Shown: one piece after another, positions 1 through 38,331 of the stretch
Layout of the letters: each line of letters begins with the position of its first letter
Position numbering within the stretch: position 1 is the first letter of the stretch
Origin: Anaerolineaceae bacterium
Lineage (GTDB): Bacteria > Chloroflexota > Anaerolineae > Anaerolineales > Villigracilaceae
Direction: 5' to 3'
NCBI GenBank assembly: GCA_009885945.1
Contig: VFJR01000138.1
Location: forward strand, 1 to 38,331
Length of the DNA: 38,331 nt
Notes under the pieces: model-generated
Database searches by the model: none
What the model saw: only the letters and a program-made list of their open reading frames with translations
Told to the model about the DNA's origin: nothing
Program-made: the position numbers and the translations under genes

Positions 1-616
1 CATCATAGACAGCGACCATGGGGTAGGCATGTGCTAGCGCTAAGACTCCATTTGAATATGCTTGCACGCCATAGTTGAGCTCAACACTTTGCGCAATAAC
101 AGCTGAAAAATCCATTTGAATCGTAAGGCTTTCATTAATCTCGATTATATTTTGAAGCGGAATGATCATTATGCTGTTGTTCAATGAATAATAAGGTTCT
201 ATGGATGTTCCGTTTACCGTCACGTTTTCTACAAGCATAATTCCGCCAAGAGCGTTAGGGAATAAGTGAATGTGAATCTCGCTAAGAGGGACGTCTTCTC
301 TGTTTGTATAGCGGATGGTTTCCATGCCTGTCAGGCGGTAGATGTCGTCAGAAATATTAAATTCAATAGTGTAGTAGGTTGCCCCAGCAAGGTCGTTTGC
401 GTTATTTTGATATTGCGGCGTTAATCCTGAGTTGTACAATAAAATGGGTTCAACGGTTGGTAAAGTAGGAAATGTAGGTTGAAGGTGGGCGTTAGGCTTT
501 TGGCTTTCTGCCACGCAAGATGCCATCATAAGAGGGGTACAAAAATTTTCAGATGGGCGAAGCAGGCACGAGCTTAAGAAGAGAAGCGATACGACAAGAA
601 CTAAAAAATTCTTCAA
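1..616 (-). CDS. M1-peptidase-like lipoprotein, N-terminal part (cut by window edge)
   Basis: The first 205 codons of a leftward gene are visible; the rest lies outside the window. The N-terminus is a lipoprotein signal: a short hydrophobic stretch ending in LFLSSC, so the Cys near residue 17 should be lipidated. A Pro-rich linker follows. The next region (about residues 80-130) reads YRLTGMETIRYTN and then IHIHLFPNALGG, which resembles the N-terminal beta domain of M1 (gluzincin) aminopeptidases. The zinc motif HExxH would lie beyond the edge and cannot be seen. I chose a TTG start at 614-616, which overlaps the TGA of the upstream gene (TTGA) and has GAGG about 10 bases upstream. The overlap implies translational coupling. 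Extracytoplasmic location is inferred from the lipobox; peptidase activity is not demonstrated. Confidence 0.6.
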   Translation of the reverse strand, partial: MKNFLVLVVSLLFLSSCLLRPSENFCTPLMMASCVAESQKPNAHLQPTFPTLPTVEPILLYNSGLTPQYQNNANDLAGATYYTIEFNISDDIYRLTGMETIRYTNREDVPLSEIHIHLFPNALGGIMLVENVTVNGTSIEPYYSLNNSIMIIPLQNIIEINESLTIQMDFSAVIAQSVELNYGVQAYSNGVLALAHAYPMVAVYD

Positions 617-984
617 GAAAATAATTCCTCTAGGTGTTGAAGTGCGCGATGTAAAACTGCATCTGCGTTGAGTGTATTTGTGTCAATAATCAAATTTGCA
701 TGAGCACGCGCGTGAGATAGCCGTCTTTGTTGTTCTTCGTAGTCGGCAATGTTCCAATTTAACTTACGGCGGGAAGTCGAGTTTTCGAATGAGCATTCTA
801 AAAAAATAAGAACACTGGGATTCGTAATGACCTGCCACATATGTTTTACATATGAATGCTCTTGTGCAATATGGCGGCAATGATAATTTCTTTTTTCAAG
901 CTCGGAAATTAATGTGGATTTTCCAGACCCGCACGGCCCAACAACACCAATAAGTGGACGGATGTCATTATTAATATTGTTCAT
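613..984 (-). CDS. Small P-loop NTPase, kinase-like
   Basis: This 123-residue protein has a clear Walker A motif, GPCGSGKST, at residues 16-24. It resembles small nucleotide or dephospho-CoA-type kinases and adenylate-kinase-like ATPases. After the P-loop it has a short alpha/beta core (VLIFLECSFENSTSRRKLNW) and an acidic, helix-forming tail. It is shorter than typical nucleoside kinases, and I see no textbook lid domain or Walker B, so the substrate is unknown. Its stop codon overlaps the TTG start of the downstream lipoprotein gene. The channel-like gene ends 64 bases upstream on the same strand, so it may belong to a four-gene leftward operon. The start ATG at 984 lacks a strong ribosome-binding site. 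Confidence 0.6.
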   Translation of the reverse strand: MNNINNDIRPLIGVVGPCGSGKSTLISELEKRNYHCRHIAQEHSYVKHMWQVITNPSVLIFLECSFENSTSRRKLNWNIADYEEQQRRLSHARAHANLIIDTNTLNADAVLHRALQHLEELFS

Positions 985-1048
985 GTTTGCACTAAACCGA
1001 TTTAGGGGGTTGATTTAATTTGAGTAGAGATACGTATCTTGCCTAGCT

Positions 1049-2125
1049 TCATTCGTTTGCAAGGATTAGCTTGCGTAATTGTTCTGGTCCACCAAGCGCC
1101 GCGATGGTATCGCCGACTTGAACTATAAATTTATCGGTTGGATGCATTTCTGATTTTTGATCATGGCGTAGTAATACGATATTAAGACGGTAGTTGTCTT
1201 CAACAAAGCCGACAGTTTTCGCTGCTAGCTTTGAGTTTTCCTTGATGGTTATTCTTGCCAAGCTGAGCAATTGCCCATCAATTGAAATTGGATGGGTTAC
1301 ATCTACACCAGAAGCTGCTGCTGCAAAAACAGGCGCTGCCATCTCGGTAGCGCTAAGCGCAATGAAACCAAATTGTTCCTGAAGGGCGTGAGCAAAATCT
1401 TCATCGAAGATACGCACAACCACTTGAATGTTCGGATTCATGTTGCGCGCTTTGAGTGCGATCTGTAAATTCACGGCATCATTTTGGCTTGCCATAATGA
1501 TCGTACGCGCGTCTTTAATATTTGCCGCTTCGAGCGCGGCAGGGCGCGTAGCATCGTCGTGAATGACGGGAATGCCAAGCTCACGAATTACAGTAACAGC
1601 GTCTACTTTTGCGTTGAATTCGATCACAGCGATATTTTCATTCATCTCGTGGAGTTTTGTCGCCACGCGATAGCCTAGGTGTCCTAAGCCAACGAGTACA
1701 ATATGGTTTTTTAGTGTGGAAGCAACAGCCATTTCCCATTCCTTACTGCGAGATCTTCTGTTGAAGAGCAGGCTTCCAAAATCGGCAAGTCCTTGAGCAA
1801 GCAAAACCAAGCCGACAATGGGCATTAAAAAGTGAAATAATTGTAAAATGATGTGGTGTGGAAAATTACGATTTGGAGGTTGTAAAAAAGTAATCGTTAG
1901 AAGTATGTAAATTGATTCTGCGAGGCTATCTAATGGTTCTCCAAGCATTGTGGATAAAAAATTGTACAGTATTCCGCCGCCAACGATCGCAATGCTAAAT
2001 AATAAAACTGCACTGCGAAACTCGCGCAATAAAATTAAAGTATCTCGCGTAGATGCAAGCAAATGTCTCCAGCGATGCTTGCTGGATACTGTCACTGCTT
2101 TTTTTCGCTCTTTGTTTTTAAGCAT
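1049..2125 (-). CDS. Potassium-channel-like membrane protein with RCK (TrkA-N/TrkA-C) domains
   Basis: This 358-residue protein has a two-helix membrane module: a first helix at about 39-57, a pore-helix-like stretch at 66-80 and a second helix at about 90-115. An RCK_N Rossmann fold begins at HIVLVGLGHLGYRV (GxGxxG) and an RCK_C-like domain covers roughly residues 270-358. This is the layout of MthK-type ligand-gated K+ channels. The selectivity filter is abnormal: where TVGYGD is expected the sequence reads TITFLQPPN, so K+ selectivity is doubtful. It could be a channel relative with another permeation or sensing role. The gene overlaps the end of the SpoIIE-type phosphatase gene by 8 bases, which indicates coupled translation. 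The RCK domain suggests control by NAD(H) or another nucleotide, which is a family inference. Confidence 0.8.
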   Translation of the reverse strand: MLKNKERKKAVTVSSKHRWRHLLASTRDTLILLREFRSAVLLFSIAIVGGGILYNFLSTMLGEPLDSLAESIYILLTITFLQPPNRNFPHHIILQLFHFLMPIVGLVLLAQGLADFGSLLFNRRSRSKEWEMAVASTLKNHIVLVGLGHLGYRVATKLHEMNENIAVIEFNAKVDAVTVIRELGIPVIHDDATRPAALEAANIKDARTIIMASQNDAVNLQIALKARNMNPNIQVVVRIFDEDFAHALQEQFGFIALSATEMAAPVFAAAASGVDVTHPISIDGQLLSLARITIKENSKLAAKTVGFVEDNYRLNIVLLRHDQKSEMHPTDKFIVQVGDTIAALGGPEQLRKLILANE

Positions 2126-2825
2126 TTATGGGTAATCTTATATTCATGCGGCGTACGTGGTCGCCTTGACGTGATGTCACCTTGATCACCAAGACGCTAA
2201 TATCGTCTGCTGGGCGTGTATCATCCAATTGAATTGCATGACCTAGCAGCGCGTCTGCCATTTCTTGCGGAGATGGGTCTTGGTCTTCAATTAGCGCGCG
2301 GATTGTTTCAGTAACATCCATTGGCTGGCCGCGTCTTTCGCCCGCATGGGTGATTCCGTCGGTAAAAATAATTATACTGAGTCCAACTTGAAGCTCAAGT
2401 TCTGTAATAACGGGGCGTATATTGCGCGACACTCCTAGTGCAGAGCTTTCCTCATTTAAAAAATCTATTCTATCGCCGCGGCAAATATATACAGGGGCTG
2501 GATTATTACGTGCCAATACGATTGTGTTGCTGTGTAAGTCTATCGACGCAATGTTGAGAGTGCAGGTAACTTTGCCTTGTTTGTCTGTGAATAAAGCGTC
2601 TGAGGCTGCGCGTGCTGCGGCTCCGTCTCGAACTCCTTCTGCTAATAGCCCGATAACTTTCCGAACTACCATCATTGAAACTGCTTTTGCTCCGCGTCCG
2701 CTGGTTTGACCATCCGCTAGCACAACAGACAGTCCTCCGTTGGGCCGTTCTACGGCTTCAAGGGTATCACCACTTTCAGAGACAGCATATTTGTTGATTT
2801 TTGCGGCTGCAATTTGAACTTCCAT
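2118..2825 (-). CDS. SpoIIE/PP2C-type serine phosphatase
   Basis: This 235-residue protein matches the SpoIIE family of PPM phosphatases. The metal-binding aspartates sit in LSVVLADGQTSGRGAKAVSMMV (DG motif, residues about 36-40), IIIFTDGITHAGE (second DG, near 155) and ADDISVLVIKV (DD, near 207). No sensory domain is fused, so it is a minimal catalytic unit, like RsbX or stand-alone anti-anti-sigma phosphatases. It is the first gene of the leftward set that continues into the channel-like gene with an 8-base overlap. Its natural substrate, probably a phosphorylated Ser/Thr on a regulator, cannot be told from this window because no anti-sigma or STAS partner lies nearby. Confidence 0.8.
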   Translation of the reverse strand: MEVQIAAAKINKYAVSESGDTLEAVERPNGGLSVVLADGQTSGRGAKAVSMMVVRKVIGLLAEGVRDGAAARAASDALFTDKQGKVTCTLNIASIDLHSNTIVLARNNPAPVYICRGDRIDFLNEESSALGVSRNIRPVITELELQVGLSIIIFTDGITHAGERRGQPMDVTETIRALIEDQDPSPQEMADALLGHAIQLDDTRPADDISVLVIKVTSRQGDHVRRMNIRLPINA

Positions 2826-2924
2826 ACAATGATTTTACTATGGGATTTGTGCTTTCAATGAAACTCACCAATAAATCGTTTTCTTATACGAAAATTTATG
2901 CACATCCCGTTTTTGTTTATGCCG

Positions 2925-2930
2925 TATAAT
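2925..2930 (+). promoter_or_regulatory. Candidate -10 box for oligopeptidase gene
   Basis: A perfect TATAAT lies 46 bases before the ATG at 2976. No convincing -35 box is visible 16-18 bases upstream. It falls inside the longer open frame that begins at 2898, which supports the downstream start codon. Confidence 0.4.
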
Positions 2931-2975
2931 CAAATTCAGTATGCTGCAATATGCGAAACCACGGAGGAAAATAGC

Positions 2976-5045
2976 ATGAGACCATCAGATAGCTTTCCTG
3001 TAGCTCAAAAGCGCCCTTATAAAATTACGCAACACGGTCAAACCCGCGTTGATGATTATTATTGGATGCGTGATAGAAATGACCCCGAAACACTTAAGTA
3101 TTTGCGCGCAGAAAGTGATTATTTAGAAGAGGTAATGCAGCATACCAAGCCTTTGCAGGATAAACTTTTCGCTGAGATGAAGGCCCGTATTAAGGAGGAT
3201 GACTCAAGCGTCGAGGAGAAACGAGGCGAATATTTCTATTACACCCGTTATGAAAAAGGGTCTCAATATCCAATATATTGCCGCAAAAAAGATACGCAGG
3301 ATGCTGCGGAACAAATATTATTAGACCAGAATCAATTGGCTGTAGGGAAATCATTTTGCAGTGTCAGCGGGTTTGTGGTTAGCCCGGATGGAAACAAACT
3401 TGCTTATAGTGTGGATTTTGCAGGACGGGAAGAATACACTTTATATATTAAGGATTTAAATACTGGCGCAATGTATCCCGAAACCGTCGAAAAGATTTTA
3501 GGAAGCGCGTACGATCCGCTTGGCATCGAATGGACAAATGATAACGAAACGGTTTTCTATGCTACGCTAAACGAATCGCACCGCCCCGACAAACTCTTCA
3601 GGCATAAAATTGGCACAAACCCAAGTGAAGATGTATTAATCTATCACGAGCTAGCCGAGAACTTTTTTCTCTATTTTCATAAAACACGCGACGATGCATT
3701 TATTATGGCGTATCTTGTTTCCACAAACTCCCGCGAAATTCGTTTTTTAGATGCAAACCAGCCAACTGGAGAGTTACATATTCTTCAGCCGCGCATCAGC
3801 GGATTGGAATATTATGCAGATCATCATAAAGGGACATTTTTTATCGTCAATAACGATGGGGCTCCAAACTTCAAATTAAGCTCAGCTGTTGTGGAACGTT
3901 GCGGGATAGAAAACTGGCAAGATGTGATTTCTCATCGCGTAGATGTTTTTGTAGATTCGGTGGTTGCCTTTGAGAATTTTCTGGTTGTCAGCGAGCGTAA
4001 AGGCGGCTTAAAACAACTTCGTTTGAGTTCCCAAAATGGCATTAATGATGTGCGCTATGTTTCTTTTCCAGAAGCGGCTTATAGTGTATATCTGCAGCCT
4101 AACCCGCAATTTAATACCAAGACACTGCGTTTTAATTATTCTTCATTTATTACCCCTAACTCTGTTATTGATTACGATATTATTTCAGGCAAATGGGAAA
4201 TTAAGAAAGAAGACGAAATTCCAAGCGGTTATGATAAGACGCAATATGTTTCAGAACGTATTCAGGCTCTTGCGCCAGACGGAAAGCAAGTTCCCATTTC
4301 AATTGTCTATAAAAAGGGATTAAAAAAAGATAGTAATAATCCAACCCTTTTGTATGGATATGGTTCTTATGGCGCAATCATTGATCCTGCTTTTAATTCC
4401 AATTATCTCAGCCTGCTTGAACGCGGGTTTGTCTTTGCCATAGGCCACATTCGAGGTGGCTATGATCTGGGGCGCGAATGGTACGAAGACGGAAAAGTAC
4501 TTAATAAGATAAACACATTTACAGATTTCATCGCCTGTGCAGAACATTTAATAAACGCAGGTTTTACGTCAAAAGAAAAAATAGCAATTCAGGGAGGTTC
4601 CGCGGGCGGTCTGCTGGTTGGGGCTTGCTTAACCATGCGTCCCGATTTGTTTAAAGCAGTTATTTGTAAAGTCCCTTTTGTAGACGTAGTTACCACCATG
4701 AGCGATGCCACTATCCCGCTCACTTCATTAGAATGGGATCAATGGGGCAACCCTGAGAATAAAGATCATTATGAGTATATGATGTCCTATTCTCCTTATG
4801 ATAATATTCGCGCCGTTGCATACCCGCACATGTTGATCACAACAGGACTTAATGATCCCCGTGTTGCATATTGGGAACCTGCCAAGTTTGCCGCAAAATT
4901 GCGTGAAGTGAAAACTGACGATAATTTAATTATCTTCTATACCAATTACGATTCAGGTCATGCAGGCGCTAGCGGCCGTTATGATTACTTAAAAGAAATA
5001 GCGCAAGATTATGCATTTTTAATAGAAACGTTAGAAGTAAAATGA
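2976..5045 (+). CDS. ptrB: Oligopeptidase B (S9A prolyl oligopeptidase family)
   Basis: This is a serine peptidase that cleaves short peptides, in oligopeptidase B after Lys or Arg. From the ATG at 2976 the protein has 689 residues, close to the family norm. The N-terminal two thirds form the beta-propeller region. The C-terminal alpha/beta-hydrolase has Ser542 in GGSAGG, Asp627 in NDPRVAYWEPAKF and His662 in SGHAGASGR, and the last two contexts are typical of oligopeptidase B. The frame stays open upstream to 2898, but I prefer 2976: GGAGGA lies about 8 bases upstream and a TATAAT box falls inside the longer version. No signal peptide is visible from this start, so it is probably cytoplasmic. 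It is divergent from the phosphatase gene. Confidence 0.9.
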   Translation: MRPSDSFPVAQKRPYKITQHGQTRVDDYYWMRDRNDPETLKYLRAESDYLEEVMQHTKPLQDKLFAEMKARIKEDDSSVEEKRGEYFYYTRYEKGSQYPIYCRKKDTQDAAEQILLDQNQLAVGKSFCSVSGFVVSPDGNKLAYSVDFAGREEYTLYIKDLNTGAMYPETVEKILGSAYDPLGIEWTNDNETVFYATLNESHRPDKLFRHKIGTNPSEDVLIYHELAENFFLYFHKTRDDAFIMAYLVSTNSREIRFLDANQPTGELHILQPRISGLEYYADHHKGTFFIVNNDGAPNFKLSSAVVERCGIENWQDVISHRVDVFVDSVVAFENFLVVSERKGGLKQLRLSSQNGINDVRYVSFPEAAYSVYLQPNPQFNTKTLRFNYSSFITPNSVIDYDIISGKWEIKKEDEIPSGYDKTQYVSERIQALAPDGKQVPISIVYKKGLKKDSNNPTLLYGYGSYGAIIDPAFNSNYLSLLERGFVFAIGHIRGGYDLGREWYEDGKVLNKINTFTDFIACAEHLINAGFTSKEKIAIQGGSAGGLLVGACLTMRPDLFKAVICKVPFVDVVTTMSDATIPLTSLEWDQWGNPENKDHYEYMMSYSPYDNIRAVAYPHMLITTGLNDPRVAYWEPAKFAAKLREVKTDDNLIIFYTNYDSGHAGASGRYDYLKEIAQDYAFLIETLEVK

Positions 5046-5106
5046 TAGGAAGATTTGTGCGTCAACTATAACTTTTGTACGCTGTGAAAATGAGTAAAAT
5101 AAAAAT

Positions 5107-6897
5107 ATGCAATCAACTTTTTATGTTTTCCCTTGGATTATTTCAATTACCCTTACTCTAGCGATGGGGTTTTATGCATTGCGCCGCCGCAAAAATATTG
5201 CCGCGATTCCTTTTGCCGCAATGTGTTTCTTTGCAACCTGGTGGTCAGTTTTCTATCTTACGGGCGTTCTCAGCTATGACCTAGCCTTTAAGATACTCAC
5301 CGCGAAGATCATGTATATAGGTGTCTTGGGCGTGCCGCTTTCGTGGACAGCCTTTGCCTTGGCTTTTTCAGGGCGCGGTGATTGGATCAATAAAAGAACT
5401 GCATCCCTGGTTTTAATTGTCCCAGTGATTACCTATATTATTGTTTGCACTACCGATATTCACCATCTGCATTGGGCTCAACTTTCATTAGTTACCGATG
5501 AAGTCACCGGTCTGGTTTTGTTAGACGCGCCTGCCGGCTGGTGGTTTTGGGTACATGCTCTTTATACTTATAGCATTTTGTTGTTCGGTACATTTTTTTT
5601 GATACGTCAGTTTTTAGAGGCGCAAAATATTTACCGTTGGCAAATATTTATCAGCATTATCGCAATTCTTGCGCCCTGGATCTCTAACGCGCTTGTCGTC
5701 TTTAGTCTGATTACAACACGGCTCGATATTACCTCACTCACTTTTTCATTTTCAATCCTTGTGCTTGGGTGGGGATATTTCCGTTATGGGTTTTTAGATC
5801 TTGTGCCTGTTGCGCAACGAGCAGTATTTGATAGTATTCCTGATGTTGTTATAGTTCTTGATCCCGACTTGCGTATTGCTGAATTAAACCCCGCTTCTCT
5901 TCGCACCTTTGAGCTTGGCTCTGCTCTCGTAATGGGTCAGCCCTTCAAGCTGGTTTTTGGTCAATGGCTTCCAGTTGAAGAAATGAATTTTGCGGGAGAT
6001 GGGTTTTACAAACAGGTTTTAGTAGCCATTAATCTAAATCCCGCTAGGTGGTTCGATGTGTTTATAAATACATTGCATGATCAGCCAAATCATATCGCCG
6101 GCTATTTGATCACTATGCGTGATATTACCAGCTACAAAGAAAATGAAGCCGCACTTGGCATTGCGCGGGATGACGCAGTTCGTGCAAATAGTTTCAAGAC
6201 CCAACTCCTTGCAAATGTCAGCCATGAGCTTCGCACTCCGCTAGGGGTTATCTCTGGATATACCGAATTGATGGCGCGTGGTTCTTATGGGCAAATTACA
6301 GAAAAGCAGTCCAGCATTCTTGCGCGTGTAAAAGAAAGCGCTCAATATTTAGACAGCCTTGTGGCAGAACTAATTGACCAAGCACAGCTTGATTCGGGAA
6401 AGTTACAGCTTGCCGTAGCTTCATTTGAACCTCGTGAAGTATTTGGTCAGGTCTTTGGGCAATTAACAGTATTAGCTGAAGCAAAAAACCTAGATTTTCA
6501 AAGTGAAATTTCAACCGATATTCCTATTGTAATGACTGCGGATAGCCAACGCCTTAAGCAAATTCTTGTTAACCTAATCAGCAACGCGATTAAATTTACC
6601 GAACATGGAAAAGTCGAAGCAAAAATATTGCGCTTGTCAGATTCTCAGTGGGTTATGCAAGTGAGTGATTCCGGTCCCGGAATTGCGCCCGATGCGCTGG
6701 AAACGATTTTTGAACCGTTTAGGCAATTGGAGCACGCGGTTAAAAATATTCGCAAGGGCTATGGTCTCGGGCTTTCTATCTCCAAGCAAATAGTTGAGCT
6801 AATGAATGGCACCATTGAAGTAAAAAGCCAGGTGGGGCAGGGCAGTACTTTTACGATTACTCTTCAACTTGAAACTGACTCTGTAGACGGTACATAG
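5107..6897 (+). CDS. 7TM-PAS sensor histidine kinase
   Basis: This 596-residue membrane sensor begins with seven hydrophobic helices (about 1-235) of the HisKA_7TM type often found in Chloroflexota. A PAS-like domain follows (about 240-345, starting VFDSIPDVVIVLDPDLRIAELNPA). The HisKA dimerisation helix has the phosphoacceptor His373 in NVSHELRTPLG. The HATPase domain shows the N box (LKQILVNLISNAIKF), G1 (DSGPGI), the F box (EPFRQLE) and G2 (GYGLGLSISK), so all catalytic boxes are intact. The response regulator gene begins one base after its stop codon, so the two form a two-gene signalling operon. The ligand sensed by the membrane domain is unknown. No strong ribosome-binding site precedes the ATG at 5107. 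Confidence 0.92.
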   Translation: MQSTFYVFPWIISITLTLAMGFYALRRRKNIAAIPFAAMCFFATWWSVFYLTGVLSYDLAFKILTAKIMYIGVLGVPLSWTAFALAFSGRGDWINKRTASLVLIVPVITYIIVCTTDIHHLHWAQLSLVTDEVTGLVLLDAPAGWWFWVHALYTYSILLFGTFFLIRQFLEAQNIYRWQIFISIIAILAPWISNALVVFSLITTRLDITSLTFSFSILVLGWGYFRYGFLDLVPVAQRAVFDSIPDVVIVLDPDLRIAELNPASLRTFELGSALVMGQPFKLVFGQWLPVEEMNFAGDGFYKQVLVAINLNPARWFDVFINTLHDQPNHIAGYLITMRDITSYKENEAALGIARDDAVRANSFKTQLLANVSHELRTPLGVISGYTELMARGSYGQITEKQSSILARVKESAQYLDSLVAELIDQAQLDSGKLQLAVASFEPREVFGQVFGQLTVLAEAKNLDFQSEISTDIPIVMTADSQRLKQILVNLISNAIKFTEHGKVEAKILRLSDSQWVMQVSDSGPGIAPDALETIFEPFRQLEHAVKNIRKGYGLGLSISKQIVELMNGTIEVKSQVGQGSTFTITLQLETDSVDGT

Positions 6898-6898
6898 T

Positions 6899-7288
6899 AT
6901 GCACTCTAAACCCTTGGTAGTTGTAGTGGAAGATGACGAATACCTTGCTGATATTTATTCAGATATTTTGAAAGGTATAGATGCTGAAGTAATCGTTTTT
7001 AACGATGGAGAAACTGCTTTAATGTATTTGGCATCTGCAAGCCCTGCCTTGATTGTTCTTGATTTGAACTTGCCTAAGTATCCTGGTTCAAAGATACTAA
7101 CATTTGTGCGTGATAATCCAAAACTAAGAGATACTTGGGTCATCATTACATCAGCAGACACCGGTCAAGTTGCAGATTTAAACAGATCAGCGCATCTTAG
7201 TCATAATCTGCTCACATTAATAAAACCAGTCAGCGTAGACCAATTGGAACAGCTTGCTCGCCGTTTAATTAGCAAAGCAACTGATTGA
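6899..7288 (+). CDS. Single-domain response regulator
   Basis: This 129-residue protein is a lone receiver (REC) domain with no output domain. The acidic pocket is E11/D12/D13, the phosphoacceptor is Asp55 in VLDLNLP, the switch Ser/Thr lies in IITSAD and the conserved Lys109 lies in LIKPVS. It starts one base after the histidine kinase stop, so that kinase is the likely phosphodonor. Lacking an output domain, it probably acts by protein contact or as a phosphorelay intermediate, as CheY-like or Spo0F-like proteins do. A strong terminator follows at 7315-7353, ending the unit. Confidence 0.9.
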   Translation: MHSKPLVVVVEDDEYLADIYSDILKGIDAEVIVFNDGETALMYLASASPALIVLDLNLPKYPGSKILTFVRDNPKLRDTWVIITSADTGQVADLNRSAHLSHNLLTLIKPVSVDQLEQLARRLISKATD

Positions 7289-7314
7289 GCCTTAATAAAA
7301 AATCCTTTTCCTAT

Positions 7315-7353
7315 AAAAAAGTAACCACCTCTTAAAGAGATGGTTACTTTTTT
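7315..7353. terminator. Bidirectional terminator between response regulator and citrate synthase
   Basis: AAAAAGTAACCA (from 7316) pairs with TGGTTACTTTTT. Inside, one mismatch is followed by four more pairs (CTCT/AGAG) and a TAA loop. A T-run follows on both strands, so it can stop both convergent transcripts. Confidence 0.85.
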
Positions 7354-7373
7354 ATTAATTAGCTAAGTGTTTT

Positions 7374-8693
7374 TTAGGCTGGTTTTACTACTTTTTCAGC
7401 TAAATCTTCAAGCATTTTAGTGGTGAGAGATTTAGGTCTTTCAATCGGCTGTCCCAAACCGCGCGCCCAAACGTAATTTGCCGTGACACCCAGAGCACGC
7501 CCCACGCCGAAGAGCACTGTGTAAAAATCGAACTCGCGCACACCGTAATAGTATTGTAGTGTGCCAGAGATCGCATCCACATTAGGCGCTGGGCTTTTGG
7601 CTTTGCCTTGTTCTTTCAGTACTGCTGGAACAACATCCAGCACCATGTCTGCGAGTCTTAACAGCTCATCGTCAGGGAAGCGCTTCTTTGCAAATTCCAT
7701 TTGCGTAATAAAACGCGGGTCGATCACACGTAGAATTCCATGCCCATAGCCCGGGATGACTTTACCGCTATTTAATGTATCCCATGCAAATTTATATAAA
7801 TTTTCCCGCGTGGGTACACCGCCAAACATTTTGCGTACATCCAATAACCACGCTAAGCTTTCCTGATTTGCCAACCCATGTAATGGACCCGCAAGCGCAT
7901 TTAAAGAAGCTGAAAAGGAGAAGTAGGCGTCCGATAAAGTAGAGCCAACCAAATGCATAGCATGAGCCGAAGCGTTTCCAGATTCGTGATCTGAATGGAT
8001 GGTGAAGTAAAGGCGCATTAAATCTGCGTATCCTTTTTTGTCAGAAACCTTCATCATTTTTGCGAAGTTTGCGCCGTAATCTAACTTGGGATTATATTTT
8101 GGCTTGGCGGATTCTCCAAAATATTTCATGCGATAAATATAAGCCGCAATAATAGGCAGTCTGGCAGTGAGATTTAAGCTGTCTTCCAAAGCCGCTTCCC
8201 AATACATATCCTTCTTCATGCCCTCGTGGTATCTTTTGTTAAAAACAGATTCTTTACCAAGTGCCAACACCGCTTGTGAAAGCAAAATCATCGGGTGTGT
8301 GTCTTTAGGCATAGCCTTGATCATTTTGAAAACATAATCAGGTACAGAAGCGCGTTTGCCCCACTCATCTTCAACCCATTGAGCTTCCTCTTTGCTAGGC
8401 ACTTCGCCGATCATCAATAAATAATATAAACCGCCCACCATCGGAAGTTTTCCGCCGCGCGCCTTTGGTAAAGCCTGCAGCGTTTCGTTGATGGTTAACC
8501 CGCGAAAACGAATTCCCTCGGCAGGGTCTACAGAAGAAATATCGGTATACATAGATTTAATATCGCGCATTCCGCCAAGTACTTCTTCAATGGTAACGGT
8601 GTCTACGACTACATCGCCATGTTCCTTCGCCAGCGCCTTAATTCGATCGCGCCAGACAGGCAGTAGCGCTGAAATTCTTTCATGCAAGATCAT
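7374..8693 (-). CDS. gltA: Citrate synthase, eukaryotic/mitochondrial-like type
   Basis: Condenses acetyl-CoA and oxaloacetate to citrate. The 439-residue protein carries the full catalytic triad: His272 in GPLHGLANQE, His318 in IPGYGHGILR and Asp373 in NVDAISG. The contexts HSDHESGNASAH and GVPTRENLYKFAWDTLNSGK match mitochondrial citrate synthase far better than the usual bacterial gltA or methylcitrate types; similar enzymes are known in Geobacter. It has no mitochondrial-style leader. It lies 87 bases downstream of mdh on the same strand, so the two TCA enzymes probably share a transcript. AAGGAA lies about 8 bases before the ATG. The terminator at 7315-7353 ends the unit. Confidence 0.93.
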   Translation of the reverse strand: MILHERISALLPVWRDRIKALAKEHGDVVVDTVTIEEVLGGMRDIKSMYTDISSVDPAEGIRFRGLTINETLQALPKARGGKLPMVGGLYYLLMIGEVPSKEEAQWVEDEWGKRASVPDYVFKMIKAMPKDTHPMILLSQAVLALGKESVFNKRYHEGMKKDMYWEAALEDSLNLTARLPIIAAYIYRMKYFGESAKPKYNPKLDYGANFAKMMKVSDKKGYADLMRLYFTIHSDHESGNASAHAMHLVGSTLSDAYFSFSASLNALAGPLHGLANQESLAWLLDVRKMFGGVPTRENLYKFAWDTLNSGKVIPGYGHGILRVIDPRFITQMEFAKKRFPDDELLRLADMVLDVVPAVLKEQGKAKSPAPNVDAISGTLQYYYGVREFDFYTVLFGVGRALGVTANYVWARGLGQPIERPKSLTTKMLEDLAEKVVKPA

Positions 8694-8780
8694 TGTTGCT
8701 TCCTTTTCTAAAAAATATGTTGCTAGTCAAAGGTCTAAATGTCGACTTTCAATATTCTAACTTGCCAACCTTCAACCAAT

Positions 8781-9767
<987 letters not shown>

Positions 9768-9790
9768 TTATTTTATCCGAAAGTGCGCTC

Positions 9791-9819
9791 AATATAAAGT
9801 ACAAATCTCATCTTGATAA
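9791..9819 (-). promoter_or_regulatory. Candidate mdh promoter
   Basis: On the minus strand TTATCA and TATATT are separated by 17 bases, about 75 bases upstream of the mdh start and just downstream of the trxB terminator. The match is moderate. Confidence 0.35.
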
Positions 9820-9832
9820 TAGACAAAGAAAA

Positions 9833-9865
9833 GGACTTCCTGCTCCCATGCGGATCAAGAAGTCC
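9833..9865 (-). terminator. trxB terminator
   Basis: GGACTTC at 9833-9839 pairs with GAAGTCC at 9859-9865, with further pairing inside. On the minus strand the stem is followed by TTTTCTTT, about 25 bases after the trxB stop. Confidence 0.7.
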
Positions 9866-9887
9866 CGGCTTCGCTTCTATCTTAACC

Positions 9888-10817
9888 TCAGCTTGATTCT
9901 GTTTCGAGGAAGCGAGTCGCCTGAATAGCCGCCGCCGCGCCCATGCCCGCCGAAGTAACCACCTGACGAAAATGAGGATCCGCAACCTCTCCGGCAGCAT
10001 AAACGCCGGGCATGCTGGTTTCCATTTTGTCATTGATATTTATATAACCAAGCTCGCTCATCTCCAGCTTGCCTTTGAACATTTGGGTATTCGGCGTGTG
10101 TCCGATAAAAATAAATAAGCCGTCTGCCTCAAAAACACTTTCCTCGCCAGTTTTTACGTTCTTTAATTTCAAAGATTCTAATTTGTCTGTTCCAACTAAT
10201 TCGGTGACAACCGTATCCATAATGAAGTTCATCTTGGGATGTTCTTTTGCGCGCTTTTGCAAGATAGCGCCGGCGCGAAATTCATCGCGGCGATGGATCA
10301 CGGTGACTGAAGATGCGTAGCGCGTAATAAACAGCGCTTCTTCCAACGCGCTATCGCCTCCGCCGACGATAACCACTTTCTTTTCTTTAAAGAACCAGCC
10401 GTCGCAAGTCGCGCAGTAAGAAACGCCGCGTCCAGTTAATTCCATTTCTTTCGGAATCTTGAGTTGGTTCGGGCTGGCGCCTGTTGTGACAATAATAGTA
10501 TCTGCCTTGTATTCGCCGCTGTCAGTCACAACGCGATATGGACGCTGTGAGAAATCCACCTCGTAGGCTGTATCAAATTCTACTTTTGCGCCAAATGCCT
10601 CCGCTTGTTTTTGGAATAACTCTCCCAGTTGGGGTCCCCCAACGCCCTCAGGAAAGCCTGGGTAATTTTCAATCGTGAATGTTAGAGCGGCTTGCCCGCC
10701 AAGCTGCATTCCAGTGAGCACAACCGGAGCTAATTCTGCGCGTGCCGCATATAAAGCCGCAGAGAGTCCCGCAGGACCAGACCCTAGAATTAAAACTTTT
10801 ACATCATTTGTAGACAT
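9888..10817 (-). CDS. trxB: Thioredoxin reductase
   Basis: An FAD- and NADPH-dependent disulfide reductase that recycles thioredoxin in the cytoplasm. The protein has the FAD motif LILGSGPAGLSAALYAARAE, the redox pair CATC at Cys135 and Cys138 (VSYCATCDGWFF), the NADPH motif VIVGGGDSALEEA, and the C-terminal FAD contact GVYAAGEVADPHFRQV. From the ATG at 10817 it is 309 residues, the usual length. The frame is open to an ATG at 10868, which would add 17 residues without similarity to the family; GGGA lies 7 bases before the 10817 ATG. It stands at the head of the leftward block trxB, mdh, gltA. No thioredoxin gene is visible nearby. Confidence 0.92.
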   Translation of the reverse strand: MSTNDVKVLILGSGPAGLSAALYAARAELAPVVLTGMQLGGQAALTFTIENYPGFPEGVGGPQLGELFQKQAEAFGAKVEFDTAYEVDFSQRPYRVVTDSGEYKADTIIVTTGASPNQLKIPKEMELTGRGVSYCATCDGWFFKEKKVVIVGGGDSALEEALFITRYASSVTVIHRRDEFRAGAILQKRAKEHPKMNFIMDTVVTELVGTDKLESLKLKNVKTGEESVFEADGLFIFIGHTPNTQMFKGKLEMSELGYININDKMETSMPGVYAAGEVADPHFRQVVTSAGMGAAAAIQATRFLETESS

Positions 10818-10955
10818 GTACGCATCCCATTTTATGATATCGGAATTTACTCCGATTTGATTTTTCATCCATTAGACAACCAAAAGCACGCCGATTTTAC
10901 CGCAATCGGGTTTTATCTGATGTTTTGTTAATAATCTTGAAAGGCTCTTCCTGAT

Positions 10956-10985
10956 TTGAAGGGTAGTTAGTTCGCAGGGTACAAT
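10956..10985 (+). promoter_or_regulatory. Candidate promoter of the AlkD-like gene
   Basis: TTGAAG and TACAAT are separated by 18 bases and placed 25 bases before the ATG at 11010; AAGGA precedes the ATG by about 8 bases. Confidence 0.5.
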
Positions 10986-11009
10986 AGCAGAATAGAAAAA
11001 GGACATTTT

Positions 11010-11678
11010 ATGCAATCATATGTGCTCTCCCTAAAAAAGCTTTACGAAAAAAATGCAAACCCTACTGCTGCTGTGCCTATGAAAAAGTACATGCGCGATC
11101 AATTTGATTTTCTAGGTATTAAAGCGCCTGAAAGTGATGCTTTGCTGAGAGAATTTGTTGGCTTGCAAGGATTGCCGCCTTTGCCTCTCCTTGATGAAAT
11201 ATCGCGTGAGTTATGGAGCCTGTCGCAGCGTGAGTTTCAGCATGTTGCCATCAATTTAATAATGAGACAGGAAAAGAAGTTAGAGTCAGATTTTATTTCT
11301 ACGCTGGAGCATTTGCTTATCACCAAATCGTGGTGGGACACCGTTGATATCATCGCGGGTCATCCTGTTGGAGCTCACTTCAAGCGCTTCCCTGAAGTTC
11401 GTGAGATATACCTGCAGAAATGGCGCAGTTCCGAAAATTTTTGGTTACGCCGTACTACTTTGCTTTTTCAGCTTGGCTATAAAAATGAAACCGATTTTGA
11501 TTTACTCTGTGAGTTAATTATGGAAAACCTTGGCTCAGATGAGTTCTTTATCAACAAGGCAATTGGCTGGGCGCTGCGCCAATACGCACACACCGACCCT
11601 AAGCCTGTCAAGAAGTTTGTAAACGCCACAAAAGAGTTGAATCCCTTAAGTCGCCGCGAGGCATTGAAGAATATGTAG
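11010..11678 (+). CDS. DNA alkylation repair protein, AlkD-like
   Basis: AlkD-type glycosylases remove bulky or positively charged alkylated bases using a HEAT-like helical solenoid without base flipping. The 222-residue protein shows the family signatures: WWDTVDIIAGHPVG near residues 109-122 (Trp and catalytic Asp), NFWLRRTTLLFQL near 139-151 (conserved Arg), and FFINKAIGWALRQYA near 180-194. The overall length fits the family. It stands alone with its own candidate promoter. Just after its stop lies an Rhs core relic on the opposite strand (11699-11849), so this gene's 3' side is a recombination border. Confidence 0.88.
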   Translation: MQSYVLSLKKLYEKNANPTAAVPMKKYMRDQFDFLGIKAPESDALLREFVGLQGLPPLPLLDEISRELWSLSQREFQHVAINLIMRQEKKLESDFISTLEHLLITKSWWDTVDIIAGHPVGAHFKRFPEVREIYLQKWRSSENFWLRRTTLLFQLGYKNETDFDLLCELIMENLGSDEFFINKAIGWALRQYAHTDPKPVKKFVNATKELNPLSRREALKNM

Positions 11679-11698
11679 GGATTGGGGGGCATACTCTG

Positions 11699-11849
11699 CT
11701 ACCGATTCAACCCTTGAGTCATATCGGGGGTGATTGTATCAGGCTGAATAAACCTGCCCAGCGAGCTTGAGTAAAATCTTGCGCGATAATCCATCAAGCC
11801 AATACCAGAGTCTAGGTTTCTTTGTCCCGTGTAGTCAAGGTCTGTTTGG
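11699..11849 (-). pseudogene. Rhs core relic A, truncated at both ends
   Basis: On the minus strand the frame reads QTDLDYTGQRNLDSGIGL and continues through MDYRARFYSSSLGRFIQP to MTQGLNR, then hits TAG at once. This is the hallmark C-terminal end of the Rhs/YD-repeat core. It matches, nearly base for base by eye, the core segments at about 12930-13292, 26757-27005 and 28570-28864. The homology starts 2-3 bases after the stop of the small membrane protein gene and ends where the sequence should continue to YSYVNNNP. It has no start codon and no tip domain, so it is a scar rather than a gene. Confidence 0.8.
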
Positions 11850-11852
11850 AAG

Positions 11853-12170
11853 TTATCTAATTAAATTAATTATCAGTAAGAGTGCAATCGTCCAGGACGG
11901 AATTAATATTAATAATCCACGCATTACAGCAAGCCAGCCCTTCGAATGAAACGCTGGCGCTTCTTTTCTAATCACCCATGGCAATCCCATTGATCCCCAC
12001 AAGAATAAACACATTATAAAAAGTATTTGCTCGCTTGCAGCACCAGAGTATTTTCCATTTGTTAAAAATATTAATATACCAATAATTGGAAGACTTATTA
12101 ACATGGGCATGAAAGATAATACGTCTGTGTCCAAGCTTTGTACTTTTTTTATTATATTTTTGATTCGCAT
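11853..12170 (-). CDS. Small three-helix membrane protein, candidate immunity protein
   Basis: This 105-residue protein is not recognised. It has a basic N-terminus (MRIKNIIKKVQ) and three hydrophobic segments at about 19-37, 48-63 and 81-103. It lies 29 bases downstream of the Rhs-tip gene on the same strand and is followed immediately by a second Rhs core fragment. In Rhs and other polymorphic toxin loci the gene directly after the toxin tip normally encodes the cognate immunity protein. The position therefore suggests immunity to a membrane-acting tip. That role is inference from context alone, since the sequence shows no known immunity family. Confidence 0.6.
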   Translation of the reverse strand: MRIKNIIKKVQSLDTDVLSFMPMLISLPIIGILIFLTNGKYSGAASEQILFIMCLFLWGSMGLPWVIRKEAPAFHSKGWLAVMRGLLILIPSWTIALLLIINLIR

Positions 12171-12199
12171 ATGAGACCTCGCTAATTAATTAAACATTG

Positions 12200-13255
12200 T
12201 TAAGGATTAGAATACCTATGAATAATTGGAAAACCAATAGTTGAATTTAGATTACCAAAATTAGTTGTGAATACATGATTGGATGCCGTATAAACTGCAG
12301 CAATAAGCAAGACGTCAGCAGGCCCAAGCTCCAAGCCTGCAACAGCTGAAGCTCCAGATGCGTACACAGATATGAATGATGTAGCTATTCCTTCAATCGC
12401 CACAAGGTTTGCTCTTAGATGCATTTCTGTATCATTGTATTTTCCCTCATCAATAGATAACTGCGCTGCATAATCTGCGCTATATCCGAAAAATCCTGGA
12501 ATTTCTCCTCGGAAAAAGCGCATTGCATTCGCAAAAGAAATAAATTGCGACCAACCACTAAGTACATTTGCAGGTGTAACTGAAGTCCCCGATGAATTCT
12601 CAAATGCATTTCCGAAAGTTGAATGAAAACTGAAATTACATGGTTGAGTGCCTTGTAAAAGGAAATTACAAATATCTTCACCTGAGTATAAAGATAAGTC
12701 AAACGGATTTTTCTTGGGTGGACCAATTAGATTACATACAATTACATTTGTGCATCCTCCATCGCCATCATTTCCGTCTTCATTACCACTATTTTTATAA
12801 CTATTTTCATTACTATTTCTCCAAATAACAGAACTGCTCTGACTATTTGACAAGCCTCCATTGCAATCTTCTGCATTTTGGTTATCAATGAAATCGCAAT
12901 AAGCATGCCCGCTCGGATCATTAAAATTGACAGGATTATTATTGACATAGCTATACCGATTCAACCCTTGAGTCATATCGGGGGTAATTGTATCGGGCTG
13001 AATAAATCTGCCCAGCGAGCTTGAGTAAAATCTCGCGCGATAATCCATCAAGCCAATACCAGAGTCTAGGTTTCTTTGTCCACTTTGTCCAGTGTAGCCA
13101 AAATCCGTTTGGGGGATAGTGCCTATGTCGGTTCGAACTCCACCAGAGGGCAGGTATCTTTGCCGGGATATCATGCTTGCGTTATTATCAGTTATCGAAA
13201 CCATGGAGCCTAAATGGTCGGTTAAGAGGTATTTTAGCCCTGTGCCGTCATTCAT
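12200..13255 (-). CDS. Rhs core fragment with unique C-terminal domain (orphan toxin-tip candidate)
   Basis: Residues 1-115 are the end of an Rhs core: KYLLTDHLGSMVSITDNN, RQRYLPSGGVRT, GLMDYRARFYSSSLGRFIQP and YSYVNNNPVNFNDPSGH. After the NDPSGH border a unique region (about 116-351) begins. It is rich in Asn/Ser/Gly and Cys (DCNGG, GGCTNVIVC), then turns hydrophobic near the end (ATSFISVYASGASAVAG and DVLLIAAVY). I do not recognise that domain. The protein lacks the thousands of bases of YD repeats and the secretion signal of a full Rhs protein, so it looks like a displaced tip. Core homology continues upstream of the ATG to about 13292, where an in-frame TAA lies, so the ATG at 13255 may be fortuitous. 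A 9-base duplication adds GQS to the core. Confidence 0.65.
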   Translation of the reverse strand: MNDGTGLKYLLTDHLGSMVSITDNNASMISRQRYLPSGGVRTDIGTIPQTDFGYTGQSGQRNLDSGIGLMDYRARFYSSSLGRFIQPDTITPDMTQGLNRYSYVNNNPVNFNDPSGHAYCDFIDNQNAEDCNGGLSNSQSSSVIWRNSNENSYKNSGNEDGNDGDGGCTNVIVCNLIGPPKKNPFDLSLYSGEDICNFLLQGTQPCNFSFHSTFGNAFENSSGTSVTPANVLSGWSQFISFANAMRFFRGEIPGFFGYSADYAAQLSIDEGKYNDTEMHLRANLVAIEGIATSFISVYASGASAVAGLELGPADVLLIAAVYTASNHVFTTNFGNLNSTIGFPIIHRYSNP

Positions 13256-13292
13256 GATGGTTTGTCCTCCTGCAACATCAAAGTATAAATAT
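12930..13292 (-). repeat. Rhs core repeat, copy B
   Basis: This is the longest core copy in the window, read on the minus strand from YLYFDVAGGQTIM to NDPSGH. It is the reference against which copies A (11699-11849), C (26757-27005) and D (28570-28864) are shorter. It contains a tandem CTTTGTCCA at 13074-13082 and 13083-13091. Confidence 0.75.
13262..13289 (+). promoter_or_regulatory. Candidate hisS promoter
   Basis: TTGTCC and TATAAA are separated by 16 bases, 40 bases before the hisS ATG. The elements lie inside the upstream end of Rhs core copy B, so inserted DNA may supply the hisS promoter. Confidence 0.4.
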
Positions 13293-13328
13293 TATAACCT
13301 CATGATAGAATCATTTCACGGAGCAACG

Positions 13329-14609
13329 ATGGCGAATAAAATAATACAAACAGTTAAGGGTACACGTGAATTTTATCCCGAGCAAATGTCTTTGCGCAAT
13401 TTTATTTTTGATAAAGTACGCGCGGCGTCACATTCTTTTGGGTATCAGGAATATGATGGACCCTTTATTGAGGCGATTGACCTGTACGCGGCAAAATCTG
13501 GTGAAGAGCTGGTTAAGAAACAATCGTTCACTTTTGAAGATCGCGGCGGCGACTTGGTGACATTGCGCCCCGAGCTCACTCCCAGCCTTGCGCGTATGAT
13601 CGCCGCAAAACAAAATGAATTAACCTATCCTGTGCGCTGGTGGTCTTTCGGTCCGTTTTGGCGGTACGAACAGCCTCAAAAAGGACGCTCACGCGAATTT
13701 TTTCAATGGAATATTGATATGCTGGGCGTTAGCTCGCCAGAAGCTGATGCAGAATTAATTGCCGTCGCGGCTACATTCCTGCGCTCGGTCGGGCTCAGCC
13801 CAGAGCTGGCTCTGATCTACGTAAATAATCGACGCCTGATGGATTCTGAATTTGATGCATTGGGCATTTCCAACGAAAAACGAATCGAAGTATCCAACTT
13901 GGTAGACCGCCGTTCCAAGATGGAGCCAGCCAAGTGGGATGCCTATGCTTTTGAAATTGGACTTTCTCAACCGCAATTAGATGGCTTAAAGAACATTCTT
14001 GGAAATTTTGACCTATGGAAAAAGAGTGAAGAACTTACACGCTTGTTTTCTGCTTTAGAAGCTCTGGGCGTTAAAGAATATGTAAAATTTGATCCCAATA
14101 TTATGCGCGGACTTTTGTATTACACCGGCACAGTCTTCGAAGCCTTTGAAACCAGCGGCTCATTAAAGCGGGCAGTGTTAGGCGGCGGGCGTTATGATAA
14201 TTTGCTGGCAGATGTCGGCGGACAGCCTGTCTCCGGCATAGGCTTTGCGATGGGGGACGTAGTGATGGGAATTATCTTGCAAGAAAAAGGACTCCTGCCA
14301 GAGTTTGCATTAACCCCTGCGCAAGTATTGGTCACTTTGTTCGACGAGAAACTTTCCAACGAATCGTTCAAGCTGGTGACAGAATTACGCAATGCCGGCG
14401 TGAACGCCATGGCTTTCTCTGAGCCCGTCAAACTGCCTAAGCAATTTAAATTTGCAGATAAAATGAAAATGAAGCTAGCGCTGGTATTGGGACCTGATGA
14501 AGTAGAAAAAAGTCAGGTTGTAATAAAAAACTTGGTAACTGGCGAGCAGGTTCAAGTGGCGCGCGAAGCGCTGGTTCAATCTGTGATGGAGTTATTAAAG
14601 AGTATATAA
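13329..14609 (+). CDS. hisS: Histidine-tRNA ligase
   Basis: Class II aminoacyl-tRNA synthetase that charges tRNA-His. The 426-residue protein has the normal length. Motif 2 is GPFWRYEQPQKGRSREFFQWN, the histidine-specific region is IMRGLLYYTGTVFEAF (most HisRS have RGLDYYTG or RGLAYYTG here), and motif 3 is AVLGGGRYDNLLADVGGQPVSGIGFAMG. The anticodon-binding domain occupies about residues 330-426. The frame is open far upstream, to 13119, but that stretch is Rhs DNA on the other strand. I chose the ATG at 13329 because the sequence MANKIIQTVKGTREFYPEQ is the standard N-terminus and GGAG lies about 8 bases before it. It ends in a strong hairpin. Confidence 0.93.
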   Translation: MANKIIQTVKGTREFYPEQMSLRNFIFDKVRAASHSFGYQEYDGPFIEAIDLYAAKSGEELVKKQSFTFEDRGGDLVTLRPELTPSLARMIAAKQNELTYPVRWWSFGPFWRYEQPQKGRSREFFQWNIDMLGVSSPEADAELIAVAATFLRSVGLSPELALIYVNNRRLMDSEFDALGISNEKRIEVSNLVDRRSKMEPAKWDAYAFEIGLSQPQLDGLKNILGNFDLWKKSEELTRLFSALEALGVKEYVKFDPNIMRGLLYYTGTVFEAFETSGSLKRAVLGGGRYDNLLADVGGQPVSGIGFAMGDVVMGIILQEKGLLPEFALTPAQVLVTLFDEKLSNESFKLVTELRNAGVNAMAFSEPVKLPKQFKFADKMKMKLALVLGPDEVEKSQVVIKNLVTGEQVQVAREALVQSVMELLKSI

Positions 14610-14641
14610 AATTGCCCAGTTCATTTTGAACTGGGCAATTT
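14609..14641. terminator. Bidirectional terminator after hisS
   Basis: A perfect 15-base stem (14609-14623 with 14627-14641) encloses a TTT loop, overlapping the last base of the hisS stop. It lies between the convergent hisS and GNAT genes. No long T-run follows, but the stem has A/T-rich ends. Confidence 0.75.
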
Positions 14642-14649
14642 GATCAACT

Positions 14650-15522
14650 TTAATTTTTGTGCAATAAACTAACTGGGGGCGTACCGCGCCACATTTCAAT
14701 GCGGCGGAATGATTCTATGTGTCCCATTTTGTAATAAGCAGGCAAGTGTGGGTCGTTGAGTTGGATGTTTTCGATATGTGTATCAAGACGGGGATATTGA
14801 CTATGCAAATGCGTGAGTAACGCATACGCAACAGTTGCAGGGTCTCCCGATTCGGTCTTAATTGCAAAACGGCTGAGCATAAATTTTTCGCGCTGATAAA
14901 CAAGCCAGCCCTTACTGCCGTCTGCCAGCGAGAGACGTAAGCCAGCTACTTCGCCGGCGTTAATTAATGATTCAGATTGATTTGTCCAAGGCTGTGTGCC
15001 GCGATCTCGTTCTACTAAGTGGAGCGCCTGCGAGCGGTCTAATCGCTCGGCGTCTGCAACCAGCGGGGTTGGCGCAGGTAGATGAGGGGCGCGGCGCAGG
15101 ATTAATAGCTCAACGGTTTCACGGAAACCCAGCTTTAAGAATAGTTGCTGAGCTGGTTTATTATTTTTAATGACTTCAAGCATTATAAAATTTAAACCGA
15201 GGCGCTCTGTTTGGCTAATTAGATTTTCTACCATTGCGCGCCCAACACCTCCGCGGCGTGTGTTAGGAATTACGCCCAAGCGTGTAATCCACGTTCGGTC
15301 TTTGCGTACGCCCAGCATCGCTACGCCTAATTTTTGATTGCTTGGTGTAGTTGCAACGATTGAGCGGTTTAAATCTATATCGTACATTTGAATATAGTTC
15401 GCTAAACGCGCTGCGTTCATTGGCATGGGCACCATATAGTCTACGCGGGTTTGGTTATAAATGTCGGTCAGTTCTGCAAGGCTAAAGTTGCTTGCAGGGA
15501 TCAGTTGTATGATATTAGCCAT
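14650..15522 (-). CDS. Tandem GNAT-family N-acetyltransferase
   Basis: The 290-residue protein has an N-terminal GNAT domain (about 1-145) with the acetyl-CoA loop NTRRGGVGRAMVENL and the typical ending NNKPAQQLFLKLGFRETVELLILRR. A second, degenerate GNAT-like half (about 150-290) ends YYKMGHIESFRRIEMWRG and lacks a clear acetyl-CoA loop. The substrate is unknown. The gene starts 12 bases after the response regulator stop, with AGGGG as ribosome-binding site, so it is the last gene of the leftward helicase, regulator, acetyltransferase operon. The hairpin at 14609-14641 ends the transcript. Confidence 0.82.
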   Translation of the reverse strand: MANIIQLIPASNFSLAELTDIYNQTRVDYMVPMPMNAARLANYIQMYDIDLNRSIVATTPSNQKLGVAMLGVRKDRTWITRLGVIPNTRRGGVGRAMVENLISQTERLGLNFIMLEVIKNNKPAQQLFLKLGFRETVELLILRRAPHLPAPTPLVADAERLDRSQALHLVERDRGTQPWTNQSESLINAGEVAGLRLSLADGSKGWLVYQREKFMLSRFAIKTESGDPATVAYALLTHLHSQYPRLDTHIENIQLNDPHLPAYYKMGHIESFRRIEMWRGTPPVSLLHKN

Positions 15523-15534
15523 AATAGTAGACCC

Positions 15535-15906
15535 CTACGATGGTTTCAAAAAAGATTCTACTTGAGCAATAAACTCATTGATCTTAACAATGGGCTTGCT
15601 AATATAACCATTACAGCCATAGCTATCCACCATTTGTTTGCCAGTTTCTTGGGGCCAGGCAGTGAAGGCAATAATGGGCGTGGCGGCTAGCGCAGACTCG
15701 GCACGCAGCCAGCCAGCCAAGGTTTGACCGTCATAATCGGGCAGACCAAGATCCAGCAGAATCAAATCAGGAATATTTTGGAGCGCCATGCTCAAGCCCG
15801 ATTCTGCATCAGGCGCGTGAAAAAAATGGTGGTCGCGGCTGGTTAATGCTTTGCGAACCAACTCAACAATATCTAGCGTGTCTTCAATTAATAATATTTT
15901 TGCCAT
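15535..15906 (-). CDS. Single-domain response regulator
   Basis: A lone receiver domain of 123 residues: acidic pocket E8/D9, phosphoacceptor Asp52 in LLDLGLPDYDG, Thr in FTAWP and Lys104 in ISKPIV. No output domain is present and no kinase gene adjoins it, so the phosphodonor is unknown. The frame is open to 16071, but that part overlaps the helicase gene and reads as low-complexity Pro/Arg sequence. I chose the ATG at 15906, 16 bases after the helicase stop, where the sequence MAKILLIEDT is a standard receiver start. It probably relies on coupling with the helicase gene, because no clear ribosome-binding site is seen. Confidence 0.85.
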   Translation of the reverse strand: MAKILLIEDTLDIVELVRKALTSRDHHFFHAPDAESGLSMALQNIPDLILLDLGLPDYDGQTLAGWLRAESALAATPIIAFTAWPQETGKQMVDSYGCNGYISKPIVKINEFIAQVESFLKPS

Positions 15907-15922
15907 TTTTAGTGTGCGTGAT

Positions 15923-17164
15923 TTATTTCCGCTTTGGCGCCAAACGATTTCTTCCATAGCTTTTTGGCGTAGGGGCGGGGCGGGGCGGGCGGGGGGCGCC
16001 TCTGCCTGCGCCGCCAGAATCAGATTTCGGCGGGGCGGGCTGCTTGTAATCAAATCCTTCAAGGGTTTCACGCTTTAACGGACTGCCCATAATGCGCTCT
16101 AGTATGCGAATCATATCTTTATCATCGTCGGTCACCAAAGTGAAAGCATCGCCAGTACGTTGAGCGCGCCCAGTTCTGCCGATGCGATGAATGTATGCGT
16201 CAGCGGTGTCTGGCATGTCGTAATTGATCACATGTGAAATACTTTCCACATCTAATCCGCGCGCGGCAATATCTGTGGCAACCATAATTGGATGTGTGCC
16301 GTCTTTGAAGCCCTTAAGCGCGGCTTGGCGTTGACCTTGCGAACGATCGCCGTGCAAACTGGTTACTTTCAATCCTGCGCGTAATATATGCCCAGATACT
16401 TTTTGTGCGCGGTATTTTGTACGTGTAAAAACCAAAACAGAATCGGTATCGGTTCGTTTTAGTAATTCAAGCAATAACGCAGATTTTAAATGGGAAGGCA
16501 CTGGGTAAAGAGCATGTGTAACAGTGTGGGCCGGCTTGACAATGCCCATCGCAATTTTTTGCGGTTCGGTTAATACTTGCGTTGCCAGCAATTCCACGTC
16601 GGCTGGGAAGGTTGCCGAGAAAAACATAGTCTGTCTTTTTTGCGGCACGGCTTTTACAATGCGGCGTACATCTGGCAAAAAGCCCATGTCAAACATACGG
16701 TCGGCTTCATCTAACACCAGCGTATCAATATTGCCCATTTTGGCGTGACCTTGATTGATAAGATCTAGCAAGCGCCCAGGGCAGGCGATGATAATTTCTA
16801 CGCCGTTGCGCAATGCCTGAATTTGCGGGTTCGCTCCCACGCCCCCGTAGATGGTTGCGCTCTTCACTTTTGTCCCAGCTGAAAGCACTTTGACGACATC
16901 GTTGATCTGGTCGGCAAGTTCGCGTGTAGGTGCAACAATTAAAGCGCGGGCAACATTGCGTTGACCGCTGTTGATCAATTTGTTTAAGATTGGTAATACA
17001 AACGCCGCAGTTTTACCTGTGCCAGTTTGGGCTGTGCCGATGATATCCCGCCCACGCAGAGCGGCAGGAATGGCGGCTTCTTGAATGGGTGTTGCAGTTT
17101 CGTAACCAGCTTTTTGAATACCCTGCATTAAGCGGGGGTCGAGATTAAATTGAGTAAAGTTCAT
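15923..17164 (-). CDS. DEAD-box RNA helicase, RhlE-like
   Basis: ATP-dependent RNA unwinding enzyme, usually linked to ribosome assembly or RNA decay and cold growth. The 413 residues contain the ordered motifs: Q motif (ETATPIQEAAIP), I (AQTGTGKT), Ia (PTRELA), II (DEAD in VLDEADRM), III (SAT), V (TDIAARGLD) and VI (HRIGRTGR). The C-terminal tail from about residue 375 is rich in Pro, Gly and Arg (GRGAPRPPRPAP), typical of RNA-binding tails in this group. AAGGA lies 6 bases before the ATG at 17164. It heads a three-gene leftward operon with a receiver protein and a GNAT protein. Confidence 0.92.
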   Translation of the reverse strand: MNFTQFNLDPRLMQGIQKAGYETATPIQEAAIPAALRGRDIIGTAQTGTGKTAAFVLPILNKLINSGQRNVARALIVAPTRELADQINDVVKVLSAGTKVKSATIYGGVGANPQIQALRNGVEIIIACPGRLLDLINQGHAKMGNIDTLVLDEADRMFDMGFLPDVRRIVKAVPQKRQTMFFSATFPADVELLATQVLTEPQKIAMGIVKPAHTVTHALYPVPSHLKSALLLELLKRTDTDSVLVFTRTKYRAQKVSGHILRAGLKVTSLHGDRSQGQRQAALKGFKDGTHPIMVATDIAARGLDVESISHVINYDMPDTADAYIHRIGRTGRAQRTGDAFTLVTDDDKDMIRILERIMGSPLKRETLEGFDYKQPAPPKSDSGGAGRGAPRPPRPAPTPKSYGRNRLAPKRK

Positions 17165-17277
17165 TATTTTCCTTAGAGGTTTGTGGGAGCAGTCAAAATA
17201 TTCAACAGCCGCCTAAATATTAATGCTATAAAAATCTAGCAGAAATTCATTATATCCGCTAATCGCATATCTGTTTG

Positions 17278-18141
17278 CTATTCTGTTTGTCCAATTTCTG
17301 TTCGGGTCAGTAGGATCACAGCAATTAAGATCAAAGCGCCGCCCAGCAGAACAACCGGCAATAACTTTTCTCCAAATAACCAAGCCGCCAATAAAACTGT
17401 CACCACCGGCTCAAGCGTAGAAAGCATTGCCGCGTTGGTGGGTCCAATTCGTTCCAAGCCCATTAGAAATGTAACTACCGGAATAATGGTGGAAATCACA
17501 ATGATTCCTACAACTGTCAACCAGCCTTGATTACTGGCAGGAAGGTGCGCACCGTTAAGCACTGTTAGGAATCCATAAACAATTCCAGCAGAACCGAAAA
17601 TAACGGTGGAGGATTGCACAGCGGAGACATGCTTCATTACGTTTGTGCCAACCATGATATAGATGGAGTAAATTACCCCGGCAGAGATGGCGAGTAAAAT
17701 GCCTTTTAGTTGCCCTCCGCCTGGTCCCACGGTGAGCAATGTGCCTGCGAAAGCAATTACCAAAGCAAGCACTTTGACACGAGTTAAAGATTCGTGCAGA
17801 AAAATGACAGAGAGAATGGCTACAAAAAATGGATAAAGGTACAACAACAGCGCTACCAAGCCGGGCGAGGCAAATTTTGTAGCGGTCAAATAAGCATATG
17901 ATTGACCAACATATCCCAAAGCACCCATGCCGATCAATTGTGCCAGAATACGTCCGCGTGGAAAATGCTCCTTGCGTAGAATCAAGATCAGCGCCATGAA
18001 AGAAGCCGCTGGCATAAATCTCAAAAATAGCAAAGTAAAAATATCTATCCCGTCTTGATAGGCAAACCTGCCAAATATCGCCAGCGTTCCAAAAGATGCC
18101 GAAGAAATGGCGATTAATAAAATCCCAGTTATTTTTTTCAT
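17278..18141 (-). CDS. EamA/DMT-superfamily transporter
   Basis: This 287-residue protein is strongly hydrophobic with about ten membrane helices and the two-fold EamA repeat (about 1-140 and 150-285). The second repeat shows the typical pattern FLMGLERIGPTNAAMLSTLEPVVTVLLAAWLFGE. Family members export amino acids, nucleotides or other metabolites; the substrate cannot be deduced. It is monocistronic as far as can be seen: the helicase gene begins 113 bases downstream, where I see no gene, and hemW is divergent. Confidence 0.87.
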   Translation of the reverse strand: MKKITGILLIAISSASFGTLAIFGRFAYQDGIDIFTLLFLRFMPAASFMALILILRKEHFPRGRILAQLIGMGALGYVGQSYAYLTATKFASPGLVALLLYLYPFFVAILSVIFLHESLTRVKVLALVIAFAGTLLTVGPGGGQLKGILLAISAGVIYSIYIMVGTNVMKHVSAVQSSTVIFGSAGIVYGFLTVLNGAHLPASNQGWLTVVGIIVISTIIPVVTFLMGLERIGPTNAAMLSTLEPVVTVLLAAWLFGEKLLPVVLLGGALILIAVILLTRTEIGQTE

Positions 18142-18327
18142 CGCGCAATAGTATCAGAAAATACTTGGTGGTCCTTAGACAGGTTATGTATCTTCATCTG
18201 CCTCCGCTCCAGCCGCCGTCATCGGCGCAGGGAGTAACTTACACATCAAAAAATGCTCGCTGGTCTTCAGGGCAGGTTATACTCTAGGTCTGCTGTTATT
18301 AATTTATTATTTGGATTTCCACAAAAA

Positions 18328-19554
18328 ATGATTAACGATCAAACCCCGCTTTCGCTTTATTTCCACATTCCATTTTGCACACACCGCTGTGCTTATTGTG
18401 ATTTTAATACCTACGCCGGGCAAGAGGATGCCATCCCTGCTTATGTGGATGCCTTGTGCGCCGAAATTAATTTTATAGGTACAGCGGCAAAAAGTTACAG
18501 CTATACTAATAAAGTTCACACCATCTTTTTTGGCGGAGGGACACCGTCTCTTCTTTCACCAAAACAATTTGAAATTATTTTCAAAGCCATTCGTGCCAAT
18601 TTTAGCCTGACTGAAGATGCAGAGATCAGCATTGAAGCAAACCCCGGCACTGTGTCTTTGGATAGTTTACAGGCTTTGAGAAGGATTGGCATTAATCGCA
18701 TTAGTTTTGGGGTGCAGTCTGCCAACACAGAAGAATTGCATATGCTGGAGCGCGCGCACAATTTTTTTCAAGTAATTGATGCGGTCAGTTTTGCGCGTAA
18801 GGCTGGCTTTGACGATTTGAACTTGGATCTGATCTATGGTTTGCCCGAGCAAACTCTGCGAACGTGGCAAACGACCTTGCAGCGAATTGTTGACTTAAAC
18901 CCTGAGCATATTTCGGCATACGCCTTGACCCTTGAGCATGGTACTCCTTTTGGCAAGTGGTCTTCCCGCGGCATTTTGCCTTTGCCAGACCCCGACCTTG
19001 CTGCAGAAATGTACGAATATGCAGAAGAGTTTTTAGCAGGGCATGGGTTTGTTCAATATGAAATATCCAATTGGGCAAAGAATGGTCAGCGCTCTTACGC
19101 ATGCAGGCATAATTTGCAATATTGGCGCGGGCTTCCGTACCTTGCTTTTGGAGCAGGCGCGCATGGGTACGCCAATGGGTATCGTTATTCCAATGCTTTA
19201 CGGATTAAAACTTATATAGATCGTCTCACTGATCTTGATTCTCGCTCGCCTGAATTACACTTCCCGCTTTCCCCTGCAACGGTTAATCAGCATACACAAA
19301 ATCCACAAGATGAGATGTCGGAGTATATGATGACCAATTTCAGGTTGGTACATGCTGGGGTGTCTGAATCAGATTTCAGATTAAGATTTGGAAGCGCGCT
19401 TTTGGATGTGTATCCTGTTGAAATAGCCGAGTTGTTAAAAAATGGGTTAATCGAAAAAATAAATATGTCGGAATCAAAAGATTCCGACATATTTAGGTTA
19501 AGCAAGCGGGGTAGATTGTTGGGCAATCAAGTATTTATGCAGTTTGTTGGTTGA
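18328..19554 (+). CDS. hemW: HemW-like radical SAM haem chaperone
   Basis: The protein is of the HemN-like radical SAM group now called HemW, which binds haem and delivers it to respiratory enzymes rather than oxidising coproporphyrinogen. From the ATG at 18328 it has 408 residues. The Fe-S motif is YFHIPFCTHRCAYCDFN with Cys17, Cys21 and Cys24; the SAM-binding GGG is in IFFGGGTPSLL. The single Cys after the triad in HemN (CxxxCxxCxC) is replaced by Phe, as in HemW. The frame is open to 18253, but that extension is not family-like. The last codons contain a perfect hairpin that may be the terminator of the convergent lipoprotein gene. Confidence 0.88.
   Translation: MINDQTPLSLYFHIPFCTHRCAYCDFNTYAGQEDAIPAYVDALCAEINFIGTAAKSYSYTNKVHTIFFGGGTPSLLSPKQFEIIFKAIRANFSLTEDAEISIEANPGTVSLDSLQALRRIGINRISFGVQSANTEELHMLERAHNFFQVIDAVSFARKAGFDDLNLDLIYGLPEQTLRTWQTTLQRIVDLNPEHISAYALTLEHGTPFGKWSSRGILPLPDPDLAAEMYEYAEEFLAGHGFVQYEISNWAKNGQRSYACRHNLQYWRGLPYLAFGAGAHGYANGYRYSNALRIKTYIDRLTDLDSRSPELHFPLSPATVNQHTQNPQDEMSEYMMTNFRLVHAGVSESDFRLRFGSALLDVYPVEIAELLKNGLIEKINMSESKDSDIFRLSKRGRLLGNQVFMQFVG
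19451..19494 (-). terminator. Terminator of the lipoprotein gene, embedded in hemW coding sequence
   Basis: A perfect 15-base stem (19461-19475 with 19480-19494) with a 4-base loop. Read on the minus strand it is followed by ATTTATTTTTT, the pattern of an intrinsic terminator, 63 bases after the lipoprotein stop at 19557. Confidence 0.65.
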
Positions 19555-19556
19555 TC

Positions 19557-20567
19557 TTATCTACAGCCAACATAAGTGATCGCGGGAAGACATTGCTTTG
19601 TTGGGACGTCGGGGATTTTGATCGGCTGATCGAAATTGCATAATTGAACTTCATCGCCTTTCGGTTTAAAACCAACAGGCGCGCGGCAAGTATTATCCAC
19701 TGCGAAGATAGATTTAATGGGGTAGAACTTATTGTCATTGACAGATGAACCCGCTTGTCCTTCTGTGAAGATATCGTTGTAGCTAAATTTTGAAACATCG
19801 CGCAGTCCTGCATCTGCCCAGGCTTCCCACATAAACGCCTCGCCGATAGCAGATCGTTTTATAGCAAATTGCAATACAGTTGCTTTGGCAGGGTCAATTC
19901 TTGCCCATGCAAGATCAGGATCGTTTCCGCCAAGACCCCCATCAAATAGCAATGTATCAAAGCCATTTCCTGTAAAAGGCGCATCTGTTTGATTGGGTGA
20001 TTTGCCGCCCGAATCGTTATTGCTGTCTGCAAATATTTTTAAGTTTTCATTTTTCCATTCGGTTGTGAAGGTGGGGGCAGTCCAGATCAAATAATCTGTA
20101 TGACCGTCCAGGTCTATATCAATTTCAATGCCGTAATTTGCTTGCATGGAATTATTTGGGTTACTTCCGATCAATTCTACAAAGAAATAATGCCAATCAT
20201 TATCGCTGGTTAGGCGAAAATAAAGGATGTCTATATCTGGCAGATATTCCATGTTTGCCTGAGTGAAAGGACGCTCAAAGCGATTTAATTTATACGATTC
20301 TCCGTAGGGTGCGCGGTGTTCATTTGCGGTTTCTTTGGAGCTGACGTCGTAGAAAATATTCCCATCGGTTCTCGTATCTTTTGGAAAGTTAATATGGGTA
20401 ACAGGTTGAACAGTTGCAGTTATATCAGTTGGCGGAAGAGCCTGCTGGGCGGGCGATTCTGTCAATGTTTCTTCGCTTGTATCAGGGGATGCAAATGGGA
20501 GGCTGCACGCTAAAGCTGTGGTCAATAAAACGCTTAGGGTAAGTAGAGTTGGGTTATTCTTTTTCAT
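19557..20567 (-). CDS. Lipoprotein, paralogue of the Hint-domain lipoprotein upstream
   Basis: This 336-residue protein begins with a lipoprotein signal (LLTTALACSLPFA, lipid Cys at 21), then a Thr/Pro-rich linker. The main domain (about 65-310) shares a long series of motifs with the neighbouring gene: YKLNRFERPFTQ, YLPDIDI, ELIGSNPNN, an Asp-rich DIDLDGHTDY that resembles a calcium loop, NNDSGG, DPDLAWAR and IFAVDNTCR. It lacks a Hint domain and ends with two Cys residues. I do not recognise the family; a Ca-binding, secreted beta-rich domain is a guess. A terminator-like hairpin separates it from its paralogue, and AAAGGAG precedes the ATG. Confidence 0.75.
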   Translation of the reverse strand: MKKNNPTLLTLSVLLTTALACSLPFASPDTSEETLTESPAQQALPPTDITATVQPVTHINFPKDTRTDGNIFYDVSSKETANEHRAPYGESYKLNRFERPFTQANMEYLPDIDILYFRLTSDNDWHYFFVELIGSNPNNSMQANYGIEIDIDLDGHTDYLIWTAPTFTTEWKNENLKIFADSNNDSGGKSPNQTDAPFTGNGFDTLLFDGGLGGNDPDLAWARIDPAKATVLQFAIKRSAIGEAFMWEAWADAGLRDVSKFSYNDIFTEGQAGSSVNDNKFYPIKSIFAVDNTCRAPVGFKPKGDEVQLCNFDQPIKIPDVPTKQCLPAITYVGCR

Positions 20568-20585
20568 TTTGTACTCCTTTTAAGA

Positions 20586-20623
20586 AAGACAAGCAGAAAT
20601 CCAATTCGATCTCTGCTTGTCTT
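20586..20623 (-). terminator. Terminator between the two paralogous lipoprotein genes
   Basis: A 12-base stem (20586-20597 with 20612-20623) is followed on the minus strand by TTCTT. It lies just after the stop of the Hint-domain gene and could attenuate readthrough into its paralogue. Confidence 0.65.
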
Positions 20624-20627
20624 GATA

Positions 20628-22097
20628 CTATTTCAGAGTGCTTCCGATCAAAATCCCATTTGCCCAGTAGTACCCCGTTCCACCTTCTGGTAATATGTCG
20701 TATGTGCTGGCATGATCGTACGTGCTGATCTCAAGGCTGATGACTTCAGAACCATCCAAAATATCTCCTGGTTTCAGGTCGCCGATATTTTTGCCGTCAA
20801 CTGTTGGATGACCTGGTGATACCCAAAGCGTTCGCTGATCTGCAAGTGTTATATAAGCCATTTTGTGATTTGGTTCTACAAATGGGCTTGAAACTTTCAA
20901 GATAGGCGCAGCAATACGTTCGCCTGCTTGGTTGATCGTCCAAACCAAGTCACCAATTTTTAGAGTCTCAACTGAAATTGATCCGTTGGGGGTGTCAATT
21001 AAAGTTCCCTGAGATAAACATATTGCGCTTTGTTGTAAACACACACAATTCTCGGCGTCCCATACAGCGCAGGAAGATGGCTGTGGGCAGGCATTTGGAT
21101 TGCCCTCTGGTTTGATCTGCACCGGGCAACGCTGAGGTTCCTCGCCATGACCGACAAATCCATAAACATCGCGGCAGACGTTATCAACTGCAAAAAGAGC
21201 CTTGAGAGGATACTCTTTTTCTTCTCTTTCAGGCGAGCCCGCTTCTGATTCTGTTAAGCGATCCACATAATCTAATTTACCTACGTCTTTCAAGCCTGCA
21301 TCGGCATAGACGCCGTACATAAAGCGTGTTTCAGCCAGCTCAATCTTAAAGGCAAATTGTACGGTTGCGTATCTGCCGGCGTTGACGCGTACCCAGGCAA
21401 GATCTGGGTCATCTTTTTCACCGCGCCCGCCGTTAAAAATTAGGGTCTCATATCCGTCGCCTGGCAATGGAGCATCTGATCGCTCAGCAGACAAACCGCC
21501 AGTGTCACGATTCTTATCTTTAAATACCTGCACATTATCGGTAGTCCAATCTATTGAATAGAATGGATGGGCAACAATGGCGTAATCACCAAAGCCGTCG
21601 GCATTGGTATCCAGTTCAACAACATAATTAATGCCAAGGTCATTGTTGGGGTTCGTGCCGATCAGTTGTATGGCAACATAATAAAATTTTTCATCTTTGT
21701 CTAAGCTGTAGCTGGCAATATCAACATCTGGAAGATACGTCATGTCTTGCGAAAATGGACGTTCAAAGCGATTGATCTTATAGGAATCGCCATATGGTGC
21801 GCGCAGCTCTGCCGCAGTATCTACAGAAGTGACATCATACGTTAATTTACCAGTATTGATGTTTGTTGCAGGGATGAGGACATGCGCAATGGACGGTGTT
21901 GCGGTGGGCGGGGCAAATGTTGGCAATGCGTTTGCGACCCCACCTGCTGGCGCACTACTCGTAGATGCAGGGACATCTGTTAAGACAGGCAAAGGCGGCG
22001 GGGTAGTTTCAGCGGCGCTTGGCATTGTGCAAGATGATAGCGCGATGACAATCGTTAAGAATAAAGTCAGCAATGAGTGAGGGGTATTTTTTTTCAT
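20628..22097 (-). CDS. Lipoprotein with C-terminal Hint (Hedgehog/intein-type) domain
   Basis: The 489-residue protein starts with a lipoprotein signal (IVIALSSCTMPSA), then a Pro/Thr-rich linker, then the same domain as in the next gene (YKINRFERPF, ELDTNADGFGDY, DPDLAWVRV, FAVDNVCRD). After a Cys-rich hinge a Hint domain begins at Cys360 (CLSQGTLIDTPNGSI) and runs to the C-terminus. It keeps the block B His (WVSPGHPTVDG) and the YDILPEGGTGYYWANGIL block, but ends NGILIGSTLK instead of the HN of inteins. Splicing is therefore unlikely, while N-terminal Cys thioester cleavage remains possible. The ATG at 22097 has AGGAG upstream; a longer frame to 22202 is not used. It follows the PIG-L gene by 16 bases. 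Confidence 0.82.
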   Translation of the reverse strand: MKKNTPHSLLTLFLTIVIALSSCTMPSAAETTPPPLPVLTDVPASTSSAPAGGVANALPTFAPPTATPSIAHVLIPATNINTGKLTYDVTSVDTAAELRAPYGDSYKINRFERPFSQDMTYLPDVDIASYSLDKDEKFYYVAIQLIGTNPNNDLGINYVVELDTNADGFGDYAIVAHPFYSIDWTTDNVQVFKDKNRDTGGLSAERSDAPLPGDGYETLIFNGGRGEKDDPDLAWVRVNAGRYATVQFAFKIELAETRFMYGVYADAGLKDVGKLDYVDRLTESEAGSPEREEKEYPLKALFAVDNVCRDVYGFVGHGEEPQRCPVQIKPEGNPNACPQPSSCAVWDAENCVCLQQSAICLSQGTLIDTPNGSISVETLKIGDLVWTINQAGERIAAPILKVSSPFVEPNHKMAYITLADQRTLWVSPGHPTVDGKNIGDLKPGDILDGSEVISLEISTYDHASTYDILPEGGTGYYWANGILIGSTLK

Positions 22098-22113
22098 ATT
22101 TTCTCCTTGTTTA

Positions 22114-22848
22114 TTATTTGCTTTCGACTTTCCATAAGCGTACACCGTTATTTTCTGTACAGTATTTTTCAATAGATGAATGCATATGCTCAGTTGAATC
22201 AAACAGTGATGATATTTGAGAGGAATAAGCCCTAATCGCTTCTTTCCAAGCCTGTAAGCCGGATTCGGTTATCGAGTGAGCTTTTTCTTTCAACCCGGCG
22301 GTGTGCAAAGTCAGCGTATCAGGATGATTGAATAGATAGGGGATATCTGCCAAATAAAGCAGTGGAATGTTTAAACTTTCTGCCGCACGGCGCACCAGAA
22401 CATGATCAACGTGTGAACCAAGCCCAAATTGGCAGACCAACACATCGTCAGGCTTGAGGCGGGCTGTAATTGCTAGGGTGATTTGCGAGGATATTTCTTC
22501 ATCAAAGGCATGAGGCGGTGTAAAGACAGTATTGTATAGCCACGTGCCGTTTTGATCGTGTCGGTAAATACAATCTAAAAAATCAAAATAATAAGTTTTT
22601 GCGCCAAGTAGGGCGGCAGATTTTTCATTCTCAGCCCGCCGAAGATCTATGGTTTCCTTTGCAGTACCCGTTGCCCATTCCTTATGAAGAGCCTGTGCGA
22701 ATGAAGAAAGTCCATCGGTCGCGGGCGGATATCCGCACATGAATGTCCAAATCTCTACGGGGATGCCCGCCTGAGTTTGCTCATAAATTAGCCCGCCAAC
22801 AGATAAAGACGAATCATCTAGATGAGGGGATAAATATATATAACGCAT
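22114..22848 (-). CDS. PIG-L/LmbE-family deacetylase
   Basis: Zinc-dependent N-acetyl hydrolase of the LmbE family, which includes GlcNAc-PI, mycothiol and bacillithiol pathway enzymes. The 244-residue protein has the metal and catalytic motif SPHLDDSSLSVGG at residues 7-19 (usually PHPDDE; here HLDDS, so the last acidic residue is replaced by Ser) and the second histidine motif SHVDHVLVRRA near residue 140. No signal peptide is visible. It is the first gene of the leftward set with the two lipoprotein genes and is divergent from the PilZ operon. The substrate is unknown. Confidence 0.87.
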   Translation of the reverse strand: MRYIYLSPHLDDSSLSVGGLIYEQTQAGIPVEIWTFMCGYPPATDGLSSFAQALHKEWATGTAKETIDLRRAENEKSAALLGAKTYYFDFLDCIYRHDQNGTWLYNTVFTPPHAFDEEISSQITLAITARLKPDDVLVCQFGLGSHVDHVLVRRAAESLNIPLLYLADIPYLFNHPDTLTLHTAGLKEKAHSITESGLQAWKEAIRAYSSQISSLFDSTEHMHSSIEKYCTENNGVRLWKVESK

Positions 22849-22893
22849 TTTCTACTTTTACCACAAAAAGGTTGATTTTATCTTGAAGGTCTA

Positions 22894-22922
22894 TTACACT
22901 TATAGAAGTTTCTTGGTATAAA
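22894..22922 (+). promoter_or_regulatory. Candidate promoter of the PilZ operon
   Basis: TTACAC and TATAAA are separated by exactly 17 bases. The resulting leader of about 135 bases before the ATG at 23064 shows no clear riboswitch fold. The 215-base divergent gap holds nothing else I can support. Confidence 0.45.
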
Positions 22923-23063
22923 ATAGACATTATCTGAAATAATCTGGGACCCTGCATAATCTACGGATAAATAAGCGGCAAACTTTATTATAGATAGTCT
23001 AATAATTTATTTCAATTTGATGAAGTTTTTATGTATTTTTCTTTTTAAGCAGGAGGATGTCTT

Positions 23064-23453
23064 ATGGATGAGCGTCGAAAAGAAGATCGAAGAAGTATTA
23101 TGTCGTTTACGCCAGTGTACGATCTATATCAAGGTGTTTTATTGGGATACCTTGGCGATTTAAATTTATTGGGCGCAATGGTGATTGGCGAGAGACCGGC
23201 GGATGTTGACGGAAAAGCCACCCTTGCTATTGAATTGCCCGGTGATTTGCCGGAAATCACCGCTTCACGCATGACCATTCCTGCGCGTGTGGCATGGTGC
23301 AAACAGGATATTAGCCCGCAATATTTTAATATTGGTTTTGAATTTCATGATTTAAAACCCCACCACGAAAAAGTGATACATGCTATTTTAGAGCGTTATC
23401 AATTTCGCCGCGATAAAGATCAGAGTTCTCCACCGTTAATTCCAAATGAATAA
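23064..23453 (+). CDS. PilZ-domain protein
   Basis: A 129-residue stand-alone PilZ-like protein, probably a c-di-GMP sensor. The N-terminus has the Arg motif (DERRKEDRRSIM) and about 25 residues later the second motif is GDLNLLGAM, where the usual (D/N)xSxxG has Asn in the Ser position, so binding may be altered. The end of the beta-barrel is visible at YFNIGFEFHDLK. AGGAGG lies 8-9 bases before the ATG. Six bases separate its stop from acetolactate decarboxylase, so the two are co-transcribed. Confidence 0.8.
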   Translation: MDERRKEDRRSIMSFTPVYDLYQGVLLGYLGDLNLLGAMVIGERPADVDGKATLAIELPGDLPEITASRMTIPARVAWCKQDISPQYFNIGFEFHDLKPHHEKVIHAILERYQFRRDKDQSSPPLIPNE

Positions 23454-23459
23454 TTCTAT

Positions 23460-24179
23460 ATGTCTGTAGCCGGCAAGGATAGACCAGTTCTTTACCTTTG
23501 CGCGCCAATCAATGCTCTTGTAGAGGGAATCTACGAGCAAAAAATTCCCTTCACAGAAATAAAAAAACACGGCGATTTTGGTTTGGGGACATTCGACCAA
23601 CTGGACGGGGAGATGGTTATGTTGGATGGAAAAATATATCAGATCACTTCCGATGGCCATGTTGCCCAGATGGATGATTCTGCGTTAACTCCTTTTGCTT
23701 GCGTGACGTTTTATCGCCCGGCGGCGCATGATGAAATTAATACCCCGCTCAATTATGCTGAGTTTAATAAGTGGATCCAAAACCTCTTGCCATCGCCAAA
23801 TATATTTTATGCGATCAGGATAGATGGTGTTTTTTCTTATGTGCGCGTTCGTTCTGTGCCAAAGCAAGAAAGTTACAAGCCTTTAGTAGAAGTGGCGAAA
23901 GAGCAGCCTGTTTTCACCTTTGAAAATATTAAAGGGACATTGGTCGGTTTTTACACTCCAACCTTTATGGGTTCGGTGAGTGTGCCGGGTTTGCATTTAC
24001 ATTTTCTTTCCTCCGACTTGCAGCATGGCGGACATTTGTTGGAGTGCCAGACCAACGAAATTAAAGCAGGCATTCAATTTATTAGTTCTTTAGAGCTTGG
24101 TTTGCCAATGAATTTGGATTATTTAACCTGGGGCTTTCAGCGAAATGTGGGTGACGACCTAGACAAAGCGGAGAAATAA
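23460..24179 (+). CDS. budA: Alpha-acetolactate decarboxylase
   Basis: Decarboxylates acetolactate to acetoin, diverting pyruvate carbon into a neutral product. The 239-residue protein has the expected length. Zinc ligands are His179 and His181 in PGLHLHFLSSDLQHGGH and His192. The region GLGTFDQLDGEMVMLDGKIYQ and the block VFTFENIKGTLVGFYTPTFM are typical of the family. It lacks its own ribosome-binding site and starts 6 bases after the PilZ gene, so translation is probably coupled. Acetolactate synthase is not in the window. One base separates it from the methyltransferase gene downstream. Confidence 0.9.
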   Translation: MSVAGKDRPVLYLCAPINALVEGIYEQKIPFTEIKKHGDFGLGTFDQLDGEMVMLDGKIYQITSDGHVAQMDDSALTPFACVTFYRPAAHDEINTPLNYAEFNKWIQNLLPSPNIFYAIRIDGVFSYVRVRSVPKQESYKPLVEVAKEQPVFTFENIKGTLVGFYTPTFMGSVSVPGLHLHFLSSDLQHGGHLLECQTNEIKAGIQFISSLELGLPMNLDYLTWGFQRNVGDDLDKAEK

Positions 24180-24180
24180 G

Positions 24181-24960
24181 ATGGCTAGGTCTAAAGCTTT
24201 TTTTCGAAATGAAAAAATCACGATATTAAATGAAAATGTAATCACTACGACACTTGTTGAATCTGGCAGTGTTGATTTGATTGTTACCTCTCCGCCGTAC
24301 AATGTCGATCTTGAATATAACTCTCACAAAGATGATCTTTCTTACGCTGACTACCTTGAATTCACTAAGCAATGGATGGGGCGTTGTTATGAATGGTTAA
24401 AAGATGACGGTCGCTTTTGTTTAAATATCCCGTTGGATAAAACCAAAGGCGGACAGCAAAGCGTTGGCGCTGACTTAACCACTATTGCAAAACAAATTGG
24501 TTTCAACTATCACTCTACTGTAGTATGGAATGAAGGAAATATTTCACGGCGAACTGCATGGGGTTCATGGATGAGCGCGTCGGCTCCGTATGTGATTGCG
24601 CCTGTTGAATTGATCGTCATTCTTTATAAACACACCTGGAAAAAAACCAGCGGCAGTAAAATTTCTGACATTACCCGCGATGAGTTTTTGAATTGGACAA
24701 ATGGCGTTTGGACGTTTAATGGTGAGAGCAAGAAAAGAATTGGGCATCCTGCGCCGTTCCCGCTGGAGTTGCCGCGTCGTTGCATTAAGATGTTTAGTTA
24801 CGTGGGGGATGTAGTCTTAGACCCTTTTAGCGGAAGCGGAACAACCGTAATTGAAGCGGCGCTGAATCAGCGTAAAGGGATTGGGCTGGAGATTGATAAA
24901 AAATATTGCAAGTTATCTAAAGCAAGGATTTTGGATTTAGTTAAAAATATTGAGGAATAG
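24181..24960 (+). CDS. Site-specific DNA methyltransferase (SPPY type)
   Basis: S-adenosylmethionine-dependent DNA methyltransferase of the beta order: the catalytic motif IV TSPPYN comes first (about residues 38-43) and the SAM motif I VLDPFSGSGTT comes last (about 216-226). SPPY is usual in N4-cytosine enzymes, though N6-adenine enzymes with this form exist. At 259 residues it has only a short target-recognition region (roughly 85-190). No restriction endonuclease gene lies beside it, so it is an orphan methylase, perhaps regulatory. It begins one base after the acetolactate decarboxylase stop and is the last gene of the operon; glpD converges on it 17 bases later. Confidence 0.88.
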   Translation: MARSKAFFRNEKITILNENVITTTLVESGSVDLIVTSPPYNVDLEYNSHKDDLSYADYLEFTKQWMGRCYEWLKDDGRFCLNIPLDKTKGGQQSVGADLTTIAKQIGFNYHSTVVWNEGNISRRTAWGSWMSASAPYVIAPVELIVILYKHTWKKTSGSKISDITRDEFLNWTNGVWTFNGESKKRIGHPAPFPLELPRRCIKMFSYVGDVVLDPFSGSGTTVIEAALNQRKGIGLEIDKKYCKLSKARILDLVKNIEE

Positions 24961-24977
24961 TACGATCTAAAATCGTA

Positions 24978-26672
24978 TTAGAGCCTAACCCCGTGTTTGT
25001 CTTCTAGTAAGTGAATAGCCCTCGAAATCTCAGCGTTCTTTTGCTCGTCAGTCCAATCCAGCGCTTTGGCGGCTGCCTCCGCAATTTCGTTAATGATTTC
25101 TTTTGATAAATTACCGAGCACAGCCAGCATGCTGCGGCGCAAAAGAATATCATCCAAGCGGCACACTTTTTCGTGTTGGGCGAGGAACATAATCTCACGC
25201 GCGGTGTAAGTTGGTATGGATTTTAACGGTTGGTCTGGACTGCGGTGAATAAAGGTGGCGATTGTCTCCGCACGGGTTCCATATCTCTCAAACAGAATTG
25301 CCAATCTTTCTTTGCTCATGCCTGTCCAGGCTGAAAGACCATCTAGCTGTATTTTTAGTTCATCTTCATTTTTCGGGTAGCCGCGTCCGCCGCCAATTGG
25401 AAGATCGCGGGTGGACTTTGTGCGTTCTTTGCCTAGAAAAGCAATAACTTTATCTGTAACTTGTTCGCTAAAGGCGCGCTGAGATGTCCATTTGCCGCCA
25501 ACCAGTGAATAGACAGGAAAATTTAAATTGGTCCAATTTCCGCTGATGACTTCTATGCTGTGGTCGCGGGAGATTTGCCCGGCGGAGGCTGCGTGTACGG
25601 CGCGGGGTAGGGGACGAACGCCTGAGATGCGATAGACAATATGGGCAGGATCAACTTTGATGCTGGGGAAGACGCGTTGAATCATGTTCAGAAAATATTC
25701 CGCTTCTTCATCAGTGCAGCGGGCTTCATCTGCGTTATCAATTGGAATATCGGAAGTGCCCACCATTACTTTATCAAATAATGGGAAGATCAATACGATG
25801 CGTCCATCTTCATTTTCAAAAAAGAATTCATGCTCGCCGATGGCGGCGCGTAATTCTGGATGATCTAAAATAAGGTGCGAACCTTTTGTGCCGCCAATAG
25901 AACGGGTGGAGATGCCGAGTTTGTGATTTGTGCGATCGATCCATGCGCCTGTAGCGTTGATCAGTAATGTTGGACGCACGTCATAGGTCTCGTCGGTTAA
26001 TTCGTCGCGCAGAATGATTGTGTTTTCGCCGCCCGCGATCATGCTGGTGTAATTCAATGAACGTGCATTTAAATTTTCTGTTTCAGAATCGAGTAATAAT
26101 TCGAGCGCGAGCCGTTCAGGATTTAATATTGCACCATCGTAATAAGTTGCTGTGTTTACAATTTTGGGATTAAGTTGTTTCCATTTTGAAAGTGATTCTG
26201 TGCGCGATGTGAATTGATGCGTTGGAACTGCGCCTTGCCTGCCTGTATATGCGTCATACATTATTAATCCGAGTTTTATAATGAATGACCCGCGCTCAGA
26301 TGGTTTCGTTAACATGCCAAAGAATTTGAGAGGCGCATTTAAAATGCCCGATAATCTTTTAAATATAGGAATGGTGGTTGCTAGTGGCTTAACCAAATGC
26401 GGTGCGTTTTTAATAAGACGATTGCGTTCTTGCACAGCTTCACGTACCAGTCGAAACTCGCCGTTTTCAAGATAGCGTATGCCCCCATGCGCCATGTGAG
26501 ATGATGCCGCGCTAGCGCCTGAACAAAAATCTGCGCGGTCTACAAGATATACATCCACGCCATTAAGCGCCAGATCGCGGTAGGTTGCTATGCCGTTAAT
26601 TCCTGCCCCAACAATTAATACAGAAACTTCTGGGTTATTCTTGATGTGATTGAATATGTCTTGACGGTTCAT
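24978..26672 (-). CDS. glpD: Glycerol-3-phosphate dehydrogenase (FAD-dependent)
   Basis: Oxidises glycerol 3-phosphate to dihydroxyacetone phosphate at the membrane and passes electrons to quinone. The 564-residue protein has the FAD motif VLIVGAGINGIATYRDLALNG at residues 18-38, the signature GASAASSHMAHGGIRYLENGEF and a C-terminal helical domain (about 400-564) typical of GlpD. The promoter candidate at 26723-26751 abuts an Rhs relic. No glpK or glpF lies in the window. The ATG at 26672 has only a weak ribosome-binding site. Confidence 0.93.
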   Translation of the reverse strand: MNRQDIFNHIKNNPEVSVLIVGAGINGIATYRDLALNGVDVYLVDRADFCSGASAASSHMAHGGIRYLENGEFRLVREAVQERNRLIKNAPHLVKPLATTIPIFKRLSGILNAPLKFFGMLTKPSERGSFIIKLGLIMYDAYTGRQGAVPTHQFTSRTESLSKWKQLNPKIVNTATYYDGAILNPERLALELLLDSETENLNARSLNYTSMIAGGENTIILRDELTDETYDVRPTLLINATGAWIDRTNHKLGISTRSIGGTKGSHLILDHPELRAAIGEHEFFFENEDGRIVLIFPLFDKVMVGTSDIPIDNADEARCTDEEAEYFLNMIQRVFPSIKVDPAHIVYRISGVRPLPRAVHAASAGQISRDHSIEVISGNWTNLNFPVYSLVGGKWTSQRAFSEQVTDKVIAFLGKERTKSTRDLPIGGGRGYPKNEDELKIQLDGLSAWTGMSKERLAILFERYGTRAETIATFIHRSPDQPLKSIPTYTAREIMFLAQHEKVCRLDDILLRRSMLAVLGNLSKEIINEIAEAAAKALDWTDEQKNAEISRAIHLLEDKHGVRL

Positions 26673-26722
26673 AGTTTATGATTCCCAATCAAATGTGCGG
26701 GTAACAACTTTCTTCCACCCTG

Positions 26723-26751
26723 AGTATAACTTCTTTCGAACAATGATTCAA
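26723..26751 (-). promoter_or_regulatory. Candidate glpD promoter
   Basis: On the minus strand TTGAAT and TATACT are separated by 17 bases, about 50 bases before the glpD ATG. The -35 box overlaps the stop codon of Rhs core relic C (TGA at 26748-26750). Confidence 0.55.
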
Positions 26752-27041
26752 TTTTTAGTCATATCGGGGGTAATTGTATCAGGCTGAATAAACCTGCCTA
26801 GCGAGCTTGAATAAAATCTGGCGCGATAGTCCATCAAGCCAATACCAGAGTCTAGGTTTCTTTGTCCTGTGTAGCCCAAGTCCGTTTGGGGGATGATTCC
26901 TATGTTGGTGCGAACTCCGCCAAAAGGGAGGTATCTCTGCTGGGAGATTATGCTTCCGATATTATCTGTTATCGAAACCATAGAGCCGAGGTGATTGCCA
27001 AGCTGGTGACTGAGCTTGTCAAAATTTGAATTAGATGCCAA
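26748..27041 (-). pseudogene. Rhs core relic C, short open frame without tip
   Basis: This 97-codon frame reads HLGSMVSITDN, QQRYLPFGGVRTNIG, GLMDYRARFYSSSLGRFIQP and DTITPDMTKN, then stops. It is an Rhs core fragment of roughly 80 residues with no C-terminal domain; homology to the other copies begins near 27005 and ends at 26757. The first 14 codons are unrelated sequence, and the frame overlaps the last 11 bases of the CPBP gene. It could be expressed as a small peptide, but I treat it as a recombination scar. Together with copy D it brackets the CPBP gene and the second tip gene. Confidence 0.7.
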
Positions 27042-27843
27042 GAATTACTCTTGCGACTATTGGGAACATAAAATTTATTAATGAATGTGAAATAATAGAT
27101 GGAAAAACTTGTTTAGAATTTTTAGTTAATTGCGAAAACAATATTGCAGACAATGAGATACTAATCAGCCATGTAATTGGCGTTATGTTTTGCCATCCAT
27201 GCATAAACCAAAATAAAACCCCTTGAATGTAAACTGTTCTCTTCTCAGAAATCCCCATTTCTATCAACGCTCCCCACAGAAGGCTTCTAAAAATAATTTC
27301 TTCAACAGGAGCCACAATTGAAATTTCATAAAAAACATTTCTCAAGTAATAAACTGTCAGGTTATTAATATGCAATTGGTTTAAATCTGGGATTAGGGCT
27401 TTGTCAAAGCTAACATACTGGAGAAATGAAAATGGGATAACGATTGAAGAAGATAATATTCCAATGAAAGCCCAGCGCCAGTTTATGTTTGCAATATGTT
27501 TCCAATTTGCTAAACTAACTGCCAGTAAAATCATCCCGAGCAAAAAGCAAATATTTCTATAATATTCTTCATACGGGAAATGCAACCAGATGCGTATAAA
27601 CCCAACCAAAGCGAGTAGAATGATCGTGCCTTTATCAATATTGTATATTTTAATTTTCTGAGGTTCAAAATAAACAAGAACAATTAAAGATAAATATACC
27701 CCAATTATTTGCAAGTATGTAGTAATTGGGTCGACATTTGATTCAAGAAAACCAAATGCAAACAAAGGAGGCGACAACACATTTACAAGAAGCAAAGATG
27801 TAATTATCGCAAGCAGGGCTAGAGAACCAATATTTTTATTCAT
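27031..27843 (-). CDS. CPBP (Abi) family membrane protease, candidate immunity protein
   Basis: The 270-residue protein has about seven to eight membrane helices. It carries all three motifs of the CPBP/CaaX protease family: EExxxR in VAPVEEIIFRSLLW (about 181-194), FxxxH in LFWFMHGWQN (about 210-219) and HxxxN in SHSLINFMF (about 252-260). Family members process prenylated or other membrane proteins; several in lactic acid bacteria are bacteriocin self-immunity proteins. Here it sits directly downstream of an Rhs-tip gene (gap 73 bases) and upstream of a second Rhs core relic. By position it is the candidate immunity gene for the tip; that role is inferred. A weak ribosome-binding site (AAAAAGATG) precedes the ATG. 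Confidence 0.82.
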   Translation of the reverse strand: MNKNIGSLALLAIITSLLLVNVLSPPLFAFGFLESNVDPITTYLQIIGVYLSLIVLVYFEPQKIKIYNIDKGTIILLALVGFIRIWLHFPYEEYYRNICFLLGMILLAVSLANWKHIANINWRWAFIGILSSSIVIPFSFLQYVSFDKALIPDLNQLHINNLTVYYLRNVFYEISIVAPVEEIIFRSLLWGALIEMGISEKRTVYIQGVLFWFMHGWQNITPITWLISISLSAILFSQLTKNSKQVFPSIISHSLINFMFPIVARVILGI

Positions 27844-27916
27844 ATCATCTTTTTAGGTATAAGAAAATTATTAAGAGTAATGGGTTTTAACATTATGATT
27901 TGCGGAATAATAGTAA

Positions 27917-28762
27917 CTATGGTTGGGGAGTCGATATATATGTAGGAGTAAACATAAACATTGTTGCAGTAGGACTAGGGGTGGTTATTTGAAATGACGG
28001 GATGGCAGATGGAGTTGGGGGATACCCATTAAAAGGTTGAGGAAACGGGGTCTGGGAATTATTGTAATCTCTAATTTGATCCGATATCCCAAATCCTGCT
28101 TTCAAAATAGTTAGCCCTATGTTGATAGTAATAGAAATCTCCACAAACGCGATGCATAATGGTTTAAGTCCGCAGGCACCGGCGTTTCTCATTTCAGCAT
28201 CGAAACTTGGCGCAAAAGGTTCTTGATTGCGTGCGGCGTCCTCAATAATTTCCCCAGCAGATTTTGCTACAGATAAAGGAGATGGAAATGTAGGCCTTGG
28301 CGTGGGTGTTGAGGTCGTGGTTGGTCCTTGTTCGTACATTGCCCACGATCCTGCCGGGGTTGCAGTAGCTCCTGCTATTAACAATGGCGACCCAGGCGTG
28401 GGCAGGGCGGTGAGAAAAGGTGCTAAGATCGGATTATGTAAAGGCTTGGTAGATGCATGAGGGCGGTGATTTCGAACAGGGCTATATTCATAAGCTCTGC
28501 CATAATCTCTTGCATGGATATCTGTCGTTATCCTATTCCCTTCCATGCAATTCCCATCCTCATCACAGCGGGCGTGACCACTCGGATCATTAAAATTAAT
28601 CGGATTATTATTGACATAGCTATACCGATTCAACCCTTGAGTCATATCGGGGGTAATTGTATCAGGCTGAATAAATCTGCCCAGTGAGCTTGAATAGAAT
28701 CGGGCGCGATAGTCCATCAAGCCAATGCCAGAGTCTAGGTTTCGTTGTCCCGTGTAGCCCAA
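27917..28762 (-). CDS. Rhs core fragment with unique Pro/Thr-rich C-terminal domain
   Basis: Residues 1-55 are the last part of the Rhs core (MGYTGQRNLDSG, MDYRARFYSSSLGRFIQP, YSYVNNNPINFNDPSGHA). The unique part (about 56-281) is unrelated to that of the 12200-13255 gene. It has a hydrophobic stretch near residues 200-230 (CIAFVEISITINIGLTILK), two Pro/Thr-rich low-complexity segments (TTTSTPTPRPTFP and PSPTATMFMFTP) and ends PTYISTPQP. I do not recognise a toxin fold. The frame starts with TTG inside core sequence, and an in-frame TGA at 28838-28840 blocks translation from the upstream core, so expression as drawn is doubtful. It is followed by the CPBP gene on the same strand. Confidence 0.5.
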   Translation of the reverse strand: MGYTGQRNLDSGIGLMDYRARFYSSSLGRFIQPDTITPDMTQGLNRYSYVNNNPINFNDPSGHARCDEDGNCMEGNRITTDIHARDYGRAYEYSPVRNHRPHASTKPLHNPILAPFLTALPTPGSPLLIAGATATPAGSWAMYEQGPTTTSTPTPRPTFPSPLSVAKSAGEIIEDAARNQEPFAPSFDAEMRNAGACGLKPLCIAFVEISITINIGLTILKAGFGISDQIRDYNNSQTPFPQPFNGYPPTPSAIPSFQITTPSPTATMFMFTPTYISTPQP

Positions 28763-28864
28763 GTCCGTTTGGGGGATGATTCCTATATTGGTGCGAACTC
28801 CGCCAAAGGGCAGGTATCTCTGCTGGGAGATTATGCTTCAGTTATTATCTGTTATCGAAACCAT
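28570..28864 (-). repeat. Rhs core repeat, copy D (with an in-frame stop)
   Basis: Core homology on the minus strand runs from ATGGTTTCGATAAC at 28864 to NDPSGH near 28570. At 28838-28840 a TGA replaces the Ala or Gly codon seen in copies B and C. The upper end merges with the 3' end of the globin gene. Confidence 0.75.
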
Positions 28865-29252
28865 CAGCGCGGTTACGTAAAAAATCTGCGGCTTCTGCGA
28901 GGCGTGCTTTTAAATGTTCAACCACGCTTGGAGGATATTGACCTTCGTCCAGCGCCTTATTCATACACCATAACCATTGGTCACGTTCGAGTATCCCGAT
29001 CGAAAAAGGCATGTGGCGTTGGCGTAAACGCGGATGCCCATATTTTTCTATATAGAGCTGAGGTCCGCCAGACCAGCCAGAGAGAAACATAAATAATTTT
29101 TCACGTGATTGACTCAAGCTTTGTGCATGTAAGGCGCGCAGTTCTTTTGCTTCTGGCGCAGAATCCATGATGTCGTAAAAATTGTCTACCAGGGCACGCA
29201 AGTGCGCTTCGCCGCCAATCAGGTCGTAAAGGGAAATTAAATTTTCTGCCAT
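28845..29252 (-). CDS. Truncated haemoglobin (group II-like) with altered C-terminus
   Basis: A 2-on-2 haem globin of 135 residues, thought to bind oxygen or handle NO and peroxide. Conserved points include Tyr in NFYDIMD (B10 position), the proximal His in RQRHMPFSI (F8) and Trp in WLWCMNKAL (G8), plus the GGPQLYIEKYGHPRLR segment typical of group II. The last codons read LRNRADGFDNR; the GFDNR end and the TAA stop are encoded by Rhs core DNA in another frame (copy D starts at 28864). So the native C-terminus was replaced, probably by only a few residues beyond the last helix, and function may survive. The gene is divergent from thiolase. Confidence 0.87.
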   Translation of the reverse strand: MAENLISLYDLIGGEAHLRALVDNFYDIMDSAPEAKELRALHAQSLSQSREKLFMFLSGWSGGPQLYIEKYGHPRLRQRHMPFSIGILERDQWLWCMNKALDEGQYPPSVVEHLKARLAEAADFLRNRADGFDNR

Positions 29253-29313
29253 ATCGTGATTGTAATATAGGATATGGCTTTATAATTATTGAAATTACAG
29301 ACTTGGAGGCTCA

Positions 29314-30516
29314 ATGACTAAAGAAATTGAATCAGTGATCTTAAGTGCGGCGCGCACACCGATTGGAAAATTTCAGGGCGCATTAAGCAGTGTCTCTGCC
29401 ACGCAATTAGGTTCTATTGCGGTGAAAGCCGCCGTGGAACGTGCTGGAATCAATGCCAGCGATGTAGAAGAAGTGATCATGGGAAATGTGGTTGCGGCTG
29501 GATTAGGGCAAGCGCCGGCGCGTCAGGCTGGAATTTATGGCGGGGTGCCGGTTACTGTCAGCGCCACCACGCTGAATAAGGTCTGCGGCTCGGGCTTGAA
29601 GGCGGCTATGTTAAGCGCGCAGGCAATCCGTGCGGGGGATGGAGATTTGTTCATAGCAGGCGGATTTGAGTCAATGAGCCGCGCGCCTTATTTAGTAAAC
29701 GGCAGAATGGGGGAGTTGAAGTTTGGCAATTCTCAAATGACAGACGCTTTATTAAATGACGGTTTGTTTGATCCGTTTGAAAATTGGGCAATGGGTAATG
29801 CCGCAGAATTTATTGCAGATGAATATGAAGTGACACGTGAAGCGATGGATCAGTTTGCTTACGAGAGTCATCGTAAGGCTGTGGCGGCGCAGGAGGCCGG
29901 AAAATTTAAGGCGGAAATTGTGCCTGTGGAAATGCCCGGGCGTAAGGGCGAGCTGATGGTGGTGAATCAGGATGAGGGTCCGAGAAAAGATGCGACGCTT
30001 GAGGCGCTGACAAAGCTCAAGCCAGTATTCAAAGCTAATGGCAAAGTCACGGCTGGGAATTCGTCATCAATGAATGATGGCGCGGCGGCTGTTGTGATTT
30101 CTTCGCGTGAATATGCTGAAAAAAATAATTTGAAACCTGTTGCGAAAATTGTTGGGTATGCACAAGCGGCTGTTGAGCCAAAATATCTTTTTGCCGCGCC
30201 TGCGCATGCCTTACCTAAGTTGTTGAAAAAAATCGGCTGGACGTTGGATGACGTGGATTTGATCGAACTAAATGAAGCCTTTGCCGCACAAGTTCTTGCA
30301 GATGGATATGCATTGGCAGAGCAAGGTTGGGATTGGAATAAAGTAAATGTGAATGGCGGCGCAATTGCATTGGGACATCCGCTTGGCGCAAGCGGTGCGC
30401 GCGTGTTGACGACTTTGATTTATGCATTGCAAGATCGCGGCTTGAAGCGCGGTATCGCCTCGCTATGTTTGGGCGGCGGAGAAGCCGTGGCAATGGCGGT
30501 GGAGTTGGAAGGTTAA
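29314..30516 (+). CDS. atoB: Acetyl-CoA C-acetyltransferase (thiolase)
   Basis: Condenses two acetyl-CoA to acetoacetyl-CoA or does the reverse. The 400-residue protein has the thiolase length and all active residues: Cys91 in LNKVCGSGLKA, His in ALGHPLGASGARV (about 352) and Cys in SLCLGGGEAVAM (about 385). The signature GGFESMSRAPY is also present. GGAGG lies 5-6 bases before the ATG and a TATAAT lies at 29281-29286. DinB and hbd follow on the same strand, so this is the first step of a C4 acyl-CoA pathway encoded here. Degradative versus biosynthetic use cannot be told. Confidence 0.92.
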   Translation: MTKEIESVILSAARTPIGKFQGALSSVSATQLGSIAVKAAVERAGINASDVEEVIMGNVVAAGLGQAPARQAGIYGGVPVTVSATTLNKVCGSGLKAAMLSAQAIRAGDGDLFIAGGFESMSRAPYLVNGRMGELKFGNSQMTDALLNDGLFDPFENWAMGNAAEFIADEYEVTREAMDQFAYESHRKAVAAQEAGKFKAEIVPVEMPGRKGELMVVNQDEGPRKDATLEALTKLKPVFKANGKVTAGNSSSMNDGAAAVVISSREYAEKNNLKPVAKIVGYAQAAVEPKYLFAAPAHALPKLLKKIGWTLDDVDLIELNEAFAAQVLADGYALAEQGWDWNKVNVNGGAIALGHPLGASGARVLTTLIYALQDRGLKRGIASLCLGGGEAVAMAVELEG

Positions 30517-30565
30517 AAAAGTCGAAGGTCAAAAGTCAAAGGTTGAATGTTTAAAGGAGATCGAA

Positions 30566-31057
30566 ATGAACAAGCAAGAACGTGATGAAAAAATTGAGTT
30601 GTACGGGCGTGGATATGATTTGTTGAAAGCGGCTCTGGCTGAAGTTCCGCAAGACGCCATGTTGTTTAAGCCTGAGCCCAAAGAATGGAGTGTGCATGAG
30701 GTTGTCATTCACATTGCAGATAGTGAAGCAAATGCCGCATTGCGCGCGCGATTGTTGGCAGTCGGAAAAGGCGGTACATTCATGGCGTATGATCAGGATG
30801 AATGGGCGATCTCTTTGAAGTATCACGAACATAACCTTGATGATGCATTGAAAACTACGCGGCTTGTGCGCAAGACTACTTATGAATTATTAAAGCGCCT
30901 GCCCGAGGATGCATTCAATACAAGCGCTGTTCATCCTCAATATGAAGAACCCTACACATTTGATCGCTGGCTAAATATTTATTCTGGTCATATCCCGGGG
31001 CATGTTGAACAAATTAAGAATAATGTAGAAGCGTGGCATAAAGTAAAAAAGAAATAG
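30566..31057 (+). CDS. DinB-family protein
   Basis: A 163-residue four-helix-bundle protein of the DinB/YfiT superfamily. Metal-ligand histidines are placed as expected: VIHIADSEANAALRARL near residue 50 and SGHIPGHVEQIKN near residue 140. Members act as thiol-dependent S-transferases or metal-dependent hydrolases; the substrate here is unknown. GGAGATCG precedes the ATG by about 7 bases. It lies 49 bases after thiolase and is followed by an intrinsic terminator at 31067-31094, so hbd may be transcribed partly separately. Confidence 0.82.
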   Translation: MNKQERDEKIELYGRGYDLLKAALAEVPQDAMLFKPEPKEWSVHEVVIHIADSEANAALRARLLAVGKGGTFMAYDQDEWAISLKYHEHNLDDALKTTRLVRKTTYELLKRLPEDAFNTSAVHPQYEEPYTFDRWLNIYSGHIPGHVEQIKNNVEAWHKVKKK

Positions 31058-31066
31058 ATATTAATG

Positions 31067-31094
31067 CGGGTAAACTTGCGAAAAAGTTTACCCG
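31067..31094 (+). terminator. Terminator between the DinB gene and hbd
   Basis: An 11-base perfect stem (31067-31077 with 31084-31094) with a GCGAAA loop is followed by TTTATCTTTTT. It should terminate or attenuate transcription before hbd. Confidence 0.8.
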
Positions 31095-31121
31095 TTTATC
31101 TTTTTAAGCTATGGAGATCAT

Positions 31122-31979
31122 ATGACCATCAAACACATTTTTATCGTTGGCGCCGGCACAATGGGCAATGGCATTGCGCAAGTTGCGGCGACATCGGGAT
31201 ATCAGGTAACCTGCATGGATGTTCAACCCGCCGCGCTGGAAAAAGCCAAAGCGGCGATTGCTAAATCCACCAGCAAATTATTGGAGAAAGGCATCCTCAC
31301 AGCCGCCCAGAAAGCTGGCGCTGATCAAATTAATTTTGTTTCATCTTACGAGTCAGCCGCCCAGGCTGATTTTATGATCGAAGCCGCTACAGAAAATCCA
31401 GAGTTAAAATTTAAGATATTCAAAGAAATGGATGCGAATGCGCGGGAGGGCGTGATTCTCGCTTCTAATACTTCGTCTATATCAATTACAAAGATTGCGT
31501 CGCAAACCAAACGCCCCGATAAGGTCATTGGGATGCATTTTATGAATCCCGTGCCGTTGATGAAATTAGTAGAAGTGATCAAAGGTTTGGCAACAGATGA
31601 AGCGACTCTTAATACTACTCTTGAGCTATGCAAAGTAATGGGCAAGGAAGCTTGGACGGCGAACGACTCGCCGGGTTTTATTTCTAACCGAATCTTATGC
31701 CCGATGATCAATGAAGCAATTTTTACTTTGCAAGACGGGGTTGGCACGCCCGAAGCGATTGATGCGGTCATGAAGCTGGGCATGAATCACCCAATGGGAC
31801 CTCTCGCGCTGGCAGATTTAATCGGCTTGGATGTGGTGCTTTTTATTATGGAAGTATTACAGCGTGATCTGGGTGAGGATAAATATCGCCCTGCGCCCTT
31901 GCTGAGGAAGATGGTGGATGCAGGGTATTTGGGCAGGAAGAGCGGGAGAGGGTTTTACATCTATCAAGGCAGGCAATAG
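31122..31979 (+). CDS. hbd: 3-hydroxybutyryl-CoA dehydrogenase
   Basis: NAD(P)-dependent reduction of acetoacetyl-CoA to 3-hydroxybutyryl-CoA, the step after thiolase. The 285-residue protein has the Rossmann motif [18 protein letters not shown], the conserved SNTSSISIT, the catalytic His in [17 protein letters not shown] (near 140) and the C-terminal domain signature [19 protein letters not shown], then DLIGLDVVL and [11 protein letters not shown]. The length is typical of the short bacterial type. It ends before a strong bidirectional hairpin. With thiolase it suggests butyrate-type or beta-oxidation chemistry; crotonase and acyl-CoA dehydrogenase are not in the window. Confidence 0.93.
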
Positions 31980-31995
31980 ATTATTAGACCGAATA

Positions 31996-32030
31996 AAATC
32001 AACCCTCGTTTTATAATCGAGGGTTGATTT
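31996..32030. terminator. Bidirectional terminator after hbd
   Basis: A perfect 13-base stem (31996-32008 with 32018-32030) with a 9-base loop, flanked by A and T stretches, between convergent hbd and the large Cys-rich protein gene. Confidence 0.8.
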
Positions 32031-32044
32031 CTTAATGTCAAGAT

Positions 32045-35000
32045 TTAATTGCAGGTGTTTAAATTAGCATTCCAACTGCAGCCTGCCGAACTACAACTAG
32101 GTTGGTTAACATACGATCCACAGCTAGGAGCACTTCCTCCGCTGTTGCCGCTATTATCTTTCACCTCGCAAAAAGGCGCACTGAAATTAAACTCCACTGT
32201 GGAAAGAACTTTTCCATTTTCCACATATATATTTTTGAAATCGCAGGCACCGGTTGAAGGATCAAAAGCCTGTCCTTCCGGACAGCCGGGATAACGCCCG
32301 CTCGGAAGGTCTGTCAAACTGCATTGCGAGGCTTCATCAAAATGAAAGCCTGTCAAAGTAAAGCTGGTAGGCTCACCAGATGCAATGCACAGCCCTTCTT
32401 TTTTATCGAAATAGGTACCAACTGGGCAGCCTAAGACAACATCCGGTAGACAAACCCCAAGCGTTTCGCTATACCAGTATCCGGGCATACATCTTGAATT
32501 TGGACTGGGAGGTGGCTCGCTGGGAAGACAACGACCATTTATCAAGATTGAGCCAAGCCGACAGATTCCATTTTGTCCGGGGGAGGGGTATCCTAGAACC
32601 GGATCATAATTGCCATAGTAATATCTGCGACTAGGTACACGAAAAACTGATCTGCCACTTGAATCTCTGCCCCAGTAGCCTGATATTGGAGACCATTCGA
32701 CTGACCCGTCACTACCTTCGGTTTCAGAACTGCTTGTAGTGTCAGTGTCACTACGTGAAATACACGTGTTGCAATCAGATTCAGAAAGGTCCATTCCTTG
32801 AGCCTCACATGATTCTTGGGACTGAATACAGAAAGAATAAACATTAATTAGGATTAGGGGTGTGATCTGACTATCTTCGTTTGGAATACAACGGTCAAAA
32901 TAATTGCTTGATCCCTCCGGACAGGTACCATCGTCGTTTGCCCTCGGATAGCCTGTTATTGGATTCCATTGCCAAAGCCCGAAATCTGGTGACCCTCCAT
33001 CTTCTTCGCTGGGAGGTGGCTCGTTTGGAATACAACTGCCAAAATAATTAATTGATCCTTCCAGACAAGCCCCTTCAGCATTTACGTGCGGATAGCCGGC
33101 TAATGGATTCCAAGGCCCGAGCTCGATGTTTAGTTGCCCCGCCTCATCTTCGCTGGGAGCCGGCTCGTTTGGTACGCAATATAAGCCATAATACAAGGTC
33201 GATCCTTCTGGACACAGCCCCTCTGCGTTGGGTCGTGGATAGCCCCTGAAAGCATTCCAGGAGGGCTGCTGAAGGTCCCCATTTTCGTCCACAACCCATC
33301 TATCGTTGAGAATACATTCGCCAGCAAACAATAATGTTCCTTCCGGGCAAGTCCCATCTGCATTAAGCGGTAATGTTCTATATGCTGGATCGTCAGCGGG
33401 TGTTATGCCCACTGGGACTCGCCAATCTGCGTCGGGGATACAATACAACCCATTCAACAAGCTTGATCCTTCCGGACAAGTTCCATCTGCGTTGGGCGGC
33501 GGATAGCCTGTTATTGGATTCCATGCAGGTAACCCTTCTGTGTTTCTGCCGGCTCTTGCTAGATCTCCAACCGGAATGTCAAATACACATCTTCCAAGCC
33601 TCTCGCTAAAAGTTAATGGGGCTGGACAGGTTTGCTGTTGATTAGCACTCCGCAATGGATTAGGCTGATAAACAGCAAGGCTGACCTGACCTGCAAATTG
33701 GGACTCGCTACTTTGCAGTTGTGCGACGGCAGGCGCGGAATCGTTATGCACGGCAGGCAATAATTTGTTGAAGTCACATTGGGTCGGCGAATCCTGATTG
33801 ACTTCATAGCCGGGCAGGCATTGCAATTCCCCAGCGGCAGGCAAACCATTGACCTGTACTGCCGGCAATAGATCATGTTGAATGAAGACCTCGCCTTGAC
33901 CGTTCGGCGCTGACGAGTTGGAGCACAGGATTCGATTATTATCCACCAGCTGGCAACCTCCAGTTACAGATTGAAGTATTCCACCTGCAGGGATATTGAT
34001 ATCCAACGTAACGTAGCCTACACCCTTTTGGCAGAATTCGCCGGCCTTTGTCATACTATAATCCATAACGGTAGGTGCCCCGTTTACATAATATGCGCTG
34101 GTTTGGCAGGCGGGTGCCATCGGAGCCGGCGCATCCACGACACAGCGAATAGTCTGTCCTATCGCATCAACTATAGCCGGTGGTATGCTAACTGAATTTG
34201 GGGCATCTTCAAGGCATGGACAATAATGTCGAGCCCTGGGACTACTCTCATCAAGACGACCATATGAATCATAAGAGCTAATTCTCTCCACACATTGAGC
34301 ATCCCGGTGAATACCTTCAGAACAACCATTAGGCAGCGGGGGGGGAAGTTCTCCAGAAGGTCGACTTTGTGTGAAACCGCCTAATGGGGGGGCTTCTGCC
34401 TCGGTGGGCACACGTCCGCCGGCCCAGACGCAATATTGCAGCTGATTGTCAGGTCCGATACCCTGTGCGGGTAAGTGGGCTTTCGATGGATTATTAAAAT
34501 CAGCGGTGAGAGAATCAACGATCGATGGCTGACAACTGCCGGCCTCGACACATAGCGAGAATTGATAATTGGTCACTTCGGATTGATAGATCCAAACGCC
34601 TTCGTAAAAAACCAATGTACTGCCGTCCACCCAGAGCATGAGTGTACCTTCAGCCGGGCCGGCAGGTTCTGCCATTGGCGGCACGGTCGGAGTCGGTTCT
34701 GGAGCGATTAATACAAATTTAATAAAAACTGCGCCAATGATAACCAGAACCAGAATAACGCCAAAGATAAGTGGCACAAAAAATCCTCTTCTGCTTGTCC
34801 GCCGCATACGTCTGGCAAGGATTCTCCGATCTCTTGCTTCCCTCATTGCCCTTCTTCTTTCTCTGATTGCAGCTCTCCAAGCTTCTCGGGCTGCAGCACG
34901 TTCCGCTATAGCTTCCGCCCTCTGCCTGGCTCTTGCTTCTCTTAGCGCCCTTCTCCTAAGCCGGGTCGCGTCCAGCTCCTCCAGCATATCTTTCATGTCT

Positions 35001-35140
35001 CGCCGGCTGTCGCTGCTCAATAACATCATCATCAATATAACAGCATCTTCTACGGACATTGTTGAAAAATCAATAGTCATGCCCGCATTATTCGGGTGAT
35101 TATTTATCAAATTCTTGACAATACCTTGGATAATATTCAT
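32045..35140 (-). CDS. Large membrane-anchored Cys-rich repeat protein with partial FGE-sulfatase-like domain
   Basis: A 1031-residue protein, not recognised as a whole. Residues 45-118 are an Arg/Ala/Glu-rich, helix-forming region (ARARQRAEAIAERAAAREA) before one membrane helix (about 119-145), so the long C-terminal part should be outside the cell. Residues about 180-249 resemble the start of the formylglycine-generating-enzyme domain (EVTNYQFSLCVEAGSC, CVWAGGRVPTEAE), but the remainder and its active Cys residues are absent. From about 540 to 880 come six repeats of the form GYPxPNAxGxCPEGSxxxxGxCIP. More Cys pairs follow to the end. Disulfide-stabilised surface repeats are likely. Start may be 35140 or the ATG at 35080; neither has a strong ribosome-binding site. 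Confidence 0.65.
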   Translation of the reverse strand: MNIIQGIVKNLINNHPNNAGMTIDFSTMSVEDAVILMMMLLSSDSRRDMKDMLEELDATRLRRRALREARARQRAEAIAERAAAREAWRAAIRERRRAMREARDRRILARRMRRTSRRGFFVPLIFGVILVLVIIGAVFIKFVLIAPEPTPTVPPMAEPAGPAEGTLMLWVDGSTLVFYEGVWIYQSEVTNYQFSLCVEAGSCQPSIVDSLTADFNNPSKAHLPAQGIGPDNQLQYCVWAGGRVPTEAEAPPLGGFTQSRPSGELPPPLPNGCSEGIHRDAQCVERISSYDSYGRLDESSPRARHYCPCLEDAPNSVSIPPAIVDAIGQTIRCVVDAPAPMAPACQTSAYYVNGAPTVMDYSMTKAGEFCQKGVGYVTLDINIPAGGILQSVTGGCQLVDNNRILCSNSSAPNGQGEVFIQHDLLPAVQVNGLPAAGELQCLPGYEVNQDSPTQCDFNKLLPAVHNDSAPAVAQLQSSESQFAGQVSLAVYQPNPLRSANQQQTCPAPLTFSERLGRCVFDIPVGDLARAGRNTEGLPAWNPITGYPPPNADGTCPEGSSLLNGLYCIPDADWRVPVGITPADDPAYRTLPLNADGTCPEGTLLFAGECILNDRWVVDENGDLQQPSWNAFRGYPRPNAEGLCPEGSTLYYGLYCVPNEPAPSEDEAGQLNIELGPWNPLAGYPHVNAEGACLEGSINYFGSCIPNEPPPSEEDGGSPDFGLWQWNPITGYPRANDDGTCPEGSSNYFDRCIPNEDSQITPLILINVYSFCIQSQESCEAQGMDLSESDCNTCISRSDTDTTSSSETEGSDGSVEWSPISGYWGRDSSGRSVFRVPSRRYYYGNYDPVLGYPSPGQNGICRLGSILINGRCLPSEPPPSPNSRCMPGYWYSETLGVCLPDVVLGCPVGTYFDKKEGLCIASGEPTSFTLTGFHFDEASQCSLTDLPSGRYPGCPEGQAFDPSTGACDFKNIYVENGKVLSTVEFNFSAPFCEVKDNSGNSGGSAPSCGSYVNQPSCSSAGCSWNANLNTCN
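32505..33525 (-). repeat. Six Cys-rich coding repeats
   Basis: Units of the type NADGTCPEGSSLLNGLYCIP recur at about 33430-33525, 33306-33375, 33160-33260, 33010-33110, 32870-32960 and 32500-32600. Some DNA blocks between units, such as CGCTGGGAGGTGGCTCG, are repeated almost exactly, pointing to recent unit duplication. Confidence 0.65.
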
Positions 35141-35306
35141 TGTCGATGCTAAGCCTGCTTTCTAAGAGCCTAACGATCCACCCACCCTTTGAAATGATTC
35201 TGTTTGAAAATATCACATTCAGGTCTAATTCATTGTACTCTCTTTTATGTCGATACCAGGGTCATCGCACACCCACCCAGCACACCCGTTGCGTTATCTC
35301 GCAAAA

Positions 35307-35591
35307 TTATTTGACTCTTCCAAACAAAGCGCGGTTAATGCTTGTCATTTCACACAATGGATATCCAATCTTTTCAGGGCATTCATTAGTTTTCTTTGGC
35401 ATACCTTTTTCAATCGCGATCTTGCCATCTGAATCATCTACTTCAATACAAAATACAGCAACCCCAAAGCAGTTTTTGGGTAAAGGTTGCGTCTTTCAAT
35501 GCAGATAACACTTGCATATTCTTCCGATATCAATTCGTTCGTCTTCCGGTGACCCATCAAATAAAAAATAGATTTTGCAGCTGCGCTTGCC
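35307..35591 (-). pseudogene. Decayed gene remnant between the Cys-rich protein gene and alr
   Basis: One minus-strand frame keeps protein-like sequence across two stops. After a TGA at 35592-35594 it reads CKIYFLFDGSPEDERIDIGR, meets TGA at 35496-35498, then continues CFGVAVFCIEVDDSDG, IAIEKGMPKKTNECPEKIGYP and NRALFGRVK to TAA at 35307-35309. No start codon and no known family were identified. It is probably a degraded gene. The rest of this 486-base gap (35141-35306) shows nothing I can support. Confidence 0.4.
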
Positions 35592-35614
35592 TCAGCTTCG
35601 ATTATTATCCCGTG

Positions 35615-35620
35615 TATACT
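35615..35620 (+). promoter_or_regulatory. Candidate -10 box for a leaderless alr transcript
   Basis: TATACT ends 6 bases before the alr ATG at 35627 and no Shine-Dalgarno sequence is present, so transcription could begin at or next to the start codon. The -35 region is weak. Confidence 0.3.
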
Positions 35621-35626
35621 TGCACA

Positions 35627-36748
35627 ATGCGCCCTACATTTCTTGAAGTTAACCTCAATCAGTTAAAACAAAATCTGGATGCTATTCGCACCCATGTTGC
35701 GTCTGCCAAAGTCTTGGTGGTTTTAAAAGCCAATGCCTACGGTCATGGCGTGGAGGGTGTTGCGCCGTTTCTAGCGCCATTTGCAGATTACATCGGCGTA
35801 GCGCTTGTGGAGGAGGGCATCAACATTCGCAAAATGGGAATTGCGACTCCGATCCTGGTTATGGGCGGAACGCTACCCGAGCAGATTCCTCTCTTCGATG
35901 AATATCAACTTACCCTCGCCGCTTCATCGCCTGCGCTGATGTCTGCCGCTCAACAATATGCCGAATCCAAGCGGACGCGTTTGCGCGTACATCTCAAGAT
36001 CGATACTGGCATGGAGCGTGTTGGCGTCCGTGAATATGAAGCAGAGATGTTTTTGGAGCAATCGCTAAAATGCCAAAGCCTTGAAGTAGAAGGAATTTTT
36101 ACGCACTTTGCAAATTCTGAAGCATCTCTAGAGTCAGACAGCTTGCAGTCTGACCAGATGGTAAAGCCATACCTTCAACTCGAACGCTTTGCAGAAGTAT
36201 TATCATTTTATGAAAAGCGCAGTATTCCTCACCCTGTGCTTCGCCATACTGCTAACTCCGGCGCAGTGCTGAATTTGCCAGAAAGTTATTATGACATGGT
36301 GCGCCCTGGCGTGTTGTTGTATGGCGTTTATCCAGCGCGTGATATTAAAAAGACAATTGATGTGAAACCTGCGCTCAAATGGAAGTCGCATATCGCCTAT
36401 AGCAAGATTACCCAGCCTGGGCGTGGAGTCAGCTATGGGTCGTTGTGGCAAGCCCAAAGCGCGGCGCGAATCGTTACGATCCCATGCGGCTATGCAGATG
36501 GATATTTCCGCAGGATGACGAATCAAGCGCAGGTGATCATCAATGGTAAAAAATATCCGCAAGTGGGCAGAATCTGCATGGATCAATTTATGGTAAACAT
36601 GGGCGAGGATGCGGCAGAGCTTGGCGATGAGGTAACTTTGTTTGGCGAGGGCATTACCGCCGAAGATTTTGCGGACTGGACAGGCACGAATGAATATGAA
36701 GTAATGACCAATATCAGTGCGCGTGTGCCAAGGGTGTTTGTGCGGTAG
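35627..36748 (+). CDS. alr: Alanine racemase
   Basis: PLP enzyme that makes D-alanine for peptidoglycan. The 373-residue protein has the PLP lysine Lys34 in VVLKANAYGHG and the catalytic tyrosine in RGVSYGSLWQ, with the conserved RICMDQFMVN near the C-terminus. The frame is open to 35396, but that part has no family similarity, so I use the ATG at 35627, where MRPTFLEVNLNQLKQNL is a normal Alr start. A small inverted repeat lies inside the gene at 36130-36153. It is followed by lspA (gap 35) and rluD on the same strand, a cell-envelope and rRNA-modification block. Confidence 0.92.
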   Translation: MRPTFLEVNLNQLKQNLDAIRTHVASAKVLVVLKANAYGHGVEGVAPFLAPFADYIGVALVEEGINIRKMGIATPILVMGGTLPEQIPLFDEYQLTLAASSPALMSAAQQYAESKRTRLRVHLKIDTGMERVGVREYEAEMFLEQSLKCQSLEVEGIFTHFANSEASLESDSLQSDQMVKPYLQLERFAEVLSFYEKRSIPHPVLRHTANSGAVLNLPESYYDMVRPGVLLYGVYPARDIKKTIDVKPALKWKSHIAYSKITQPGRGVSYGSLWQAQSAARIVTIPCGYADGYFRRMTNQAQVIINGKKYPQVGRICMDQFMVNMGEDAAELGDEVTLFGEGITAEDFADWTGTNEYEVMTNISARVPRVFVR

Positions 36749-36783
36749 GGTAAAATGAAAGAACTATATTAAAGAGGTGTATT

Positions 36784-37320
36784 TTGAATCGTATTGTAAG
36801 AGATTACTTGAACTTGTTTGGAATTGCCGGCGTGATTATTACGTTGGATCAATGGACGAAATGGCTGGTGCGCGAAAGTATTCCCTTTGGCGGGCAATGG
36901 CTGCCGGAGTGGCTTTCGTGGTTGAGTCCTTATGCGCGTTTTGTAAATTGGGCTAATAAAGGCGCGGCATTTGGTATGTTTCAGCAAGGCGGCATGGTCT
37001 TTACTGTGCTGGCTTTTATTGTGATAGGTGCAATTATTTATTATTATCCGCAGGTGGAAAATAATGATTGGGCATTGAAGCTGGCAATGGGTATGCAAAT
37101 GGCTGGCGCGGCAGGAAACCTGATAGACCGACTTATGTTTGGAGAGGTTACAGATTTTATTTCTGTGGGAACTTTCCCTGTTTTCAACGTGGCTGATTCA
37201 AGCATTACGATCGGGGTAGTTGTGTTACTTTTAGGGGCGTGGTGGAATGAAAGGCAAGCAAAAATGAAAAAACAACAAGTAGAAATGGGTAACGATCAAT
37301 TACCAGCGAATCAATCATGA
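36784..37320 (+). CDS. lspA: Lipoprotein signal peptidase (signal peptidase II)
   Basis: Membrane aspartyl protease that removes the signal peptide from lipidated prolipoproteins. The 178-residue protein has four hydrophobic helices and the family motifs NKGAAFGMF, GAAGNLIDRL (first catalytic Asp) and FNVADSSITIG (second catalytic Asp). It should serve the three lipoproteins seen in this window. The start is TTG at 36784 with AGAGG about 8 bases upstream; no ATG fits. Its stop overlaps the rluD start by 4 bases (ATGA), so the two genes are coupled. Confidence 0.92.
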   Translation: MNRIVRDYLNLFGIAGVIITLDQWTKWLVRESIPFGGQWLPEWLSWLSPYARFVNWANKGAAFGMFQQGGMVFTVLAFIVIGAIIYYYPQVENNDWALKLAMGMQMAGAAGNLIDRLMFGEVTDFISVGTFPVFNVADSSITIGVVVLLLGAWWNERQAKMKKQQVEMGNDQLPANQS

Positions 37321-38246
37321 GCGATCGCGTTGAAACATTTCGCTACGAAGGTGAGAAATCTGGCAGGCTGGATAAATTTTTAGTAACCTGTTTGCCTGAA
37401 TTTTCACGGGCACGCTTGCAGGGTTTGATCGAAGATGGTTTTGTATTGATCGATAGTGTTGCCGCAAAAAAATCTGGGCAAGGTCTGGATGTGGGTGCGC
37501 AGGTGGAAGTTCGTATACCGCCGCCTGTGCCTAGTGGTTTGATCCCGGAGGATATTCCGCTCAATATTGTTTTTGAAAACGAAGAGATACTGGTAGTTAA
37601 TAAAGCGGCTGGTATGGTGGTGCATCCCGCCGCTGGTCATGACTCTGGAACTTTAGTACATGCTGTGTTGGGATACGATCCTGATATGGAAGGTATCGGC
37701 GGGGAGGAGCGCCCCGGCGTGGTGCATCGTCTCGATAAAGAAACCTCAGGCTTGATTCTATTGGCAAAGAATGAGCGTGTACACCGCTGGCTTCAAGATC
37801 AGTTCCGTTTGCGTTTGGTAGAAAAAACCTATATCGCTTTGGTAGATGGAAAGCCGCCGACACCAACGGGACGCGTGGAAGCGGCAATTGCTCGTGATCC
37901 AAGTCACCGTAAGAAAATGGCTATTGTGCGCGCAGACAAGGGGCGTGAGGCGGTTAGTGAATATAAGACTCTTGAATCCTTTCCAGAGCATACATTACTA
38001 GAGTTTCATCCATTAACTGGGCGCACTCATCAAATTCGTTTGCACTGTGCGTTTTTAGGTTGTTCCATTGTAGGCGATGCTGTTTATGGAAAAAGAAATT
38101 TCACATTAGATATAAGCAGGCATTTCCTCCATGCGGCAAAATTAAGTATTATGCTTCCAAACGAAAGCAAGCCCCGTCTCTTTGAGGCTGAATTACCTGA
38201 TGAGTTGAAGACTGTATTAGTAGAAGTGCGAGCGCGGCAGGCATAG
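37317..38246 (+). CDS. rluD: RluD-family 23S rRNA pseudouridine synthase
   Basis: Converts uridine to pseudouridine in large-subunit rRNA. The 309-residue protein has an S4 RNA-binding domain (about 14-62, RLDKFLVTCLPEFSRARLQ) followed by the RluA/RluD catalytic domain with Asp140 in VVHRLDKETSGLILLAKN, the conserved KTYIALV block, and HPLTGRTHQIRLHCA. The target position is not certain from sequence. It overlaps lspA by 4 bases, a gene order common in bacteria. After its stop come 85 bases without a gene. Confidence 0.92.
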   Translation: MSDRVETFRYEGEKSGRLDKFLVTCLPEFSRARLQGLIEDGFVLIDSVAAKKSGQGLDVGAQVEVRIPPPVPSGLIPEDIPLNIVFENEEILVVNKAAGMVVHPAAGHDSGTLVHAVLGYDPDMEGIGGEERPGVVHRLDKETSGLILLAKNERVHRWLQDQFRLRLVEKTYIALVDGKPPTPTGRVEAAIARDPSHRKKMAIVRADKGREAVSEYKTLESFPEHTLLEFHPLTGRTHQIRLHCAFLGCSIVGDAVYGKRNFTLDISRHFLHAAKLSIMLPNESKPRLFEAELPDELKTVLVEVRARQA

Positions 38247-38300
38247 GAATTTCCTAAAATTTTTCTAGCCACCCGACACGTTGTCAAATACCTAATCCGT

Positions 38301-38331
38301 TGGTTGAGCGATGTCCTGAGCATGTCGAAGG
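38301..38331. repeat. Partial copy of a widespread CCTTCGACAtGCTCAGG-type repeat
   Basis: The end of the window reads, on the minus strand, CCTTCGACATGCTCAGGAC followed by ATCGCTCAACC. Short elements of the CCTTCGACAAGCTCAGG type recur in intergenic DNA of many bacteria. The copy is cut by the window edge. Confidence 0.45.

Follow-up and report, generated by a model that had tools for sequence, protein, structure and literature searches.

An orphan (dissociated) Rhs C-terminal module of an Anaerolineaceae bacterium, here called cassette II, carries a gene for an intramembrane protease of the CPBP family (PF02517) directly behind its Rhs tip, and this pairing of tip and CPBP gene is supported, within one Anaerolineales family, by its recurrence, by its association with a type of tip and by the occurrence of solitary CPBP copies. 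The best reading of these findings is that the CPBP protein is probably the immunity protein of an Rhs tip that would act on membranes. The stretch of DNA that was analysed (the window, 38,331 nucleotides) is the entire contig C195 of a 3.43-Mb genome assembly, which consists of 209 contigs and is 95.7% complete.

When read from 5' to 3' on the minus strand, cassette II consists of a core copy, the tip, the CPBP gene and a second core copy (Table 1), and the same plan is found in cassette I, as the first-pass annotation of the window had proposed. The two core copies of cassette II are 94% identical across 228 nt, and both score above the curated cut-off of TIGR03696. The tip is P/T-rich, with a single hydrophobic segment and a P/T-rich tail, and the frames of the tip and of the CPBP gene are both open. 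The 5' core is interrupted by an in-frame TAA (28838–28840), and the first listed start after this stop is a TTG within the core (28762). A whole rhs gene is not found in either cassette; in cassette II the core frame is broken, and no YD/RHS repeats score over the cut-off. These features, being a partial core in-frame with a tip, a small gene after it on the same strand and no evident start, fit an orphan rhs tip module, and because of the in-frame stop and the lack of an evident start codon in the 5' core this module is probably silent in its own genome. The GC content of the CPBP gene is 0.33, compared with 0.44 for the window. A scan for promoters and terminators was uninformative (13 promoter-like matches, compared with 7.7 expected), and no T6SS part is seen in cassette II.

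Table 1. Features of the two Rhs cassettes of the window and of the genes at their outer borders. The gene names globin, thiolase, hisS, glpD and uridine kinase, here and in the text, are presumptive and were given by eye.
Feature	Position	Strand	Remark
Cassette II, 5' Rhs core copy, partial TIGR03696	28565..28864	-	66.5 bits (cut-off 32.5)
Cassette II, Rhs C-terminal tip, 215 aa	27920–28564, stop 27917–27919	-	Open frame
Cassette II, CPBP (PF02517) ORF, 270 aa, candidate immunity gene	27031..27843	-	GC 0.33
Cassette II, 3' Rhs core copy, truncated, ORF to 26748	26754..26984	-	42.1 bits (TIGR03696)
Cassette I, 5' Rhs core copy	12896..13255	-	TIGR03696
Cassette I, tip	12200..12895	-	No similarity to the cassette II tip found
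Cassette I, 105-aa protein, three hydrophobic segments, immunity position	11853..12170	-	
Cassette I, 3' core fragment	11700..11849	-	
Globin-like gene	28845..29252	-	Final five codons and stop codon contributed by the cassette II core; cassette–chromosome junction
Gene abutting cassette I	11010..11678	+	Homologue directly beside the globin-like gene in two relatives

The first-pass annotation had also described the two cassettes as having unrelated cargo within the same borders. The cargo is indeed different, since the tips are not found to be similar and the position of the CPBP gene is taken in cassette I by the gene of the 105-aa protein. The borders agree in consisting of homologous core sequence, but their end points vary from copy to copy, both here and elsewhere in the genome. 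Across the genome, core DNA gives 15 matches, of which four are at contig starts, and 10 core copies are detected with TIGR03696, every one above the cut-off. The arrangement of core, cargo and core fragment is seen at four places, being cassettes I and II, C64 and C178 (in C178 the first core is cut by the contig start). No PF05593 YD repeat is found over the cut-off of 22 in the assembly, the best score being 13.7 bits. It is possible that an intact rhs gene is missing from the assembly because contigs break within the core, as four contigs start in core copies. A core search of named genomes gives 31 loci, with a best identity of 74%; 24 of these loci are titled Anaerolineales, Anaerolineae or Chloroflexi, and the rest are from other MAGs and three actinomycetes.

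The CPBP protein of the window (P0002) matches PF02517 with 40.6 bits (cut-off 22.4), and this family is matched at E 0.001 by 11 of 11 aligned CPBPs. The three family motifs that had been claimed for it are all found, EExxxR as E181-E182-xxx-R186, FxxxH as F211xxxH215 and HxxxN, which we take to be the third CPBP (PF02517) motif, as H253xxxN257. The 11 aligned sequences all share the residues E182, R186, F211, H215, H253 and N257, and the first motif glutamate is replaced by Gln only in the L108 protein. This invariance of the catalytic residues suggests that the Rhs-linked CPBPs have kept their catalytic activity, which would point to cleavage, binding alone being also possible. EExxxR and FxxxH are named as CPBP motifs in the accessible text of PMC9298176. 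At E 0.001, the MrtJ profile (NF033192) is matched by 10 of the 11 CPBPs and the MrtS profile by 5, and the MrtJ score of P0002 is 30.1 bits, below the curated cut-off of 75. The AlphaFold model of the window CPBP protein, made with a two-row alignment, has a pLDDT of 44.2; a search of solved structures with the CPBP profile gives no match at E 0.1, and PADLOC gives no match for the five proteins scanned. The GC content of nine Rhs-linked CPBP genes is on average 0.13 below that of their loci, compared with 0.05 for ten other CPBP genes (p 0.008).

A search with the window CPBP protein in 152 genomes of the family (E 0.01) gives 32 matches in 26 genomes, and Rhs context is found for 10 of the 32. 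In eight clear cases the CPBP gene is directly behind a tip (the window, L097, L098, L101, L108, L110, L114 and L120). The tips of L097, L098 and L101 sit on long Rhs frames, which are open over 2049 to 2908 aa; L108, L110, L114 and L120 are orphan or contig-cut modules with the CPBP gene next on the same strand. Two cases are partial: in L099 the CPBP gene lies between degenerate core fragments, and in L124 there is a core behind and a contig end before the gene. Around the other 22 matches no Rhs core is seen within the stretches read. Apart from the window itself, the best match is L096 (39% identity), and no Rhs sequence is seen near it; of the six best matches by E-value, counting the window, four have an Rhs context, the degenerate L099 among them. 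The genomes with the Rhs–CPBP pair span four genera (g1, g8, g17 and g24) of one Anaerolineales family, and the two CPBP clades are not found beyond that family in evenly sampled sets of 400 genomes each from the phylum (E 1e-20) and the order (E 1e-25).

The frequency of the pair was determined with modules taken from most of the core matches listed in 72 genomes, and all counts given here refer to the matches listed. Dropping matches that end before profile position 95 and duplicate copies reduces 208 core matches to 187 modules; a stop is reached in 182 of them, and 174 of these have at least 600 nt behind. Among the matches listed, a CPBP gene is directly behind the tip in 7 of these 174 complete modules; one L114 module with another module before the CPBP gene is excluded from the seven, and L108, whose core is cut by a contig end, is outside the 174. 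An unbiased set is obtained by removing the modules of L099, L114 and L120, which had been fetched for their CPBP genes (which leaves 163 modules at 93 loci, including three further modules of the window's own genome), and then the index case. In this set, CPBP is the next gene in 4 of 162 modules among the matches listed, compared with 0.3–0.4 expected (P 3e-4 to 7e-4, values which serve as a guide, as several modules are interrelated and independence is overstated), and long Rhs frames carry three of the four. The chance expectation assumes 2800–3500 genes per genome; PF02517 has 1020 matches in the 152 family genomes at E 1e-5, on average 6.7 per genome. The CPBP searches contributed three clear and two partial cases beyond the unbiased set. 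CPBP genes are thus found next to Rhs tips more often than by chance among the matches listed; the recurrence in distant genomes, which the first-pass annotation had named as support, is seen within one family only.

The pair is linked with a type of tip, as shown when tips are classified by a P/T tail, defined as at least 35% Pro plus Thr in the last 40 residues. Among the matches listed, such tips are rare (10 of 174 in the full set and 8 of 162 in the unbiased one). In the unbiased set, 4 of the 8 P/T-tailed tips are directly followed by a CPBP gene, compared with 0 of the 154 others (p 2.5e-6); the corresponding numbers for the full set, likewise among the matches listed, are 6 of 10 and 1 of 164, the single exception being L120. 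L108 and L120 have no P/T tail, though they are among the eight clear pairs, and the tip of L108 is P/T-rich. The P/T-tailed tips of L142, L187, L193 and L197 are followed, in the slot of the CPBP gene, by genes for proteins of 102–133 aa with two to three hydrophobic segments. When membrane proteins with at least three segments are counted among the matches listed, they are encoded next to 9 of 10 P/T-tailed tips versus 33 of 164 others in the full set, and next to 7 of 8 versus 31 of 154 in the unbiased set, as expected if these tips act on membranes. A hydrophobic segment over a simple threshold is present in four of the seven CPBP-paired tips scored, the exceptions being L097, L114 and L120, and the L101 tip terminates in a hydrophobic stretch.

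The tip of the window has no Pfam match, and its AlphaFold model (two-row alignment, pLDDT 39.6) shows no confident fold. In the phmmer comparison among tips it is not linked to L097 or L098, its sole match being another tip of its own genome. In pairwise local alignments compared with shuffles, it shows similarity to L097 and L098 (z 5.0 and 5.2, respectively), neither score being reached in 200 local-composition shuffles, and the z value with L110 is 4.5. The tips of L097 and L098 are related by phmmer (6.6e-20), and so are those of L110 and L114 (2.5e-12); the L101 tip has a z of 5.4 to L110, yet 7.3 to L097, in the shuffle test only. The CPBP proteins also form groups, one in which the window and L098 proteins have 38% and 46% identity to that of L097, and a second one of L101, L110 and L114, with 39% and 51% identity to the L101 protein. 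The tip groups (window, L097 and L098 versus L101, L110 and L114), formed partly by eye, appear to match these CPBP groups.

In a tree of 22 CPBPs, seven of the nine Rhs-linked rows fall in a group of 10 together with three solitary rows (93/90). L108 and L120 are outside this main group, on long branches and with unsure placement. The Rhs-linked label needs five changes on this tree, compared with a shuffle mean of 7.2, and 33 of 500 shuffles are as low. The starred branches force at least three label changes, and because of this a single gain without losses would not explain the Rhs linkage; the clustering alone is a weak argument. In three genomes a solitary CPBP gene is located behind the same kinase gene, being of clade A in G127 (L096) and of clade B in G136 and G137 (L117 and L118, each split over two contigs), and the open frames start at most 81 nt behind the kinase gene. 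Between G127 and G137 the kinases have 94% identity, yet the adjoining CPBPs are of different clades. A kinase search of 57 genomes of the genus gave matches in 49, of which 30 loci were fetched (G127 was read from another locus). Among these 30 loci, a CPBP gene is behind the kinase in G136 and G137 only, which makes three cases with G127; in four of the 30, which show no CPBP gene and say little, the sequence behind the kinase is shorter than 650 nt. Further solitary copies, L100 and L102, are located elsewhere. From their context, the solitary CPBPs of two clades at the kinase site look like orphan immunity genes: the absence of a toxin and the swap of lineage at one site are the pattern of orphan immunity, and a processing protease would find no substrate there.

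The CPBP gene has the position of an immunity gene, as it is directly behind the tip and recurs with that type of tip. In the orphan module, the tip would be a toxin and the CPBP gene its immunity gene, and the partial core would allow the module to recombine, by homology, with a full-length rhs gene. In Rhs proteins a conserved DPxG motif precedes the point at which the tip is released, and the Rhs cores read here end in DPSGH or DPTGH. Release from a complete Rhs protein would take place after the DP(S/T)G motif of the core, and the tip would then be delivered to a neighbouring cell and insert into its membrane via the hydrophobic segment; CPBP-producing kin would be protected, as CPBP would bind or cleave the tip within the membrane. 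A more specific form of this proposal can be put forward tentatively, in which immunity is proteolytic: P/T-flanked, membrane-active Rhs tips of Anaerolineales would be countered by dedicated intramembrane glutamic proteases of the CPBP family, which may have been recruited more than once and may also be kept as solitary copies at a chromosomal site where lineages are swapped. Rhs immunity proteins are usually regarded as binders. If the proposal is correct, intramembrane proteases join the immunity proteins of Rhs toxins, a class of tips (P/T-flanked and hydrophobic) with a membrane target is defined, and a function is found for Chloroflexota CPBP genes otherwise annotated only as 'CPBP family protease'.

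The main rival explanation, which is considered unlikely, is that the CPBP protein is a maturation protease comparable to SagE or the Mrt family and would cut the P/T tail or the hydrophobic segment of the tip for its export from the producer. C-terminal sorting signals consist of a hydrophobic stretch followed by basic residues, and the MrtJ and MrtS profiles, which many of these CPBPs match, are of proteases of such signals; the P/T-rich tail of the tips is unusual, and a hydrophobic stretch terminates the L101 tip. However, no CPBP-paired tip that was examined ends in a hydrophobic stretch with basic residues, and the MrtJ score of P0002 is below the cut-off. The small membrane proteins that fill the same slot behind P/T-tailed tips without CPBP, and the solitary occurrence of both CPBP clades, without a tip as substrate, also argue against processing. 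There is precedent for such a role, as described in the accessible part of PMC9298176, where SilX is required for bacteriocin production, not immunity, in S. anginosus and SagE is a proposed processor of SagA. That cassette II is a decaying remnant, with both genes idle in this organism, is doubtful but deserves serious attention, and this would be compatible with immunity in relatives. The interrupted 5' core without evident start, the failure to find a full-length rhs gene in the assembly and the truncation of the core copies at varying points are all in agreement with decay, whereas the intact CPBP frame with its motifs and the open 215-aa tip are as expected for silent recombination modules, and rhs genes may be absent from the assembly, given the contigs that start in core copies.

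It is very improbable that CPBP genes adjoin Rhs tips by chance, as a common cargo of variable regions. They are abundant in the family, but the four cases of the unbiased set, among the matches listed, exceed the expected number, all four have one type of tip, and the adjacency is direct and on the same strand. Equally little weight is given to the idea that the cassettes represent one dedicated mobile element, bounded by direct terminal repeats of about 230 nt of core sequence. The four places with core, cargo and core fragment would agree with it, as would the junction of cassette II, which supplants the stop codon of the globin-like gene. Nevertheless, same-plan orphan modules follow long rhs frames in relatives, Pfam gives no integrase or transposase for the cassette proteins scanned, and a precise element with core terminal repeats is rejected, as both ends of the core copies are variable.

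The modules are similar to the dissociated rhs tips of Jackson et al. 2009 (PMC2935791), when compared with the accessible text of that paper. Shared properties are a partial core of varying length with an intact tip, the lack of a start site in most cases, some premature stops, cargo of lower GC content and arrays behind an rhs gene, the last being seen here in relatives. In that text, a start site is reported for only one of three dissociated tips, and such tips are called likely silent. Unlike those tips, the modules described here are scattered among unrelated genes, no intact rhs gene is found, and the immunity slot holds a CPBP gene. Tse5 is an Rhs pore-former with the immunity protein Tsi5, and cleavage of its tip has been shown, according to the accessible sections of PMC10684867. 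The cassette II tip would resemble it in its release behind the core and its insertion into the membrane of the target, and is different in its P/T-rich flanks and its CPBP partner, the comparison being one of descriptions.

For CPBP proteins of bacteriocin loci, roles as immunity factors, processing enzymes and receptors are described in the part of PMC9298176 that is accessible, and Kjos et al. 2010 is cited for CPBP (Abi) bacteriocin self-immunity there and in the accessible text of PMC3578759. Self-immunity is also suggested for a CAAX protease in a bacteriocin cluster (PMC4462113, accessible part), and less than 1% of Abi proteins are in putative bacteriocin loci or small-toxin operons (PMC3578759, same text). 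With these Abi proteins, the CPBP of cassette II shares PF02517, the conserved motifs and a gene beside a presumed membrane-acting toxin, and differs in that its partner is an Rhs tip, not a small peptide, and its lineage Chloroflexota. The likeness to MrtJ and MrtS (NF033192 and NF040589) is a profile similarity in the CPBP core; the CPBP of cassette II differs from them by the sub-cut-off MrtJ score of P0002 and by a tip on which no sorting-signal tail is seen. An earlier proposal of CPBP as an Rhs immunity protein is not found in the accessible text of the open-access papers retrieved, subscription journals being mostly outside this search. In their accessible portions, Zhang et al. 2012 mention CPBP as a distant PrsW relative (PMC3482391), and a 2026 survey lists four CPBP proteins as 'miscellaneous' in Morganella T6SS loci, with no immunity role (PMC13129497).

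The outer junctions of the cassettes can be compared with the chromosomes of relatives. The 5' end of the cassette II core sits at the expected stop of the globin-like gene, whose protein ends in ADFMRNQ plus two residues in three of four relatives. In G030 and G007, 20–30 nt separate the globin-like gene from the homologue of the gene abutting cassette I, and the thiolase gene lies on the far side, as it does in the window. In G001, fragments of both genes are together beside the thiolase gene, and in G018 the two are about 1 kb apart; in G024 the homologue is not found within 1.5 kb of the globin-like gene. The two genes are 17.2 kb apart in the window, with an Rhs cassette at each end of the interval. 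It is possible that this 17-kb block reflects a chromosomal rearrangement at Rhs repeats; Jackson et al. state, in the accessible text, that there is no published report of chromosomal rearrangement via rhs elements (PMC2935791). A circle-insertion model of the block was rejected, as the predicted adjacency of hisS (13329) and glpD (24978–26672) is seen in 0 of 29 hisS loci of relatives, examined with flanks of up to 1.5 kb. A false join or chimeric contig may be involved but is less likely, because the longest exact stretch common to the core copies of the window is 62 nt.

The block of 17.2 kb at positions 11679-28844 of the window carries one Rhs cassette at each of its boundaries, and the two genes that it separates (11010-11678 and a globin-like gene) are direct neighbours in two relatives (loci L290 and L291). 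It is possible that the block was generated by rearrangement at the Rhs core repeats; an alternative possibility is that the contig is chimeric.

The degenerate cassette of L099 is a remnant of the same plan of core, CPBP gene and core. CPBP genes of two clades, A (L096) and B (L117 and L118), are also found in three related genomes at one site 3' of a kinase gene, where Rhs is absent.

Other P/T-tailed Rhs tips (L142, L187, L193 and L197) are of a different kind and are followed by small proteins with two to three hydrophobic segments, being candidates for a second class of membrane-acting tip and immunity.

In the window's own genome, the HepT-like gene of L023 is preceded by a nucleotidyltransferase-like frame (by eye), and this pair sits between the tip and the core fragment. 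The lipoprotein-like frames at two places of this genome resemble each other, and are positioned between tip and core fragment or adjoining a core fragment. Direct repeats of about 144 nt (window 32877-33524) lie inside the 1031-aa ORF.

Features in the window, in its own genome (L020, L023, L025) and in relatives (other loci)
Feature	Locus	Positions	Remark
ORF, 1031 aa	window	32045-35140	
CPBP gene with its core flanks	L099	4587-6161	degenerate Rhs core starts (DHLG segments) on both sides of the gene
HepT-like gene with the frame before it	L023	1400-2003	module of window's own genome; PF01934 match of the HepT-like gene, 1.5e-28
Lipoprotein-like frame	L020	1439-1978	by eye
Lipoprotein-like frame	L025	148-729	by eye
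CPBP gene	L096	5026-5835	behind kinase gene, without Rhs
CPBP gene	L117	4899-5567	behind kinase gene, without Rhs
CPBP gene	L118	4910-5578	behind kinase gene, without Rhs
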